From Isoptericola halotolerans (GTDB lineage: Bacteria > Actinomycetota > Actinomycetes > Actinomycetales > Cellulomonadaceae), in the NCBI RefSeq assembly GCF_013149785.1, contig NZ_JABEZU010000002.1:806001-870000 (forward strand): DNA of 64,000 bases. The letters are read 5' to 3'. A program made the position numbers and the translations under genes. Under the pieces are notes generated by a model. The model searched no databases and was not told the origin of the DNA. It was given only the letters and a program-made list of their open reading frames with translations. Numbering within the stretch: the stretch's first letter is position 1; each line of letters begins with the position of its first letter. Shown here in pieces: positions 1 to 64,000 of the stretch.

Positions 1-1707
1 GTTGGCCATGTCGAACTCGAGGACGGCCTCGTAGCCGAGACCGTTGGCGGTGTTCTGCATCGAGGTGAGCAGGCTCTCGAACTCGGCCTCGTCCTTGGCG
101 AAGACCATCTTCCAGGAGTGCTCGATGATGGCGGCCTTGGCCTGGTTGCGGTTCGCCTCGATCTCGCTGCCGTCCGGGGGTGCGACGTAGCTCGCGCCCG
201 GTGCGACGATCAGCTCGCCGGCGGTCTCGAGGTACTCCATGGCGGTCGTCGCACCACCCACGCGAGAGCTCCAGTCCTCGGTGAGCGGGTTCGCCACCGA
301 CTCCTGGTAGCTCGGCCAGTAGGTGTAGCTGTAGGGGGAGTCGATCTCCGGGTTCACGTCCTTGGGCAGGACGGTGTTGATGTTGAGCGCCGACACGCCG
401 TCCTCGTAGGCGCCGCCACCCCACTCGGCGGGCACGTCGGCGCCGCCCTCGAGGAAGACCTGCCGGCCGAAGTCGGTCAGCGCCGGCTCGCCGTCGTCGC
501 CGAGCTCCCAGGTCAGGCCCTCCGGGCCGGCGGAGCCCATGGTCTGCGAGGAGTTGGCCATGACACCCTCGGGCGAGTACAGCCAGTCGATGAACGCCGC
601 GAGGCGCTCGGGGTCCTCCGCGCCGGACCCGATGCCCAGGATCTGCTGACCACCGTAGACCTCGGCACCGTAGGAGAAGACCTTCTGGTCGTCCAGGGGG
701 AGGAGCTCGAATCCCTTGCCCTCGGCCATGCGCTCCTCGGTGTTGTACGCGGACTGGCCGAGCCAGGGCCACCAGGCGAGGAGCACCTGCCCGTTCTGGT
801 ACTTGGAGAACATCGTGTCGTAGTTCTGCGTGGTCGACTCGGGGTCGACGAGGCCCATCTGGTTGGCGTCGAAGTAGAACCTCAGCGCGCGGACGTACTC
901 CGAGTCGGAGTCGATGATGCTCTGGTAGTCGGAGCCGTCGGCCGCTGCCAGGACGAATCCGAGCTCGTCGTACCCGTAGAGCGTGGCGGGCTGCTTGGCG
1001 GTGACCATCATGTTGCCGTCCCAGTCCCCGAAGAGCGAGATCGCATAGGTCGGCTGGCCGTTCTCGGCCTCCGGCTGCGCCCGCTGCATCTCCTGCAGGA
1101 CGGGCAGGAGGTCCTCGAGCGTCGAGACGTCCGGGTAGCCGATCTCACCGTAGAGGTCCCACCGCAGGTAGGCGCCGAACGTGGGCTCGAGGCCCTCGGA
1201 CGGCTCGGTGGGCAGCAGGGTCGAGACCGCCGTGGGGAACCCGTAGACGCCGTCGGAGCCCTCGTTGAGCTTCTCGACCGCAGGGTCGAACGGGGCGACG
1301 TTCTCCATCGACTCGTAGTAGCGCGACGCGTCGAGCAGGAGCCCGCCCTGGATGAGCTCGTCCATCTGCTGGCCCTTGTCGACGATGACGAGGTCGCCCA
1401 GGTCGCCGCCCGAGACGCGGGTGTTGTACAGCGTGTCACCCCCGCCGGCGACGTTGGGAGCGATGATGTTGAGCTCCATGTTGAACTTGTCCTCGACGAT
1501 CTTGCCGAACCACCCGGACTGGATCCCCATGTAGTTGGCCAGCCCGGAGAAGACGTCGACCGTGATGGGGTCGGCCTGCGACCAGTCCTGGTCGATGCTC
1601 ACCGCCTCGGTGGACTCGTTCTCACCTCCCGGCCCGGAGCAGGCGGTCAGGGAGAGAGCCCCGACCAGTGGTGCGACCAGGATCGCCGCTGCCTTTCTCG
1701 ACTTCAT
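1..1707 (-). CDS. Sugar ABC transporter solute-binding lipoprotein, LplA/YtcQ type (3' end outside the window)
   Basis: The minus-strand frame starts at ATG 1707 and stays open to base 1, so 569 codons are visible and the stop is missing. The N-terminus is a lipoprotein signal: basic MKSRK, a hydrophobic stretch and lipobox LTAC with Cys23. Length and domain look match the large (about 550 aa) extracellular binding proteins that accompany LplB/LplC permeases, so only a few residues are probably lost. It follows its two permeases (30-bp gap) in one leftward operon. It should capture an oligosaccharide outside the cell; the ligand is not readable from sequence, but the operon operator ties it to the neighbouring fucosidase/xylosidase genes. 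Confidence 0.9.
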   Translation of the reverse strand, partial: MKSRKAAAILVAPLVGALSLTACSGPGGENESTEAVSIDQDWSQADPITVDVFSGLANYMGIQSGWFGKIVEDKFNMELNIIAPNVAGGGDTLYNTRVSGGDLGDLVIVDKGQQMDELIQGGLLLDASRYYESMENVAPFDPAVEKLNEGSDGVYGFPTAVSTLLPTEPSEGLEPTFGAYLRWDLYGEIGYPDVSTLEDLLPVLQEMQRAQPEAENGQPTYAISLFGDWDGNMMVTAKQPATLYGYDELGFVLAAADGSDYQSIIDSDSEYVRALRFYFDANQMGLVDPESTTQNYDTMFSKYQNGQVLLAWWPWLGQSAYNTEERMAEGKGFELLPLDDQKVFSYGAEVYGGQQILGIGSGAEDPERLAAFIDWLYSPEGVMANSSQTMGSAGPEGLTWELGDDGEPALTDFGRQVFLEGGADVPAEWGGGAYEDGVSALNINTVLPKDVNPEIDSPYSYTYWPSYQESVANPLTEDWSSRVGGATTAMEYLETAGELIVAPGASYVAPPDGSEIEANRNQAKAAIIEHSWKMVFAKDEAEFESLLTSMQNTANGLGYEAVLEFDMAN

Positions 1708-1737
1708 GACACCCCTTCGTGTTGCGTTGGCGCGCGG

Positions 1738-2694
1738 TCAGCCCTTGACCGCGCCGAGCATGATGCCCTTGACGAAATACCGTTGGAAGAGCGGATAGAT
1801 GAAGATGATCGGCAGCACCACGATCACGGCGACGGTCATCCGTATCGACGTCGGCGTCTGGGAGGTCGCTGCCGACACGATGGAGCCGAGGTTTCCCTGC
1901 GCGTTCTGAGCGGCCTGCGCCAGGCTGCTCGCCTGGTTGGTGTAGGTGTAGAGCAGGTACTGCAGCGAGTACAGGCTCTGGTCGGTGACGTAGAGCAGCG
2001 TGTCCTGGAAGGAGTTCCACTGCGTGACCGCGGTGAAGATCGCCACCGTCGCGAGGATCGGTGTCATGTTGGGCAGGATGATCCGGAAGAACGTCCGGAA
2101 CGTGCCGGCGCCGTCGATCTCCGCCGCCTCCTGCAGGGACCGTGGCATCGCCTCGACGTAGGTCTTGACGAGGATGATGTTGAAGGGCTGGACGATCAAC
2201 GGGATGATGTAGACCCAGAACGAGTTCGTCAGCCCGAGCGTCTTCATCGTGATGTACATGGGGATGAGCCCGGCGCTGAAGTACATCGTGAAGATCGTCA
2301 GGCGGTACCACAGGGAGCGCTTCCACATGCGTTCCTGGGTGAACATGAACCCGAGGAACGCCGAGGCGAGGACGGTGCAGACCGTCCCGATCACCGTCCG
2401 TGCCACGGAGACGATCGCGGCGCTCGACAACCCCTGCAGCCCGGCGATCTGCTCGTAGTTGGACAGGTGGAGGCCCTGGGGGAGCAGCCGGACATCACCC
2501 AGTGCGCTCGCGTCGTTGGCGCTGACCGAGTTGATGATGAGGTAGTAGAACGGGTAGGCGCACAGCAGCGCCATGAGGAGGAACCCGGTGTAGTTCACGA
2601 TCGCGAACGGGATGTCCCCCCGCGTCCGCTGCGAGCTCGGGGGAGTGCTCTTGCGAGGCTTCCTCACCGGCAGGGGAGACGGTGTCGTCACCAT
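1738..2694 (-). CDS. Carbohydrate ABC transporter permease, LplC type
   Basis: This 318-aa protein has about six hydrophobic segments and the binding-protein-dependent permease EAA loop (EAAEIDGAG...ILP, near residue 190) that docks on the ATPase. The C-terminus FVKGIMLGAVKG is typical of the LplC/YtcP subgroup of MalG-like permeases. It lies between the LplB-type permease (15-bp gap) and the binding protein. No ATP-binding subunit is encoded nearby, which is common for these systems because they share an MsmX/MsiK-type ATPase encoded elsewhere; that is inference. Confidence 0.92.
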   Translation of the reverse strand: MVTTPSPLPVRKPRKSTPPSSQRTRGDIPFAIVNYTGFLLMALLCAYPFYYLIINSVSANDASALGDVRLLPQGLHLSNYEQIAGLQGLSSAAIVSVARTVIGTVCTVLASAFLGFMFTQERMWKRSLWYRLTIFTMYFSAGLIPMYITMKTLGLTNSFWVYIIPLIVQPFNIILVKTYVEAMPRSLQEAAEIDGAGTFRTFFRIILPNMTPILATVAIFTAVTQWNSFQDTLLYVTDQSLYSLQYLLYTYTNQASSLAQAAQNAQGNLGSIVSAATSQTPTSIRMTVAVIVVLPIIFIYPLFQRYFVKGIMLGAVKG

Positions 2695-2709
2695 GTCTTG
2701 ACGCCCTCC

Positions 2710-3720
2710 TCAGATGATCGACGTGCCACGGGCACGCTTGGCGACGGCGTTGGCCGCCACGAGCAGCAGGACCGATATCAGGCTCTTGAGCATGCCGATG
2801 GCCGTGGCCATCGACAGGCTGTTCCCCGTGATCCCGATGTTGTAGACGTACAGGTCCAGCACCTGGATGTACTCCTTGTTGAACGCGTTCTGGAAGACGT
2901 AGTACTGCTCCATGCCGTTGTTGAGCATGTTGGCGATGGACAGCACCAGGAGGACCACGTAGGTGGGCATCAGGTGCGGGAAGGTGATGTACCGCATGAT
3001 CTGGAAGCGGCCGGCGCCGTCGATCCGCGCCGACTCGTACAGGGCGGGGTCGATCGCCGCGATCGCGGCGAGGTAGAGGATCGCCCCCCACCCGAGGCCT
3101 TTCCACAGGCTCCACAGGAGCATCGCCAGCCACACGTGCTGATCGGTGTCGAGGAACTTGATGGGCGTGGTGATGAGTCCCGAGTCGTGCAGGACCGAGT
3201 TCACCAGCCCCGAGGTGGAGAACAGCGAGAACGCGATCATGTAGACGAGCACCCACGAGATGAAGTTCGGCAGCGTTGTCAGCGTCTGGACGCTGTTGCG
3301 GAACCAAGGGGCCCTGATCTCGTTGAGCAGCATCGCGAAGAACACGGGCAGCAGGGACGTCGCGAATCCCAGGAAGCTCATCGCGAGGGTGTTCGTCAGC
3401 ACCTGCCCGATCTGCTGCATCTGCGTCGGGGAGGACACCAGCATCTCGAACCACTGGAACCCGACGAACTCGCTGCCGGACATCCCGAGGGCGGGGCGGT
3501 AGTCGTAGAAGGCGGTGACCCAGCCGGCGAGCGGGAGGTACGAGAAGAGGAAGATCAGCACCAGGAACGGCAGGATCATCAGGAAGAGCGTCTTCGAGGA
3601 CTGCGCGCTCCTGACCTCCCGCGAGCCGCGCCGACGCCGCGGGTCCGGCGCGGGGCGGAGCTTCGCGGGCGCCGCAGCGTTGGCCTCCGCCGTCGTCGGC
3701 GTTCCCTGGGTCAGGCTCAC
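2710..3720 (-). CDS. Carbohydrate ABC transporter permease, LplB type
   Basis: This is the first gene of the leftward operon, 336 aa. A basic N-terminal tail of about 45 residues precedes six predicted membrane segments, and a permease EAA-type loop (YESARIDGAGRF) lies near residue 235. The C-terminus KRARGTSII is typical of LplB/YteP proteins. A promoter with a LacI-type operator directly downstream lies about 45-90 bp upstream of the ATG. The partner permease and binding protein follow, so this is half of a heterodimeric oligosaccharide importer. Confidence 0.92.
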   Translation of the reverse strand: MSLTQGTPTTAEANAAAPAKLRPAPDPRRRRGSREVRSAQSSKTLFLMILPFLVLIFLFSYLPLAGWVTAFYDYRPALGMSGSEFVGFQWFEMLVSSPTQMQQIGQVLTNTLAMSFLGFATSLLPVFFAMLLNEIRAPWFRNSVQTLTTLPNFISWVLVYMIAFSLFSTSGLVNSVLHDSGLITTPIKFLDTDQHVWLAMLLWSLWKGLGWGAILYLAAIAAIDPALYESARIDGAGRFQIMRYITFPHLMPTYVVLLVLSIANMLNNGMEQYYVFQNAFNKEYIQVLDLYVYNIGITGNSLSMATAIGMLKSLISVLLLVAANAVAKRARGTSII

Positions 3721-3762
3721 CTGTCACTCCCTCGTGATGGTTCGGCGCGAGGACGACCGTTC

Positions 3763-3778
3763 GTCGAAGCGCTTCGAC
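3763..3778. promoter_or_regulatory. LacI-family operator, perfect 16-bp palindrome
   Basis: GTCGAAGCGCTTCGAC is a perfect palindrome with the central CG usual for LacI-family operators. It lies 43 bp upstream of the first permease gene and just downstream of that operon's predicted -10 element, where a bound repressor would block transcription. The same core recurs at 14277-14290, and a close variant at 12022-12039. The LacI regulator at 8431-9444 is the obvious candidate to bind it. Confidence 0.85.
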
Positions 3779-3779
3779 A

Positions 3780-3809
3780 TTAGTACCACCGGGAACCGTT
3801 CCAGCGCAA
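3780..3809 (-). promoter_or_regulatory. Predicted promoter of the leftward LplB-LplC-SBP operon
   Basis: On the minus strand TTGCGC (3804-3809), an 18-bp spacer and TACTAA (3780-3785) resemble a sigma-70-type promoter. The operator at 3763-3778 begins immediately downstream of the -10 hexamer. Confidence 0.5.
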
Positions 3810-3873
3810 CGATGTCCACCGGCGATCGGCCGCGCGGGGGCAGCAGTCGTGACCAAGATGTGATCTGGCCGTC

Positions 3874-3905
3874 TTGACCGACGCTTTCGGCTGTGGAAGT
3901 TTATC
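3874..3905 (+). promoter_or_regulatory. Possible promoter of the rightward SBP-permease-DUF624 operon
   Basis: TTGACC at 3874-3879 is a good -35 element. An unusually AT-rich patch (GTTTATCGATC, 3899-3909) follows at a long spacing of 19-20 bp, so the -10 assignment is weak. The TTTA/TAAA ends at 3900-3917 could belong to a regulator site, but the centre does not pair. The leader to ATG 4001 is about 90 nt. Confidence 0.4.
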
Positions 3906-4000
3906 GATCAACGTAAATCGTTTTCGGCCCTTTGCACCGGATGCAGGGACGGACGCGGCACTCCCGGCGACGGCGCCGGGCGGACTCGAGGGAGAGAGCC

Positions 4001-5701
4001 ATGACCAGACGACACGCGGGGCGGACCGGGCGCAACCGGCGGCTGGCCGCCGGGACGGCTGCCATGACATCGGCAGCGCTGGTGCTGGCGGCGTGCAGCA
4101 GCGGCAGCACGGGGGGCGACGGCGGCGGTGACCGTGACGGTGACGGTGACACGGTGGCTCTCGAGTGTGCGCAGGACAGCGAGGCGGACGCGCAGTTCAC
4201 CGCAGCCGAGGCCACCTCGCTCGGGATCCTGTGGACGGACTGGCCGGACTACCCGATCAAGGACTCGTGGCAGATCTTCGACGAGATCGAGAACCGCACC
4301 AACGTGCGGCTCGAGACGACGAACATCCCCTTCAGCGACGCCGAGGAGAAGCGGGGTCTGCTGATCAGCGCCGGCGACGCGCCACCCCTGGTCCCTCTCA
4401 TCTACACCGGGGACGAGCAGCAGTACGCGGCGTCGGGGGCGGTCCTGCCCCTGAGCGACTACGCCGAGTACATGCCGAACTTCCAGAAGTACGTCGAGGA
4501 GTGGGAGCTCGGCGAGATGGTCGAGAACCTGCGCCAGGCCGACGGCAAGTACTACATGACCCCCGGCCTGCAAGAGGTGTCCGTCCCGGTCTTCACGCTC
4601 CTGATCCGCAAGGACGTCTTCGACGAGGTCGGCGCTCCCGTCCCGGACACGTGGGACGAGCTGCGCGAGGGTCTGCGGCTGATCAAGGAGGCCTACCCCG
4701 ACAGCCGTCCGCTCGCGGACGGGTTCGAGGGACAGTCGATGCTCAACTACGCCGCCCACGCGTTCGGCACCGTCGCGGGCTGGGGCTTCGGCAACGGCAT
4801 GTTCTACGACGAGCAGACCGACGCCTTCGAGTACGCGCCCACCACCGAGGGCTACAAGAACATGGTGGAGTACTTCCACGGCCTGGTCGAGGACGGGCTG
4901 CTCGACACGGAGTCGTTCACCGAGCAGAACGACGGCATGGGCACCGTCCAGGAGAAGTTCGCCAACGAGGTCGTGTTCGCGGCGTCCGGGGCGGCCGGCA
5001 CGGTGCAGGAGTTCGGCTCGGCGCTGAAGGCTGCCCAGCCCGACGCCGAGTTCGAGATCGTCCAGCTGCCGCCCCCCGGCGGCGACGCCGGCGCCGTCGT
5101 CGAGCCGCGGAACTTCTGGAACGGCTTCATGATCACGTCCGAGGCCGCGGACGACCCCGACCTGTGCACGTACATCCAGTTCGCCGACTGGCTCTACTAC
5201 AACCAGGACGCCCGCGAGATGCTGCAGTGGGGCATCGAGGGGGAGACCTACACCAAGGACGCCGACGGGACGATCACGCTCAACCCGGAGTACAAGTACG
5301 AGTCGTACAACATCAACACCGACGAGGGTTCCATCGACATCAAGGCGGACCTCGGCTGGGCGAACGACGTCCTGGCCGGTTCCACCGAGTCCCGGAGCCT
5401 CAAGGAGTCGTACAACCCGGAGCAGTTCGTCGACTACCTCGACGTCGTGACGTCCACGCGGACTCCCCGCGAGCCCTTCCCGCCCGCGCCCCTGACGGAG
5501 GACGAGCTCGAGCGGGCGTCGCTCATGGCGACTCCTCTGAAGGACACGGTCGACACCGCCACGCTGCAGTTCATCCTGGGCCAGCGGGACATGAGCGAGT
5601 GGGACGACTTCGTCACCCAGCTCGACGGCCAGGGGCTGCCGGCCTACGTCGAGCTCATCAACGAGGCCAAGGACCGGTTCGCCGAGAACCAGGGTTCCTG
5701 A
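4001..5701 (+). CDS. Sugar ABC transporter solute-binding lipoprotein, LplA type
   Basis: ATG 4001 follows a purine-rich GAGGGAGAGAG site and opens a lipoprotein signal peptide ending in LAAC (Cys32), so it is preferred over an in-frame ATG at 3932 whose product would begin with an arginine run. The mature N-terminus carries a flexible Gly/Asp linker encoded by a short GACGGT-type tandem repeat (about 4128-4152). The 566-aa product has the size of LplA-like binding proteins and is followed by LplB- and LplC-type permeases. It is a second, divergent importer next to the one at 1-3720; the ligand is unknown. Confidence 0.92.
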   Translation: MTRRHAGRTGRNRRLAAGTAAMTSAALVLAACSSGSTGGDGGGDRDGDGDTVALECAQDSEADAQFTAAEATSLGILWTDWPDYPIKDSWQIFDEIENRTNVRLETTNIPFSDAEEKRGLLISAGDAPPLVPLIYTGDEQQYAASGAVLPLSDYAEYMPNFQKYVEEWELGEMVENLRQADGKYYMTPGLQEVSVPVFTLLIRKDVFDEVGAPVPDTWDELREGLRLIKEAYPDSRPLADGFEGQSMLNYAAHAFGTVAGWGFGNGMFYDEQTDAFEYAPTTEGYKNMVEYFHGLVEDGLLDTESFTEQNDGMGTVQEKFANEVVFAASGAAGTVQEFGSALKAAQPDAEFEIVQLPPPGGDAGAVVEPRNFWNGFMITSEAADDPDLCTYIQFADWLYYNQDAREMLQWGIEGETYTKDADGTITLNPEYKYESYNINTDEGSIDIKADLGWANDVLAGSTESRSLKESYNPEQFVDYLDVVTSTRTPREPFPPAPLTEDELERASLMATPLKDTVDTATLQFILGQRDMSEWDDFVTQLDGQGLPAYVELINEAKDRFAENQGS

Positions 5702-5783
5702 CCGTCGCCGATCGATCGGTCCCGGGACGGGTCGGACGCCCTGTGCGTCCCGGCCCGTCCCGGGGCCCGACGAAGGAGTTCGC

Positions 5784-6812
5784 ATGAGCGTCATCCCAGC
5801 GCGGGGCGGCGGGGAGAAGGTCGGCGTGGTGCCGAGCTCTGCGGTCGCCCCGGCGTCACCGCCGGGGGCCGGGCCCGGTCAGCAGATCGCGGTGCGTCGC
5901 CGGTCCGCCAAGGTCCCCTGGCGCACCGCGTTGCGCCGCGACTGGCCGCTGTACGCGATGGCACTGCTGCCGGTCGTCTTCCTGCTGATCTTCCGGTACG
6001 TCCCGATGCTCGGGAACGTCATCGCCTTCCGGAGGTTCCGCCCCGGAGGGTCGATCTTCGGTGACGAGTGGGTCGGCCTGCGCTACATCGACATGTTCAT
6101 CGCCGACCCGACCTTCTGGCAGGTCTTCTGGAACACGGCGATCCTCGGCGGGCTCTCCCTGGTCATCGTCTTCCCGCTGCCGATCGTGCTGGCTCTCATG
6201 CTCAACGAGGTCCGCAAACGGGCCTTCAAGCGCACGATCCAGTCGATCACGTACCTGCCACACTTCCTGTCGATCGTCATCGTCGCCGGGATGGTCATGC
6301 AGCTGCTGTCGCTCGAGGGCACGGTGAACCAGATCATCGGTGCCTTCGGGGGTGAACCGATCGCGTTCCTGCAGCGGGCCGAGTGGTTCCGGACGATCTA
6401 CGTCACCTCGGAGATCTGGCAGACCGTCGGCTGGGGCACGATCCTGTACCTCGCGGCGCTGACCACGATCGACCAGCAGCTCTACGAGGCCGCCGTCATC
6501 GACGGCGCCAACCGGTGGCGGCAGACATGGCACGTCACGCTGCCGGGGATCCGGCCGATGATGGTGACCCTGCTCATCCTCAACGTGGGCACGTTCCTCA
6601 ACGTCGGGTTCGAGAAGGTGCTGCTGCTCTACAACCCGCTGACCTACGCCACCGCGGACGTGATCTCCACGTACCTGTACCGCGTGGGTCTGGTGGCCAA
6701 CAACTTCAGCTATGCCGCAGCGATCGGACTGTTCCAGGCCATCATCGGCCTCGTGATGGTCCTGGGGGCGAACCTCGTCGCGCGTCGACTGGTGGGGACG
6801 AGTCTATGGTGA
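5784..6812 (+). CDS. Carbohydrate ABC transporter permease, LplB type
   Basis: ATG 5784 follows AAGGAG (5773-5778) at good spacing. The 342-aa product has a basic N-terminal extension, six membrane segments and the EAA loop YEAAVIDGANRWRQ near residue 235; it ends RRLVGTSLW, as LplB proteins do. Its stop overlaps the start of the next permease by 7 bp (ATG at 6806), indicating translational coupling. Confidence 0.93.
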   Translation: MSVIPARGGGEKVGVVPSSAVAPASPPGAGPGQQIAVRRRSAKVPWRTALRRDWPLYAMALLPVVFLLIFRYVPMLGNVIAFRRFRPGGSIFGDEWVGLRYIDMFIADPTFWQVFWNTAILGGLSLVIVFPLPIVLALMLNEVRKRAFKRTIQSITYLPHFLSIVIVAGMVMQLLSLEGTVNQIIGAFGGEPIAFLQRAEWFRTIYVTSEIWQTVGWGTILYLAALTTIDQQLYEAAVIDGANRWRQTWHVTLPGIRPMMVTLLILNVGTFLNVGFEKVLLLYNPLTYATADVISTYLYRVGLVANNFSYAAAIGLFQAIIGLVMVLGANLVARRLVGTSLW

Positions 6813-7732
6813 CCAAAGACATCTTGAGCGCGCCGACGACGCACGGCGCCGTCGGGCCGCGTGACAGCAGGGGCTACCGCGTGTTCACGAGGGTGAACCT
6901 CACGCTGCTCGTCCTGATCTCGCTGATGATGCTCTACCCGTTCGTCACGATCGTCGCCCAGTCGCTGTCCGACCCGGCGGCGATCCGGGCAGGCATGGTG
7001 AGCTTCTGGCCGGTCGGGTTCAACACCGACACGTACAGCGCCGTGGCGCAGAACTCGATGTTCTGGACGAACTACCGGAACACCGTGGTGTACACCGTGG
7101 TGGGAACCACCATCGCCATGATCCTGACGACGACGTTCGCGTACGTCATCGCCAAGCCGCACCTGCGTGGTCGCGGGCTGCTCGTCGGGATCGCCGTGTT
7201 CACCATGTTCTTCAACGGCGGGCTGATCCCCAACTACGTCCTCATCTCGTCGTTGGGGATGACGAACACGATGTGGGCGATCGTGCTGCCCGGGGCGATC
7301 AACGTCTTCAACCTGCTGATCATGAAGTCGTTCTTCGAGAACCAGCCCCAGGAGCTCGAGGAGGCGGCGGCGATCGACGGGCTCGGATGGTTCGGCATCT
7401 TCGGCCGGATCGTCCTCCCGCTGTCGAAGGCGGTCATCGCGACGATGATCCTCTTCTACTCGGTGTTCTTCTGGAACGACTGGTTCGCGGCCTTCCTGTA
7501 CCTCGATCGCCAGGAGCTCTTCCCGGTCACGCTGTACATCCGCAACCTCATCGCCGGTGCGTCGTCGGCGACCTCCGAGGGCGCCGCGCTGTCGGGGATG
7601 AGCACCGAGCTCCTCAGCGCGAACATCCGCGAGGTGACGATCATCCTGACGATCATCCCGATCCTGTGCGTCTACCCCTTCGTGCAGCGCTACTTCGTCT
7701 CGGGCATCATGCTCGGTTCGGTCAAGGGCTGA
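6806..7732 (+). CDS. Carbohydrate ABC transporter permease, LplC type
   Basis: The 308-aa product begins MVTKDIL at ATG 6806, inside the end of the preceding gene. It has six membrane segments, the EAA loop EEAAAIDGLGWFG near residue 190, and the LplC-type terminus FVSGIMLGSVKG, nearly the same as its counterpart at 1738-2694. It completes the second LplABC-type importer. Confidence 0.93.
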   Translation: MVTKDILSAPTTHGAVGPRDSRGYRVFTRVNLTLLVLISLMMLYPFVTIVAQSLSDPAAIRAGMVSFWPVGFNTDTYSAVAQNSMFWTNYRNTVVYTVVGTTIAMILTTTFAYVIAKPHLRGRGLLVGIAVFTMFFNGGLIPNYVLISSLGMTNTMWAIVLPGAINVFNLLIMKSFFENQPQELEEAAAIDGLGWFGIFGRIVLPLSKAVIATMILFYSVFFWNDWFAAFLYLDRQELFPVTLYIRNLIAGASSATSEGAALSGMSTELLSANIREVTIILTIIPILCVYPFVQRYFVSGIMLGSVKG

Positions 7733-7738
7733 GCCGCG

Positions 7739-8419
7739 ATGAGGACCCCGGCCGAGCACGGCAGCGGACCGCTCTCGCAGATCGCGGGAGCGGTGTTCCG
7801 CTACACCGTGCTCGGCCTGTGCCTGGTGGTGACGTGCGCCCCCACCCTGGTGGTGATCGTGCTGCTCGGCCAGGGGTCGTCCACCGTGCCGTTCCAGGTG
7901 CTCGCGCTGCTGCCGGTGGCGCCGGCGCTCTCGGCCGGGCTCTGGGCTGTCCGCGGGTGGCAGCAGGACGCCGACGCCTCGGCGTTCCTGCTCTTCGTCC
8001 GCGGGTGCCGGCGCAACGTGGGCGACGTGCTGAGGTGGTGGGTGCCGACGCTCGCGGTCGGCGGGGTGCTCGGGGCAAACGTCGCGCTCGCCGACGTGGT
8101 CCCGGGGGCCGAGCTCGTGCGGGGGCTGTCGATCGTCGTGGCCGTGCTGCTGCCGCTCTGGTCCGGGCAGATGCTGATCGTGACGACGTTCTTCGCGTTC
8201 CGCACGAGGGACGCCGCCCGGATCGCCGCCGCCGAGCTCTTCTCGTCCTGGCGGGTCACGCTCGCCCACGTGTCGCTGCTCGTCGTCGCGGTCGGGGTGG
8301 TCCGCCTGGGCACGGAGGCGCTCCTGCTGTTCTGTGCCTGGGCGTTCGTCGCCCTGCTCGAGGTCTCCTCGCGGCCGACCGTCCGGGACGTCCGCGTGCG
8401 GTTCACGGTCCGAGCCTGA
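7739..8419 (+). CDS. DUF624/YesL-like integral membrane protein
   Basis: A 226-aa protein that starts six bases after the LplC-type permease. It has about five hydrophobic segments (near residues 20-45, 55-70, 100-115, 128-150 and 180-205) with tryptophan and arginine at the membrane edges. YesL-like proteins (DUF624) are small membrane proteins found with LplABC-type sugar importers in Firmicutes and actinobacteria, and their role is unsettled. The assignment rests on size, topology and context, not on a diagnostic motif. Confidence 0.7.
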   Translation: MRTPAEHGSGPLSQIAGAVFRYTVLGLCLVVTCAPTLVVIVLLGQGSSTVPFQVLALLPVAPALSAGLWAVRGWQQDADASAFLLFVRGCRRNVGDVLRWWVPTLAVGGVLGANVALADVVPGAELVRGLSIVVAVLLPLWSGQMLIVTTFFAFRTRDAARIAAAELFSSWRVTLAHVSLLVVAVGVVRLGTEALLLFCAWAFVALLEVSSRPTVRDVRVRFTVRA

Positions 8420-8434
8420 GGCCGGACGCCTCAG
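8416..8434. terminator. Short bidirectional hairpin between convergent genes
   Basis: CTGAGGC, five bases, then GCCTCAG forms a 7-bp stem. The rightward DUF624 stop codon (8417-8419) lies in the left arm and the leftward LacI stop (8431-8433) in the right arm. There is no T-tract. It probably separates the two convergent transcripts. Confidence 0.45.
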
Positions 8435-9444
8435 CCCGGGGTGCCCGGTCCTTGGGCTGAGCTGCCGCGTTCGGTGAGCACCGGCGCGAGCAGCCGGGTC
8501 TCCGACGGTCGGGCGTTCTCGAGCCGTGCCATCGCCATCTCCACGGCCACCGCGCCGATCACCTCTCCGGGGATGTCGATGCTCGTCATCGGCACGTGCT
8601 GCGACAGGGCGATGTCGTGCGGGCACACGGCGACGACGGCGGTGTCGCGGCCGACGTCGCGGCCCCGTTCCCGCAGGTGCGCGAGGACGTGCGGCAGCGC
8701 CCTCTCGTTGTGGACCACGAAGCCGGTGGTGTCGGGGGCCTGGTCGAGCACGGCGTCGACGGCGCTGCGCGCGGCGTCGGGCGTCGACCCGCACGCCTGC
8801 ACCACGCCGGTCAGGGAGCTCTGCGCGCACTCGGCGGTGAACCCGCGGAACACTCGGTCGGCGTACGACGTGTGCCGGGCCATGACCTCGGGCGGGGACC
8901 CGATGAGCACCACGTCGCGGTGGCCCGTCTGCGCCAGGTGACGGGCAGCGAGCCGCCCGGTCGCCTCGAAGTCGAGGTCCACGCAGCTCAGTCCACCGGC
9001 GTCGCGGGGCAGTCCGATGAGCACGGCCGGCTGCTTCACGGTGCCGAGCAGGGGGATGCGCTCGTCGTCCGCCTCGACGTCCATGACGACGATCGCGTCG
9101 ACCATGGAACCGGCTGCCACCCGTTCGACCCCGGTCACGTCGTCCTGGGTGAGCAGCAGCACGTCGTGCTCGAAGTCCCGGGCCCGCGTGACCACCCCGG
9201 TGACGAACTGCATGATGACGGAGACGTCGACGCCGGAGCGCAGCGGTGCCATGAGCCCGATGACGTGCGTGCGCCGGGAGGCCAGCGCCCGGGCGCCCAT
9301 GTGCGGTCGGTAGCCGAGGTCGGCGATCGCCTGCTCGACCCGTCGGCGGGTCGGCGCCGAGATCGAGCGCTTCTGCGACAGCACGTACGACACCGTGGAC
9401 GACGACACGCCGGCGGCACGCGCGACGTCCTCGATGGTGGCCAT
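8431..9444 (-). CDS. LacI-family transcriptional regulator (local glycan regulon)
   Basis: The 337-aa protein has an N-terminal LacI helix-turn-helix (IEDVARAAGVSSSTVSYVL, residues about 4-22), a hinge helix (ARALAS, about 53-58) and a periplasmic-binding-protein-like effector domain to the C-terminus. ATG 9444 follows AGAGGAG and lies 3 bp after the stop of the GH95 gene, so the two are co-transcribed. The GH95 promoter carries the shared operator, which makes autoregulation and repression of all the TCGAAGCGCTTCGA promoters likely. The inducer is probably a sugar released from the imported glycan; that is inference. Confidence 0.92.
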   Translation of the reverse strand: MATIEDVARAAGVSSSTVSYVLSQKRSISAPTRRRVEQAIADLGYRPHMGARALASRRTHVIGLMAPLRSGVDVSVIMQFVTGVVTRARDFEHDVLLLTQDDVTGVERVAAGSMVDAIVVMDVEADDERIPLLGTVKQPAVLIGLPRDAGGLSCVDLDFEATGRLAARHLAQTGHRDVVLIGSPPEVMARHTSYADRVFRGFTAECAQSSLTGVVQACGSTPDAARSAVDAVLDQAPDTTGFVVHNERALPHVLAHLRERGRDVGRDTAVVAVCPHDIALSQHVPMTSIDIPGEVIGAVAVEMAMARLENARPSETRLLAPVLTERGSSAQGPGTPG

Positions 9445-9447
9445 GGC

Positions 9448-12006
9448 TCAGCTCCTCTGGGTGGTGACGGGGGACGAGGTCAGGCTCACGCTAGCGCCCC
9501 GCGCCAGGTGTCTCGTCTCGGGAGGACCGTCCGGGCGTGCGACGACGACGTCCAGGTCTCGCCCAGCGGTCAGGGTCGCTGCGGTGAGACGCCCGTCGTG
9601 CCACGCGAGGTCGACGACGACGCCTCCGCGGCCGCGCAGGCCGCGCACCCGTCCCGTCGGCCAACCGCCGGGCAGCGCCGGCAGCAGGTCGAGCCTCACG
9701 GCCCCGTCGCTGGTCCGGTGGGACTGCAGCAGCATCTCGGCGACGCCCGCGGTCAGTCCGCAGTTGCCGTCCATCTGGTAGGGCGGGTGCGCGCTGAACA
9801 GGTTGGGGTACGTCCCGCCCCGCTCGCCGGAGCCGCTGATCGCGGGTCGCAGCGCGAGGCGGACCTGCTCGGCCGCGCGCTCCGCCTCACCGAGCCGAGC
9901 CCACAGGGCCATCCGCCAGGCCAGCGACCATCCGGTGCTCTCCGGCCCTCGTCGCTCGAGGGTGCGGGCTGCGGCGCGGGCGAGCTCCGGGGTGCTCGTG
10001 GGGTCGATCTGGTCGAAGGGGTACAGCCCGATCAGGTGGGACAGGTGCCGGTGCTCGGGTTCGGCCTCGGGCAGGTCGGTGGCCCACTCGGCCACCGCGC
10101 CGCGGTGGTCGACCCGGGGGTCCGGCAGCGCGGCGGCCACGGCCTCGAGCCGCTCGACCCAGTCGTCCTCGTCGCCCAGCTCGCGGGCGACCGCCCGGCA
10201 CGACGCAGCGAGACGGCGCACCAGGGCCACGTCCATGGTGGCCGACGTCGTCACGGCGGCAGGTGCGCCGTCGTCGGCCACGAAGTGGTTCTCGGGCGAG
10301 GTGGAGGGGGCGGTCCAGGCACGCAGCGGGCCGCCGTCGTCGGACGTTCGCACCCAGCCGAGGACGAACTGCGCCGCTCCGCGCAGCACGGGCCGGACGA
10401 CGGTGCGCAGGAACTCGGGGTCGGGCCGGAAGCGGTGCCGCTCGACGAGGTGGTCGGCGAGCCAGACCCCGCCCCAGGGCCACGCCGACCAGCAGGCGTC
10501 GCCGTGCCCGGCGCCCACGGGCGCTGCGTGCCCCCACACGTCGGAGTTGTGGTGGCAGGCCCAGCCGTCGATGCCGTAGAGCTCGCGTGCGACGACGGCT
10601 CCCGGGCCGGCGGCGAGGTCGACGACGAGCTGCAGCAGGGGTTCATGGCACTCGCCGAGCCCGGTGACCTCGGTGAGCCAGTAGGCCATCTGCAGGTTGA
10701 TGTTGGTGGTGTAGGCGCTCGACCACGGTGCGGGCAGCTCGGTGTTCCAGATGCCCTGCAGGGTGGCGGGGGACCCGCCCGGGCGGGAGGAGCACAGGAG
10801 CAGGTAGCGGCCGTAGTGGGCGGTGAGAGCGACCAGCCCGGGGTCGGGACGTGCAGCGGCGGCCGCGATCCGTGCCTCGGTGGTCAGCTCGGCGGCGCCG
10901 TCGGCCGCGGGCAGGCGCAGCTCGAAGCGCTCGTACAGCTCCCGGTGGGCGGACTCGTGCTCCCGGCGCCGGGTCGCCAGGTTCTCCGTCGCCGTCGCGC
11001 GGGGGTCGGCGTGGTCCGGTCGGCTCCGGGGGAGGGGCTCGGTCGTGGTGTCCACGAGCAGCACGTGCTCCCGACGGGCGGAGGTGCGCAAGGTCCCGTC
11101 CCGCACCCCGGCGCCGGGATCGTCCAGGGCCGTCACGGTGACGCGACCGGTCCGTCCGCGGTCGGTGTCGTAGCGGACCGGGTCGGCGACTTCCTCGTGG
11201 CCGGGAGCGACGTCGACCGGCAGGTGCCAGGTGGCCTCGAGACCGGGCGGACCGCCGACCGGGCGGCCCCCGAGCGTGCGTCCACCGTCGTCCTCGGCGT
11301 CGCCGCCTGCAGCGAGCAGGAGGCTGGTCAGCGCGACGGACACCTCGACGGGCCGGTCGGCGCGGACGACGTGGACGATCGGCCCGCCGCGGGCGTCGGC
11401 CCAGGTCTCCTGGGTGACCTCGCCCGTGGAGGCGGAGACCCAGGTGTGACGAGCGGTCGCCGTGCGCAGGTCGAGCTCTCGCCGGGTCAGCCGTTCGTCC
11501 TGCGGTGGCGCGGACGGCCGTGGCTCCGCGGGCTGCACGGTGATCTCGGCCGTGGCGAGCGGGAGGTACGCCTGCGCCCACAGGCTCTGCGTCCGGGCGA
11601 GCAGCGCCTCCGCGCGGCGGACGTCCCCGTCGTCGAGGGCACGGCGGGCCGTGGCGAGGTGCTCGGGACCGCGCGCGGCCACGCCGGCGAGCGGGTCGGC
11701 GCCGGGCACGCCCGACCAGGCGGAGGAGTCGTTGAGCCAGAGCCGCTCGGTGCCGGGACGCCCGGCGCACAGGGCGCCACGGAAACCGTTACCGACCGGA
11801 AACGCTTCGATCCATTTCGACGCGGGCCGGTCGTCGTGAAGCACGTGCTCCGCACGGAGGTGGTGCCGGTCCGTGCCGTCGGTCGCGGCCCCGTCCGTGG
11901 CCGTCGAGCGGCCGGATGTCGCGTACCGGTCGGCCCGGGGTCGGGTCGGGCTGCTGGGCACGTCGTCGTGCTCGGGGCCGTGCCCCGGGTGCTGGACTTC
12001 CGGCAT
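9448..12006 (-). CDS. GH95 glycosidase, probable alpha-L-fucosidase (1,2-linked)
   Basis: This 852-aa protein has the GH95 landmarks: an N-terminal RPASKWIEAFPVGNG segment, TTNINLQMAYW (the Asn-x-Asn pair that activates water in family members), a PENHF segment near the middle with the presumed acid Glu, and QMDGNCG with the presumed catalytic Asp. There is no signal peptide, so it acts in the cytoplasm on imported oligosaccharides; alpha-1,2-fucosyl-galactose of xyloglucan is the natural substrate in this context. ATG 12006 lies exactly six bases after a TAGCCT -10 element, fitting a leaderless mRNA. The first 60 residues are low-complexity, and GTG 11844 is an alternative start nearer the conserved domain. 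The LacI gene follows. Confidence 0.88.
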   Translation of the reverse strand: MPEVQHPGHGPEHDDVPSSPTRPRADRYATSGRSTATDGAATDGTDRHHLRAEHVLHDDRPASKWIEAFPVGNGFRGALCAGRPGTERLWLNDSSAWSGVPGADPLAGVAARGPEHLATARRALDDGDVRRAEALLARTQSLWAQAYLPLATAEITVQPAEPRPSAPPQDERLTRRELDLRTATARHTWVSASTGEVTQETWADARGGPIVHVVRADRPVEVSVALTSLLLAAGGDAEDDGGRTLGGRPVGGPPGLEATWHLPVDVAPGHEEVADPVRYDTDRGRTGRVTVTALDDPGAGVRDGTLRTSARREHVLLVDTTTEPLPRSRPDHADPRATATENLATRRREHESAHRELYERFELRLPAADGAAELTTEARIAAAAARPDPGLVALTAHYGRYLLLCSSRPGGSPATLQGIWNTELPAPWSSAYTTNINLQMAYWLTEVTGLGECHEPLLQLVVDLAAGPGAVVARELYGIDGWACHHNSDVWGHAAPVGAGHGDACWSAWPWGGVWLADHLVERHRFRPDPEFLRTVVRPVLRGAAQFVLGWVRTSDDGGPLRAWTAPSTSPENHFVADDGAPAAVTTSATMDVALVRRLAASCRAVARELGDEDDWVERLEAVAAALPDPRVDHRGAVAEWATDLPEAEPEHRHLSHLIGLYPFDQIDPTSTPELARAAARTLERRGPESTGWSLAWRMALWARLGEAERAAEQVRLALRPAISGSGERGGTYPNLFSAHPPYQMDGNCGLTAGVAEMLLQSHRTSDGAVRLDLLPALPGGWPTGRVRGLRGRGGVVVDLAWHDGRLTAATLTAGRDLDVVVARPDGPPETRHLARGASVSLTSSPVTTQRS
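11799..11810. promoter_or_regulatory. Intragenic auxiliary LacI-type operator
   Basis: GAAACGCTTCGA is identical to the core of the promoter operator at 12026-12037 and lies 226 bp away, centre to centre, inside the GH95 coding region. On the coding strand it is read as ...ATC GAA GCG TTT CCG..., using GAA and TTT, which are rare in this GC-rich window. That hints that the DNA word itself is under selection. Confidence 0.55.
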
Positions 12007-12012
12007 GGAAGC

Positions 12013-12042
12013 AGGCTAGCGTGTTGAAACGCTTCGACAGAA
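12013..12042 (-). promoter_or_regulatory. GH95-lacI promoter with embedded operator
   Basis: On the minus strand TTCTGT (12037-12042), an 18-bp spacer and TAGCCT (12013-12018) form a promoter. The operator TGTTGAAACGCTTCGACA (12022-12039; 7 of 9 pairs per half) fills the spacer, so repressor binding would exclude RNA polymerase. The same site lies about 85-100 bp upstream of the divergent GH42 gene and may control it too. Confidence 0.65.
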
Positions 12043-12122
12043 CGACCGCGGGCGAGACGCGCCGGTCGTACGACGTCGAGAGGCCGGCGCGCACGGTGGC
12101 GCGCCACAGGGAGGGGACGACG

Positions 12123-14216
12123 GTGTCGAGTCAGGGCGCGACGGCGCGCCGAGCAGCCGGGGGCAGGTTCGCGGAGCTGACGGGCGACCTCGGGATCCTC
12201 TACGGCGGCGACTACAACCCGGAGCAGTGGGATCGGACGACGTGGCGCGAGGACGTGCGCCTCATGGCGGAGGCCGGTGTCAACCTCGTCACCGTCGGGG
12301 TCTTCTCCTGGGCGCGCTACGAGCCCCGCCCCGGGGTGCGTGAGTTCGGTTGGCTCGACGAGGTCCTCGGCCTGCTGCACGCCGGGGGCGTCGCGGTGGA
12401 CCTCGCGACGCCGACCGCCTCACCGCCCCCGTGGCTCGGCAGGCTGCACCCCGACACGCTGCCGGTCGACGCCGACGGCGTGCGGCTCGTGGCGGGCTCG
12501 CGCAACCAGTTCAGCCCCGCCTCGCGGGTCTACCGGGAGCACGCGCTGTCGATCACCCGCGACCTGGTGGACAGGTACGCGGACCACCCGGCCGTGCGGA
12601 TGTGGCACGTCGGCAACGAGTTCGGGCAGGTCTGCCACGGAGAGGAGTCCGCGGTCGAGTTCCGCCGCTGGCTGCGGGCGCGCTACGGCACGATCGACGC
12701 CCTCAACGAGGCATGGGCCACCACGGTGTGGTCTCAGCACTACGCCGACTTCACGGAGATCGTTCCGCCACGACGCATGCCGTACCACGTCAACCCGTCG
12801 CAGGCTCTGGACTTCCGCCGATACTCCTCGGACCAGCTGCGCACGCTGTACCGCGAGCAGCGTGACGTCATCCGCGCCGTCGACCCGGAGCGACCCGTGA
12901 CGACGAACCTCATGGGCTTCTTCCCGCTCGCCGACTACTGGTCGTGGGCCCAGGACCTGGACGTCGTCGCCGACGACGCCTACCCGGACCCAGGTGATCC
13001 GTGGGCTCCCGCCGACGCCGCCCTCGCGTGCGACCTGATGCGTTCCCTCGGCGGCGGAGCCCCGTGGATGCTGATGGAGGCCGCGGTCGGGTCCGTGAGC
13101 TGGCGGGACCACAACCTCCCCAAGTCGCCCGGGCGGTCACGCCTCGAGGCGCTGCAGGCGGTCGCCCGCGGGGCGGACGGTGTCTGCTACTTCCAGTGGC
13201 GGGCGTCGCGCGCCGGGGCCGAGAGGTTCCACTCGGCGATGCTGCCGCACGCGGGACCGGACACCCGGGTCCATGACGGTGTCCGGAAGGTCGGTGCCGA
13301 CCTGCGCCGGCTGCGGGACGTCGTGGGCTCACCGGTCCCGGCGCGGGTGGTCTTGCTCTTCGACTGGGAGTCCTGGTGGGCGGCGGAGGAGCAGGCACGG
13401 CCCACGGACCGGCTGCGCACCCTGGAGGTGCTGCGTTCGTGGTACCGGGTGCTGTGGGACGCGGGTGTCACGGTCGACCTGGCGCACCCCGACGACGTCG
13501 CGGTGACGGGTGCCGCGGGCTACGACGTCGTCCTGGTGCCGCAGAGCTATCTGCTGTCCGTCGACGCGGCCCGAGGGCTCGCGTCGGCGGCGTCCCGTGG
13601 TGCGAGCGTCGTCGTGGGGCCGTTCACCGGCGTGGCCGACGAGAACGCCCACGTGCGGACCGGGCGGTCGCCCGTGCTGCTGCGCGACCTGCTCGGTGTC
13701 AGCGGCGAGGAGTGGGTCCCGTTGCCGGACGACGGGGTGCCGCTCACCCTCGACGAGACGTGGCCGCACGGCGGCGCCGAACCCTCCGGTGGCGCGCAGG
13801 GCGACGGGCACCGTGCCACGATCCTCGGCGAGCTCCTGCGTGCCGACGACGCGCAGGTGCTGGCCACCTTCGACGGCGGTCACCTCGCGGGCGGCGCCGC
13901 GGTCACCCGCCGGTCGCACGGAGCGGGAGCGACCTGGTACGTGGGCACGGTGCTCCCCGGGCCGCTGCTGCGTGACGTGCTGGTGGACGCCTGGGAGCGA
14001 GCCGGTGTCACGGGCGTGCTGGGAAGGGTCAGGACGGCATCTGGAGTCGAAGCGGTTCACCGGGGTCACGCGGTGTTTCTGCTCAACCACTCCGAGCGCC
14101 CCGCCACGATCCGCCTCGAGTCCGCGATGACGGACCTGATCAGCGGTGTGAACTGCACAGATACGACCACCATCCCCGCTCTGGACGCCGCCGTCCTGGT
14201 GCCGCGGGAGGCCTGA
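12123..14216 (+). CDS. GH42 beta-galactosidase, cytoplasmic
   Basis: The GTG at 12123 follows a strong AGGGAGGGG ribosome-binding site and gives a 697-aa product, the usual GH42 length; in-frame starts further upstream would add an arginine-rich tail. The fold begins at GILYGGDYNPEQW. Glu166 in HVGNEFG matches the acid/base and Glu319 in MLMEAAVG the nucleophile by motif and spacing. There is no signal peptide. It is divergent from GH95 and upstream of the alpha-xylosidase operon. In this context it would remove beta-galactosyl residues exposed by defucosylation. Near its 3' end the codon run GTC GAA GCG GTT overlaps an operator-like sequence. Confidence 0.92.
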   Translation: MSSQGATARRAAGGRFAELTGDLGILYGGDYNPEQWDRTTWREDVRLMAEAGVNLVTVGVFSWARYEPRPGVREFGWLDEVLGLLHAGGVAVDLATPTASPPPWLGRLHPDTLPVDADGVRLVAGSRNQFSPASRVYREHALSITRDLVDRYADHPAVRMWHVGNEFGQVCHGEESAVEFRRWLRARYGTIDALNEAWATTVWSQHYADFTEIVPPRRMPYHVNPSQALDFRRYSSDQLRTLYREQRDVIRAVDPERPVTTNLMGFFPLADYWSWAQDLDVVADDAYPDPGDPWAPADAALACDLMRSLGGGAPWMLMEAAVGSVSWRDHNLPKSPGRSRLEALQAVARGADGVCYFQWRASRAGAERFHSAMLPHAGPDTRVHDGVRKVGADLRRLRDVVGSPVPARVVLLFDWESWWAAEEQARPTDRLRTLEVLRSWYRVLWDAGVTVDLAHPDDVAVTGAAGYDVVLVPQSYLLSVDAARGLASAASRGASVVVGPFTGVADENAHVRTGRSPVLLRDLLGVSGEEWVPLPDDGVPLTLDETWPHGGAEPSGGAQGDGHRATILGELLRADDAQVLATFDGGHLAGGAAVTRRSHGAGATWYVGTVLPGPLLRDVLVDAWERAGVTGVLGRVRTASGVEAVHRGHAVFLLNHSERPATIRLESAMTDLISGVNCTDTTTIPALDAAVLVPREA
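14047..14060. promoter_or_regulatory. Operator-like sequence inside the 3' end of the GH42 gene
   Basis: TCGAAGCGGTTCAC matches TCGAAGCGCTTCGA at 11 of 14 positions and lies 230 bp, centre to centre, upstream of the perfect operator at 14277-14290. The spacing is nearly the same as in the GH95 pair (226 bp). It is weaker than the other sites and could be chance. Confidence 0.4.
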
Positions 14217-14241
14217 GGCCTCGCTGCCGAGGGGCGATGCC

Positions 14242-14270
14242 TTGACTCGACCACCGTGCTCCCTGATACT
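14242..14270 (+). promoter_or_regulatory. Promoter of the xyloglucan-oligosaccharide operon
   Basis: TTGACT (14242-14247), a 17-bp spacer and GATACT (14265-14270) make a good housekeeping-type promoter. The operator begins six bases downstream of the -10, so it covers the expected start of transcription. Confidence 0.75.
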
Positions 14271-14276
14271 CGGTCA

Positions 14277-14290
14277 TCGAAGCGCTTCGA
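14277..14290. promoter_or_regulatory. LacI-family operator of the SBP-MalFG-GH31-GH1 operon
   Basis: TCGAAGCGCTTCGA is a perfect 14-bp palindrome over the predicted transcription start, 46 bp before the binding-protein ATG. Its core is identical to the site at 3764-3777, which links the two transporter operons into one regulon. Confidence 0.85.
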
Positions 14291-14335
14291 CGACGCAGTG
14301 ACATCCCGGCTGAGCCGGCTCGACGAGGAGGACCG

Positions 14336-15661
14336 ATGATCAACCGCACCCGCAAGGTCGCGAGGACCACCGCGCTGGTGGTGCTGCCGCTGGCCGCACT
14401 GACGGCCTGCGTCGGCGGGGGAGGGGGCGCCGCGCCGACCACGGGCGGCGACACCGATGCCGACACGCTGACGATCTGGCACTACGAGAACGACGACTCC
14501 GCGATGGGTCAGGCGTGGGCCGAGGCGATCGAGATCTTCGAGGCCGAGCACCCCGAGGTCGAGGTCGTCCTCGAGAAGCAGACGTTCGAGCAGATCCAGA
14601 AGAACGCCAAGATCGTGCTCACCGGCGACGAGGTGCCGGACGTCATGGAGTACAACAAGGGCAACGCGACCGCCGGGCAGCTCGCCTCGCAAGGCCTGCT
14701 GCGCCCGCTGACCGAGGTCGCCGAGGAGAAGGGGTGGGCGGACTCCCTGCCCGGCTCTCTCGCGACCACGGCGCGCTACGACGAGTCGGGCCTGATGGGC
14801 GACGGCGAGTGGTACGGGGTGCCGAACTACGGCGAGTTCGTCGGCGTGTACTACAACCAGGACATGTTCGACGAGCACGGTCTGGACGTGCCGACCACGC
14901 TCGACGAGCTCGAGGACGTCATGCAGGCCTTCGCCGACGAGGGCGTCACCCCGCTCGCCGAGGCGGGCGCCGAGTACCCGTTGGGCCAGCTCTGGTACCA
15001 GCTCGTCCTGGCGCACGGTGACCGCGACCTGGTCGACCGGTACCAGCTCTTCGCGGGGGACGCCGACTTCCACGGTCCTGAGATGACCGCGGCGACCGAG
15101 CAGCTCGACGAGTGGATCGAGGCCGGCTACGTGGCCGGCGACTCGGCCGCACTGACGGCAGAGGACATGGGGGTCTCGTTCATCAACGGCACCTACCCGA
15201 TGATGGTCTCGGGCTCCTGGTGGTTCGGGCGCGTCGTCGAGGAGATGGACGCCGAGTGGGGCCAGTTCAACTTCCCCGGCAACGAGCTGCACGCCGGGTC
15301 CTCCGGCAACCTGTGGGTCGTCCCCACCAACGCCGACTCGCCGTCGCTCGCCGCCGAGTTCATCGACATCACGTTGCGCCCCGAGGTCCAGGACGTCCTC
15401 GCCCGGACCGGCGGGCTGCCGGTGGCCGGCGACCCGACGGTGATCGACGACGACAAGACCCGCGAGCTCACCGAGAACTTCCAGGAGATCCTCGACGCCG
15501 ACGGGCTGGCGTTCTACCCGGACTGGCCCGTCCCTGGCTACTACGACGTGGTCGTCACCCAGCTGCAGTCCCTCGTCAACCAGTCGAAGTCGCCCGACGA
15601 GGTGCTCGAGGGGCTGGAGGCCGCCTACACCGACGGCAGGTCCGACCTGCTCGGTAGCTGA
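14336..15661 (+). CDS. Oligosaccharide ABC transporter solute-binding lipoprotein, family 1
   Basis: A 441-aa binding protein. Its lipoprotein signal ends LTAC (Cys25), followed by a Gly-rich linker and the SBP_bac_1 domain starting at TLTIWHYEND. ATG 14336 follows GAGGAGGACCG. It is smaller than the LplA-like proteins at 1-1707 and 4001-5701, and belongs with the MalFG-type permeases that follow. Since alpha-xylosidase and beta-glucosidase genes end the operon, xyloglucan-derived oligosaccharide is the best-guess ligand. Confidence 0.93.
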   Translation: MINRTRKVARTTALVVLPLAALTACVGGGGGAAPTTGGDTDADTLTIWHYENDDSAMGQAWAEAIEIFEAEHPEVEVVLEKQTFEQIQKNAKIVLTGDEVPDVMEYNKGNATAGQLASQGLLRPLTEVAEEKGWADSLPGSLATTARYDESGLMGDGEWYGVPNYGEFVGVYYNQDMFDEHGLDVPTTLDELEDVMQAFADEGVTPLAEAGAEYPLGQLWYQLVLAHGDRDLVDRYQLFAGDADFHGPEMTAATEQLDEWIEAGYVAGDSAALTAEDMGVSFINGTYPMMVSGSWWFGRVVEEMDAEWGQFNFPGNELHAGSSGNLWVVPTNADSPSLAAEFIDITLRPEVQDVLARTGGLPVAGDPTVIDDDKTRELTENFQEILDADGLAFYPDWPVPGYYDVVVTQLQSLVNQSKSPDEVLEGLEAAYTDGRSDLLGS

Positions 15662-15688
15662 GCCGGTCCCGGCACCGAGGAGCCTCGA

Positions 15689-16624
15689 ATGTCCGCACCA
15701 CCCGTGGCGCGCACGCGCCGCCGTCGGCCCGCCTGGCTGCCGTACCTGCCCTACCTGATCCCCGGCGCGGTCGGGTTCGTCCTGATCATCGGGTACCCGC
15801 TGGTCACCAACGTCTACATCAGCCTCTTCTCCTGGCCCGGCGGCCTGGCACCGCTGGAGTGGGTCGGGTTCGACAACTACGTCGCCCTCTGGGGCGACTC
15901 CGCCTTCTGGACGTCGTTCCGGAACTCCGTCGCGATGATCCTGGCGATGGTGGTCGTGCCGACCCTGATCGGTCTCCTCCTCGCCGCGGTGCTCTTCGAC
16001 TACCTCGGGCGGCGCTTCGGCGCCCGGGTGGCGTCGGTGCTGCGGGCGACGTACTACCTGCCGCAGATCCTGCCGGTCGCCGTCGCCGGCGTGCTGTGGA
16101 ACTGGATCCTCAACTCCCAGACGGGAGCCCTGAACGTCATCCTTCGAGGTCTGGGCGTCGAGAACCCGCCCAACTGGCTCGGGGACCCGGCGACAGCGAT
16201 GCCGAGCGTGATGCTCGTGCTCATCTGGGTCCAGATCGGCTACCCGGTGGTGATCTTCATGGCCGCGCTGCAGCGCGTCGACCCGGAGCTCTACGAGGCC
16301 GCCGAGCTCGACGGCGCGGGCTGGTGGCGGAGGTTCCGGGCCATCACCGTCCCGCAGATCAGGCCGGAGACGTTCGTCGTGACGCTCACCTCGACGGTCG
16401 CCGCGCTGAAGGTGTTCGGCCCGATCTACGTCCTGACGCGCGGTGGACCGGAGAGCTCGACGCTCGTGCCGAGCTACTACTCGTACCTCAACTTCTTCGA
16501 CAAGTCCCGGGTCGGCTACGGGTCGGCGGTCGCGACCGTGCTGACCGTCGTGATCATCGCGGTGGCCGCGGTGATCCTCGTCCTGCAGGCGCGAGCCGAA
16601 CGCCGTGAGGAGGCCGGACGCTGA
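15689..16624 (+). CDS. Carbohydrate ABC transporter permease, MalF type
   Basis: A 311-aa protein with six membrane segments and the EAA loop YEAAELDGAGWWRRF near residue 208. ATG 15689 follows GAGGAG. Its TGA stop shares one base with the ATG of the next permease (16624), so the two are translationally coupled. Confidence 0.94.
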   Translation: MSAPPVARTRRRRPAWLPYLPYLIPGAVGFVLIIGYPLVTNVYISLFSWPGGLAPLEWVGFDNYVALWGDSAFWTSFRNSVAMILAMVVVPTLIGLLLAAVLFDYLGRRFGARVASVLRATYYLPQILPVAVAGVLWNWILNSQTGALNVILRGLGVENPPNWLGDPATAMPSVMLVLIWVQIGYPVVIFMAALQRVDPELYEAAELDGAGWWRRFRAITVPQIRPETFVVTLTSTVAALKVFGPIYVLTRGGPESSTLVPSYYSYLNFFDKSRVGYGSAVATVLTVVIIAVAAVILVLQARAERREEAGR

Positions 16625-17526
16625 TGGTCACCGACACCCGCTCCACCACCGAGGTGGTACCGACGACGCCGGCGGCGACCGGCGTGCACCCCCGGAGGCG
16701 GCGACGTCGCGGCGCGGCCCGCTGGTTCGTGCTGGCCGCCGCGGTCGTCGTCGCGCTCGCGATGCTCGCCCCGTTCGTCATCATGGTCCTCAACGCGGTC
16801 AAGTCGCCGGCGGACTACGCCCAGAACGGTCCGTTGAGCCTGCCCGGTTCGCTGTACCTGGACGGGATCGTCACCTTCTGGCAGCGCGTGGACTTCCCCG
16901 TGAAGCTCTGGAACTCGTTCTTCATCGCCGGCGTCGTCGCCGTGCTGGGGTGCCTGATCTCGCTGCTCAACGCCTACGCGATCGGCATCGGCAAGGTCAG
17001 GGGCAGGCTCTGGATCGTGATGCTGTTCCTGCTGGCGAACATGCTGCCCCAGGAGGCGCTGATCTACCCGCTGTTCGACATGGCGCGGCAGGTGGGCCTG
17101 ACGAACTCGCAGTGGTCGGTCATCATCATCTTCACGGTGGTCCAGTCGGCGTTCGGCACCTATCTCCTGGCGTCGGTCCTCGGCACGTTCCCGCCGGCGC
17201 TGCTGGAGGCCGCCGCCCTCGACGGAGCAGGCCGGTGGCGCATCCTCTGGCAGGTCGTCTACCCCATCGTGCGGCCCACGCTCGGCGTGCTGATGATCTT
17301 CTTCTTCATCTGGACCTGGAACGAGTTCTTCATCCCGTTGGTGATGCTGACGACGAACGACACCCAGACGATCCCGATCGCCCTGGCCTCCCTGCAGGGC
17401 GATCGCATGATGGATGCACCGACGACGAATGCCGGCGCACTGATCTCGCTCCTTCCCGCGCTGATCTTCTTCCTGCTCTTCCAGCGCACCTTGACCCGGG
17501 GCGTCACCGCGGGAGCGGTGAAGTGA
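16624..17526 (+). CDS. Carbohydrate ABC transporter permease, MalG type
   Basis: A 300-aa protein with six membrane segments, the EAA loop EAAALDGAGRWRIL near residue 198 and the usual MalG-like end (RGVTAGAVK). It completes the importer with the preceding MalF-type subunit. No ATPase gene is present in the operon. Confidence 0.94.
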   Translation: MVTDTRSTTEVVPTTPAATGVHPRRRRRRGAARWFVLAAAVVVALAMLAPFVIMVLNAVKSPADYAQNGPLSLPGSLYLDGIVTFWQRVDFPVKLWNSFFIAGVVAVLGCLISLLNAYAIGIGKVRGRLWIVMLFLLANMLPQEALIYPLFDMARQVGLTNSQWSVIIIFTVVQSAFGTYLLASVLGTFPPALLEAAALDGAGRWRILWQVVYPIVRPTLGVLMIFFFIWTWNEFFIPLVMLTTNDTQTIPIALASLQGDRMMDAPTTNAGALISLLPALIFFLLFQRTLTRGVTAGAVK

Positions 17527-17569
17527 GCCCGACGCCCCGCACCACCACCGACGAGAAGGTGAACCGACC

Positions 17570-19870
17570 ATGAAGTTCACGGACGGCTACTGGCAGTCCA
17601 GGCCCGGCATCGAACCGCTCTACGCCGTCGAGGTCGACGACGTCCGCGTCGACGAGACGGCGGGCACGATGACGGTCTTCGCCCCGACGACCGTGATCCG
17701 CCACCGGGGCGACACGCTGAACAGGCCTCTGCTCACCCTGACGTACTCCTCGCCGGCGCCCGGTGTGGTCACCGTGCGCGTCGAGCACCACGCGGGCGGG
17801 GTGCGCCGCGGCCCGGACTTCGCGCTGCACCGCGAACCCGGCTTCGTGCCGGTGGTGAAGGTCGACGAGGCCGCCGGCGTCCTCGAGACCGGTGGGCTGA
17901 CCGTCCGCGTGCACCGGCAGGGGCCGTGGCGAGTCGACTTCGAGCTGGACGGCCGGGTGCTGACCTCGAGCCTGCCGAAGTCGGTGGCGGCGGTCTCGGG
18001 GGACGACGGCGGGCACTGGATGCACGAGCAGCTCGCGCTGGCGCCGGGCGAGCACGTGTACGGCCTGGGGGAGCGGTTCGGCCCGTTCGTCAAGAACGGT
18101 CAGGAGGTGGACGTCTGGAACGCCGACGGCGGCACCTCCAGCGAGCAGGCGTACAAGAACGTGCCCTTCTACCTCACCAGCGGTGGCTACGGGGTGTTCG
18201 TGGACCAGCCCGAGAAGGTCTCCCTGGAGATCGCCTCCGAGGTGAGCTCACGCGTGCAGCTCTCGGTGCCGGGCCAGTCGCTGACCTACCACGTCGTCGC
18301 CGGCCCGGAGCCCAAGGACGTGCTGCGCCGGTACACCGCGTTGACGGGGCGTCCGCCGCACGTGCCGGACTGGTCCTACGGGCTGTGGTTGTCGACGTCC
18401 TTCACGACGGACTACGACGAGCGGACCGTGATGTCGTTCATCGACGGGATGGCGGAGCGCGACCTGCCGTTGAGCGTCTTCCACTTCGACTGCTTCTGGA
18501 TGCGCGAGTACCAGTGGTGCGACTTCGAGTGGGACCCGCGGACGTTCCCCGACCCGGAGGGCATGCTCGCCCGCCTGCACGAGCGTGGCCTGAAGGTCAG
18601 CGCCTGGATCAACCCGTACATCGCCCAGCGCTCGCCGCTGTTCGCCGAGGCCGCCGAGCGGGGATACCTGCTGCGCACGGACGACGGCGGCACCTGGCAG
18701 TGGGACCTGTGGCAGGCGGGCATGGGCCTGGTGGACTTCACCAACCCGGAGGCGACGGCCTGGTACCTCGGGCACCTCGAGCGCCTGCTGGACCAGGGTG
18801 TGGACTGCTTCAAGACCGACTTCGGCGAGCGGGTGCCGGTCGAGGGCGTGGTCTGGCACGACGGCTCCGACCCCGAGCGCATGCACAACTACTACGCGCA
18901 GCTCTACAACGAGGCCGTCTTCGGTCTGCTGGAGCGCCGCCGCGGGACGGGGGAGGCGGTGGTGTTCGCCCGGGCCGCGACCGCCGGCGGCCAGCAGATG
19001 CCGGTGCACTGGGGCGGGGACTGCGACTCCACCTACGCGGCGATGGCCGAGTCGTTGCGGGGCGGGCTGTCGCTGGCGATGTCGGGGTTCGGCTACTGGA
19101 GCCATGACATCGGCGGCTTCGAGGGGACGCCGGACGCGGGCGTCTTCAAGCGGTGGCTCGCCTTCGGGCTGCTGTCGAGCCACTCGCGGCTGCACGGGTC
19201 GTCGTCGTACCGGGTGCCGTGGGTGTTCGACGACGAGGCGGTCGAGGTCGCGCGCCGTCTCACCCACCTGAAGATGCGGCTCATGCCCTACCTGGGCCGT
19301 CTCGCCGAGGAGGTCGTCGGGGACGGGACCCCCATGATGCGTCCGATGGTGCTCGAGTTCCCGCAGGACCGCGCGACGTTCGGCGTGGACACGCAGTACA
19401 CGCTCGGCGACGCGCTCCTCGTCGCCCCGGTCTTCAGGGAGGACGGCACGGCGGAGGTGTACGTGCCCGAGGGCCGCTGGACGCACCTCGACCCCGGTGC
19501 GGTCGCCGACGGCGGTCCGATCGACGGTGACGTGGTGACCGGACCGCGGTGGGTCACCGAGACCCACGGGTTCGCGAGTCTGCCCCTGCTCGTGCGACCG
19601 GGTAGCGTGCTGCCTGTCGGGGCCCGCACCGACCGTCCCGACTACGCCTGGGCCGAGGACGTGACGCTGCACTGCGTGGAGCTGGCAGTCGGTCACGACT
19701 CCGAGGTCCGTGTGCCCGGTGGCGAGGGCGCACCGGCGACCTTCCGTGTTCGACGCACCGAGGACGCCGTCGTCGTCTCGAGTGGGAACGCTTCCACCCG
19801 ATGGGCGGTTCAGGTCGGTGGCCTGCGGACCGAGGCCATCGGTCCGGGAGAAGTGAGGATCGACCTGTGA
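17570..19870 (+). CDS. yicI: GH31 alpha-xylosidase, YicI type
   Basis: The 766-aa product starts [13 protein letters not shown], the signature N-terminus of YicI-type alpha-xylosidases. The nucleophile is Asp417 in [10 protein letters not shown] and the acid/base Asp484 in WGGDCDS; both motifs are those of the xylosidase rather than the glucosidase branch of GH31. There is no signal peptide. It hydrolyses alpha-1,6-xylosyl residues from the non-reducing end of imported xyloglucan oligosaccharides or isoprimeverose. The GH1 gene overlaps its stop codon (GTGA), and a CebR-like box lies in its last 90 bases. Confidence 0.95.
19782..19797. promoter_or_regulatory. CebR-like operator inside the 3' end of the GH31 gene
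   Basis: GTGGGAACGCTTCCAC contains TGGGAACGCTTCCA, which matches the Streptomyces CebR (cellobiose regulator) box TGGGAGCGCTCCCA at 12 of 14 positions. It lies 70 bp upstream of the GH1 beta-glucosidase start. It differs from the TCGAAGCGCTTCGA sites in the outer bases, so a different LacI-family protein may read it. No promoter was identified between it and GH1. Confidence 0.5.
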
Positions 19871-21318
19871 GCACCATCAGCACGACCGGACAGTTCCCGC
19901 CAGGATTCCTGTGGGGCACCGCCACCGCGGCCTACCAGATCGAGGGGGCGGCCGCCGAGGGTGGCCGCGGGCCGTCGATCTGGGACACGCTGTGCCGCGT
20001 GCCCGGCGCCGTCCAGGGTGGGGACACGGGCGACGTCGCCTGCGACCACTACCACCGCTGGGCGGAGGACGTGGACCACCTCGACCGGCTCGGGGTGAGC
20101 GCCTACCGGCTGTCGATCTCCTGGTCGCGCGTGCAGCCCGGTGGACGCGGCCCGCTCAACCGTGAGGGGGTGGAGTTCTACCGCAACCTCCTCGACGCGC
20201 TGCGCGAGCGGGGCATCACCCCGTACGTGACGCTCTACCACTGGGACCTGCCCCAGGAGCTGGAGGACGCCGGCGGCTGGGCCGTGCGGGAGACCGCCGA
20301 GGCGTTCGCCGACTACGCCCGCGCCATGGCCCGTGAGCTCGGCGACCGCGTGGCGCTGTGGACCACCCTCAACGAGCCCTGGTGCTCCGCCTACCTCGGG
20401 TACGCCTCGGGCGTCCACGCACCGGGCCGCACCGAACCGGCCGCGGCGCTCGCGGCGGTGCACCACCTCAACCTCGCCCACGGCCTGGCCGTGCGCGCGA
20501 TCCGCGAGGAGATCCCGGGTGCGGCCTGCTCGATCACCCTGAACCTGCACGTGTTCCGGGCGGCGTCGGGCTCGGCGGCGGACGCGGACGCGGTGCGCCA
20601 GGTCGACGGTCTGGCGAACCGGGTGTTCCTGGGGCCGTTGCTCGAGGGCGCCTACCCGGCCGACGTCCAGGCCGACACCGCGGGCGTCTCGGACTGGTCG
20701 TTCGTGCTGGACGGCGACCTCGAGCTCGTGCGCCAACCGCTCGACGTGCTGGGGGTCAACTACTACTCGTCCACGCGGGTGCGCCGCTTCGTCGGCGACG
20801 GCGAGCCGGTGCGCGCCGACGGGCACAAGACGACGGCGGTCTCGCCGTGGGTGGCCGCCGACGACGTCGAGTTCCTCCCGCAGCCCGGCCCGCGCACGGC
20901 GATGGGGTGGAACGTCGAGCCCGCCGGGCTCACCGAGCTCCTGCTCGGCCTGCACGAGACGTACCCCGACCAGGCGCTGGCGGTCACCGAGAACGGTGCG
21001 GCGTTCGACGACGAGGTCGTCGAGGACCCGGCGCTGGGCATCGACCGGGTCCACGACGTGGCACGGGTCGCCTACCTGCGCGACCACGTCGCCGCCGTCG
21101 CTGCGGCGATCGACGCGGGCGCGGACGTGCGCGGCTACTTCGCGTGGTCGCTCATGGACAACTTCGAGTGGGCCTACGGCTTCTCCAAGCGGTTCGGCCT
21201 GCTGCGCGTCGACTACCCCACCGGCGAGCGGACGTGGAAGGACTCGGCGTACTGGTACGCCCGGCTGGCACGCAGCGGGCGTCTCCCGGCCGTGTTCGAG
21301 GCCGGCCCCACCGACTGA
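19867..21318 (+). CDS. GH1 beta-glucosidase
   Basis: GTG 19867 overlaps the GH31 stop as GTGA and gives 483 aa starting [17 protein letters not shown], the normal GH1 N-terminus. The acid/base Glu170 lies in TLNEPW and the nucleophile Glu375 in VTENGAAF. It is cytoplasmic (no signal) and would remove beta-1,4-glucose units after the alpha-xylosidase has unmasked them, so the two enzymes can alternate along a xyloglucan oligosaccharide. It ends the operon. Confidence 0.95.
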
Positions 21319-21333
21319 CGACACGCCGGCCGA

Positions 21334-21370
21334 CGACGCGCCCGGGTGTGCTCGACACGCCCGGGCGTCG
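21334..21370 (+). terminator. GC-rich hairpin after the xyloglucan operon
   Basis: CGACGCGCCCGGGTGT and ACACGCCCGGGCGTCG, separated by five bases, pair imperfectly (strong outer and inner segments, mismatched middle). It starts 15 bp after the GH1 stop. There is no T-tract, as is usual in GC-rich actinobacteria. Confidence 0.4.
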
Positions 21371-21452
21371 TGGTGTGAGGAAGATCTGAGGCTCGGCGCT
21401 GCCAGGCGACCCGTAGCCGACCCGCAGACGACGCCCGTCGTCGTGCACAGGG

Positions 21453-21551
21453 TGTGGACCGCCGTCGTCCACGAGCTGTGGACGACGGCGGGCGAGCCGC
21501 ACCAGCGCGCCCTCCGTGCGGCCTGCGAACGGTGGACCACGGGGTGGACGA
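21453..21551. other. Cluster of DnaA-box-like words and a 13-bp hairpin upstream of nrdHIEF
   Basis: The non-coding stretch 21371-21667 holds no convincing gene. Within it TGTGGACCG (21453), TGTGGACGA (21477), GGTGGACCA (21531) and GGTGGACGA (21543) resemble the DnaA box TGTGGACAA with 1-3 mismatches. A perfect 13-bp inverted repeat (arms 21460-21472 and 21478-21490, 5-base loop) overlaps two of them. GTGGAC is common in GC-rich DNA, so significance is uncertain. Confidence 0.35.
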
Positions 21552-21667
21552 CGAGGGTGTGTCAGGGGCTCGTGCGACGATGCTCGCAGGTCTTCCCGAG
21601 GGCTCCTCCGAGGGCTCGCAGGGGCCATTCCGGGCGAATCACACCGGTGTAACCACAACAGTGTCGA

Positions 21668-21714
21668 CCACTACATGTCGTGGGCGAGCGTCCGGCAAAC
21701 ACTAGGTGTAGTGT
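21668..21714. promoter_or_regulatory. Tandem NrdR boxes of the nrdHIEF operon
   Basis: CCACTACATGTCGTGG (21668-21683) and ACACTAGGTGTAGTGT (21699-21714) are two palindromic 16-bp sites. Their centres are 31 bp apart, three helical turns, which is the standard arrangement for the ribonucleotide reductase repressor NrdR. They lie about 190-235 bp upstream of nrdH. The nrdR gene is not in the window. Confidence 0.85.
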
Positions 21715-21903
21715 TTGAGGCACGCGGAAGCCACCGGCAGCCGCGGCAACAACATCGGCGTAGTTCCACTGGTGTCGTCACTGGTCACAGGCTCTCGGCA
21801 AGGGTGCCGACGGCCGACAGCGGCGGGCCGGGGACAGTCGCCAGGAACCACCAGACATGACACGGGACGACCGCCGATCGGGCGGCGAGACAGGGAGTGC
21901 GAC

Positions 21904-22146
21904 ATGAGCGTCACGGTCTACAGCAAGCCGGCCTGCGTGCAGTGCGATGCGACCTACCGCGCCCTCGACCGCAAGGGCGTGGAGTACACGGTCGTGGACA
22001 TCACCGAGGACGCCGAGGCGCTCGAGATGGTTCGCGGGCTCGGGTACCTGCAGGCCCCCGTCGTCGTCGCCGGCGACACGCACTGGTCGGGCTTCCGCCC
22101 CGACCGCATCAGCGCCGTCGCCGCGCAGCAGGCCGTCTCGGCCTGA
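21904..22146 (+). CDS. nrdH: NrdH glutaredoxin-like electron donor
   Basis: An 80-aa protein, [14 protein letters not shown]..., with the redox motif CVQC near residues 11-14 and the downstream APVVVAGD and WSGFRPD segments typical of NrdH. It reduces the class Ib ribonucleotide reductase using thioredoxin reductase. ATG 21904 follows GACAGGGAG. It is the first gene of nrdHIEF. Confidence 0.95.
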
Positions 22147-22624
22147 TACTGCTCCGGCCCGGTCGCGGGTGCACCTCCGCGACCGGTTCGGCACGGCAGC
22201 ACGTCCTTCGGGGGGAGGGTGACATGGGGTCGCTCGTCTACTTCTCCAGCGTGTCGGAGAACACGCACCGGTTCGTCCAGAGGCTCGGGCTCGAGGAGCT
22301 CGGGATGTCGGTCCACCGCATCCCGGTGCGCCCGGCCGACGGATTCCTGACGGTCGACGAACCGTACGTCCTCATGGTCCCCACCTACGGCGGGGGCAAC
22401 GAGGGCGGTTCGGTGCCCCGCCAGGTCCGCCGGTTCCTCGGCGACACCCACAACCGGTCGTTGATCCGCGGCGTCATCGCTGCGGGCAACACCAACTTCG
22501 GCGCTGCCTACTGCATCGCCGGTGACATCATCTCGGCGAAGTGCCAGGTGCCGTACCTGTATGCCTTCGAGCTGCTCGGGACGGCCGAGGACGCCCAGCG
22601 CGTCCGTGACGGATTGGGACGATT

Positions 22625-25872
<3,248 letters not shown>

Positions 25873-25909
25873 CCTCGTGTCGGACACCCGTCGCCCGTCG
25901 CGGCTGATC

Positions 25910-25949
25910 AGAGGCCCGGAACCGCAGATCCCTGCGGTTCCGGGCCTCT
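25910..25949 (+). terminator. Rho-independent terminator of nrdHIEF
   Basis: A perfect 18-bp stem (arms 25910-25927 and 25932-25949) with a 4-base loop ATCC, followed by a short TT. It lies 37 bp after the nrdF stop. The following interval to 26140 shows no convincing gene. Confidence 0.85.
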
Positions 25950-26140
25950 TTGCGTGCCGACTCTCCCTGGACACAGGAGGTCGGAGACGGACGGGAGCAC
26001 CCGTTCGGTCGTGCCATCGCGCGTCAGGCGTGATGAACCGGGCTCGTCGCTGCAGAACCGCTCACCGCCCGTCGAGCACCGCTCCTCGAGCAGGGCTCAG
26101 ACGCCCCCCGTTCTGACCTCCGGAGCGAAGGGGTACCTCC

Positions 26141-26536
26141 TCAAGCGACGCAGAACTCGTTGCCCTCGGGGTCGAGCATGACGACGTGACCGAGAACTGA
26201 ACCGCGTTCGTCGGCGTACTCCTCCTCGCGCACGGTGGTCGCCCCCGCGGCCTCGAGCTCGGCGACCTTCGCGCGGATCAGGTCGGCCCGCTGGAGCCAG
26301 TCCCACGGTGGTTCGCCGGCAACCCGGATGTCGATGTGGAAGCGGTTCTTGGACGTCTTCGGCTCCGGGACTCGCAAGAAGCCGATCGCCGGGCCGGCTC
26401 CGTCCGGGTCGACCAACGAGGCGCCGTCGGCGTCGTCATAGCCCGGCTCTGGGACGTACCCCAGCGCCAGCGCCCAGAACTCAGCAAGCCGCAGCGGGTC
26501 GCCGGCATCCGCCCCGATGCTCCAGTGCACAGCCAT
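26141..26536 (-). CDS. VOC-superfamily (glyoxalase-like) protein
   Basis: A 131-aa protein starting MAVHWSIGADAGDPLRLAEFWA and ending MLDPEGNEFCVA, the paired beta-alpha-beta-beta-beta halves of a VOC fold. The final E-F-C segment holds the C-terminal metal-site Glu of many members. ATG 26536 lies exactly six bases after a TATGAT -10 box (26543-26548), so the mRNA is probably leaderless; in-frame upstream ATGs would give implausible arginine/serine-rich tails. The substrate is unknown. Confidence 0.85.
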   Translation of the reverse strand: MAVHWSIGADAGDPLRLAEFWALALGYVPEPGYDDADGASLVDPDGAGPAIGFLRVPEPKTSKNRFHIDIRVAGEPPWDWLQRADLIRAKVAELEAAGATTVREEEYADERGSVLGHVVMLDPEGNEFCVA

Positions 26537-26542
26537 CACCCG

Positions 26543-26548
26543 ATCATA
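26543..26548 (-). promoter_or_regulatory. -10 element of a leaderless promoter (VOC gene)
   Basis: TATGAT on the minus strand, six bases from ATG 26536, would place the first transcribed base at or next to the start codon. No clear -35 element was found. Confidence 0.55.
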
Positions 26549-26700
26549 GAGCGGGCCGCCCTGAACCGCTGCTGACTCACCTGCACCCGACGCCGGCCGC
26601 GGGCCGCCCGCAGGAGCCGAAGGGCCTTGATGCCTCTCCCGGGTCTGTGCTCGACCGCCGGACTGCGTCGGGCGGACGACGGACCTCTTCCCGACCCGGC

Positions 26701-26731
26701 TTGACCCTGTGCCAGCCACATGGTCTTCACT
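26701..26731 (+). promoter_or_regulatory. MerR-type promoter with dyad operator
   Basis: TTGACC (26701-26706) and TTCACT (26726-26731) are separated by 19 bp, the over-long spacer typical of promoters activated by MerR-family regulators. GACCCTGTG (26703-26711) and CACATGGTC (26717-26725) form an inverted repeat with 8 of 9 pairs filling that spacer. It points toward the SDR gene 116 bp downstream. No MerR-family gene is in the window. Confidence 0.6.
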
Positions 26732-26846
26732 CGGCGTGCCGGTGTCCACGCGGGCATCCGTGCGCGAGGACCGGGTCGGCATCGACGTCACGACGTCGAC
26801 CGTGGTGAACCTGGCGCAGTCGTACACATCGACGGAGGGGTTCATC

Positions 26847-27620
26847 ATGACCACGCAGAGACAGCGAGCAGCCATCGTCACCGGCGCGGGAAGCGCACAG
26901 GGGATCGGGTTCGCGGCAGCCCGTCTTCTCGGGGCCGACGGCACCCGGGTGGTGATCACGTCGACGACGGATCGCATCTTCGAGCGGGTCGCAGAGCTGC
27001 GCGCCGCCGGTGTCCGAGCCGAAGGGGTGGTGGCCGACCTCACCGACCAGGCGGGTGTCGACGCCGTCGTCGCGTGCGCGACGGACTCGTTCGGTGGCGT
27101 GGACATCCTCGTCAACAACGCCGGGATGACCTCCGTGTCCGACTCGTACGCGTCGGGCACCGCCGGTGCACTCTCCCGCAACCACTGGCAGGCCTCGATC
27201 GACCGGAACCTGACCACGACGTTCCTCATGACCCGTGCGGTGACGGGCCGCATGCAGGCTGCCGGCTACGGCCGCATCGTCAACGTGTCCTCGGTGTCGG
27301 GGCCCGTCGCCGCCTACGGTGGCGACGTCGCCTACCACGCGGCGAAGGCCGGCATCGTCGGGCTGACGCGCGCGATGGCGATCGACACCGCCGCAGCAGG
27401 CGTCACGGTGAACGCCGTCGCCCCGGGATGGATCGACACGGCGTCCGCCTCCGAGCACGAGCGGGTGATGGGCGCGGCAACACCTGTCGGTCGGTCCGGC
27501 ACCGCGGACGAGGTGGCCTACGCGATCGCGTTCCTCGCCGGTGAGGGCGCGTCGTACATCACGGGACAGCTCATCACGGTCGACGGGGCGAACACCATCA
27601 TGGAAGAGCGAGGGCGTTAG
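26847..27620 (+). CDS. Short-chain dehydrogenase/reductase (SDR), FabG-like
   Basis: A 257-aa classical SDR starting MTTQRQRAAIVTGAGSAQG at ATG 26847, after GGAGGGG. It has the nucleotide-binding TGAGSAQGIG motif (about residues 12-21), NNAG (about 93-96), catalytic Ser in VSSVSG and Tyr-x-x-x-Lys in YHAAK, and the C-terminal ITGQLITVDGAN segment of FabG-like enzymes. It probably reduces a ketone or oxidises an alcohol with NAD(P). The MerR-type promoter upstream suggests induction by a small molecule or stress signal. Confidence 0.92.
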   Translation: MTTQRQRAAIVTGAGSAQGIGFAAARLLGADGTRVVITSTTDRIFERVAELRAAGVRAEGVVADLTDQAGVDAVVACATDSFGGVDILVNNAGMTSVSDSYASGTAGALSRNHWQASIDRNLTTTFLMTRAVTGRMQAAGYGRIVNVSSVSGPVAAYGGDVAYHAAKAGIVGLTRAMAIDTAAAGVTVNAVAPGWIDTASASEHERVMGAATPVGRSGTADEVAYAIAFLAGEGASYITGQLITVDGANTIMEERGR

Positions 27621-27663
27621 ACCCCCGGCGGAGCTGCTCGCGTCGACGAGGTCGCGGCACGGG

Positions 27664-27695
27664 AACGGCGGGCCCTCGTGAGAGGGCCCGCCGTT
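27664..27695. terminator. Bidirectional terminator hairpin between SDR and FKBP genes
   Basis: A perfect 14-bp stem (AACGGCGGGCCCTC / GAGGGCCCGCCGTT) with loop GTGA. It lies between the rightward SDR stop (27620) and the leftward FKBP stop (27725) and can serve both. Confidence 0.75.
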
Positions 27696-27724
27696 CGTCG
27701 TGGTGCGTGCTCGGTCGAGAGTGC

Positions 27725-28702
27725 TCAGCCGGCGTCGAGGATGTCGACGACGAAGATCAGGTCCTCGCCGGCGAGCTCGTGGGAGCCGTCGGCCTCCGCC
27801 CCGTAGGCCTGCTCGGCCGGGACGACGAGGAGCACCTGGCTGCCCACGGCCTGGCCGGCCAGGCCCTCGATCCACCCGGGGATCATCTGGGCCAGGGGCC
27901 GGGAGAACGGGTCGCCACGCTCCCAGGACGAGTCGAAGACCTCGCCGTCGAGCGTCCAGCCGGTGTAGTGCGCGGTGATGGTCTGCTCGGCGTCCATCTC
28001 CTCGCCCTCGCCCTGGATCAGGGTCTGCACCACGAGCTCGTCCGAGCCCTCGTAGCCGTCCGGGATCTCGACCGACGGCGCACCCTGGTCGTCGAGCGTC
28101 ACGGTCGGCAGGCCGTCGGCGGGCTCGACGGCCTCGCCCTCGGCGCGCGCCGGGATCTCGACGGCCTCGGTGATCTCCACGAGGTTGACGACCGTCGACG
28201 GCTCGTTCTGCGCGTCGTAGGTCGGGTTCGCGATGAGGAACCGTGTCCCCACGGACTGGCCCACCAGGGGCGCGGTGAGCAGCTCGTAGGTCGGGTCGCC
28301 GAGCAGGAAGCTCTCGGGGTAGTCCTGCTCCCAGGTGGAGCCGATGCGCTCCCCGGCGGCGTCGTAGGCGACGTAGTGCATCGTGACCTTCATGCCCTCG
28401 GTCAGCTCGTCGCCGTCTCCGGAGTCGACCACGACGGTGGTCGGCACGGACACCTCGAGCGCGTCGAACGCGAGCTCGGGCTCGTCGCCCACCTCGCCGG
28501 TGACCTCGATCGCCTCGACCGCCGCGATGTCGGCCTCGGTGGGCTCGGCCTGCCCCGGGGCGGCGGCGGACTCCGAGGCCTCGGCGGAGGCTTCGGCGGA
28601 CGGGGAGTTCTCCTCGGGCGCGCCGCTGTCGTCGGCGCAGCCCGCCAGCACGAGCGAGGCGGTCAGCGCGACGCCTGCGGCGGCGGGGATACGGAGCTTC
28701 AC
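27725..28702 (-). CDS. FKBP-type peptidyl-prolyl isomerase lipoprotein
   Basis: GTG 28702, preceded by GAAGGG, starts a lipoprotein signal ending LAGC (Cys22). An upstream in-frame ATG at 28735 directly abuts a TAGAGT -10 box (28736-28741), so it would not be transcribed. The 325-aa product has an acidic Ser/Glu-rich linker, a divergent FKBP-like domain (about 90-185) and a C-terminal FKBP domain (about 225-325) with VVQTLIQGEGEEM, TAHYTGW, FDSSWERGDPFSRPL and IPGWIEGL. It probably folds exported proteins at the membrane surface. Confidence 0.9.
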   Translation of the reverse strand: MKLRIPAAAGVALTASLVLAGCADDSGAPEENSPSAEASAEASESAAAPGQAEPTEADIAAVEAIEVTGEVGDEPELAFDALEVSVPTTVVVDSGDGDELTEGMKVTMHYVAYDAAGERIGSTWEQDYPESFLLGDPTYELLTAPLVGQSVGTRFLIANPTYDAQNEPSTVVNLVEITEAVEIPARAEGEAVEPADGLPTVTLDDQGAPSVEIPDGYEGSDELVVQTLIQGEGEEMDAEQTITAHYTGWTLDGEVFDSSWERGDPFSRPLAQMIPGWIEGLAGQAVGSQVLLVVPAEQAYGAEADGSHELAGEDLIFVVDILDAG

Positions 28703-28817
28703 GGGTTGCCCTTCGGTCGACGGTGGATCCGGCATACTCTAACGGCCGAACCTGGGCACCCTTTCCCCGGTTGCGGGTCGTGCGCGCACCGTGCCAGGAC
28801 GCGTGACAATGGACGGT

Positions 28818-29117
28818 ATGCCGTCGCGTCGACCGTCCCGGAAGCGTCCGTGGGGTGCGGAGCACCAGCCCCTCGACATGGACCGCGCCCTCGGCGGTGT
28901 CCGCCGGGTCAGCGCCGGCGACGGTGAGTGGACCGTCCGCCGGGTCCGGGGCAGCGACAAGGTCTACACCTGCCCCACCTGCCGCCAGCAGATCCCGCCG
29001 GGCACGCCGCACGTGGTCGCCTGGGCCGTGGACGCGCTCGGGGGAGAGGCTGCCGGGCTGGAGGCACGGCGGCACTGGCACTCGTCGTGCTGGGAACGGC
29101 GCGAGCGCCTGCGCTGA
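28818..29117 (+). CDS. Conserved actinobacterial protein with a Cys/His metal-site motif, unknown function
   Basis: A 99-aa protein, MPSRRPSRKRPWGAEHQPL..., with a basic N-terminus, VRRVRGSDKVYTCPTCRQ (a CPxC pair) and a C-terminal HWHSSCW. Together Cys-x-x-Cys and His-x-x-x-Cys could bind one zinc. Similar short proteins are widespread in actinobacteria and often carry a vague ATP/GTP-binding label that the sequence does not support (no P-loop). GACAAT (28805-28810) seven bases before ATG 28818 suggests a leaderless start; ATG 28809 is the alternative. Confidence 0.75.
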   Translation: MPSRRPSRKRPWGAEHQPLDMDRALGGVRRVSAGDGEWTVRRVRGSDKVYTCPTCRQQIPPGTPHVVAWAVDALGGEAAGLEARRHWHSSCWERRERLR

Positions 29118-29176
29118 CCTGCTGGGGCGCTCTCGTCCCGGCGAGCGTGAGCCGGCCGCCGAACTAGGCTGGGAGG

Positions 29177-29953
29177 GTGAACGACGACGCCACCGGACAC
29201 CAGATCCGCTCGATGACCGTCCTGCCCGCACGTCGTGAGGACGTCGAGCTGCACACCGCCGACGGGCTCACGCTCGTCGGCGAGCTGGCCCTGCCGGCCG
29301 AGAACGATCCGGCGGCCAGCCTGCTGACGCTCCACCCGCTGCCGACCCACGGCGGGTACATGGACTCGCACGTCTACCGCAAGGCGGCCTGGCGGCTCCC
29401 GGCGCTGGCCGACCTGGCGGTGCTCCGTTTCAACACGCGCGGGACGTCGTCCCCCCGGGGCACGTCCGAGGGCGAGTTCGACGGCGGGGAGGCGGAGCGG
29501 TTCGACGTCGCGGCCGCGCTGGAGCTCGCCGAGTTCCGCGGGCTGCCGCACCCGTGGTTGGTGGGCTGGTCCTTCGGGACGGAGCTGGTGCTCAAGCACG
29601 GTGCCGACCCCAGCATCGAGGGCGCGATCCTGCTCTCGCCACCGCTGCACCGCGCCACGGACGACGACCTGGACCGTTGGGCGGACTTCGGCAAGCCACT
29701 CGTCGTCCTGGTCCCCGAGCACGACGACTACCTGCAGCCCGCCGAGGCGCGCGAGCGGTTCGCCCGGGTGCCCCAGGCCGAGGTGATCGGGGTCGACGGC
29801 GCCAAGCACCTGTGGGTGGGGGAGCCGGCCGTGCGGCGGGTGCTCGACGAGATCGTGCAGCACGTGCGACCGGGGCACGCCCCGCTGCCCGTGCGGTACG
29901 ACGGCGAGGTGCAGCAGGCCTCGGACCTCGCCCCGGCCACGACGAGAGGATGA
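29177..29953 (+). CDS. Alpha/beta hydrolase
   Basis: A 258-aa protein with the fold from strand TLHPLPTHGG (oxyanion-hole region) through nucleophile elbow GWSFG, acid segment VPEHDDYLQP and His in GAKHLWVG. GTG 29177 lies exactly six bases after TAGGCT (29165-29170), so it is probably leaderless. The HPLPTHGG segment resembles the KANL3/Tex30-like dienelactone-hydrolase group. Substrate unknown. Its stop overlaps an ATG of the next frame (ATGA, 29950-29953). Confidence 0.88.
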   Translation: MNDDATGHQIRSMTVLPARREDVELHTADGLTLVGELALPAENDPAASLLTLHPLPTHGGYMDSHVYRKAAWRLPALADLAVLRFNTRGTSSPRGTSEGEFDGGEAERFDVAAALELAEFRGLPHPWLVGWSFGTELVLKHGADPSIEGAILLSPPLHRATDDDLDRWADFGKPLVVLVPEHDDYLQPAEARERFARVPQAEVIGVDGAKHLWVGEPAVRRVLDEIVQHVRPGHAPLPVRYDGEVQQASDLAPATTRG

Positions 29954-29958
29954 GGACG

Positions 29959-30750
29959 ATGACGAGCCCGACCTTGGCGACCTTCCAGCTGCGAGACGGT
30001 GCCGGTGTGCCGCTCGTGCTGTTGCACGGCTTCCCGCTCGACCATCGCATGTGGGCGGCGATGGTCGACGAGCTCCCGCCGGGGCCGCGGATCGTCGCCG
30101 TGGACCTGCCCGGCCACGGCCACAGCGACCTGGGCCACCTCCCGCCGAGCCTGGACGCCGCCGCCGACCTCGTGCACACGACGCTGCGCGGGCAGGGGGA
30201 GGGGCACGCCGTCGTGGTCGGGTTGTCCATGGGCGGCTACGTGGCGCTCGCGCTGGCCGAGCGGCACCCGGAGTTCGTCCGCGGGCTCGGGCTCGTCGAC
30301 ACGAAGTCGACGGCGGACGACGACGAGGTGCGCGAGGTGCGGCAGCAGGTCGCCGCCGCCGTCACGAGCTCGCAGAACCTCGACGCGGTGATCGGGATGG
30401 CGGCGAAGCTGCTCGGCCCCACGTCCGAGCGTGAGCGACGGGTCCACTACCCGGCCGTCTACGAGTGGATCCGGTCGCAGTCGGTGGCGGGCGTGGCCTG
30501 GGCGCAGCGGGCGATGGCCGCCCGGCCGGACCGGACCGCCGTGCTGCGGTCCTTCACCGGGCCGGTCGCCGTCGTCGTCGGCGACGAGGACCGCATCACC
30601 CCGGAGGAGGACGCCCAGCACATGGTCGACGCCGCCGTGGACGCGACGCTGACCGTCGTGCCGGGCGCAGCCCACCTGAGCGCGCTCGAGGAACCTGCCG
30701 TCGTGGCGAAGGCGCTGGTCGACCTGTACGGGCGCGTCCACCGGCCCTGA
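29959..30750 (+). CDS. Alpha/beta hydrolase
   Basis: ATG 29959 has an AGAGGATGAGG ribosome-binding region inside the end of the previous gene; ATG 29950 (three codons earlier) lacks one. The 263-aa product has LLHGFPLDHRMW (oxyanion hole), GLSMGGYVA (nucleophile Ser), VVGDEDRITP (acid Asp) and GAAHLSALEEP (His). It resembles the pimeloyl-ester/3-oxoadipate enol-lactone hydrolase group, but the substrate cannot be read. It forms a two-gene unit with the preceding hydrolase. Confidence 0.9.
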   Translation: MTSPTLATFQLRDGAGVPLVLLHGFPLDHRMWAAMVDELPPGPRIVAVDLPGHGHSDLGHLPPSLDAAADLVHTTLRGQGEGHAVVVGLSMGGYVALALAERHPEFVRGLGLVDTKSTADDDEVREVRQQVAAAVTSSQNLDAVIGMAAKLLGPTSERERRVHYPAVYEWIRSQSVAGVAWAQRAMAARPDRTAVLRSFTGPVAVVVGDEDRITPEEDAQHMVDAAVDATLTVVPGAAHLSALEEPAVVAKALVDLYGRVHRP

Positions 30751-30808
30751 CCGGGCGCCGGCCCCGGGACACCCGACTACCGGGATCCCGGGACGGCGGC
30801 GGCCACGA

Positions 30809-32224
30809 TCAGGCGCGGCTGGGAGCCGTCTCGTCGGTGGGCGAGGTGCTCTCCTCGGCGGACTGGGCCGAGGCCGCCCGTGCCCGCTGACCGGGCGTCT
30901 GGTCGAGGGCGGCGACGGCCGGGCTCTCGCTGCTCTCCGTCGCCCGGTCGTCCGCGCTCTCCGAGGAGGGCGCCGCCACGGTCTGCACGGGCGTCTCGTC
31001 GGACGACTTCTCGGTGCCCAGCAGGCTGCGGAGCTCCTCGAGGTACGAGTTGATCGAGTCGTGCCGGCGGGTGAGGTCCTCGAGCTGGCGCTCGGACGTC
31101 GTGCGGCTCTGCTCCGCCTCGGCCTGCGCGTCGGAGACCGTCTGCTCGGCGAACGTCCGTGCCTCGGCCACGATCTTGTCGGCCGTGCGACGGGCGTCGG
31201 CGACGAGCTCCTTGACATAGGTGTCGGACTCGGTGCGGACCTGGTCGGCCTGCTGGAGCGCGATGGCGACCCGCTTCTCGGCCTCGGCGGCGTGCTCCTC
31301 GGCCGCGGCGACGAGCCGCTCCGTCTCGGCCCTGGCGACCTCGTGCCGTTCGAGCGCCTCGGTCTCGACGCGCTCGCGCGTCTGCGCCGCCTCGAGCTCC
31401 GCGTCGGACAGCGCACGGCGTGCCCGTTCGCGCAGGTCCTCGAGCTCCGTCGTCACGGCGTTGGCGGCCTCGGCGGCCTGGTGCTTGGCGTCCGCGACGA
31501 TGCGCGCGGCCTCGCTGCGGGTCCGCTCGAGCAGGTCGTTGGACTCGCGTTCCGCCTCCTCGCGCAGGGCTGCGGCCTCGGCCGCGGCCTCGGCGCGCAG
31601 CTGGGCGACCTCGCGGTCGGCGGTGACCCTCGCCTCGGTGACCTCCCGCTCGGTGGTCGAACGCAGGGTGCCGATCTCACGTTCGAGGCTGGCGCGACGC
31701 TCGCTCTCCTCCGTGGTGAGGGTGCTCATGATGAGCGCCGACTCCCGCTCGGCGGAACCGACCAGCTCCTCGGCACGGCGCTGCGCGCCCTGCAGCGTGC
31801 CCTCCGCCTCGGACGCCGTCGTCGACCGGATCTCCTCGGCCTCGCGGCGTGCGCTGGACAGCAGCTCGGACGCCTCGGTCTCCGCGCGCTGGCGCACCTG
31901 CCCGGCGGCCAGCTTCGCGCGGGCCATGACGTCCGACGCCTGCTGGTTGGCCTGCGTGAGGACCTCCGCGGCCTGCTCGTCGGCCGACCGCAGCAGCCGC
32001 TCCGCGCGGGCGCCGAGGCCGGCATAGGAGGGCTTGTCGTTCTCCCGGAGCTGGCGGTGCGCCTCCGCGAGCTCCGAGGAGAGCTGCATGGCGCGGGAGT
32101 CCGTGGCCTCGACGTTGCGTCGTGCCTCCTCCACGGCCTGCTCGAGTCGGGAGATCTGGTTCTCGACCGCAGCGCGGTCGTAACCACGCATGGTGATCGG
32201 GAAGAGCGTGCGCTCGTCGGACAC
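30809..32224 (-). CDS. Long coiled-coil protein, DivIVA/Scy/FilP-like
   Basis: GTG 32224, seven bases after GGAGG, gives a 471-aa protein. The N-terminus FPITMRGYDRAAVENQI is the DivIVA-type membrane-curvature head sequence. Residues about 20-410 are an almost unbroken heptad-rich, Ala/Glu/Arg-rich coiled coil with repeated R-x-x-A-E-x-x-V/L-like units, and the last 60 residues are an acidic Ser/Thr-rich tail. Actinobacterial proteins of this type organise polar growth or act as cytoskeletal filaments. The specific role here is inference. Confidence 0.85.
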   Translation of the reverse strand: MSDERTLFPITMRGYDRAAVENQISRLEQAVEEARRNVEATDSRAMQLSSELAEAHRQLRENDKPSYAGLGARAERLLRSADEQAAEVLTQANQQASDVMARAKLAAGQVRQRAETEASELLSSARREAEEIRSTTASEAEGTLQGAQRRAEELVGSAERESALIMSTLTTEESERRASLEREIGTLRSTTEREVTEARVTADREVAQLRAEAAAEAAALREEAERESNDLLERTRSEAARIVADAKHQAAEAANAVTTELEDLRERARRALSDAELEAAQTRERVETEALERHEVARAETERLVAAAEEHAAEAEKRVAIALQQADQVRTESDTYVKELVADARRTADKIVAEARTFAEQTVSDAQAEAEQSRTTSERQLEDLTRRHDSINSYLEELRSLLGTEKSSDETPVQTVAAPSSESADDRATESSESPAVAALDQTPGQRARAASAQSAEESTSPTDETAPSRA

Positions 32225-32495
32225 GTGTAGACCTCCGTCTGTCGTGGGTGTCCAGGCTCCGGCCTACGATAGTGGTCGCTGACGGCCTCCGACACCTGAA
32301 CCGTCCGTGAGATCCACCCGAAAGGGAAAGATCGACCGCTGCGGTGGTCGTGCCACCCGCAGTCGTGGGAGGCTCGGAGACGCTGGTACCGGACTCGTGA
32401 AGGGTTCGTGAACCGATCCGTCCGAGGAACCTTCCTGGTCCAGGGGGATCGCCACGCCTCCCTATCCTGAGGAGTCCACGTCGAAGGGAAGCTTG

Positions 32496-33965
32496 GTGCT
32501 GCAACGCATTCTCGGTGCCGTCCTGGTCGTCGCCGGCCTGGCCGCCATCGCGTTCGGGGTCGCGACCGCGACCGTCCTGCGCGAGTCGGACACGGTCGTC
32601 GCGACCGCTCGGCCCGTCGGTGACGGCACGGTGGTGGTCACCGACCCCGGGGTCCTCGACCTCGTCGACGCCGACGTCACGGTCACGGCCTCCGTCCCTG
32701 CGGGGCAGGAGGTCACGGTGGTCGTCGGTCGCGACGTCGACGTCCTCGGGTGGCTCGAGGGCGACCCCTACGCCCGGGTCACCGGGCTGGCCGACTGGGA
32801 GACGCTCACGACGTCGGCGGTGACGCCGGAGGAGGCCGAGGATCCCGAGGCCGAGCCCGCGGAGGGTGACGCCGAGGAGCCGCAGGACGTCGAGCTCCCG
32901 GACCCCGCCGGCTCGGACATGTGGATCACCGAGCTCACGGCGGCCGAGCAGGTCAGCCTGCGCTGGAACGACCGCCCGGGCCCGTGGGTGCTGCTCGCGG
33001 CCGGCACCGGTGCCGCCCCGGCCGACGAGGCGGACGAGGAGGCGGAGGAGGAAGGCACCGAGGCGTCCGACGCCGACGCGCAGACCGAGGCGTCCGACGC
33101 CGACGCCGTGGCTCCCACCCTGGAGCTCACGTGGGAGCGCGAGGTGAGCACGCCGCTGCTGTGGCCCGCGGTGGGGCTGGGAGGCCTCCTGCTGCTCCTG
33201 GGCATCGTGCTCGTCGTCGTCGGCGGGCGGCGGAAGAAGAGGTCGCGTCGGGGGAGCGCTGCTCCGGCTGCCGGCGCTGCGGCGGCCGCGGCCGGTGCGC
33301 CGTCGGCGTTGTCCGGCGACAGCCCGATCGCCCCCGACTCCCCGCTGTCCCCTGACTCGCCGGCGTCGCCCGCGTCGCCCCTCGGCTCGGCGGGCGGGGC
33401 ATCGCCCTGGGCCGCCCCGGGCGCCGAGCAGGCACGGCCCACGCCCGTGGAGGAGCCGGGCGGTGCGTGGGAGCCCGCCACGGCGACCCGGCCCGACCCC
33501 GTCGCGCCGGAGGACGAGGGTTCCGGGACCGCACCCGTGCCCGTCGCCGGGCGCTTCTCACGACGCTCCCGGCTGCGGCCGACGCGGTCGGCGCCCGAGG
33601 TGCCGCTGCACGACGAGGGCGGGTCGCCGGACGTCGTGGAGGAGCACCAGGACGATGCGCCGGCCACGACCACGGGCTCGATGCCCGCGCTCGCCGACGG
33701 CAGGCCCCTGACGCGGCGTGAGCTGCGCCGTCGCGAGGAGGAGCGCCGAGCCGGTGCGCAGTCCGGGATGAGCCGGGCGTTCCGTGCGCTCACCGGTCAG
33801 ACGCCGGTGGTCCCGCCCGCGGACGCGGCACCACCGGAGGTGGCCGACCCCCCCGCGGCCCCGGGCCGCCGGGCTGCTGCGTGGCGCGAGACCTGGGGTT
33901 TCGACGCCACGAGCACCGCGCAGGACGCCTCGCAGGACGAAACGACCGAAGGGGGGACCCGATGA
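32496..33965 (+). CDS. Membrane protein with proline-rich cytoplasmic tail, unknown function
   Basis: GTG 32496 follows AAGGGAAG; a TTG one codon earlier is also possible. The 489-aa product has a hydrophobic N-terminal segment (about 6-26), an external domain with acidic stretches including a duplicated EASDADA(Q/V) motif, a second membrane segment (about 215-240, ending GGRRKKRSRRG), an Ala-rich stretch, a SP-repeat tail (PDSPLSPDSP) and a basic terminal region (LTRRELRRREEERR) also found in other actinobacterial membrane proteins. I do not recognise a family. The next gene overlaps by 4 bp. Confidence 0.8.
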   Translation: MLQRILGAVLVVAGLAAIAFGVATATVLRESDTVVATARPVGDGTVVVTDPGVLDLVDADVTVTASVPAGQEVTVVVGRDVDVLGWLEGDPYARVTGLADWETLTTSAVTPEEAEDPEAEPAEGDAEEPQDVELPDPAGSDMWITELTAAEQVSLRWNDRPGPWVLLAAGTGAAPADEADEEAEEEGTEASDADAQTEASDADAVAPTLELTWEREVSTPLLWPAVGLGGLLLLLGIVLVVVGGRRKKRSRRGSAAPAAGAAAAAAGAPSALSGDSPIAPDSPLSPDSPASPASPLGSAGGASPWAAPGAEQARPTPVEEPGGAWEPATATRPDPVAPEDEGSGTAPVPVAGRFSRRSRLRPTRSAPEVPLHDEGGSPDVVEEHQDDAPATTTGSMPALADGRPLTRRELRRREEERRAGAQSGMSRAFRALTGQTPVVPPADAAPPEVADPPAAPGRRAAAWRETWGFDATSTAQDASQDETTEGGTR

Positions 33966-35050
33966 TCGCCCGCAGCACGCGCGCCACGCGTCGCGCCACC
34001 GCCGTCGCCGGCGTCGCGGCCACCGCAGCGCTTCTCGCCGGATGTGCCCAGGAGCTGCCGACCCCGTCGGCGGACGAGCCCTTCACCGGTCCGGTGCTGA
34101 CCCTGGACCAGGAGGTCGCGGTCGTGGAGGACGTCGCGGCCGTGCTGGAGGAGGCAGAGGCCGAGGCATCCCCGAAGCTGCTCCGCGAGCGGGTCGCCGG
34201 TCCCGCCTTCGAGGTCCGCCGGAGCCAGATCGAGGTCGCCGCAGAGCTCGACGACGACTCGTTCGTCACCCGGATCCCCACGGATCTCGCGGCGACGATC
34301 ATCCCGACGACCGAGACGTGGCCCCGGGTGTCCTACACGATCACCCAGCCCACCGAGAACCTCGAGGCTCACCGGATGGTGGCCTACCAGCAGGAGTCGG
34401 CGCGGGAGAACTACAAGCTGTGGCTGTGGGTCCAGCTCATCCCGGGGACCACGATGCCCAACTTCGCGGACCCCGAGGCGATCGGGTCGGAGGCGGTGGC
34501 CGCCGACGACGACTCGCTGGAGGTGACACCCGCCGAGGCTCTCGTCCAGTACGCGGACCTGGTCGCCCAGGGTGACGACTCGGACTACGCGGACGCCTTC
34601 GAGCTGCCCGAGGACAGCCAGGACCTCGTCAAGCGGGTGCAGGCCGACGCCCGCAACCTGCGGGGGTCCGAGGGCTTCGAGGAGGCCGACGGCCGGTACC
34701 GCCTGACCTACGCCGCGCGGGACGACGACCCCGTCGCCGTCCGCACCTCCGACGGCGGTGCCGTGGTCATGGGAGCCCTCGACGGCAACGTCCGGATCGA
34801 CGTCGAGGAGGACGGCTCGATCGCCCCGTTCACGCAGACGCAGACCGCCCTGATGGACGGTGACGACGAGACGAACGAGCTGTACGTCGAGTACACCGAC
34901 CAGGTGGCGCTCTACATCCCGCCCGCGGGGTCCGGCGAGCCGGTCCGCCCGCTCGGGTACTCCCACGACACGGTGACCGCCGCGAACGAGTTCCCCAGCG
35001 AGCGCAACACCGACCGTGAGGAGCCCGAGGAGTCGGAGGAGTCCGAGTGA
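33962..35050 (+). CDS. Lipoprotein, unknown function
   Basis: ATG 33962 overlaps the preceding stop as ATGA and follows GAAGGGGGGA. The 362-aa product has a lipoprotein signal ending LAGC (Cys28) and a secreted domain of two apparent halves. It ends in an acidic Glu/Ser tail (EEPEESEESE). Overlap with the two-helix membrane protein suggests the pair work together at the cell envelope. No catalytic motif or known family was recognised. Confidence 0.85.
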   Translation: MIARSTRATRRATAVAGVAATAALLAGCAQELPTPSADEPFTGPVLTLDQEVAVVEDVAAVLEEAEAEASPKLLRERVAGPAFEVRRSQIEVAAELDDDSFVTRIPTDLAATIIPTTETWPRVSYTITQPTENLEAHRMVAYQQESARENYKLWLWVQLIPGTTMPNFADPEAIGSEAVAADDDSLEVTPAEALVQYADLVAQGDDSDYADAFELPEDSQDLVKRVQADARNLRGSEGFEEADGRYRLTYAARDDDPVAVRTSDGGAVVMGALDGNVRIDVEEDGSIAPFTQTQTALMDGDDETNELYVEYTDQVALYIPPAGSGEPVRPLGYSHDTVTAANEFPSERNTDREEPEESEESE

Positions 35051-35107
35051 TCGGCGTGACGGCCGGAGGAGTCCCTCGCACCCGCCGGTCCTTCGTAGGA
35101 TGAGCGC

Positions 35108-36055
35108 ATGACCAACCCCGTGCCCGACCCGAGCTTCAGCCCGCGTGGCGCCGTCGACCTGTCGGCGCTGAACCGCCCGCAGTCCCCGCCGCCGGGAGAG
35201 CCGGGCGGCGCCCCCACCGCCGGTGGGTACGTCGTCGACCTCTCCGACGCGAACTTCCAGCAGGTCGTGCAGGACTCCACGAAGCACCTCGTGGTGGTCC
35301 TGCTGTGGAAGCCCACGGACCAGGCGAACGCCGACCTGGCCACCGCGCTGGGAGCGATCGCCGACGAGTACGCCGGCAGGTTCCTCCTCGGGCGGCTCGA
35401 CGTGGACGCCCACCCCCAGATCGCCGCGGCCTTCCAGCCCGAGGGCGTGCCGACCGTCGTCGCCGTCCTGCAGGGGCAGCCGGTGCCGCTCTTCGCGGGT
35501 GGCGCCTCGGACGAGCAGGTCCGTGGCGTCCTCGACCAGCTGCTCGCGGCCGCCGAGCAGAACGGTGTGACGGGCCGCGCCCCCGCCCAGGGCGGGTCGG
35601 CGCCGTCGGCCGACGAGCCGGTCGAGGAGCCCGAGGCGCCGCTGCCGCCCCTGCACCAGGAGGCGTACGACGCGATCGAGCGCGACGACCTCGAGGCGGC
35701 CGCGGCAGCGTACGACAAGGCCCTGAAGCAGGACCCCAAGGACGCACAGGCGACCGCCGGGCTCGCGCAGGTGGCCCTCATGCAGCGCACCCGCGGTGCG
35801 GACCTCCACCAGGTCCGCGCGGCGGCCGCGGACGCGCCGGCCGACGTCGACGCCCAGCTCGCCGTGGCCGACATGGACATGCTGGGCGGCAAGGTGGACG
35901 ATGCGTTCGCCCGCCTGCTCGAGATGCTCCCGTCGGCCGACGCCGACGCCAAGGAGAAGCTGCGGACGCGGCTCGTCGACTACTTCGAGGTCGTCGGGAC
36001 CGCCGACCCCCGGGTGGGCAAGGCCCGCCGTCACCTGGCGATGTACCTCTACTGA
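35108..36055 (+). CDS. YbbN-like thioredoxin-fold/TPR protein lacking the CxxC motif
   Basis: The 315-aa protein has a thioredoxin fold (about residues 42-150: VVDLSDANFQ, LVVVLLWKP, FLLGRLDVDAHPQIAAAF, GVPTVVAVLQG), a linker and C-terminal TPR-like helices (about 180-315). The WCxxC active site is replaced by WKPTD, so it cannot be a disulfide reductase and is better seen as a YbbN/CnoX-like chaperone helper. ATG 35108 lies six bases after TAGGAT (35096-35101), which indicates a leaderless mRNA. Confidence 0.9.
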   Translation: MTNPVPDPSFSPRGAVDLSALNRPQSPPPGEPGGAPTAGGYVVDLSDANFQQVVQDSTKHLVVVLLWKPTDQANADLATALGAIADEYAGRFLLGRLDVDAHPQIAAAFQPEGVPTVVAVLQGQPVPLFAGGASDEQVRGVLDQLLAAAEQNGVTGRAPAQGGSAPSADEPVEEPEAPLPPLHQEAYDAIERDDLEAAAAAYDKALKQDPKDAQATAGLAQVALMQRTRGADLHQVRAAAADAPADVDAQLAVADMDMLGGKVDDAFARLLEMLPSADADAKEKLRTRLVDYFEVVGTADPRVGKARRHLAMYLY

Positions 36056-36061
36056 CCGCCA

Positions 36062-36099
36062 CCGGCGCGGGCGTGGGCGAGCGCCCGCGCCCGCGCCGG
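36062..36099. terminator. Bidirectional terminator between ybbN-like and glgB genes
   Basis: Arms 36062-36079 and 36082-36099 pair over 18 bp with a single G-T pair; the real loop will open a few base pairs. It lies 7 bp after the rightward stop and 3 bp before the leftward glgB stop. Confidence 0.75.
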
Positions 36100-36101
36100 C
36101 G

Positions 36102-38321
36102 TCACGCCGGGCGCAGGACGAGGCCGCCGAGCGGCGGCACCCGCAGCGCCACGGAGCGCTCCCGGCCATGCCATCGCACGTCCTCGGCGTGCAGCGTGCC
36201 GGTGTTGACCACCCCCGAGCCGCCGTAGTCGAGGGCGTCGGAGCTGAAGGCCTCGACCCAGGAGCCGCCGTCGGGCAGGCCGATGCGGTAGCCCTCGTGC
36301 GGACTCCCGGCGAAGTTGACCACGACGACGACGGGTGAGCCGTCGGCCGCGCGCCGGACGTACGCGAGGACGTTGGCCGCGGCGTCGTCCGCCTCGATCC
36401 ACTCGAAGCCGGAACCGTCGAAGTCCCGCTGCCACAGGGCGGGAGTGGACCGGTACAGGGCGTTGAGGTCGCGCACCGCCCGCTGGACGCCGGCGTGCGC
36501 GGGGTCGTCCAGGTGCCACCAGTCGAGCCCCCGGCTCTCGTCCCACTCCGCCTCCTGGGCGAGCTCGGAGCCCATGAAGAGCAGCTGCTTGCCCGGGTGG
36601 GTCCACTGGTAGGTGAGGAAGGCGCGCACGCCCGCGAGCTGCTGCCAACGGTCGCCGGGCATCTTGCGCAGCAGGGAGCCCTTGCCGTGCACGACCTCGT
36701 CGTGGCTGATCGGCAGCACGTACTGCTCCGAGAAGGCGTAGACGAGCGAGAAGGTGAGCTCGCCGTGGTGGTGGCTGCGGTACATCGGGTCCTTGGCCAT
36801 GTACCGCAGGGAGTCGTTCATCCAGCCCATGTTCCACTTCAGGCCGAACCCGAGCCCACCGGTGTCGGTGGGCCGGGTGACGCCCGGGAACGCCGTGGAC
36901 TCCTCGGCGATCATCATGACGCCGGGGCTGCGGCGGTAGGCGGTGGCGTTGGCCTCCTGCAGGAACGAGATCGCCTCGAGGTTCTCGCGCCCGCCGTGGA
37001 CGTTGGGGGTCCACTCGCCGTCGTCGCGCGAGTAGTCGAGGTAGAGCATGGAGGCGACCGCGTCCACGCGCAGCCCGTCGGCGTGGAACTCCTCGAACCA
37101 GTAGGTCGCGTTCGCCACGAGGAAGTTGCGCACCTCGCGTCGGCCGAAGTCGAACACCAGCGTGCCCCAGTCGGGCTGCTCGCCGCGGCGGGGGTCGGCG
37201 TGCTCGTACAGCGGGGAGCCGTCGAACCGTGCGAGCGCGAACTCGTCGCGGGGGAAGTGGGCGGGCACCCAGTCGAGGATCACCCCGATGCCCGCCTGGT
37301 GCAGCCGGTCGACCAGGTACCGGAAGTCGTCGGGGGAGCCCAGGCGGGCGGTCGGCGCGTAGTAGCCGGTGACCTGGTAGCCCCACGAACCCCCGAACGG
37401 GTGCTCCGCGACCGGCATGAGCTCGACGTGCGTGAAGCCCTGCTCGACGACGTAGGCCGTCAGCTCCTCGGCGAGCTCGCGATAGCTCAGACCGGGACGC
37501 CACGAGGCCAGGTGCACCTCGTAGACGCTGATCGGTCCGTCGTGCGGGTCCGACGACGCCCGGCGGGCCATCCAGTCCTCGTCGGACCACACGTGCTCGG
37601 AGCGGGCGACGACGGAGGCGGTCGCCGGGGGTGTCTCGCTCGCCTTCGCCATCGGGTCGGCCTTGGCGCGCCAGGTGCCGTCCGGGCCGCACACCTCGTA
37701 CTTGTAGCGTGTGCCGGCGCCCACGCCCGGCACGAAGATCTCCCACACGCCGCTGGACCCCAGGGACCGCATGGGGTGCACCGCCGTCCAGCGGTTGTGG
37801 TCGCCCACGAGCCGCACGCCGCGGGCGTTGGGGGCCCAGACGGCGAACGCCGTGCCGTCGACGTCGCCCAGCGCGCTCGGGTAGGTGCGGTGGTTGGCAC
37901 CCAGGACCTGCCAGAGCGTCTCGTGGCGCCCCTCGCCGATCAGGTGCAGGTCCATCTCGCCCAGGGAGGGCAGGAACCGGTACGGGTCGTCGACCGTCGC
38001 CGTGTGGTCGCCGTACCGGGACCTGACCCGGTAGTCGGGTGCGTGGCGCGTGCCGTCGTCGTCCTGGGCGACGGGCACGACCGCGGACCACACGCCGGCG
38101 GCGTCGTGCCGGGCGACGTGCTCGGTCGGGGGCGAGCCGTCGGGGCCGGCGAGGACGAGCACGACCTCGTCGGCCAGGGGTCTCAACGTCCTGACGACGG
38201 CGAACGCCCCCTGGGCCGGTCCGAGCAGGTGCGGTCCGAGCACGGCGTGCGGGTCGTGGGTGGTGCCCTGCGCGACGGCGGTGAGGACCTCGGGATCGAC
38301 GGCTGGCGGCTCGGGTGTCAT
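36102..38321 (-). CDS. glgB: 1,4-alpha-glucan branching enzyme
   Basis: The 739-aa product has two N-terminal carbohydrate-binding/Ig-like regions (about 10-220) and a GH13 catalytic domain with [23 protein letters not shown] (nucleophile Asp420), [11 protein letters not shown] (acid Glu) and [14 protein letters not shown], the usual GlgB signatures. It transfers alpha-1,4 chains to alpha-1,6 branch points in the glucan made by GlgE. ATG 38321 has GGAAGGG upstream at good spacing; GTG 38330 is less likely. It is 13 kb from the glgE-treS-mak operon. Confidence 0.95.
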
Positions 38322-38437
38322 GAGGTCCACCCTTCCACCGCCGCCGCCAGTTGTCAGGACCAGCGCGCGACCGTCCTCGGCCCGCTCCGCCCCGGCCGGG
38401 GTGAGGACGTACGATCCTGGGCGAGGAGAGGTGAGGA

Positions 38438-39460
38438 ATGGCCCGCATCACGATCGCCGACATCGCCGACCGCGCCGGCGTGTCGACGGGAGCCGTGTCG
38501 TACGCGCTGAACGACCGGCCGGGGGTGTCCGCGGCGACCCGTGAGCGGATCCTGGCGATCGCCGCCGAGATGGGCTGGCAACCGAGCCAGGCGGCCCGCT
38601 CGTTGTCCGGGGCGAAGGCCGAGACGGTCGGGCTGATCCTCGCCCGTGCACCGGAGACGCTGGGGTTCGAGTCGTTCTACATGCAGTTCGTCGCGGGCAT
38701 CGAGCAGGTGCTCTCCGAGCGCTCGTACGGGCTGCTCCTGCAGGTCGTCCCCGACGTCGCGGCGGAGATCGCCGCGCACCGGCGCTGGCGTGCCGCCCGG
38801 CGCGTCGACGGCGTGGTCGTGGTCGACCCCCGCCAGGACGACCCGCGGCTGCCGCTCCTGAACGGCCCCGACGCGCTGCCCGCCGTCGTCGTGGGGGACC
38901 CGGCGCTGGCCGGCGGGGTCACGGCCGTCTGGACGGACGACGGCTCGGCGCTGCGCGAGTGCGTGCGCTATCTCGACGGGCTGGGTCACCGGCGGATCGG
39001 CCGGGTCACGGGCACCGAGGAGTTCGGGCACACGCACATCCGTGACCTGGCGTTCTTCGACGAGTCGAGGGCTCGGGGCCTGGAGCCGAGGGTGGCACGC
39101 GCTGACTTCACTCCGGAGGCGGGGGCTGCGGCCACGCGCACGCTGCTGACCTCGCCCGACCCCGTGACGGCCGTGGTCTTCGACAACGACGTGATGGCGC
39201 TGGCCGGTCTGGGCGTGGCCCACGGGCTGGGGATCCGGGTGCCGCAGGAGCTGTCGCTCGTCGCCTGGGACGACTCCCCGCTGTGCGAGGCCGCCTTCCC
39301 GCAGCTCACGGCGCTGAGCCACGACGTGACCCGCTACGGCGCGCACGTCGCGCGGCGGCTGTTCGACCGCATGGAGGGCGCGCCGTACGGCAGCTTCCTG
39401 GACGCGACCCCGGAGCTGCGGGTCCGTGGCTCGACCGGCCCCGCGCCGTCGGCCGCCTGA
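38438..39460 (+). CDS. LacI-family regulator (galactomannan operon)
   Basis: A 340-aa LacI-type protein: [24 protein letters not shown] (residues about 4-24), hinge region QAARSLSG, and a sugar-binding effector domain with the usual V/IAWDDSPL segment near the C-terminus. ATG 38438 follows GAGGAGAGGTGAGG. It lies 115 bp upstream of the binding-protein gene of the mannan operon in the same direction and probably represses it through the dyad at 39518-39529. Confidence 0.92.
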
Positions 39461-39502
39461 TCGCCGCAGGATCACAGATCGGCAACGCCGGTGCCGGAGT
39501 GG

Positions 39503-39532
39503 TTGACCGCCGACTACTTAACCGCTTAATGT
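39503..39532 (+). promoter_or_regulatory. Galactomannan operon promoter with LacI-type dyad
   Basis: TTGACC (39503-39508), an 18-bp spacer and TAATGT (39527-39532) form a promoter. TTAACCGCTTAA (39518-39529; 5 of 6 pairs, central CG) overlaps the -10 and is unusually AT-rich for this DNA, as expected for an operator. It differs from the operators at 3763, 12022 and 14277, matching a different LacI protein. Confidence 0.65.
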
Positions 39533-39575
39533 GCGTGACGACACCCCGTCAACGACGACTGGAATCGAGCGCGAC

Positions 39576-40889
39576 ATGGCAACGAAGCACAGGATCACCG
39601 GCGTGGCGGCCACCGCGGCCGCCGCGCTCGCACTGACCGCATGCGGCGGCGACGCCGAGCCGGGCCAGGCGGCCGACGACGGCGAGCCCGCGGGCGAGAT
39701 CACCGTCATCACCCAGCGGACCGACATCGTGGACACCGTCTTCCAGGACTACAAGGCGCAGTTCGAGGAGCTGTACCCCGACGTCACCGTCACCTTCGAG
39801 GCGCTCACCGACTACGAGGGCGAGATCGCCGTCCGCATGAACACCGCCGACTACGGCGACGTCCTGCTCATCCCGACCAGCGTCACGAAGGACCAGTACG
39901 CGACCTTCTTCGAGCCGCTCGGCGGCGTGGACGAGCTCGGCGAGACGTACCGGCTCGTGGAGGAGGCGGCGTACGAGGACGAGGTCTACGGCGTCTCCAT
40001 CACCGTCAACACCCAGGGCCTGGTCTACAACAAGAAGGTCTGGGAGTCCGCAGGGATCACCGACCTGCCCACCACGCCGGACGAGTTCCTCGACGACCTG
40101 CAGGCCGTCGCCGACCACACCGACGCGGTCCCGTACTACACCAACTACGCCGACGGCTGGCCCCTGAGCCAGTGGGACGGCAACCGCGGCGCCATGGGCG
40201 ACCCCGAGTACCAGAACACCCACGTCGCCCACAGCGACACCCCCTGGGCCGACGACCAGTGGCACGGCATCTCGGACGGCCTGCTCTACGACGTCGTCGC
40301 GGCAGGCCTCAGCGAGAACGACCCGACCACCACCAACTGGGAGGAGTCCAAGACGCTCCTGGGGTCGGGCCAGGTCGCCACCATGCTCCTCGGCTCGTGG
40401 GCCATCACCCAGATGCAGCAGGCTGCCGAGGACGCCGGCGGCTCGGCGGACGACATCGGCTACATGCCGTTCCCGCACCAGGTCGACGGCACGTTCCACG
40501 CCCAGGTCGCCGGGGACTACAAGAACGCGATCAACGTCAACTCGGACAACAAGGCCGCGGCGCGCGCCTGGATCGACTGGTTCGCGGCCGAGTCGGGCTA
40601 CGCCTACGACGAGGGCGGCATCTCCCCGCTCCTCGACGGCCCCACCCCGGAGACGCTGGGTGACTTCGACGCCGCCGAGGTGGAGTACGTCGAGATGACC
40701 CCTGCCCCGGCGGGCCAGGAGGCCTACGAGACCGACGTCGTCAACGCCGCCGAGATCGACCTCTACGGGAACATCTACCGACAGAAGCTCGTCGACATCG
40801 CCCGCGGCGCCGCCGACGGTGACAAGGAGTCGTACTTCGCCGACCTGAACCAGCGCTGGGCGGACGCCCGCGCGACCGTCGGCGAGTGA
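39576..40889 (+). CDS. Oligosaccharide ABC transporter solute-binding lipoprotein, family 1
   Basis: ATG 39576 gives a 437-aa lipoprotein with signal ending LTAC (Cys23) and an SBP_bac_1 domain starting EITVITQRTDI; the ORF extends upstream, but those residues would precede the signal peptide. It heads the operon with mannan-active glycosidases, so manno- or galactomanno-oligosaccharides are the likely ligand. Confidence 0.93.
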   Translation: MATKHRITGVAATAAAALALTACGGDAEPGQAADDGEPAGEITVITQRTDIVDTVFQDYKAQFEELYPDVTVTFEALTDYEGEIAVRMNTADYGDVLLIPTSVTKDQYATFFEPLGGVDELGETYRLVEEAAYEDEVYGVSITVNTQGLVYNKKVWESAGITDLPTTPDEFLDDLQAVADHTDAVPYYTNYADGWPLSQWDGNRGAMGDPEYQNTHVAHSDTPWADDQWHGISDGLLYDVVAAGLSENDPTTTNWEESKTLLGSGQVATMLLGSWAITQMQQAAEDAGGSADDIGYMPFPHQVDGTFHAQVAGDYKNAINVNSDNKAAARAWIDWFAAESGYAYDEGGISPLLDGPTPETLGDFDAAEVEYVEMTPAPAGQEAYETDVVNAAEIDLYGNIYRQKLVDIARGAADGDKESYFADLNQRWADARATVGE

Positions 40890-40951
40890 CCCGGCTCCCC
40901 GGGGCGGCGGGAAGTCGCCGCCCCGGGGACATCACCGAGAGGAGGGCCGCC

Positions 40952-41899
40952 ATGTCGACGGTCTCGTCCCCGGTCCGTGGGGCAGCAGCACGCGCCACGG
41001 CCACCCCACCACCGGCACCCCCGCGGCGCGGTCCGGGACGTGGCTGGAGGGTCACCCCGTGGCTCTTCCTCGTCGCTCCCCTCGGGCTGCTGGTGCTCTT
41101 CACCTACGTCCCCGTGGCCAACATGGTCTGGTACAGCTTCACGAGCTGGGACGGCATGGCACCGGTGAAGGAGCCGGTCGGGCTGGACAACTACACCCGG
41201 ATCTTCACCGACCCGGACATGTTCAGCGTCTTCCTCGTGAGCCTGTACTACCTGGCGGGGGCGTTCCTCCAGCTGGCGCTCGCGCTCTACTTCGCCACGA
41301 TCCTCAGCTTCCGCACGCGGGTCCGGAACTTCTTCAAGGGGATCATCTTCTTCCCCTACCTGATCAACGGCGTGGCGATCGGTCTGGTCTTCCTGTTCTT
41401 CCTGCGGCCGGGAGGGACCCTGGACGCCCTGCTCGCCCTCGTCGGGGTGGCCGAACCGCCCCAGTGGCTGGGCAACCCCGACCTGGCGAACATCTCGCTG
41501 GCGTCGACCAGCGTGTGGCGCTACATGGGCCTGAACTTCGTGCTGTTCCTCGGGGCGATCCAGTCGATACCGAACGAGCTCTACGAGGCGGCCGACCTCG
41601 ACGGTGCCACGAGCTGGCAGAAGTTCCGGTTCATCATCGCCCCGGGCATCAAGCAGGTCATCGGCCTGACCACGATCCTGGCGATCTCCGGTTCTCTCGC
41701 CGTGTTCGAGATCCCCTGGATCATGACCGGCGGCGCCAACGGCACGACGACGTTCGTCATCCAGACCGTGCAGCAGGCCTTCGAGTTCAAGAAGTTCGGC
41801 CTCGCCTCGGCCATGGCCGTGGTGCTGCTGCTGATCGTGCTGCTGGTCACCTGGATCCAGCGCCGGATCTTCCCCGACGAGAAGGTGGACCTGACGTGA
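40952..41899 (+). CDS. Carbohydrate ABC transporter permease, MalF type
   Basis: ATG 40952 follows GAGAGGAGGG and gives 315 aa. A proline/arginine-rich N-terminal tail is followed by six membrane segments and the EAA loop YEAADLDGATSWQKF near residue 215. Its stop overlaps the next gene as GTGA. Confidence 0.93.
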   Translation: MSTVSSPVRGAAARATATPPPAPPRRGPGRGWRVTPWLFLVAPLGLLVLFTYVPVANMVWYSFTSWDGMAPVKEPVGLDNYTRIFTDPDMFSVFLVSLYYLAGAFLQLALALYFATILSFRTRVRNFFKGIIFFPYLINGVAIGLVFLFFLRPGGTLDALLALVGVAEPPQWLGNPDLANISLASTSVWRYMGLNFVLFLGAIQSIPNELYEAADLDGATSWQKFRFIIAPGIKQVIGLTTILAISGSLAVFEIPWIMTGGANGTTTFVIQTVQQAFEFKKFGLASAMAVVLLLIVLLVTWIQRRIFPDEKVDLT

Positions 41900-42831
41900 C
41901 CGCCGTCCAGAACCCCCCTCGGGCAGAGGGACGTCCCGCCCCGACGCCGGGGCCCTTCGAGGGAGCGTGGCTCCGGCTGCGCCGCGGCGTGCGGCAGCTC
42001 CACCCGCTGCTCGGACCGGTGGCCATCACCGCGAAGTACGCCAGCCTGGTGGTCGCCTGTGCCGCCGCGCTCATCCCGCTGACGACGGTGTTCATGGCCG
42101 CCTTCAAGACCAAGGAGGAGTTCGCCACCTCCGACCCGCTGACCCCGCCGGAGAGCTGGACGAACCTCGACAACTTCGTGACGGCCTTCATCCAGGGCGG
42201 CATGGTGCGAGGGTTCCTCAACACCTCGATCATCCTCGTCGTGGCGCTCGTCGGGACCATCATCATCGGGACGATGACGGCCTACGCCGTGGACCGGTTC
42301 GACTTCCGCGGACGCCGGCTGGTCATGGGTGCGTTCCTGCTGGCCACCCTGGTCCCCGCGGTCACGACGCAGGTCGCCACGTTCCAGATCGTCAACGGTC
42401 TGGGCCTGTTCAACACCCGCTGGGCAGCCATCGTGCTGTTCACCGGGACCGACATCATCTCGATCTACATCTTCCTGCAGTTCATGCGGGGCATCTCGCG
42501 ATCTCTCGACGAGGCGGCGATGCTCGACGGGGCAAACCGTCTGACGATCTACGCCCGGATCATCTTCCCGCTGCTACGACCCGCCATCGCGACCGTCGTC
42601 ATCGTCAAGGGCATCGCGATCTACAACGAGTACTACATCCCGTTCCTGTACATGCCCTCGCGGGACCTCGGTGTCGTCTCCACCTCCTTGTTCCGGTTCA
42701 TGGGGCCGTTCGGGGCGCAGTGGGAGGTCATCTCGGCCGGTGCGGTGCTCGTGATCGTCCCCACCCTCGTCGCCTTCCTGCTGCTGCAGCGCCAGATCTA
42801 CAGCGGCCTGACCTCCGGAGCCACCAAGTGA
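41896..42831 (+). CDS. Carbohydrate ABC transporter permease, MalG type
   Basis: GTG 41896 overlaps the upstream stop by 4 bp. The 311-aa protein has six membrane segments, an EAA-type loop DEAAMLDGANRLTIY near residue 205 and the end LTSGATK. It completes the importer. Its own stop overlaps the GH2 start as GTGA. Confidence 0.93.
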   Translation: MTAVQNPPRAEGRPAPTPGPFEGAWLRLRRGVRQLHPLLGPVAITAKYASLVVACAAALIPLTTVFMAAFKTKEEFATSDPLTPPESWTNLDNFVTAFIQGGMVRGFLNTSIILVVALVGTIIIGTMTAYAVDRFDFRGRRLVMGAFLLATLVPAVTTQVATFQIVNGLGLFNTRWAAIVLFTGTDIISIYIFLQFMRGISRSLDEAAMLDGANRLTIYARIIFPLLRPAIATVVIVKGIAIYNEYYIPFLYMPSRDLGVVSTSLFRFMGPFGAQWEVISAGAVLVIVPTLVAFLLLQRQIYSGLTSGATK

Positions 42832-45350
42832 CCCAGCCATCCCCCCGCCGCCGTGCCGTCGAGCTCCACGAGGGCTGGACGGTCCGCAGCACGTCCCGGG
42901 CGGTACCCGGCCACCTCGCCGAGCGGCTCGCAGGGGCCGGCGTCCCGGCCGAGGTGCCCGGTTGCGTCCACACCGACCTGCTGGCGGCCGAGGCGATCCC
43001 GGACCCGTACCTCGACGACCACGAGCGCCTGCTGACGTGGATCGGTCGCAGCGACTGGGAGTACGCCACGACGTTCACCCACCGCGCCGACGGCCACGAC
43101 CGGCACGAGCTCGCCTTCGACGGCCTCGACACGGTCGCCACGGTGCTGCTCAACGGCGTCGAGGTCGCCCGCACGGCCAACCAGCACCGGTCCTACCGGT
43201 TCGACGTCACCGGGCTGCTGCGCGAGGGCGACAACGAGCTCGTGGTGCGGTTCGCCGCGCCGGTGCCGTTCGCCGACGCGCAGAGCCTCGCCCTGGGCCA
43301 GCGTCCGCAGGTCAACCACCACCCGTTCAACGCGATGCGCAAGATGGCGGCCAACTTCGGGTGGGACTGGGGGATCGACGCCGCCACCGCCGGCATCTGG
43401 CGCCCGGTCCGTCTGGAGTCGTGGTCGGCGGCGAGACTCGGCACCGTGACGACGACGGCGACGGCGGACGCCGCGACGGGGGCCGGGCGTCTCGAGGTGC
43501 GTGCCGCCGTCGAGCGGGCGCCCGGCGCGCCGGACGAGACGCTCGAGGTCACCGTGCGGCTCACGGGTCGGGGGGTCGAGCACACCGGGACCACGAGGGT
43601 GACGGCCGGCGACGACCTCGCGACGCTGCGCCTGGAGGTGTCGGACGCCGAGCTCTGGTGGCCCCGCGGGTACGGGGACCAGCCGCTGTACGACGTCGAG
43701 GTGACCCTCGCCGCCGACAGCGCACCGCTCGACGCGTGGACCACGCGCAGCGGGTTCCGTTCGGTGCGTCTGGACATGACCCCCGACGACGACGGCACGT
43801 CGTTCGTCCTGGTCGTCAACGACCGTCCCGTGTGGGTCAAGGGAGCCAACTGGATCCCCGACGACGCGTTCGTCCACCGCGTCGACCGCGCGCGCTACGA
43901 CCGCCGGATCGTGCAGGCCGAGTCGGCGGGGATCAACCTGCTGCGGGTGTGGGGCGGCGGCATCTACGAGTCGACCGAGTTCTACGAGCTGTGCGACGAG
44001 CGCGGGATCCTGACCTGGCAGGACTTCGCCTTCGCCTGCGCGGCCTACGCCGAGGAGGAGCCGCTGCGCGCCGAGGTCGAGGCGGAGGCCCGCGAACAGG
44101 TCGCCCGCCTGGCACCGCACCCGTCGCTGGTGCTGTGGAACGGCTCCAACGAGAACATCTGGGGATTCCACGACTGGGGCTGGCCGGCGGTGCTCGACGG
44201 CCGCACCTGGGGACTGGGCTACTACACCGAGCTGCTGCCCCGCGTCGTGGAGCAGGTCGACGGCACCCGGCCCTACACGCCGTCCAGCCCGTGGTCCGGC
44301 TCGCTCGACGTGCACCCCAACGACGTCCGGCACGGGTCGATGCACTCCTGGGAGGTGTGGAACCAGCTCGACTGGACGCACTACCGCGACGACGTCCCCC
44401 GGTTCATGGCGGAGTTCGGCTGGCAGGGGCCACCCACCTGGGCCACGCTCACCCGTGCGGTGAGCGACGCGCCCCTGACGCCGGAGTCGCCCGGCATGCA
44501 GGTGCACCAGAAGGCGACGGAGGGCAACAAGAAGCTCGGCCAGGGGCTCGCCACCCACCTGCGGGTCCCCGACGACATGGACGACTGGCACTGGGCGATG
44601 TCCTGGAACCAGGCCACCGCCGTCCGCGTGGCCGTCGAGCACCTGCGCTCCTGGGGGCCACGCTGCATGGGGTCGGTCGTCTGGCAGCTCAACGACTGCT
44701 GGCCCGTGACCTCGTGGGCGGCCGTCGACGGCGACGAGCGTCCCAAGCCGCTGCTGTACGCGCTCGGGCAGGCCCACGCCGACCGGCTGGTGACGATCCA
44801 GCCGCGGCCCTCCGAGCAGGCCGGCACCCTGGCGGCGGTGCTCGTCAACGACACCGACGAACCCTGGACCGGGGACCTCGTCGTCCAGCGTCTCGACCTC
44901 GCCGGGACCGAGCTCGCCAAGGGGCGTGAGGCCGTCCGGGTCGCGGCGCGCGGCACGCTCACGGTGCCGTTGCCCGACGACGTCGCGGCCACCGCCGACC
45001 CCGGGACCGAGCTGGTGCGCGCCACGGTCGGCACGGAGCGGGCGCTGTGGTTCTTCGCCGAACCGCGTGACTCCGGGCTGGAGGCACCGGCGCTGACCAC
45101 GGCCGTCACCGCCGTCGACGGCGGGTACCGGGTGGACGTCCGTGCCGAGAACCTGGTGCGGGACCTCACGCTGCTGGTGGACAAGGTCCACCCGGACGCC
45201 CGCGTGGACGAGCAGATGGTCACGCTGCTGCCCGGCGAGAGCACCGAGCTGAGGGTCCGCGTGCCCGACGGCGTCGCCCTCGACGCCGGTTCGCTGACGG
45301 CCGGGCCCGTGCTCCGGTCGCTCAACCAGCTCGTCGCAGGTGCCCGGTGA
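42828..45350 (+). CDS. GH2 beta-mannosidase, cytoplasmic
   Basis: GTG 42828 overlaps the permease stop (GTGA). The 840-aa protein has the beta-mannosidase layout: a sugar-binding domain starting ELHEGW, Ig-like domains, a TIM barrel from WVKGANWIPDD, and a C-terminal beta domain. Acid/base Glu442 lies in WNGSNENIW and nucleophile Glu529 in FMAEFGWQ; FGWDWGI and NLLRVWGGGIYE are also family hallmarks. With no signal peptide it removes beta-1,4-mannose from imported manno-oligosaccharides. Confidence 0.95.
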   Translation: MTQPSPRRRAVELHEGWTVRSTSRAVPGHLAERLAGAGVPAEVPGCVHTDLLAAEAIPDPYLDDHERLLTWIGRSDWEYATTFTHRADGHDRHELAFDGLDTVATVLLNGVEVARTANQHRSYRFDVTGLLREGDNELVVRFAAPVPFADAQSLALGQRPQVNHHPFNAMRKMAANFGWDWGIDAATAGIWRPVRLESWSAARLGTVTTTATADAATGAGRLEVRAAVERAPGAPDETLEVTVRLTGRGVEHTGTTRVTAGDDLATLRLEVSDAELWWPRGYGDQPLYDVEVTLAADSAPLDAWTTRSGFRSVRLDMTPDDDGTSFVLVVNDRPVWVKGANWIPDDAFVHRVDRARYDRRIVQAESAGINLLRVWGGGIYESTEFYELCDERGILTWQDFAFACAAYAEEEPLRAEVEAEAREQVARLAPHPSLVLWNGSNENIWGFHDWGWPAVLDGRTWGLGYYTELLPRVVEQVDGTRPYTPSSPWSGSLDVHPNDVRHGSMHSWEVWNQLDWTHYRDDVPRFMAEFGWQGPPTWATLTRAVSDAPLTPESPGMQVHQKATEGNKKLGQGLATHLRVPDDMDDWHWAMSWNQATAVRVAVEHLRSWGPRCMGSVVWQLNDCWPVTSWAAVDGDERPKPLLYALGQAHADRLVTIQPRPSEQAGTLAAVLVNDTDEPWTGDLVVQRLDLAGTELAKGREAVRVAARGTLTVPLPDDVAATADPGTELVRATVGTERALWFFAEPRDSGLEAPALTTAVTAVDGGYRVDVRAENLVRDLTLLVDKVHPDARVDEQMVTLLPGESTELRVRVPDGVALDAGSLTAGPVLRSLNQLVAGAR

Positions 45351-46318
45351 GCGCCGTCGTGCCGCTGCCCGGCGGTCCCGTCCTCGGGATGACGTGGGGC
45401 TGGACCGGTGTGCGCGGCACCTGGGGCACCCCGGGGGCCGAGGCGTCGATGGACGCGATGGTCACCGAGCTGGCCACCACCTGGACGGCGGTGACCTACG
45501 CCGCCGAGCAGGCCACCGCCCAGTCCACGCGGATCCCGTTCCGCGACGCCCCGGCGCTCACCGACGAGGAGGTCCGCTGGGCCGTGCGGGCCGCCAGGGC
45601 ACGGGGGCAGAAGGTCTGCCTCAAGCCGGTCGTCAACGTCGCGGACGGCACCTGGCGCGCCCACATCGGGTTCCTGCACCCCGACGTGCCGAACGAGCCG
45701 ACCTGGGACGAGTGGTTCGCCTCCTACACCGCGTTCGTGGTCCACCACGCCCGGATCGCGGCCGAGGAGGGCGCGGAGATGTTCTGCGTGGGCTGCGAGA
45801 TGGTGCGCTCCGACGAGCACGCCGAGTCCTGGCGCGCGGTGGTGGCCGCCGTGCGCGAGGTGTACGACGGCCTGGTGACCTACAACTGCGACAAGTACCA
45901 GGAGGACCGCCTCACCTGGTGGGACGCCGTCGACGTGATGAGCGCCTCGGGGTACTACCCGCTGGGGGAGTGGGAGGCGCAGCTCGACCGCATCGAGCCG
46001 GTCGTCGCCCGGGAGAGCAAGCCGTTCTTCTTCATGGAGACCGGCTGCCCGAGCCGCGCCGGGTCCGCGGCGCTGCCCAACGACTGGACGCTGCAGGGCC
46101 CGCCCGACCCCGACGAGCAGGCCCGTTGGTACGCCGACATGCTGACGGCGACGGCGGCGCGTCCCTGGGTGCAGGGCTGGGTGCTGTGGGACTGGCCCGC
46201 CACGCTCTACCCGCCCCAGGACGCTGTCACGAACGACGACTACTGCCCCTCCGGCAAGCCGGCCGCCGCCGTCGTCGCGGAGACGTACCGGCGTCTGGCA
46301 GCGGGGCCCCGGCCGTGA
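45347..46318 (+). CDS. GH113 beta-mannanase-like enzyme, cytoplasmic
   Basis: GTG 45347 overlaps the GH2 stop (GTGA) and gives 323 aa. Glu151 in FCVGCEM and Glu231 in FFMETGC match the acid/base and nucleophile positions known for the Alicyclobacillus GH113 mannanase, and GMTWGWTGVRGTW fits the family start. It lacks a signal peptide, so it probably shortens imported manno-oligosaccharides inside the cell rather than attacking polymer. Confidence 0.85.
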   Translation: MSAVVPLPGGPVLGMTWGWTGVRGTWGTPGAEASMDAMVTELATTWTAVTYAAEQATAQSTRIPFRDAPALTDEEVRWAVRAARARGQKVCLKPVVNVADGTWRAHIGFLHPDVPNEPTWDEWFASYTAFVVHHARIAAEEGAEMFCVGCEMVRSDEHAESWRAVVAAVREVYDGLVTYNCDKYQEDRLTWWDAVDVMSASGYYPLGEWEAQLDRIEPVVARESKPFFFMETGCPSRAGSAALPNDWTLQGPPDPDEQARWYADMLTATAARPWVQGWVLWDWPATLYPPQDAVTNDDYCPSGKPAAAVVAETYRRLAAGPRP

Positions 46319-48474
46319 GCATCGTCCACCTGCGGGCCGGCGGGGTGAGCCTGGTCCTGGACGTCACCGGTGACCGGCTGCCGGTGGTGGTGCACTGGGG
46401 AGCCGACCTCGGCGACGAGCCGGACGAGGTGCTGCAGGAGCTGCGGACCGCCACGCAGCCCCAGCCCTTCGGCTACCCGGTGGACGGCCCCATGCCGGTC
46501 TCGCTGCTGCCCGAGGCCTCGGCGGGCTGGCCCGGCGCGCGCGGGGTGACCGGTCACCGGGCCGGAGCGGCGCCGTCGACCCGGTTCGTCGTGTCCCGGG
46601 TCGACCACGCCGGACGGGACGCCCCGTGGGCGACCGGCGTCGTCGTGCACGCCGGTGACGACGCGGCCGGGCTCGACCTGGTGCTCGAGGTCGAGCAGGC
46701 CCGCAGCGGGCTCCTGCGGCTGCGGGCCACCGTGACCGCCCGGGGCGACGTGGCGGGCACGTACGACCTCGGCGGCGTCCTGCCCGCGCTGCCCGTGCCG
46801 GCCCGAGCCACCGAGCTGCTCGACTTCACCGGCCACCAGCTCCGCGAACGCGCCCCTCAGCGCCTGCCCTTCGCCCACGGCACCCACGAGCGCAGCGGCC
46901 ACCGCGGCCGTCCGGGGTTCGACTCCGGGTACCTGCTCTGCGCCGGGGAGCCCGGGTTCGGCGCCCGCTCGGGCGAGGTGTGGGCCGTGCACGCCGGCTG
47001 GTCCGGCAACCAGCGGATGCACGCCGAACGCTCGTACCACGGTGTCTGCCTGCTGGCCGCCGGCGAGCTCCTCGAGCCCGGCGAGGTCCGGCTCGCGCCG
47101 GGCGAGAGCTACGTCGCGCCCTGGACGTACGCCACCTACGGCACCGGGCTCGACGACGCGAGCGCCCGCGTGCACGACTGGCTGCGTGCCCGACCTGGAC
47201 ACCCGCGCACACCTCGACCCGTGGTGGTGAACACCTGGGAGGCCGTCACGTTCGACCACTCCCTCGACCGTCTCACGGCGCTCGCCGACGCCGCCGCATC
47301 GGTCGGCGCCGAGCGGTTTGTGCTCGACGACGGATGGTTCGGCGCCCGGCGGGACGACCGGGCGGGGCTGGGCGACTGGACCGTCGCGCGCGACGTCTAC
47401 CCCGAGGGGTTGTGGCCGCTGGTGGACCACGTGCGCGGGCTCGGGATGGACGTCGGGCTCTGGGTCGAGCCGGAGATGGTCAACCCGGACTCCGGCGTCG
47501 CCCGGGCGCACCCCGAGTGGTTGCTCACAGCGCCCGGGGGCCGCGCACCCGGACAAGCACGGCACCAGCAGGTGCTCGACCTGGCCGACCCGGGGGCGTA
47601 CGCCCACGTGCTCGGTCAGCTCGACGCGCTCCTCGACGAGTACCCCATCGCCTCCCTCAAGTGGGACCACAACCGGGAGATCGGTGAGGCCGGGCTGCCG
47701 CCGTCGGGCCGCGGTGCGGTCCGGGGACAGACGCTGGCCGTCTACCGGTTGATGGACACCCTTCGCTCACGCCACCCGGGGCTCGAGATCGAGACCTGCG
47801 CCTCCGGCGGCGGTCGCGTGGACCTCGGGATGCTGTCCCGCACCGACCGCATCTGGGCGTCGGACTCCACCGACGCCCACGAGCGCGCCGCGATCCAGCG
47901 GTGGACCTCCCTGCTCGTGCCGTACGAGCTGCTCGGGGCGCACGTCTCCGCGCCGGTGGCGCCGACGTCGGACCGCGCGCTGCCGCTGGACTTCCGGTGC
48001 GCGGTCGCCCTGTTCGGGCACTTCGGGATCGAGTGGGACGTCACCGAGGCGACCGAGGCCGAGCGGGAGCGGCTCGCCGCCTGGGTGGCGTGCTACCGGG
48101 AGCGCCGCGGGCTGCTGCACTCGGGTCGGGTGGTGCACGCCGAGGTGCCGGACCCCGCGTACGACCTGCACGGTGTCGTCGCGCACGACGGCTCCGAGGC
48201 GCTGTACGCCTGGGTGTGCACCGCGTCGTCGGACACCTGGCCGCCGCCGGCGGTACGGCTGCCGGGGCTGGACCCGGACCGGACGTACCGCGTCGCGCTC
48301 GACGGCCCGGCGCGCGACCTCGAGGGTGTCGCCGCTCGTTGGGGAGTGTCGCTGCCGTGGGTCGACGCCGGGGGAGCGGAGCTGCCGGGACGGCTGCTGG
48401 CGGAGGTGGGGCTGGCGATGCCGGTGCTGTTCGCCGACCGCGCGGTGCTCCTGCGCGTCAGTGCGACCAGCTGA
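46315..48474 (+). CDS. GH36 alpha-galactosidase, cytoplasmic
   Basis: GTG 46315 overlaps the GH113 stop (GTGA) and gives 719 aa. After an N-terminal beta-sandwich, the TIM barrel carries VLDDGWFG, LWVEPEMVNPDS, nucleophile Asp451 in LKWDHNRE and acid/base Asp517 in ASDSTDAHER. It removes alpha-1,6-galactose side groups from galactomannan fragments, which lets GH2 and GH113 act on the mannose chain. It is the last gene of the operon. Confidence 0.95.
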   Translation: MSIVHLRAGGVSLVLDVTGDRLPVVVHWGADLGDEPDEVLQELRTATQPQPFGYPVDGPMPVSLLPEASAGWPGARGVTGHRAGAAPSTRFVVSRVDHAGRDAPWATGVVVHAGDDAAGLDLVLEVEQARSGLLRLRATVTARGDVAGTYDLGGVLPALPVPARATELLDFTGHQLRERAPQRLPFAHGTHERSGHRGRPGFDSGYLLCAGEPGFGARSGEVWAVHAGWSGNQRMHAERSYHGVCLLAAGELLEPGEVRLAPGESYVAPWTYATYGTGLDDASARVHDWLRARPGHPRTPRPVVVNTWEAVTFDHSLDRLTALADAAASVGAERFVLDDGWFGARRDDRAGLGDWTVARDVYPEGLWPLVDHVRGLGMDVGLWVEPEMVNPDSGVARAHPEWLLTAPGGRAPGQARHQQVLDLADPGAYAHVLGQLDALLDEYPIASLKWDHNREIGEAGLPPSGRGAVRGQTLAVYRLMDTLRSRHPGLEIETCASGGGRVDLGMLSRTDRIWASDSTDAHERAAIQRWTSLLVPYELLGAHVSAPVAPTSDRALPLDFRCAVALFGHFGIEWDVTEATEAERERLAAWVACYRERRGLLHSGRVVHAEVPDPAYDLHGVVAHDGSEALYAWVCTASSDTWPPPAVRLPGLDPDRTYRVALDGPARDLEGVAARWGVSLPWVDAGGAELPGRLLAEVGLAMPVLFADRAVLLRVSATS

Positions 48475-48563
48475 GCACCCGGTCGTCCGATAGCCACGCT
48501 GGCAGTGAACGCCGGCGGGATAGTCACTGCTCTCCGCCGAGGCCCATGTGGGTGCGTCGCCGA

Positions 48564-49226
48564 CTAAGTTCGAAAGATTGCCCCATTCTCGCCACTATGA
48601 GCTCGGCCTCCGAGGCAGGCCTGGACAGCAGTCGTGGTGTCCTTCACGAGCCGTTGAAACGACGGCAGGCTAGAGACGGGACCGTCCGGGTCGAGGCGCT
48701 CCAGTAAGGTGCTGCGATGGAGTCCGAAGTCGCGGCGCACGCGCCGCAGACGCTTGCCGGAACTCTCGCTGGCGGCTACGCAGGCGCGCGCAAGTATCTC
48801 CTTCGGTTGCTTGGCGGCCTCAATGCGTTGGAGTTTCGGGAGTCCCAGCGGAGTCTTCCCGGACGGGCGCCCCACGACGTCGCGGATGGCCTGCTCATCG
48901 GTCAGGAGCCAAGCTTCCGTCTCCTGTACTGGAACAACGGGAACGCCGGCAACTCTGGCCTCCGCAAAAGCGCTGTTTACTTCGGCGAGGCGCGGGCCCG
49001 AGTCTTCAGTGTCTGCATCGCGATGTAGGAATACTAGGTCATACGGGGTTACCATCTCGGCGAGAAGGGAGTCGACCTTCTGTCGAGATGTCCCGCTGCA
49101 CGGAAACGGCACACCGGTCACCTCGTCGGCGCCGGCGCGGCGCACTAGTTCCCGCAGTACGACCACCACGGACCGGTCGCTCGGACCTTCGCCGATGAAG
49201 GCGAATGAGATCGTGCTCGACGACAT
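48564..49226 (-). CDS. DUF4276/TOPRIM-like protein, partner of the AAA ATPase
   Basis: A 220-aa protein. FAFIGEGPSD (Glu13) and LVFLHRDADTED (Asp70, Asp72) fit the acidic E...DxD metal site of TOPRIM domains. VQETEAWLLTDEQAI and the following LPK...PKEIL region match the DUF4276 pattern. Its ATG shares one base with the ATPase stop (49226), so the two are translationally coupled. TOPRIM partners of such ATPases are often nucleases in anti-phage systems. That this pair is one is inference. Codon use is less GC-biased than in neighbouring operons. Confidence 0.75.
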   Translation of the reverse strand: MSSSTISFAFIGEGPSDRSVVVVLRELVRRAGADEVTGVPFPCSGTSRQKVDSLLAEMVTPYDLVFLHRDADTEDSGPRLAEVNSAFAEARVAGVPVVPVQETEAWLLTDEQAIRDVVGRPSGKTPLGLPKLQRIEAAKQPKEILARACVAASESSGKRLRRVRRDFGLHRSTLLERLDPDGPVSSLPSFQRLVKDTTTAVQACLGGRAHSGENGAIFRT

Positions 49227-50641
49227 CAGGCGTCGTCCTCGTCTCCACCAGCTCCCAGCTGGAACGCCAACTGGTCTCCAAGGTTAGTCTTCAGGTAGTC
49301 AACTACGTTGGACTTTGTCATCACCGTCACTGCGGCTGATGCACGCCATGACTCTTGCATGGGATGTAGGCGAACTGTGGTCGCTGCACGTCCACCGCGC
49401 GTTACGGGTGTAGGCATCGCAAGGACTAGATCGTCCTTGTCCTGCTTCCGTACAAACATCGGTGAATGTGTGTTGACGATGACCTGACGCATTGGATTCT
49501 CGTCACCTGGCGCTTCGTCGGGATCAACGGCGAGATCGTGCACGAGGTCTACCATTGCTTGGATTCTCGCTGGATGGATCCCGTTCTCGGGCTCCTCCAT
49601 GCAGATTACGCCATCGAATTCCGGGTCAGCTTCCATGATGCTCAACGCAAGAAACCGCAGTGTACCGTCTGAGAGGTTGCGTGCGGGGATTTCCGGGCCG
49701 GCACCGATGCCAGCCTTCAAGGTGAGGAGCTCACGACGCTCGTCGAAATCGACCCGAATACTCCGGACGTCAGTTAGGGCTGACGCTGCCGCGGCAACCC
49801 GTGAGTTGATGTCAGTATCGGCGGTACCCATGCGCAGTAGGGCCGCGGCCAAGTGGGCTCCGTTTGGCGATACCGATGTAGGCGCGGTAACCTCGTCCGG
49901 CTGTCGCATTGCGGAAGGTTCGAGTGCAAGCAAATGCCACCGCCTCATTTCGTTCCGCGCAGCAAGGATCGTCGGAGCATCAACAGTGGTAGTAGTGCTA
50001 ACAAGCGTCCTTGGCGCGCTGGCCGCCGGTGATTTGCGTGGCTGTCCCCGGCTTCCGCCATCTTGGTGGACGTTAATCGTAATATCACCGCTGTCGGTCT
50101 CTGCGGTCGAGATGAAATCTGCGTTGCGGCGGCGGTTGTAGATTGCCGTATCTCGGAATGATTTCTTACCTCGCGTCCATGGCATACGTTGCACCGCTTG
50201 GCCTGCTCGCATGCTCTCCAAGTTTTCCTCAAGAAGTCTGATGGTTGCGCTCCGCCCGAGCGGTCCGGTTTGCGCGGCGGGATGATATTCAAGTACGAGT
50301 TCATAGCGGAGCCAGGTGGTCGTAGCAGAACCCTGTCGGCCGAAATCGTCCGTTACATCGCTCGGAACGATCATCTCTGCGGCGAGTCGCATGCGACGCG
50401 GGCCATTATTGCCATCGTCGAAGAAGAGCATGCCCGGGTCCGCAGGTCCCCCGTCGGTGGACCGGACCATAGCCGCTGCCTCGACAAAGGTCCGATCGGC
50501 AAGAAGTGAAAGAAAAACGATAGCGTCAAATATGTTCGACTTTCCGACTGAGTTTGGCCCCGCAATGCATGTATACGGGCCAAAGTCGGAACTGAACCCC
50601 AAAAGATTCTTGAACCCATCGACTTCGAGTCGCGTCAGCAT
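49226..50641 (-). CDS. AAA-family ATPase, SMC/OLD-like
   Basis: ATG 50641 (MLTRLEVDGFKNL) opens a 471-aa protein; AGGG eight bases upstream supports it over ATG 50647. Walker A is GPNSVGKS (residues 28-35), the ABC-type signature is LSDGTLRFLAL (about 330), Walker B is DGVICMEEPENGIHP (about 350), and VNTHSPMFV (about 405) is the switch/His segment. This layout is that of OLD-like AAA ATPases. It is upstream of, and fused by overlap to, the DUF4276 gene. A, T and wobble-position AT are visibly more frequent than in flanking genes. Confidence 0.85.
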   Translation of the reverse strand: MLTRLEVDGFKNLLGFSSDFGPYTCIAGPNSVGKSNIFDAIVFLSLLADRTFVEAAAMVRSTDGGPADPGMLFFDDGNNGPRRMRLAAEMIVPSDVTDDFGRQGSATTTWLRYELVLEYHPAAQTGPLGRSATIRLLEENLESMRAGQAVQRMPWTRGKKSFRDTAIYNRRRNADFISTAETDSGDITINVHQDGGSRGQPRKSPAASAPRTLVSTTTTVDAPTILAARNEMRRWHLLALEPSAMRQPDEVTAPTSVSPNGAHLAAALLRMGTADTDINSRVAAAASALTDVRSIRVDFDERRELLTLKAGIGAGPEIPARNLSDGTLRFLALSIMEADPEFDGVICMEEPENGIHPARIQAMVDLVHDLAVDPDEAPGDENPMRQVIVNTHSPMFVRKQDKDDLVLAMPTPVTRGGRAATTVRLHPMQESWRASAAVTVMTKSNVVDYLKTNLGDQLAFQLGAGGDEDDA

Positions 50642-51122
50642 GCCCATGACCCTACAGAACAATCTGGGCGCTCGGGAGTCCGACGCGCGCACCGTGAACC
50701 ATGTTGCTGCGGCTTCCGTGTCGGCATCGGATCACTAGTGGGGTCGGCGTGTAGGTCATGTCCGGCGACCGGCGGGTAGAAGTGGGCTCGGGGCGATTCG
50801 GTGGGTGGTTCCCGTTCTGCACGATCGCGTGGCAGCACTAGTCTCGGCGTGGTCGTACCGCTCCAGCGTTGCTTGGGAGGGCGGTTTCCGACGGCGTGCC
50901 GTCAGGCAACGCCGTGTCGCGGACCTGCAGGGCGTCTTGCGGGCCAGGAGCACGGCTGGGAAGCACGACGTCGCACCGGGATCGGACCGGGCCAAGAACA
51001 CCACAGAACCAGCATGGTTCGTTGTGGATGTTGGTGCGCGAGGTCTCCAGTCGGCCCGTTGCGACAGGTTCAACCCACCCTGTGTGACGATGTTGCAGAA
51101 GAGGGCTCTTTGCCGTGGCAGG
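50642..51122. other. 481-bp stretch without a convincing gene
   Basis: It lies between the AAA ATPase start and the maltokinase stop, both leftward. Reading frames here give arginine/serine-rich products with no recognisable domain. The promoter of the ATPase operon must lie in the left part. No terminator or insertion-sequence end could be proven. The segment GTTGCGACAGGTTCAACCC (51058-51076) and nearby words look unlike their surroundings and may be a relic of transferred DNA. Confidence 0.4.
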
Positions 51123-52535
51123 TCAGATAGTCAGCACCCGGTCGACGGCGCCGAGCGGGATGGGCAGCCACTCCGGGCGGTGGTGGGTCTCGTAGACGAC
51201 CTCGTACAGCGCCTTGTCCAGGACCAGCGCACGCAGCAGCAGCTCCGCGGTGCCGTCGTCCATCAGGGCGCCGGGCCCCGACGCCGTCGCCGCGGCCGTG
51301 CGGTACCCGTCCACGAACGCCCGGGTCGCCTCCGCCTGCCAGGCGGCCGGGTCCGGTGCCGCCCCGATCGCGGCCGCGTAGTCGAACGACCGCAGCATCC
51401 CGGCCACGTCCCGCAGCGGCAGGTCGGGTCGGGTCCGCTCGGCGACGGGACGTTGCGGCTCGCCCTCGAAGTCGAGCACCTTCCAGGCGCCGTCGCCGAA
51501 CAACGTCTGGCCCAGGTGGAGATCGCCGTGGACGTGCTGGGTCGGCAACGGGTGGGGCAGGGCCGACAGCCGCTCGACGAGCCGGTCGAACAGCGCGGCG
51601 ATCTCGTCGGCGCGGTCCGCCACGGACGGGGCGTCGCCGACCGCGCGCTCGGCCCGCGCACGCAGCCCTGACACGAACGACGCCGCGTCGAGGGAGGGGC
51701 CGGGCGGCAGCACCCGGACCATGCGTTCGTGCAGCTCGGCGACCAGCCGTCCGAGGTCGTGGGCATGACCCGCGAACGACTCGCCGCGGCTCGCCACGTC
51801 GCAGGCCAGCTCGAAGCCGTCGGCCGCGTGCGGCACCAGCTCCGACACGATGGCCAGGTGCACCGGCAGGCCCACCGAGTCTGCGGCCGCCACGTCGATC
51901 TCCAGCGCGCCCAGGAACCGGGGCACCCCGTCCCAGCCGTCCTCGGTCAGTGCCTGGGGGACCACGACGTCGGGGTGCGGCCCGTCGGCCACCGTGCGCA
52001 GGATCTTGAGCATCCCACCCGCTCCACCGGGCGACGGGACGCCGGGCAGGATCACCGAGGTGTTCGACTGCTCGCCGGCCAGCACCCGGCCCCGCTCCGT
52101 GAGGGACTCCGGCCGGCCCTCGACCCCCATCGCCCGCAGCAGCGTCAGCCAGCAGACCGGGTGGGCGCCGCCGTCGTGCACGGCGACCTCGCCGGACGCC
52201 GTGGTGACGGTGTCGATGAAGCCCGGGCCGGGCGTCGCCGGGTCGGTGAGCACCAGCGGGACCTGGACGGTCACCTCGCCGCCCGGCAGGGCGGCCCCGA
52301 CCAGGCGGGTGAGAAGCAGCACGACGTCCGCCGACGTCGCGGCCAGGGCCTCGCCGTCGGGCCCGGTGGTGGTCTCTTCCTCACCGTTCGCCTCGAACGT
52401 GACGGCGAGCCACGGGTCGGCGCGGACCTCGCCGTGACCGGGGTACCAGCGCCGTGTGGGCAGCCAGGTGGCCAGCAGGGCCTCGATGTTCGGGTCGGGT
52501 CCCTCGGCTGCGGTCCGCACGGCGACGTCGATCAT
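51123..52535 (-). CDS. mak: Maltokinase (Pep2/Mak)
   Basis: ATG 52535 starts a 470-aa protein with WLPTRRWYPGHG near the N-terminus, a kinase-like fold, HVHGDLHLGQ (catalytic loop) and KVLDFEGEP (metal-binding), and a C-terminal end EWLPIPLGAVDRVL typical of actinobacterial maltokinases. It phosphorylates maltose to maltose-1-phosphate for GlgE. It follows treS by 5 bp as the last gene of glgE-treS-mak. Its start choice excludes a longer frame that runs into treS. Confidence 0.93.
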   Translation of the reverse strand: MIDVAVRTAAEGPDPNIEALLATWLPTRRWYPGHGEVRADPWLAVTFEANGEEETTTGPDGEALAATSADVVLLLTRLVGAALPGGEVTVQVPLVLTDPATPGPGFIDTVTTASGEVAVHDGGAHPVCWLTLLRAMGVEGRPESLTERGRVLAGEQSNTSVILPGVPSPGGAGGMLKILRTVADGPHPDVVVPQALTEDGWDGVPRFLGALEIDVAAADSVGLPVHLAIVSELVPHAADGFELACDVASRGESFAGHAHDLGRLVAELHERMVRVLPPGPSLDAASFVSGLRARAERAVGDAPSVADRADEIAALFDRLVERLSALPHPLPTQHVHGDLHLGQTLFGDGAWKVLDFEGEPQRPVAERTRPDLPLRDVAGMLRSFDYAAAIGAAPDPAAWQAEATRAFVDGYRTAAATASGPGALMDDGTAELLLRALVLDKALYEVVYETHHRPEWLPIPLGAVDRVLTI

Positions 52536-52540
52536 GGCGG

Positions 52541-54340
52541 TCAGGCCTCCGTGTCCGTCGCTGTGCGGGCCCCGCCGTCGGGCGGCGTGGCCACCAGCCA
52601 GTAGAAGTCGCGAGACCCCCAGGAGAGACTGACCCGCCCGTCGGGGCCGACGGGCGGGAACTTCCCGCCACCGAACAGGTCGGTGAGCGACCACCCCTCG
52701 AGGCCCGGCGCCTCGATCGTCGCCGACCGGGCGGTGGCCGACAGGTTCGCGGCCACCAGGAGCGTCTCGCCGTCGGTGCGGGTGAACGCGAGGACCGACT
52801 CGTCGTCGGCCGCCAGGGCCGCGAACTCGCCGGTGCCGAAGGCCGGGTGCAGACGGCGCACGGCGAGCATGCCGTGCACCCAGTGCAGCAGGGAGCTGGG
52901 CTGCGCCAACTGTGCTTCCACGTTCGTGTGCTGGTAGTGGTGCACCAAGGACTGGTTGAGCGGCAGGTACAGCTTGCCCGGGTCGGCCGTGGAGAAGCCC
53001 GCGTTGCGGTCCGGCGTCCACTGCATGGGGGTGCGCACGGCGTCACGGTCCGGGAGCCAGATGTTGTCACCCATGCCGATCTCGTCGCCGTAGTACAGGC
53101 ACGGGCTGCCCGGCAGGGACAGCAGCAGGGCGTGCGCGAGCTCGATCTCCTTGCGGGAGTTGTCCAGCAACGGGGCGAGCCGACGCCGGATGCCGACGTT
53201 CGCGCGCATACGGGGGTCCTGGGCGTACCACCCGTACATGGCGGCGCGCTCCTCGGTGGAGACCATCTCGAGGGTGAGCTCGTCATGGTTGCGCAGGAAC
53301 GTGCTCCACTGCCCGCCGGGGGCCGGGATGTCAGGGGTGTCCGCCAGGATGTCCAGCAGCTGGGTGGCACGCTGGTCCTTCAGCGCGTAGTAGATGCGTG
53401 GCATGACGGGGAAGTGGAAGCACATGTGGCACTCCGGGTCCTCGGCCGTGCCGAAGTACTCCACCACCTCCTGCGGCCACTGGTTCGCCTCGGCCAGCAT
53501 GATGCGGCCCGGGAACTCCTCGTCGATCATCCGCCGGACGCGACGCAGGAACTCGTGGGTGCGGGGCAGGTTCTCGCAGTTGGTGCCCTCCTCCTCGAAC
53601 AGGTAGGGCACGGCGTCCAGCCGGAAGCCGTCCACCCCGATCCGCAGCCAGAACCGCGCGACCTCGAGCATCGCCTCGGCGACCTTCGGGTTCTCGAAGT
53701 TGAGATCGGGCTGGTGGCTGAAGAACCGGTGCCAGAAGTACTGGCGGCGGACCGGGTCGAACGTCCAGTTCGACGTCTCGGTGTCGACGAAGATGATGCG
53801 CGCGTCCTGGTATCGCGTGCTGTCGTCGGACCAGACGTAGAAGTCGCCGTACGGCCCGTCCGGATCGGCGCGCGAGGCCTGGAACCAGGGGTGCTGGTCG
53901 CTCGTGTGGTTCATGACCAGGTCGACGACCACCCGGATGCCCCGGGCGTGGGCGGCCTCGATGAGCTGCTGGAAGTCCTGCAACGTCCCGTACTGGGAGG
54001 CGATCGCGGTGAAGTCCGCGACGTCGTACCCGCCGTCGCGCAGCGGCGACGGGTAGAACGGGGGCAGCCACAGGCAGTCGACACCGAGCCACTGCAGGTA
54101 GTCGAGCCGGTCGACGATGCCCCGCAGGTCTCCCGTGCCGGCGCCCTCGGTGTCCGAGAAGGCGCGGACGATGACCTCGTAGAAGACCGCCTTGCGGTAC
54201 CAGTCCGGGTCGTCGGTCAGGCCTGGCTTGGCCAGCGGGGGCGGCTCCGGCTGCGCCCGCGGCGGGAGCGCCTGGACGGGGATCTGACGCGTGATGGGGC
54301 GCGGCACGTCGACGCCCCCTGCGTTCACCGAGGCGTTCAT
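52541..54340 (-). CDS. treS: Trehalose synthase
   Basis: ATG 54340 overlaps the glgE stop (ATGA) and gives 599 aa. It is a GH13 enzyme: [18 protein letters not shown] start, [26 protein letters not shown] with nucleophile Asp242, LAEANQWP with the acid Glu and [10 protein letters not shown] with the third Asp. It interconverts trehalose and maltose. The first 45 residues are a proline-rich tail not needed for the fold. Neighbouring mak uses the maltose. Confidence 0.95.
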
Positions 54341-56391
54341 GCCGGGCCGATCCTCAGCACGTGGGCCACCTGCTGCTGCGGGTCGAGGCGGACGAAGGGG
54401 TGTGCGCCCCAGGGGTACGACTGCCCGGAGAGCAGGTCGTGGGCGGTGAAGAAGGGTTGGTCCTCGACGCCCTCGGGTCTGACCAGTCCGAGGGCCTCCA
54501 GGTCGAGAAGCACCGTGGACTCCTGCACCTCGTGAGGGTCCAGGGTGAGGACCACGAGGACGACGTCGTCCTGCGTCGCGCCGGGGCGGCCGGTGGCGGG
54601 CAGGTGCTCGGCGCGGACCCGTCGGGAGAACGCGACCACCTGGTCGTTCGTGGTGGGGTGCACCGAGAGGTTGCGCAGCTGCTGCAGGGCGGGGTGCGCC
54701 CGGCGGACCTCGTTGAGCTTGCCGAGCAGCATGGAGATGCCGATGTCGTCGGCCTGCGCCCAGTCCCGGGGTCGGTACTCGTACTTCTCGTTGTCGATCT
54801 GCTCGTCGGCGCCGGGACGCGGCACGTTCTCGACGAGCTCGTAGCCGGAGTAGATGCCCCACGTCGGCGCCCCCGTCGCGGCCAGGACGGCACGGATCGC
54901 GAAGCCGGCGACGCCGCCCTCCTGCAGGTACGGCGGCAGGATGTCGTGCGTGGTCGGCCAGAAGCTGGGTCGCATCACGGCACCGGCCTCGCCGGAGACC
55001 TCCTGGAGGTACTCCAGGACCTCCTCCTTCGTGTTCCGCCAGGTGAAGTACGTGTAGGACTGGTGGAAGCCGATGCGGGCGAGGGTGGCCATCATCGCGG
55101 GCTTGGTGAACGCCTCGGACAGGAAGATCACGTCGGGGTCGGTGGCGTGGACCTCCGCGAGCAGCCACTCCCAGAAGTCCAGGGGTTTGGTGTGCGGGTT
55201 GTCCACCCGGAACAGGGTGACGCCGCGGTCGATCCACAGGCGGACCACCCGCAGGACCTCGGCGTAGATCCCCGCCGGGTCGTTGTCGAAGTTCAGGGGG
55301 TAGATGTCCTGGTACTTCTTCGGTGGGTTCTCGGCGTAGGCGATCGACCCGTCGGCGCGCACCGTGAACCACTCGGGGTGCTCGGTCACCCAGGGGTGGT
55401 CCGGCGAGCACTGCAGGGCCAGGTCGAGAGCGACCTCGAGCCCGTTCTCGTGGGCCTCGGCCACGAACGCCTTGAACCCGCGCTCGGTGCCGAGCTCGGG
55501 GTGGATCGCGTCGTGGCCGCCGTCGGGCGACCCGATGGCGTACGGGCTGCCCGGGTCGCCGGGCTGCGCCTCCAGGGTGTTGTTGCGGCCCTTGCGGAAG
55601 GTCGTGCCGATCGGGTGGATCGGGGTGAGGTAGACGACGTCGAACCCCATGGCCGCGATCGCGGGCAGCCGCTTCGCCGCGGAGACGAACGTCCCGGACC
55701 GCCAGGTGCCGTCACGACGCTGCGTCGCGCCCTCGGACCGCGGGAACATCTCGTACCAGGCACCCGTCAGCGCCAGCTCACGATGCACGCGCAGGGGATA
55801 GGTCGGGCTCGGGCTCATCATCCGGCGCAGCGGGATCCGGCGCAGCGCGTCCCGCACGGCCGTGGTGGTGGCCATCGCCAGCCGGGCCTCGGCGGGCCGG
55901 GTGGTGTCGGCCAGCTCGCGGGCGACGTCAGCGAGCAGCTCGGCGTCCTCGGGTGTGCGGCGCCGCTGCAGGCTCTTGGCGGTGATCTGCTCGAACAGCA
56001 GGGCACCTTCGGTGAGCATCAGGTCGACGTCCTGCCCGGCACCGACCTTGATGACGGCGTCGTGCGCCCACGTCGCGTACGGGTCGGACCACGCCTCGAC
56101 GCGGAACGACCAGTCGCCGGTCGCGTCCGGCTGCAGGAACCCGCGGAAGCGGTCCAGGCCGGGGGAGACGTCCTCCATGGGCGCCCACGAGTGGACCTTG
56201 CGGTCCGGGCCGAACAGGACGGCGGTGGCGTTCACGGCGTCGTGCCCCTCCCGGAAGACGGTCGCCTCGACGGGCACCACCTCGCCGGGGGTCGCCTTGG
56301 CCGGCCACCGGCCTCCTTCGATCACGGGCGAGACCTCGATCACGGGGATGCGACCGACGGGACGGGGTGGTGCTGGCTGGGGCGACGTCAC
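54337..56391 (-). CDS. glgE: Alpha-1,4-glucan:maltose-1-phosphate maltosyltransferase
   Basis: A 684-aa GH13_3 enzyme starting at GTG 56391, [18 protein letters not shown]. Asp397 in [12 protein letters not shown] (nucleophile) and Glu426 in FLSEAFTKP (acid/base) keep the 29-residue spacing of Asp394/Glu423 in the Streptomyces enzyme. It extends alpha-1,4-glucan by two glucose units from maltose-1-phosphate. A TAGCGT -10 (56398-56403) six bases upstream predicts a leaderless operon mRNA. Confidence 0.95.
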
Positions 56392-56397
56392 ACCCCC

Positions 56398-56403
56398 ACG
56401 CTA
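56398..56403 (-). promoter_or_regulatory. -10 element of the glgE-treS-mak operon (leaderless)
   Basis: TAGCGT on the minus strand, exactly six bases before GTG 56391. No clear -35 at the standard distance was seen. Confidence 0.5.
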
Positions 56404-56474
56404 GTCACGGCACCGCAGGTCTGCGCGACAACATGCCCGACGCGGCGTACCTTCCTTCGCCCGCCACCCGCCAT

Positions 56475-56549
56475 CCGCGAAGTAGTACCTCCGGTTCTCC
56501 GGAAGTACACCGCGGGTACTTCCGGAGAACCGGAGGTACTACTTCGCGG
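56475..56549. repeat. 75-bp palindromic repeat, copy 1
   Basis: A perfect 34-bp inverted repeat (arms 56475-56508 and 56516-56549) with a 7-base loop ACCGCGG. The outer 20 bases are identical to copy 2 at 57679-57753. It lies between the divergent starts of glgE (56391) and the DUF559-like gene (56613), where a terminator would make no sense, so it may be a REP- or MITE-like element. Confidence 0.85.
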
Positions 56550-56612
56550 CGTGCAGGCGGGTTGTCCACAGGCTGTCAGTGCCGACGGCGTCAGAACTGA
56601 CAGCATCCCGGC

Positions 56613-57689
56613 ATGGACGACACCGGCTCACCGACCCCCGGCCGACCGGAACGCGGGCCCTCCGGACGGCGCGGCCCCCGGCCCTCCATGACCGGCCCGC
56701 CGCAGGCGCCCGGCACCCGTCGTCCGGCTCGGCGACCCGGCGACACTGCGGTGCCGGAGCCACGCGCCCTGCCGGAGGTGGTGCGGTTCGACCCGGCTCG
56801 GCGCTCCGTCATCGAGCGATCGCTCCGGCGCGGTCAGCTGCGTCGGGTGCGGCAGGGCGTCTACCTCCCGGCGGTGGTGGACGACGGCGGCCCCGCGCTC
56901 CGGCGTCAGCGCCGCGTCCTGGAGAAGGCGGCCGCCGTCGCCGCGACCCTGAGGAGCGACGTCGTGTTCAGCCACGAGACGGCCGCGCTGATCCACGGCC
57001 TGGCTCTCTACCGACTCGCTGACGAGGTCCATGTCACCCAGCGGACCAAGCCGAGGGTGCGCAAGCGGTGGGACCCGGACCTGCGTCGGCACGCTGTCCC
57101 GCTGCCCGACCGGGACCGGACGGTGGTCCGCGGTCGGGCCGTCACGACGATCGAGCGCACCCTCGTCGACTGTGCGCGGTGGCTGCCCGGCCCGCAGGCG
57201 TTGGTGATCGCCGACTCCGCGCTGCGAGCCGGAGCCGACCTGCGTCGGGTCGGCAGGATCCTCGCCGAGGCAGCGGGCCGGCCAGGTGTCCGCCAGGCGC
57301 GGTGGGTGGTCGACCTCGCCGACGCGCGGGCGGAGTCGCCGGGGGAGTCCCTGGTGCGGTGGCACCTCCTGGACCATGGTCTGGCCGCTCCCGATCTGGC
57401 GGTCCCGGTCGCGACCCGACGGGGGACGAGCTGGATCGATCTCGGTTGGCCCGACCTCCGGGTCGGGATCGAGTTCGACGGTGCGGTCAAGTACTCGGGT
57501 GGAGACTACGGTGACCCGCACGAGCGGCTGGTGGCGGAGAAGATGCGGCACGACGCCCTCGTCGAGGCGGGGTGGTTCATCCTGCGTGTCACCTGGGCGG
57601 ACCTCGGGGATCCGGCCGCGCTGGTGGGTCGCGTCCGCACCGCGCTCGCGGAGGCCGGGCGCCGTCGTCGCCTCGTGTCCGCGAAGTAG
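56613..57689 (+). CDS. AbiEi-like winged-helix plus DUF559 nuclease-like protein
   Basis: The 358-aa product begins with a proline/arginine-rich tail (about 1-50) that may not be translated; the conserved part starts at LPEVVRFDPARRSVIERSLRRGQLRRVRQGVY, the wing-helix region found in AbiEi-type antitoxins. ATLRSDVVFSHETAALIHGL follows. The C-terminal 100 residues hold IEFDGAVKYSGG and EKMRHDALVEAGWFILRVTW, the DUF559/very-short-patch-repair-like PD-(D/E)xK pattern. No toxin partner is adjacent. The stop codon (57687-57689) lies inside repeat copy 2. Confidence 0.8.
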   Translation: MDDTGSPTPGRPERGPSGRRGPRPSMTGPPQAPGTRRPARRPGDTAVPEPRALPEVVRFDPARRSVIERSLRRGQLRRVRQGVYLPAVVDDGGPALRRQRRVLEKAAAVAATLRSDVVFSHETAALIHGLALYRLADEVHVTQRTKPRVRKRWDPDLRRHAVPLPDRDRTVVRGRAVTTIERTLVDCARWLPGPQALVIADSALRAGADLRRVGRILAEAAGRPGVRQARWVVDLADARAESPGESLVRWHLLDHGLAAPDLAVPVATRRGTSWIDLGWPDLRVGIEFDGAVKYSGGDYGDPHERLVAEKMRHDALVEAGWFILRVTWADLGDPAALVGRVRTALAEAGRRRRLVSAK

Positions 57690-57753
57690 TACCTCCGGTC
57701 GCCCGGTAGTACGCCGTGGGTACTTCCGCAGCGCCGGAGGTACTACTTCGCGG
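57679..57753. repeat. 75-bp palindromic repeat, copy 2
   Basis: Same architecture as copy 1: 34-base arms (57679-57712 and 57720-57753) and a 7-base loop, but with six arm mismatches in the inner part; the outer 20 bp pair perfectly. It lies between convergent genes: the DUF559-like stop is in the left arm and the FAD-dehydrogenase stop (57754-57756) begins right after the right arm. It could act as a bidirectional terminator here. Confidence 0.85.
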
Positions 57754-59451
57754 TCAGGCGGTGGCCGCGAGCGCCCGCCCGGTGACCCGCCCGGTGTGCA
57801 GGCAGCCCCCGAGGAAGGTCCCCTCGAGCGCGCGGTGGCCGTGCACCCCACCGCCGCCGAACCCTGCGGCCTCCCCGACGGCCCACAGCCCGTCGAGCAC
57901 CGAGCCGTCGTCGCGCAGCACCCGACCGGACGGGTCGCACCACAGGCCGCCGAGCGTCTTGCGCGTCAGCACCGACAGGCGCACTGCCAGCAGCGGCCCG
58001 TCCTTCGGCGTGGTCAGGGGCCGGGGCGGCGAGACACGGATCATCCTGTCCACGCGGAAGGTGCGGGCGGCGCGGGTGGCCATCACCTGGGGGTCCTTGC
58101 CGAGCCCGGAGGCCACCTGCGCGTCGCGGGCGCGGACGATCGCGGCCAGCCCAGCCGGGTCGACGTGCCCGCGGGACCCCGGGGTCGCCTCGGTCAGCGC
58201 GTTCATCCGCCCGGCCAGCTCCTCGGGGGTGTCGGCCCACAGGAACTCGGGGGACTCCTCGGCGAAGCGTGCCACCGGTCCGACGGCGCGGGGGAGCACG
58301 CGTTCGGCGAGCAGCCGCACGTCCTTGCCGGTCAGGTCCGGGTTCTGCTCCGAGCCGGACAGGGCGAACTCGGCGTCCATGATCGCCTTGTTGAGCACGA
58401 ACCAGGAGTGGTCGTCGCCCCGGGTGGTGACGTGCTGCAGGGCACCCAGGGCGTCGAACCCGGGGAACAGCGGGGCCGGCAGGCGCCCGCCGTCGGCGTC
58501 CAGCCAGAGCGAGCTCGGTCCGGGCAAGATGCGGATGCCGTGGTTCGTCCACACCGGTGAGTGGTTCGCGATCCCCTCCGGGTAGTGCCACATGCGGTCC
58601 TCGTGGACGAGGGCGGCTCCGGCGTCCGCGGCGTGGCCGAGCATGAGGCCGTCGGTGGAGTCGGGGACACCGGAGAGCATCCGTTCGGGCAGGGTTCCGG
58701 CGTCCGGGCTCCAGCGGGCGCGGGCGGTGTCGTGGTTCGCCCCGATGCCGCCCGAGGCGACGACGACGGCGCCGGCCGAGATCTCCTCGGTGCCCACCGC
58801 CTCGCGGGACGAGGGGGCACCGCGCACCGCGCCGTCGTCGGCCAGGACCTCGGCGCGCAGCCCGGTGACGCGACCGTCGGTGACCACGAGGCCGGTGGCC
58901 CGACGGCGGAAGCGCAGCTCGAGCAGACCGGCCGACCGCGCCTGGAGCGCGGCGGCGACGAACGGCTCGAGGACGGCCGGGCCGGTGCCCCAGGTGACGT
59001 GGAACCGCGGCACGGTGTTGCCGTGGGCGGTGCCGTGGCCAGGGCCGAACGCATAGCCGCCGCGCTCGGCCCACTGCACGAGGGGGAACCAGCGCACCCC
59101 CTTGGCGTGCAGCCACGAGCGCAGGTCGCCGGCGGCGGCCTCGACGTAGTGCTTCGCCCAGGCGTACCCGTGGCGGTCCGGGCCGTGGCCGTCCTCGGCA
59201 CCGGGGGCGAAGCGGGCAGAGCCCAGCCAGTCGGACCAGGCCAGCTCGGCGGAGTCGTGGACCCCGAGGCGGCGCTGCTCGGGGGAGTCCACGAGGAACA
59301 GCCCGCCGAACGACCACCAGGCCTGGCCGCCGAGCGAGGCCTCCGGCTCCTGGTCGAGCAGGATGACACGGCGTCCTGCCGCGGTCAGCTCGGTCGCGGT
59401 GACCAGACCGGACAGGCCTGCTCCGATGACGATGACGTCTGCGTCTGCCAT
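57754..59451 (-). CDS. FAD-binding dehydrogenase (fumarate reductase/KsdD-like)
   Basis: A 565-aa flavoprotein starting MADADVIVIGAGLSGLVTA (Rossmann dinucleotide motif GxGxxG), with a central FAD-binding/capping region and an ending that includes DGLWAVGEAAGFGGGG and ALEGTFLGGCLHTGR. Such proteins belong to the fumarate reductase/3-ketosteroid-dehydrogenase superfamily and are common in actinobacteria. The substrate is unknown; nothing in the neighbourhood indicates steroid catabolism. It is leftward and convergent with the DUF559-like gene. Confidence 0.88.
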   Translation of the reverse strand: MADADVIVIGAGLSGLVTATELTAAGRRVILLDQEPEASLGGQAWWSFGGLFLVDSPEQRRLGVHDSAELAWSDWLGSARFAPGAEDGHGPDRHGYAWAKHYVEAAAGDLRSWLHAKGVRWFPLVQWAERGGYAFGPGHGTAHGNTVPRFHVTWGTGPAVLEPFVAAALQARSAGLLELRFRRRATGLVVTDGRVTGLRAEVLADDGAVRGAPSSREAVGTEEISAGAVVVASGGIGANHDTARARWSPDAGTLPERMLSGVPDSTDGLMLGHAADAGAALVHEDRMWHYPEGIANHSPVWTNHGIRILPGPSSLWLDADGGRLPAPLFPGFDALGALQHVTTRGDDHSWFVLNKAIMDAEFALSGSEQNPDLTGKDVRLLAERVLPRAVGPVARFAEESPEFLWADTPEELAGRMNALTEATPGSRGHVDPAGLAAIVRARDAQVASGLGKDPQVMATRAARTFRVDRMIRVSPPRPLTTPKDGPLLAVRLSVLTRKTLGGLWCDPSGRVLRDDGSVLDGLWAVGEAAGFGGGGVHGHRALEGTFLGGCLHTGRVTGRALAATA

Positions 59452-59494
59452 GCGGGCAGTCTGTCAGAGGTCTCGGCGCGATCCCAGGGGTGGA

Positions 59495-61732
59495 TCAGCG
59501 CCGCGCCACCAGCACCTCGACGCTCAGCGACTCCAGGGTCACGTGACCGGGTTCCTCGAACTCGTCGCCCTCCTCCGGTCCCGAGGGCGCGTCCCACGTC
59601 GAGCTCCACACGCGTTCCCAAGGGCCGGCGCCGGCCAGTGGTTCGGGGAGGGTGACGTCGGCGTCCTCCAGCCCGCCGTGGAGCAGCAGCAGCACGTCGG
59701 CCTCGTGGTCGTCGGGGCCGGGACGCAGCATCTGGATCACCCGGCGACCGCCCACGCCCCATGCCTCGTGGTCCATCGCGGCACCGGAGGCGTCGAACCA
59801 CAGCAGGTCCGGCACCTGCTCACCGGGGCGTGGCGACCCGAGGAAGAACGACTCGGCGCGCAGGGCCGCGTGCTCGGCCCGCAGGCCCGTGAGGAACCGT
59901 GCCGTCGCGAGCAGCTCCGTGCCGGCCTCGTCCAGGTCCCAGTCGACCCACGACACGGGCGAGTCCTGGGTGTAGGCGTTGTTGTTCCCGCCCTGGCTGC
60001 GCCCCAGCTCGTCCCCGGCGGTGATCATCGGGGTGCCGGCCGCCAGGAGCAGGGTGGCCAGCAGGTTGCGCTGGGAGCGGCGCCGCAGCGGCACGACGGC
60101 GGACCACGGCTCGGTCGTCGCGTCGTCGCCGTCCGGCGCGTGCCCCTCCACGCCGTGGTTCCACGAGCGGTTGTCGTCCGTGCCGTCGCGGTTGTCCTCG
60201 CCGTTGGCGCGGTTGTGCTTGCGGTCGAACGCCACCAGGTCCGCCAGCGTGAAGCCGTCGTGGGCGGTGACGTAGTTGACCGAGGCGACCGGGCCGCGCA
60301 TCAGGGGCGGGTCGGAGCGCCCGAAGAGGTCGGCCGACCCGGCCAGCCGGGTCGTCAGCTCCCGCAGGCCGTGCATGGGCTCACCGTGGGATCCCTGCCG
60401 GGGGGCCTCCAGCCAGAACGACCGGGCGGCGTTGCGGAAACGGTCGTTCCACTCGGCCATCGGCGCGGGGAACTGGCCCGTCTGCCAGCCGCCCGGCCCG
60501 ACGTCCCACGGCTCGGCGACGAGCTTGAGGCCGGAGAGGACAGGGTCGGTCTGCAGCGCGACGAGGAACGGGTGGTCGGGGGTGAACCCCTCGTGGTCAC
60601 GGCCCAGGGTCACCGCGAGGTCGAAGCGGAAGCCGTCCACGCCGACGACCTCGGCCCAGTAGCGCAAGGAGTCCAGGGCCAGCTGCACCACGCGGGGGCG
60701 CCGGAAGTCCAGCGTGTTGCCCGTCCCGGTGACGTCGGCGAGCGCGGCCGGGGAGCCGCCGTCGTGCAGGTAGTACAGGGGGTTGTCCAGGCCTCGCCAG
60801 GACAGGAAGAGCGCGTCGTCGCCGCCCTCGCAGGTGTGGTTGTAGACGACGTCGAGCAGCACCTCGATGCCCGCGGAGTGCAGCAGGTGGACCATGCCGC
60901 GCACCTCGTCGAGCACGGCGGCGGGGCCGGCCTCCTGCGCCGCGCGGGTCGCGTAGGCCGCGTGGGGCGCGAAGAACCCCATCGTGGAGTAGCCCCAGTA
61001 GTTGGACAGGCCGCGGCCCGCCAGCCACGGCTCGGCCGTCGAGGCATGGATGGGCAGCAGCTCCAGCGTGGTCACCCCGAGCGCGGTGAGGTGCTCGATC
61101 ATGGCCGGGTGGGCCACGCCCGCGTAGGTGCCGCGCAGCTCCTCCGGCACGTCGGGGTGCTGCATCGTCAGGCCGCGCACGTGCCCCTCGTAGACCACCG
61201 TGTCCGCCCAGGGGACCCGGGGCCGGCTGAGCGCGGGCGGTTCGGGCAGGTCCGCGACCACCACGGCGTGCGGGACGAACGGCAGCGAGTCCTGGTCGTC
61301 CGGTCCGCCGTCGTCGGCCGCTCCACCGCCCAGGGTGGCCGGCACGTACGCCAGGTCCCCGTCATAGCCGCGGGCGTAGGGGTCCAGGAGCAGCTTGGCC
61401 GGGTTGTGCCGCATCCCGGCGCCCGGGTCCCACGGTCCGTGGACCCGGAACCCGTATCGCTGGCCCGCTGCGACGTCCGGGACGTGGCCGTGCCAGACGC
61501 CGTACGTGGGCCCGTCGAGGGGCACGCGTCGCTCGGAGTACCGCGCGGGGTCGTGCGCGTCCTTCTCGGGGGCGACGACGTCGATCAGGCACAGCTCGAC
61601 GCCGGTGGCGTGGGAGGCGAGCACGGCGACGTCGATGCCGCCGTCCGGCGTGGTGCGCGCACCGAGCGGTGGGACGTGGCTGCGGGTCCGGTTGGGACGG
61701 CTCAGCGGGGTGACCTTGGGGCGGGCTTGCAT
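59495..61732 (-). CDS. glgX: Glycogen debranching enzyme, GlgX/TreX type
   Basis: ATG 61732 starts a 745-aa isoamylase-type GH13 protein. An N-terminal CBM48-like domain (RYGFRVHGPWDPGAG, about 75-95) precedes the barrel with VVYEGHVRGLT, LLDVVYNHTCEGG, GFRFDLAVTLG (nucleophile Asp371), LVAEPWDVG (Glu) and TAHDGFTL (Asp). It hydrolyses alpha-1,6 branches of glycogen. CAGGAT six bases before the ATG could be a weak leaderless -10 or part of a ribosome-binding site. With glgB and glgE it makes a full glucan synthesis/trimming set. Confidence 0.94.
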   Translation of the reverse strand: MQARPKVTPLSRPNRTRSHVPPLGARTTPDGGIDVAVLASHATGVELCLIDVVAPEKDAHDPARYSERRVPLDGPTYGVWHGHVPDVAAGQRYGFRVHGPWDPGAGMRHNPAKLLLDPYARGYDGDLAYVPATLGGGAADDGGPDDQDSLPFVPHAVVVADLPEPPALSRPRVPWADTVVYEGHVRGLTMQHPDVPEELRGTYAGVAHPAMIEHLTALGVTTLELLPIHASTAEPWLAGRGLSNYWGYSTMGFFAPHAAYATRAAQEAGPAAVLDEVRGMVHLLHSAGIEVLLDVVYNHTCEGGDDALFLSWRGLDNPLYYLHDGGSPAALADVTGTGNTLDFRRPRVVQLALDSLRYWAEVVGVDGFRFDLAVTLGRDHEGFTPDHPFLVALQTDPVLSGLKLVAEPWDVGPGGWQTGQFPAPMAEWNDRFRNAARSFWLEAPRQGSHGEPMHGLRELTTRLAGSADLFGRSDPPLMRGPVASVNYVTAHDGFTLADLVAFDRKHNRANGEDNRDGTDDNRSWNHGVEGHAPDGDDATTEPWSAVVPLRRRSQRNLLATLLLAAGTPMITAGDELGRSQGGNNNAYTQDSPVSWVDWDLDEAGTELLATARFLTGLRAEHAALRAESFFLGSPRPGEQVPDLLWFDASGAAMDHEAWGVGGRRVIQMLRPGPDDHEADVLLLLHGGLEDADVTLPEPLAGAGPWERVWSSTWDAPSGPEEGDEFEEPGHVTLESLSVEVLVARR

Positions 61733-61895
61733 GGGCCCATCCTGGACCAGCGGACCGACAGCCACGAACCGCACGGGCACGTGTCGCGCGATACGGACGA
61801 CGGCAGGAGGGACGGTCCGGGCCGAGTAGGCTCGGCCCAGGCGGCCGCGCGTCGCCTGCGTCCATCCGTCGAGCACCTGGATCGGAAGGTTCCCC

Positions 61896-62699
61896 GTGCG
61901 CATCGTCGTTCTCGTCAAGTACGTGCCGGACATCAACGCCGAGCGGAAGTTCGCGGACTGTCGCGTGGTGCGCGACCCGTCCGAGGGGACGCTCAACGAG
62001 CTGGACGAGAACGCGCTCGAGGCGGCCCTGCGCATCGTCGAGGCCCTGCCCGACGACGAGCGCGAGACCAGCGAGGTCGTCGCCCTGACGGTGGCACCGC
62101 CCGCGGGTGACGTCGCCCTGCGCAAGGCCTACCAGATGGGGGTCGACCGCGGGGTCCGCGTCTCCGACGAGGCGCTGGCCGACTCGGACTACTTCGGTAC
62201 GACGACGGCGCTCGCCGCCGCGGTCCGCCGGCTGGAGACCGAGGGCCCGGTCGACCTGGTCGTGACCGGCATGGCGGCCCTGGACGGGCTCGGCTCCGTG
62301 GTGCCGGCGCTGCTCGCCGCCGACCTCGGGCGGCCGTCGCTGACCTTCGCCAAGACGGTGACGGTCGCCGACGGCGCCCTGACGATCACCCGTGAGACGG
62401 ACGAGGCGGCCGAGACGCTGACGGCGCCGCTGCCGGCCCTGCTGTCCGTCGCGGACACCGCGAACACCCCGCGGTTCCCCAACTTCAAGCTCATCATGGC
62501 GGCGCGCTCCAAGACGATCGAGGAGTGGTCGGCCGCCGACCTCGGCCTCGACGCGGCGACCGTGGGCGCCGCCGGTGCCCGCACCGCGACGACCCAGGCG
62601 GCGCCGCGTCCCGAGAAGCCCGAGGTCGAGCTGGTCCAGGACAAGGGTTCTGGTGGCCGCGAGCTGGCCGAGTACCTGATCCGCAACGAGCTGGTGTGA
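61896..62699 (+). CDS. etfB: Electron transfer flavoprotein beta subunit
   Basis: GTG 61896, after CGGAAGG, starts a 267-aa protein (RIVVLVKYVPDINAERKF) with the ETF beta pattern LNELDENALEAALRIVE and VTGMAALDGLGSVVPALLA. It forms a heterodimer with EtfA carrying FAD and AMP and accepts electrons from acyl-CoA or other dehydrogenases. etfA follows after 11 bp. Confidence 0.95.
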   Translation: MRIVVLVKYVPDINAERKFADCRVVRDPSEGTLNELDENALEAALRIVEALPDDERETSEVVALTVAPPAGDVALRKAYQMGVDRGVRVSDEALADSDYFGTTTALAAAVRRLETEGPVDLVVTGMAALDGLGSVVPALLAADLGRPSLTFAKTVTVADGALTITRETDEAAETLTAPLPALLSVADTANTPRFPNFKLIMAARSKTIEEWSAADLGLDAATVGAAGARTATTQAAPRPEKPEVELVQDKGSGGRELAEYLIRNELV

Positions 62700-62710
62700 A
62701 CGGAGTCGCC

Positions 62711-63700
62711 ATGTCTGAGCCCACGCACAACCGCACCGTCCTGGTCCTGCTCGACCCTGCGACCGAGGTCCGCTCCAGCGTGCTCGAGCTGCTGACCATC
62801 GGCCGCTCGCTCGGTCGGGTCGAGGCCGTCACCCTGGAGGCTCCGAGCGTCGAGGCGCTGGCCCAGCTCGGCGCGTACGGCGTCGAGACGGTTCACCAGG
62901 CCGAGCTGCCCGCCGAGCTGCGCGGCGACGCCCGGCACCTGTCCGCCGTCGTCGCCGAGGTGCTGGCCGCCGCCGTGCGGCTCACCGACGCCGACGTCGT
63001 GCTGGCGCCCTCCACCTTCGCCGCCAAGGAGGCCGCGGCCCTGGCCGGACGCGCTCTCGGCGCGGGGGTCGTCATCGACGCCGCGGGGGTGACCTCGGGG
63101 ACCGACGGCCGCGTCGTGGCGACCAAGCGTGTCTTCGCCGGGTCCTGGGACACGGCGTGCGAGGTCACCACCGACGTGGCCGTCCTGACGGTCCGCGCCA
63201 ACGCCGTCGTGGCCCAGCCGGCCGAGGCCGCGGTGGCCACGGAGGTCGAGGGCTTCGCCGTCACCGTCGACGCCCCGCTGCCCGCGGTGGCCGCACGGAC
63301 CGCCACGGCCCGTGACGCCGACCGGCCCACGCTGGAGGAGGCGGCCATCGTGGTCGCCGGGGGCCGGGGCACCGGCGGGGACTTCGGTCCGGTCACCGAG
63401 CTCGCCGACGCCCTGGGCGCGGCCGTCGGGGCCTCGCGCGACGCCGTATTCGAGGGGTGGTTCGACCGGTACGTCGGGCAGACCGGCGTGACGGTCGCGC
63501 CTCGGCTCTACATCGGTGCGGGCATCTCGGGCGCGCCGCACCACCGTGGCGGCATGCAGGCGTCGCAGGTGGTCGTCGCGGTCAACAACGACCCCGAGGC
63601 GCCGATCTTCGAGATCTGCGACTTCGCCGTCGTCGGTGACCTGAGCGACGTGCTCCCGCAGGCGGCCGAGGTCATCCGCGCCCACAAGCAGCAGGCCTGA
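62711..63700 (+). CDS. etfA: Electron transfer flavoprotein alpha subunit
   Basis: ATG 62711 gives a 329-aa protein. The C-terminal FAD domain shows IVVAGGRGTGG, APRLYIGAGISGAPHHRGGM and the highly conserved VVAVNNDPEAPIFEICDFAV and VVGDLSDVLP segments. Its reductant-side dehydrogenase and the ETF:quinone oxidoreductase are not encoded nearby. Confidence 0.95.
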   Translation: MSEPTHNRTVLVLLDPATEVRSSVLELLTIGRSLGRVEAVTLEAPSVEALAQLGAYGVETVHQAELPAELRGDARHLSAVVAEVLAAAVRLTDADVVLAPSTFAAKEAAALAGRALGAGVVIDAAGVTSGTDGRVVATKRVFAGSWDTACEVTTDVAVLTVRANAVVAQPAEAAVATEVEGFAVTVDAPLPAVAARTATARDADRPTLEEAAIVVAGGRGTGGDFGPVTELADALGAAVGASRDAVFEGWFDRYVGQTGVTVAPRLYIGAGISGAPHHRGGMQASQVVVAVNNDPEAPIFEICDFAVVGDLSDVLPQAAEVIRAHKQQA

Positions 63701-63721
63701 CCGCGAGATCGCAGGTGCGGC

Positions 63722-63964
63722 TCAGCCGCCGGCGAAGGGCGGCAGCAGGTCGAGTCGCGCACCGTCGGGCACGACGTCGCCCGGGGCCGCCCGGCGCCCG
63801 TCCAGCAGCACCGAGCAGCGGGACAGCACCGCCGCGGCCTCCGGCGACCTCTGCGTGAGCCGCCCGACGACGTCACCGACCGTGGCGCCGTCGTCGACCA
63901 CCAGCGTCTCGCCGGGACGGCCCAGGGCTGCCCGGGCGGCGGCGAAGTAGCGCAGCTCCACCAT
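63722..63964 (-). CDS. moaD: MoaD/ThiS-family sulfur carrier, probable MoaD
   Basis: An 80-aa beta-grasp protein, VELRYFAAARAALGRPGE..., ending in FAGG. The C-terminal Gly-Gly is adenylated and thiocarboxylated in MoaD, the small subunit of molybdopterin synthase. The partial moaA-like gene directly upstream (4-bp gap) supports MoaD over ThiS. Confidence 0.85.
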   Translation of the reverse strand: MVELRYFAAARAALGRPGETLVVDDGATVGDVVGRLTQRSPEAAAVLSRCSVLLDGRRAAPGDVVPDGARLDLLPPFAGG

Positions 63965-63968
63965 GCCC

Positions 63969-64000
63969 CTAGCCCCCGATCGCGCTCATGGTCCGGTCGG
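63969..64000 (-). CDS. moaA: C-terminal end of MoaA (5' part outside the window)
   Basis: On the minus strand the frame reads DRTMSAIGG and stops at TAG (63969-63971). A C-terminal M-S-x-I-G-G is the hallmark of MoaA (GTP 3',8-cyclase), whose terminal Gly-Gly is essential. It sits just upstream of moaD in the same direction. Only ten codons, counting the stop, are visible, so this is a short-motif call. Confidence 0.65.
   Translation of the reverse strand, partial: DRTMSAIGG

Follow-up and report, generated by a model that had tools for sequence, protein, structure and literature searches.

A stand-alone HEC-01-type pair of an OLD-like ATPase and a DUF4276 protein, probably a horizontally acquired defense module, in Isoptericola halotolerans

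The 64,000-nt stretch of Isoptericola halotolerans DNA analyzed here (hereafter, the window) carries on its minus strand a gene pair that encodes an OLD/ABC-type ATPase and a DUF4276 protein. Judged by sequence, the pair is of the HEC-01 type, a class already catalogued by PADLOC as a candidate defense system, and not a new kind. We think it probable that the pair is a stand-alone, two-gene HEC-01 member gained by horizontal acquisition, in which a PARIS-like sensor ATPase would be joined to a caged TOPRIM-like nuclease. The relevant features (positions within the window) are as follows.

48564..49226, minus strand: DUF4276 protein, HEC-01B-like, 220 aa (PADLOC, Pfam DUF4276, conserved residues)
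49226..50641, minus strand: OLD/ABC-type ATPase, HEC-01A-like, 471 aa (PADLOC, Pfam AAA_21/AAA_15, motif conservation)
50642..51122, minus strand: leader upstream of the ATPase, 481 bp
48475..51122, no strand: inserted segment carrying the pair, GC 0.61, missing between the same flanking genes in G008, G011, G012, and G009
48474..48485, plus strand: left copy of a 12-bp exact direct repeat (repeat search), at the stop codon of the alpha-galactosidase-like gene
51133..51144, plus strand: right copy of the repeat (repeat search), inside the 3′ end of the maltokinase-like gene

The gene pair and its insertion site

Both ORFs were recovered at these coordinates, and the single base common to them, 49226, agrees with the one-base overlap described in an initial annotation made from the sequence alone. 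As the ATPase start we took the ATG supported by alignment with relatives; an ORF with a GTG start is longer and extends to 50692. The pair occupies a 2.6-kb insert of lower GC between two convergent sugar-metabolism genes, both named by reading of the sequence and not by a search: an alpha-galactosidase-like gene on the left, ending at 48474 (+), and a maltokinase-like gene on the right, ending at 51123 (−). Specifically, the GC content is 0.610 for the insert (0.577 for the ATPase and 0.637 for the partner) versus 0.709 for the window, and third-position GC is 0.61 for the ATPase and 0.70 for the partner versus 0.93–0.98 for those ORFs of the window whose calls look right. The flanking genes are adjacent and the site is empty in four congeners (G008, G011, G012, and G009), with 7, 4, 82, and 89 bases, respectively, between the matched parts of the flanks; the other 13 congeners are uninformative on the site because the matched flanking genes were not found side by side there. 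The lower-GC insert between metabolic genes that the initial annotation had noted is thus borne out by composition, flanks, and empty sites.

One related copy of the 12-bp repeat is present at the empty sites of G008 and G011; the repeat belongs to a short two-copy family of a kind that often arises by chance, and it does not fix the insertion mechanism. No recombinase was found in the insert, no RNA family within positions 45000–55000, and no tRNA gene in the window. Horizontal transfer is the best explanation for the gain of the pair. The leader (50642–51122) yielded no sigma-70-type promoter, terminator, or RNA family, and six ORFs from the leader and the ATPase start region had no Pfam match at E ≤ 0.1. 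Compared with the fetched relatives, leader DNA had no match at E < 0.1 except in the window's own genome, and the translated comparison gave short, scattered matches among those listed.

Identity and conserved motifs of the ATPase

A PADLOC run, which had been proposed alongside the initial annotation, returned HEC-01 models as the best for both proteins. In PADLOC-DB, the ATPase matched HEC-01A (PDLC04184) with an E value of 1.9e-92 and 308.7 bits over residues 1–403 of 471, a match judged by E value and bits and not by PADLOC's own score threshold; the next-best model was far behind (E = 1.8e-28). Pfam AAA_21 (E = 5.4e-22) and AAA_15 matched as well. The ATPase had been described as OLD-like with Walker A, signature, Walker B, and THS elements, and all four were located: Walker A GPNSVGKS at residues 28–35, the signature region LSDGTLRF at 323–330, Walker B ICMEEPENG at 346–354, and NTHS at 390–393. 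They are nearly invariant in an alignment of 78 ATPases (the window protein, the L082 protein, and those of 76 of the 80 scan loci described below, four having been left out for length), with K34 and S35 retained in 76/78 and S324, E349, E350, and H392 in 78/78. The alignment subsets A1 (n = 66) and A2 (n = 62) are to be distinguished from the 71 partners and 78 ATPases aligned for conservation counts.

Searched against the PDB, the ATPase profile recovered 52 sequences at E ≤ 0.01, most of them over the P-loop end only. AriA (8ux9) was found with an E value of 4.2e-5 over profile positions 272–404, while OLD (6p74; E = 4.8e-11) and the Retron-Eco8 OLD protein (E = 2.7e-7) were matched at the P-loop end only, as were SMC, Rad50, and RecF proteins.

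The DUF4276 partner and its TOPRIM-like features

The assignment of the partner to DUF4276 was upheld, with a Pfam E value of 2.4e-7 and a score of 31.7 bits, just over the cut-off of 30.2; the family was also matched by 63 of 66 partners at E ≤ 0.1. Its best PADLOC-DB model was HEC-01B (PDLC04210; E = 2.6e-24, residues 44–203 of 220). The metal site of TOPRIM domains is characterized by an acidic residue and a DxD motif, and the initial annotation had pointed to such an E...DxD pattern in the partner. To the 79 partners found we applied a length filter that left out eight; across the 71 aligned, the conserved positions are E/D13, G14, D17, D70, D/E72, E104, and W106, which form the pattern E/D-G..D, D-x-D/E, E-x-W. 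This acidic pattern is present as an acidic residue at 13, D70, and an acidic residue at 72, plus E104, and these four occur together in 69/71 partners (the exceptions being L076 and L082), so the acidic pattern withstood this check on its conservation. W106 and L108 are invariant across all 71.

The E-x-W-L-L motif of the partner is also found in most of eight RloB proteins. When the partner profile was compared with these eight, the EG, DxD, and ExWLL motifs fell in register with a probability of 19.7% (P = 0.0012). With gap columns removed, the probability was 25.1% and 0 of 300 column shuffles reached the score; with gap columns kept, 5 of 100 shuffles did so. Two controls, a reversed RloB profile and three near-identical DapB proteins, each gave 0.1%. 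This weak match supports, but does not prove, a TOPRIM-like partner. A PDB search with the partner protein and the partner profile gave no match that looks meaningful and no TOPRIM structure, which speaks against our best explanation. Considering the motifs and the weak profile match on which the assignment rests, the partner is likely a TOPRIM-like nuclease effector.

Coupling and distribution of the pair

The initial annotation had suggested searching for the pair across genomes. Such a scan yielded 93 ATPase relatives, of which the best 80 were kept; a partner match lay downstream of, or fused to, the ATPase in 77 of these 80 loci, some of the 77 matches being fragments or in odd frames (e.g., L051, L056, and L072). 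Two of the three loci without a partner, L042 and L075, stop at a contig edge. The third, L067 from Poribacteria (9989–12668), lacks the DUF4276 partner despite 9.9 kb of downstream DNA, a point against our best explanation, and has ThiI directly after the ATPase; in the Poribacteria loci L062 and L064, the partner is present between the ATPase and ThiI. A 4-base overlap of the two ORFs was inferred in 41 of the 77 loci. Protein distances of ATPase and partner were strongly correlated (Mantel r = 0.924 for 68 pairs; highest of 999 permutations, 0.192). The ATPase and partner diverge together and are conserved as a unit. The genome of L082, from the same order, carries a pair of greater divergence (31% and 29% identity). 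As a separate observation, in Streptomyces sp. SID4985 (L055:7051-9195), a single ORF encodes most of the ATPase together with the partner, and the ATPase N-terminus lies in a separate upstream ORF.

The occurrence of the ATPase is patchy. No close relative was found in 17 congeners (two of the 17 less than 90% complete), and five of them had any match (E values of 1.1e-7 to 8.6e-4). Counting the window's own genome, any match at E = 0.001 was seen in 16/58 genomes and a strong match (E ≤ 1e-60) in 4/296 genomes of the phylum. Of 148 genomes from the class, 14 encode a DUF4276 family member, again with the window's own included, and none encodes DUF4435. Among mobile records, the ATPase was matched by 19 of 72,556 plasmids (six over ≥80% of its length) and 2 of 50,697 phages; the partner was found on one plasmid record, that of Kovacikia minuta, which matches the ATPase with the partner just downstream. 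Carriage of the ATPase on mobile records is rare, and this counts against our best explanation.

Relation to known systems

HEC reportedly stands for Hma-embedded candidate, and HEC-01 is said to come from a 2024 preprint by Payne et al. Like the window pair, HEC-01 has two components, and both window proteins score best against HEC-01 models. Specifically, the window has the gene of a HEC-01A-type ATPase and, next to it and in the same orientation, that of a HEC-01B-type partner, the two overlapping by one base. The earlier statement that no named system corresponds to the pair did not hold, and the notion of a wholly new, unnamed system was rejected, both in view of the HEC-01A and HEC-01B matches. 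Several HECs, HEC-06 included, are described in a 2026 paper as having shown antiviral activity (PMC12988326). The literature searched contained no phage assay of a HEC-01-type pair and no mention of DUF4276.

The pair had also been likened to PARIS and AbiL, with a partner of a different family, and this likeness stands: the AriA and AbiLi models match the ATPase, and 66 partners gave no Pfam match to DUF4435 or RloB at E ≤ 0.1. As in PARIS, an OLD-type ATPase whose profile recovers AriA lies beside a small, putatively TOPRIM-type effector; the AriA PADLOC model matches the window ATPase at 5.3e-22, far more weakly than HEC-01A does. The AriB effector of PARIS carries DUF4435, whereas the window partner is a DUF4276 protein. 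DUF4435 is absent from the 14 families matched by 66 partners at E ≤ 0.1, and membership in PARIS was rejected on this ground. AbiL consists of AbiLi and an RloB-type partner. The AbiLi model matches the window ATPase (3e-14) and the partner shares the EG, DxD, and ExWLL register with RloB, but membership in AbiL was likewise rejected, given no Pfam RloB (PF13707) match among 66 partners at E ≤ 0.1 and the weakness of the RloB profile match.

A likeness to MADS is seen in the NCBIfam MAD3 model, which matches the ATPase over residues 1–440, and in MAD4, which is weakly related to the partner (four of the 66 partners gave a match when E values as high as 1 were allowed, the lowest being 4.1e-5). 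MADS membership was rejected, the MAD3 score being 133.9 bits against a cut-off of 420, and no other mad gene was matched among the 35 other window ORFs. Because MAD3 falls far below its cut-off and MAD4 is weak, the pair appears to be a distant relative of MAD3-MAD4 and not a member. With WonAB and PD-T4-4, the pair shares an OLD-ABC ATPase and a separate putative nuclease. WonAB is described as an OLD-ABC ATPase with a nuclease for which defense was shown, WonB being a PD-(D/E)xK nuclease (PMC12137116); the window partner differs in being a DUF4276 protein. The pair was not assigned to OLD class 1, in which ATPase and TOPRIM are described as lying in a single chain (PMC10568477), the 471-aa ATPase having no TOPRIM family match.

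Neighboring genes in the window and elsewhere

We compared 35 other window ORFs with PADLOC, based on our own ORF calls scanned to 700 aa, some in wrong frames, and obtained only GlgB-like (3), beta-galactosidase-type (1), and AbiEi-like (1) matches. The pair sits alone among the 35 other ORFs scanned, which counts against a defense reading.

The AbiEi-like ORF matches three PADLOC AbiEi models (best, 8.9e-14) and was assigned to 56613–57689 (+) via its motif pattern. By eye, the ORF at this position resembles an AbiEi-type winged-helix protein at its start and a DUF559-type nuclease at its end; it had no Pfam match at E ≤ 0.1.

Across the scan loci, we surveyed 152 immediate neighbors, again from our own ORF calls, some of which are surely wrong; 105 of the 152 are common to no other locus. 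The near set comprised 150 of these (one ATPase fragment and one gene more than 1500 bases away were left out) and the far set 112 fourth neighbors, with proteins of both sets scanned to 330 aa; family figures refer to the 25 commonest of 69, 89, 48, and 79 families. Ten neighbor proteins were picked for a defense-like look and scanned singly, and eight of the ten matched at 1e-8: a Type I restriction protein (L059, with homologues in L060 and L063), a DRT reverse transcriptase (L008), GajA (L080), a second HEC-01A-type ATPase (L021), a NERD+UvrD or GajB-like helicase (L002), HEC-05 (L026), PDC-S37 (L049), and a REase_II-like protein (L010). The L005 protein and a second L010 protein, also among the ten, had no match. 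HEC-05 is described as a GmrSD-like protein (PMC11411939). An Mrr_N-type and a McrBC-family protein flank the pair, on one strand, in the Actinophytocola loci L010 and L011 (Pfam counts assigned to loci by sequence), which favors the defense reading. Restriction-type families among the matches listed for the 150 near neighbors were REase_I (3), McrBC (2), PglX (1), and type IIG (1).

In a post hoc observation, at least 12 of the 150 near neighbors proved to be tRNA-related (CCA-adding enzyme, 4; Dus, 3; ThiI, 3; class II tRNA synthetase, 2), spanning about five lineages by our own count (L062, L064, and L067; L070 and L073; L077 and L079; L020; L035, L037, L039, and L040). The CCA-adding enzyme adjoins the pair in four Saccharomonospora and Amycolatopsis loci, Dus in Umezawaea and Thiosymbion (the latter also with DapB), RNase HII-type and ThiI genes in Poribacteria, and class II tRNA synthetase in two Bacteroidetes-type records. 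No tRNA family was among the matches listed for the 112 far proteins (the 25 commonest of 79 families), a comparison that does not amount to a test. These housekeeping neighbors recur within lineages, which we counted against the defense reading.

Proposed function and alternative explanations

By analogy with PARIS and WonAB, we propose a scheme of a sensor ATPase and a caged nuclease. The PARIS effector AriB is described as a two-metal-ion Toprim tRNase that the AriA ATPase restrains up to the moment at which a phage protein is sensed (PMC12409363). The window ATPase, as a relative of AriA and MAD3, is likely the sensor and scaffold; it would most likely oligomerize, sense a phage-induced cue, and keep the partner in check. 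The partner, as its conserved motifs suggest, is most likely a TOPRIM-like two-metal-ion nuclease that acts through E13, D70, and D72, with E104; upon release it would cleave nucleic acid, with tRNA, the target of AriB, as one possibility, and so stop the infected cell. That DUF4276 as a whole is an RloB/AriB-like TOPRIM ribonuclease family and HEC-01 a PARIS-like tRNA-cutting immune system is a speculative extension that we consider unlikely; if true, a functional link to tRNA would explain why the pair is found beside tRNA genes in some five lineages.

The pair might instead be a DNA-targeting module of the restriction type, akin to McrBC, Type I, or a MADS accessory, in which the ATPase would recognize modified or foreign DNA and the partner would cut it. 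The extended MAD3 match, the MAD4 matches among partners, the McrBC-family genes in L010 and L011, and the Type I restriction gene in L059 point in this direction; however, the MAD3 score lies far under its cut-off, restriction-type matches are few among those listed for the near neighbors, and none was found among the 35 other window ORFs, which together leave this reading doubtful. Tight two-gene coupling would suit a toxin–antitoxin-like addiction pair with a toxic partner, a neutralizing ATPase, and phage defense as an incidental effect, and the nomenclature lends itself to this idea, as the Pfam entry for AAA_21 speaks of a putative AbiEii toxin domain and AriA was deposited as "AriA antitoxin" (PDB 8v45). 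Against it, the catalytic motifs of the ATPase are nearly invariant, beyond the need of a mere blocker, and L067 retains the ATPase without a partner; we regard an addiction pair as quite improbable. A role outside defense, for example in chromosome or RNA maintenance, has a precedent in the archaeal OLD protein Cran1, for which a role of this type is described (PMC12796447), and would fit the housekeeping, in part tRNA-related, neighbors. The patchy occurrence (16/58 genomes, 4/296 in the phylum, no close match in congeners), the foreign composition, and the empty sites argue against such a role and make it very unlikely. The reading that we prefer is the stand-alone HEC-01 member with a sensor ATPase and a caged, TOPRIM-like nuclease.

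Significance

OLD-type ATPases paired with various nucleases are described as a larger, uncharacterized family of sensors with nuclease effectors (PMC12137116). The pair is of interest as a tractable representative of a catalogued candidate class; it does not constitute a new kind. It stands cleanly by itself, near relatives have the site empty, its predicted active site is conserved, and the mutants to make are clear, so that this locus would allow a direct test of DUF4276 function.
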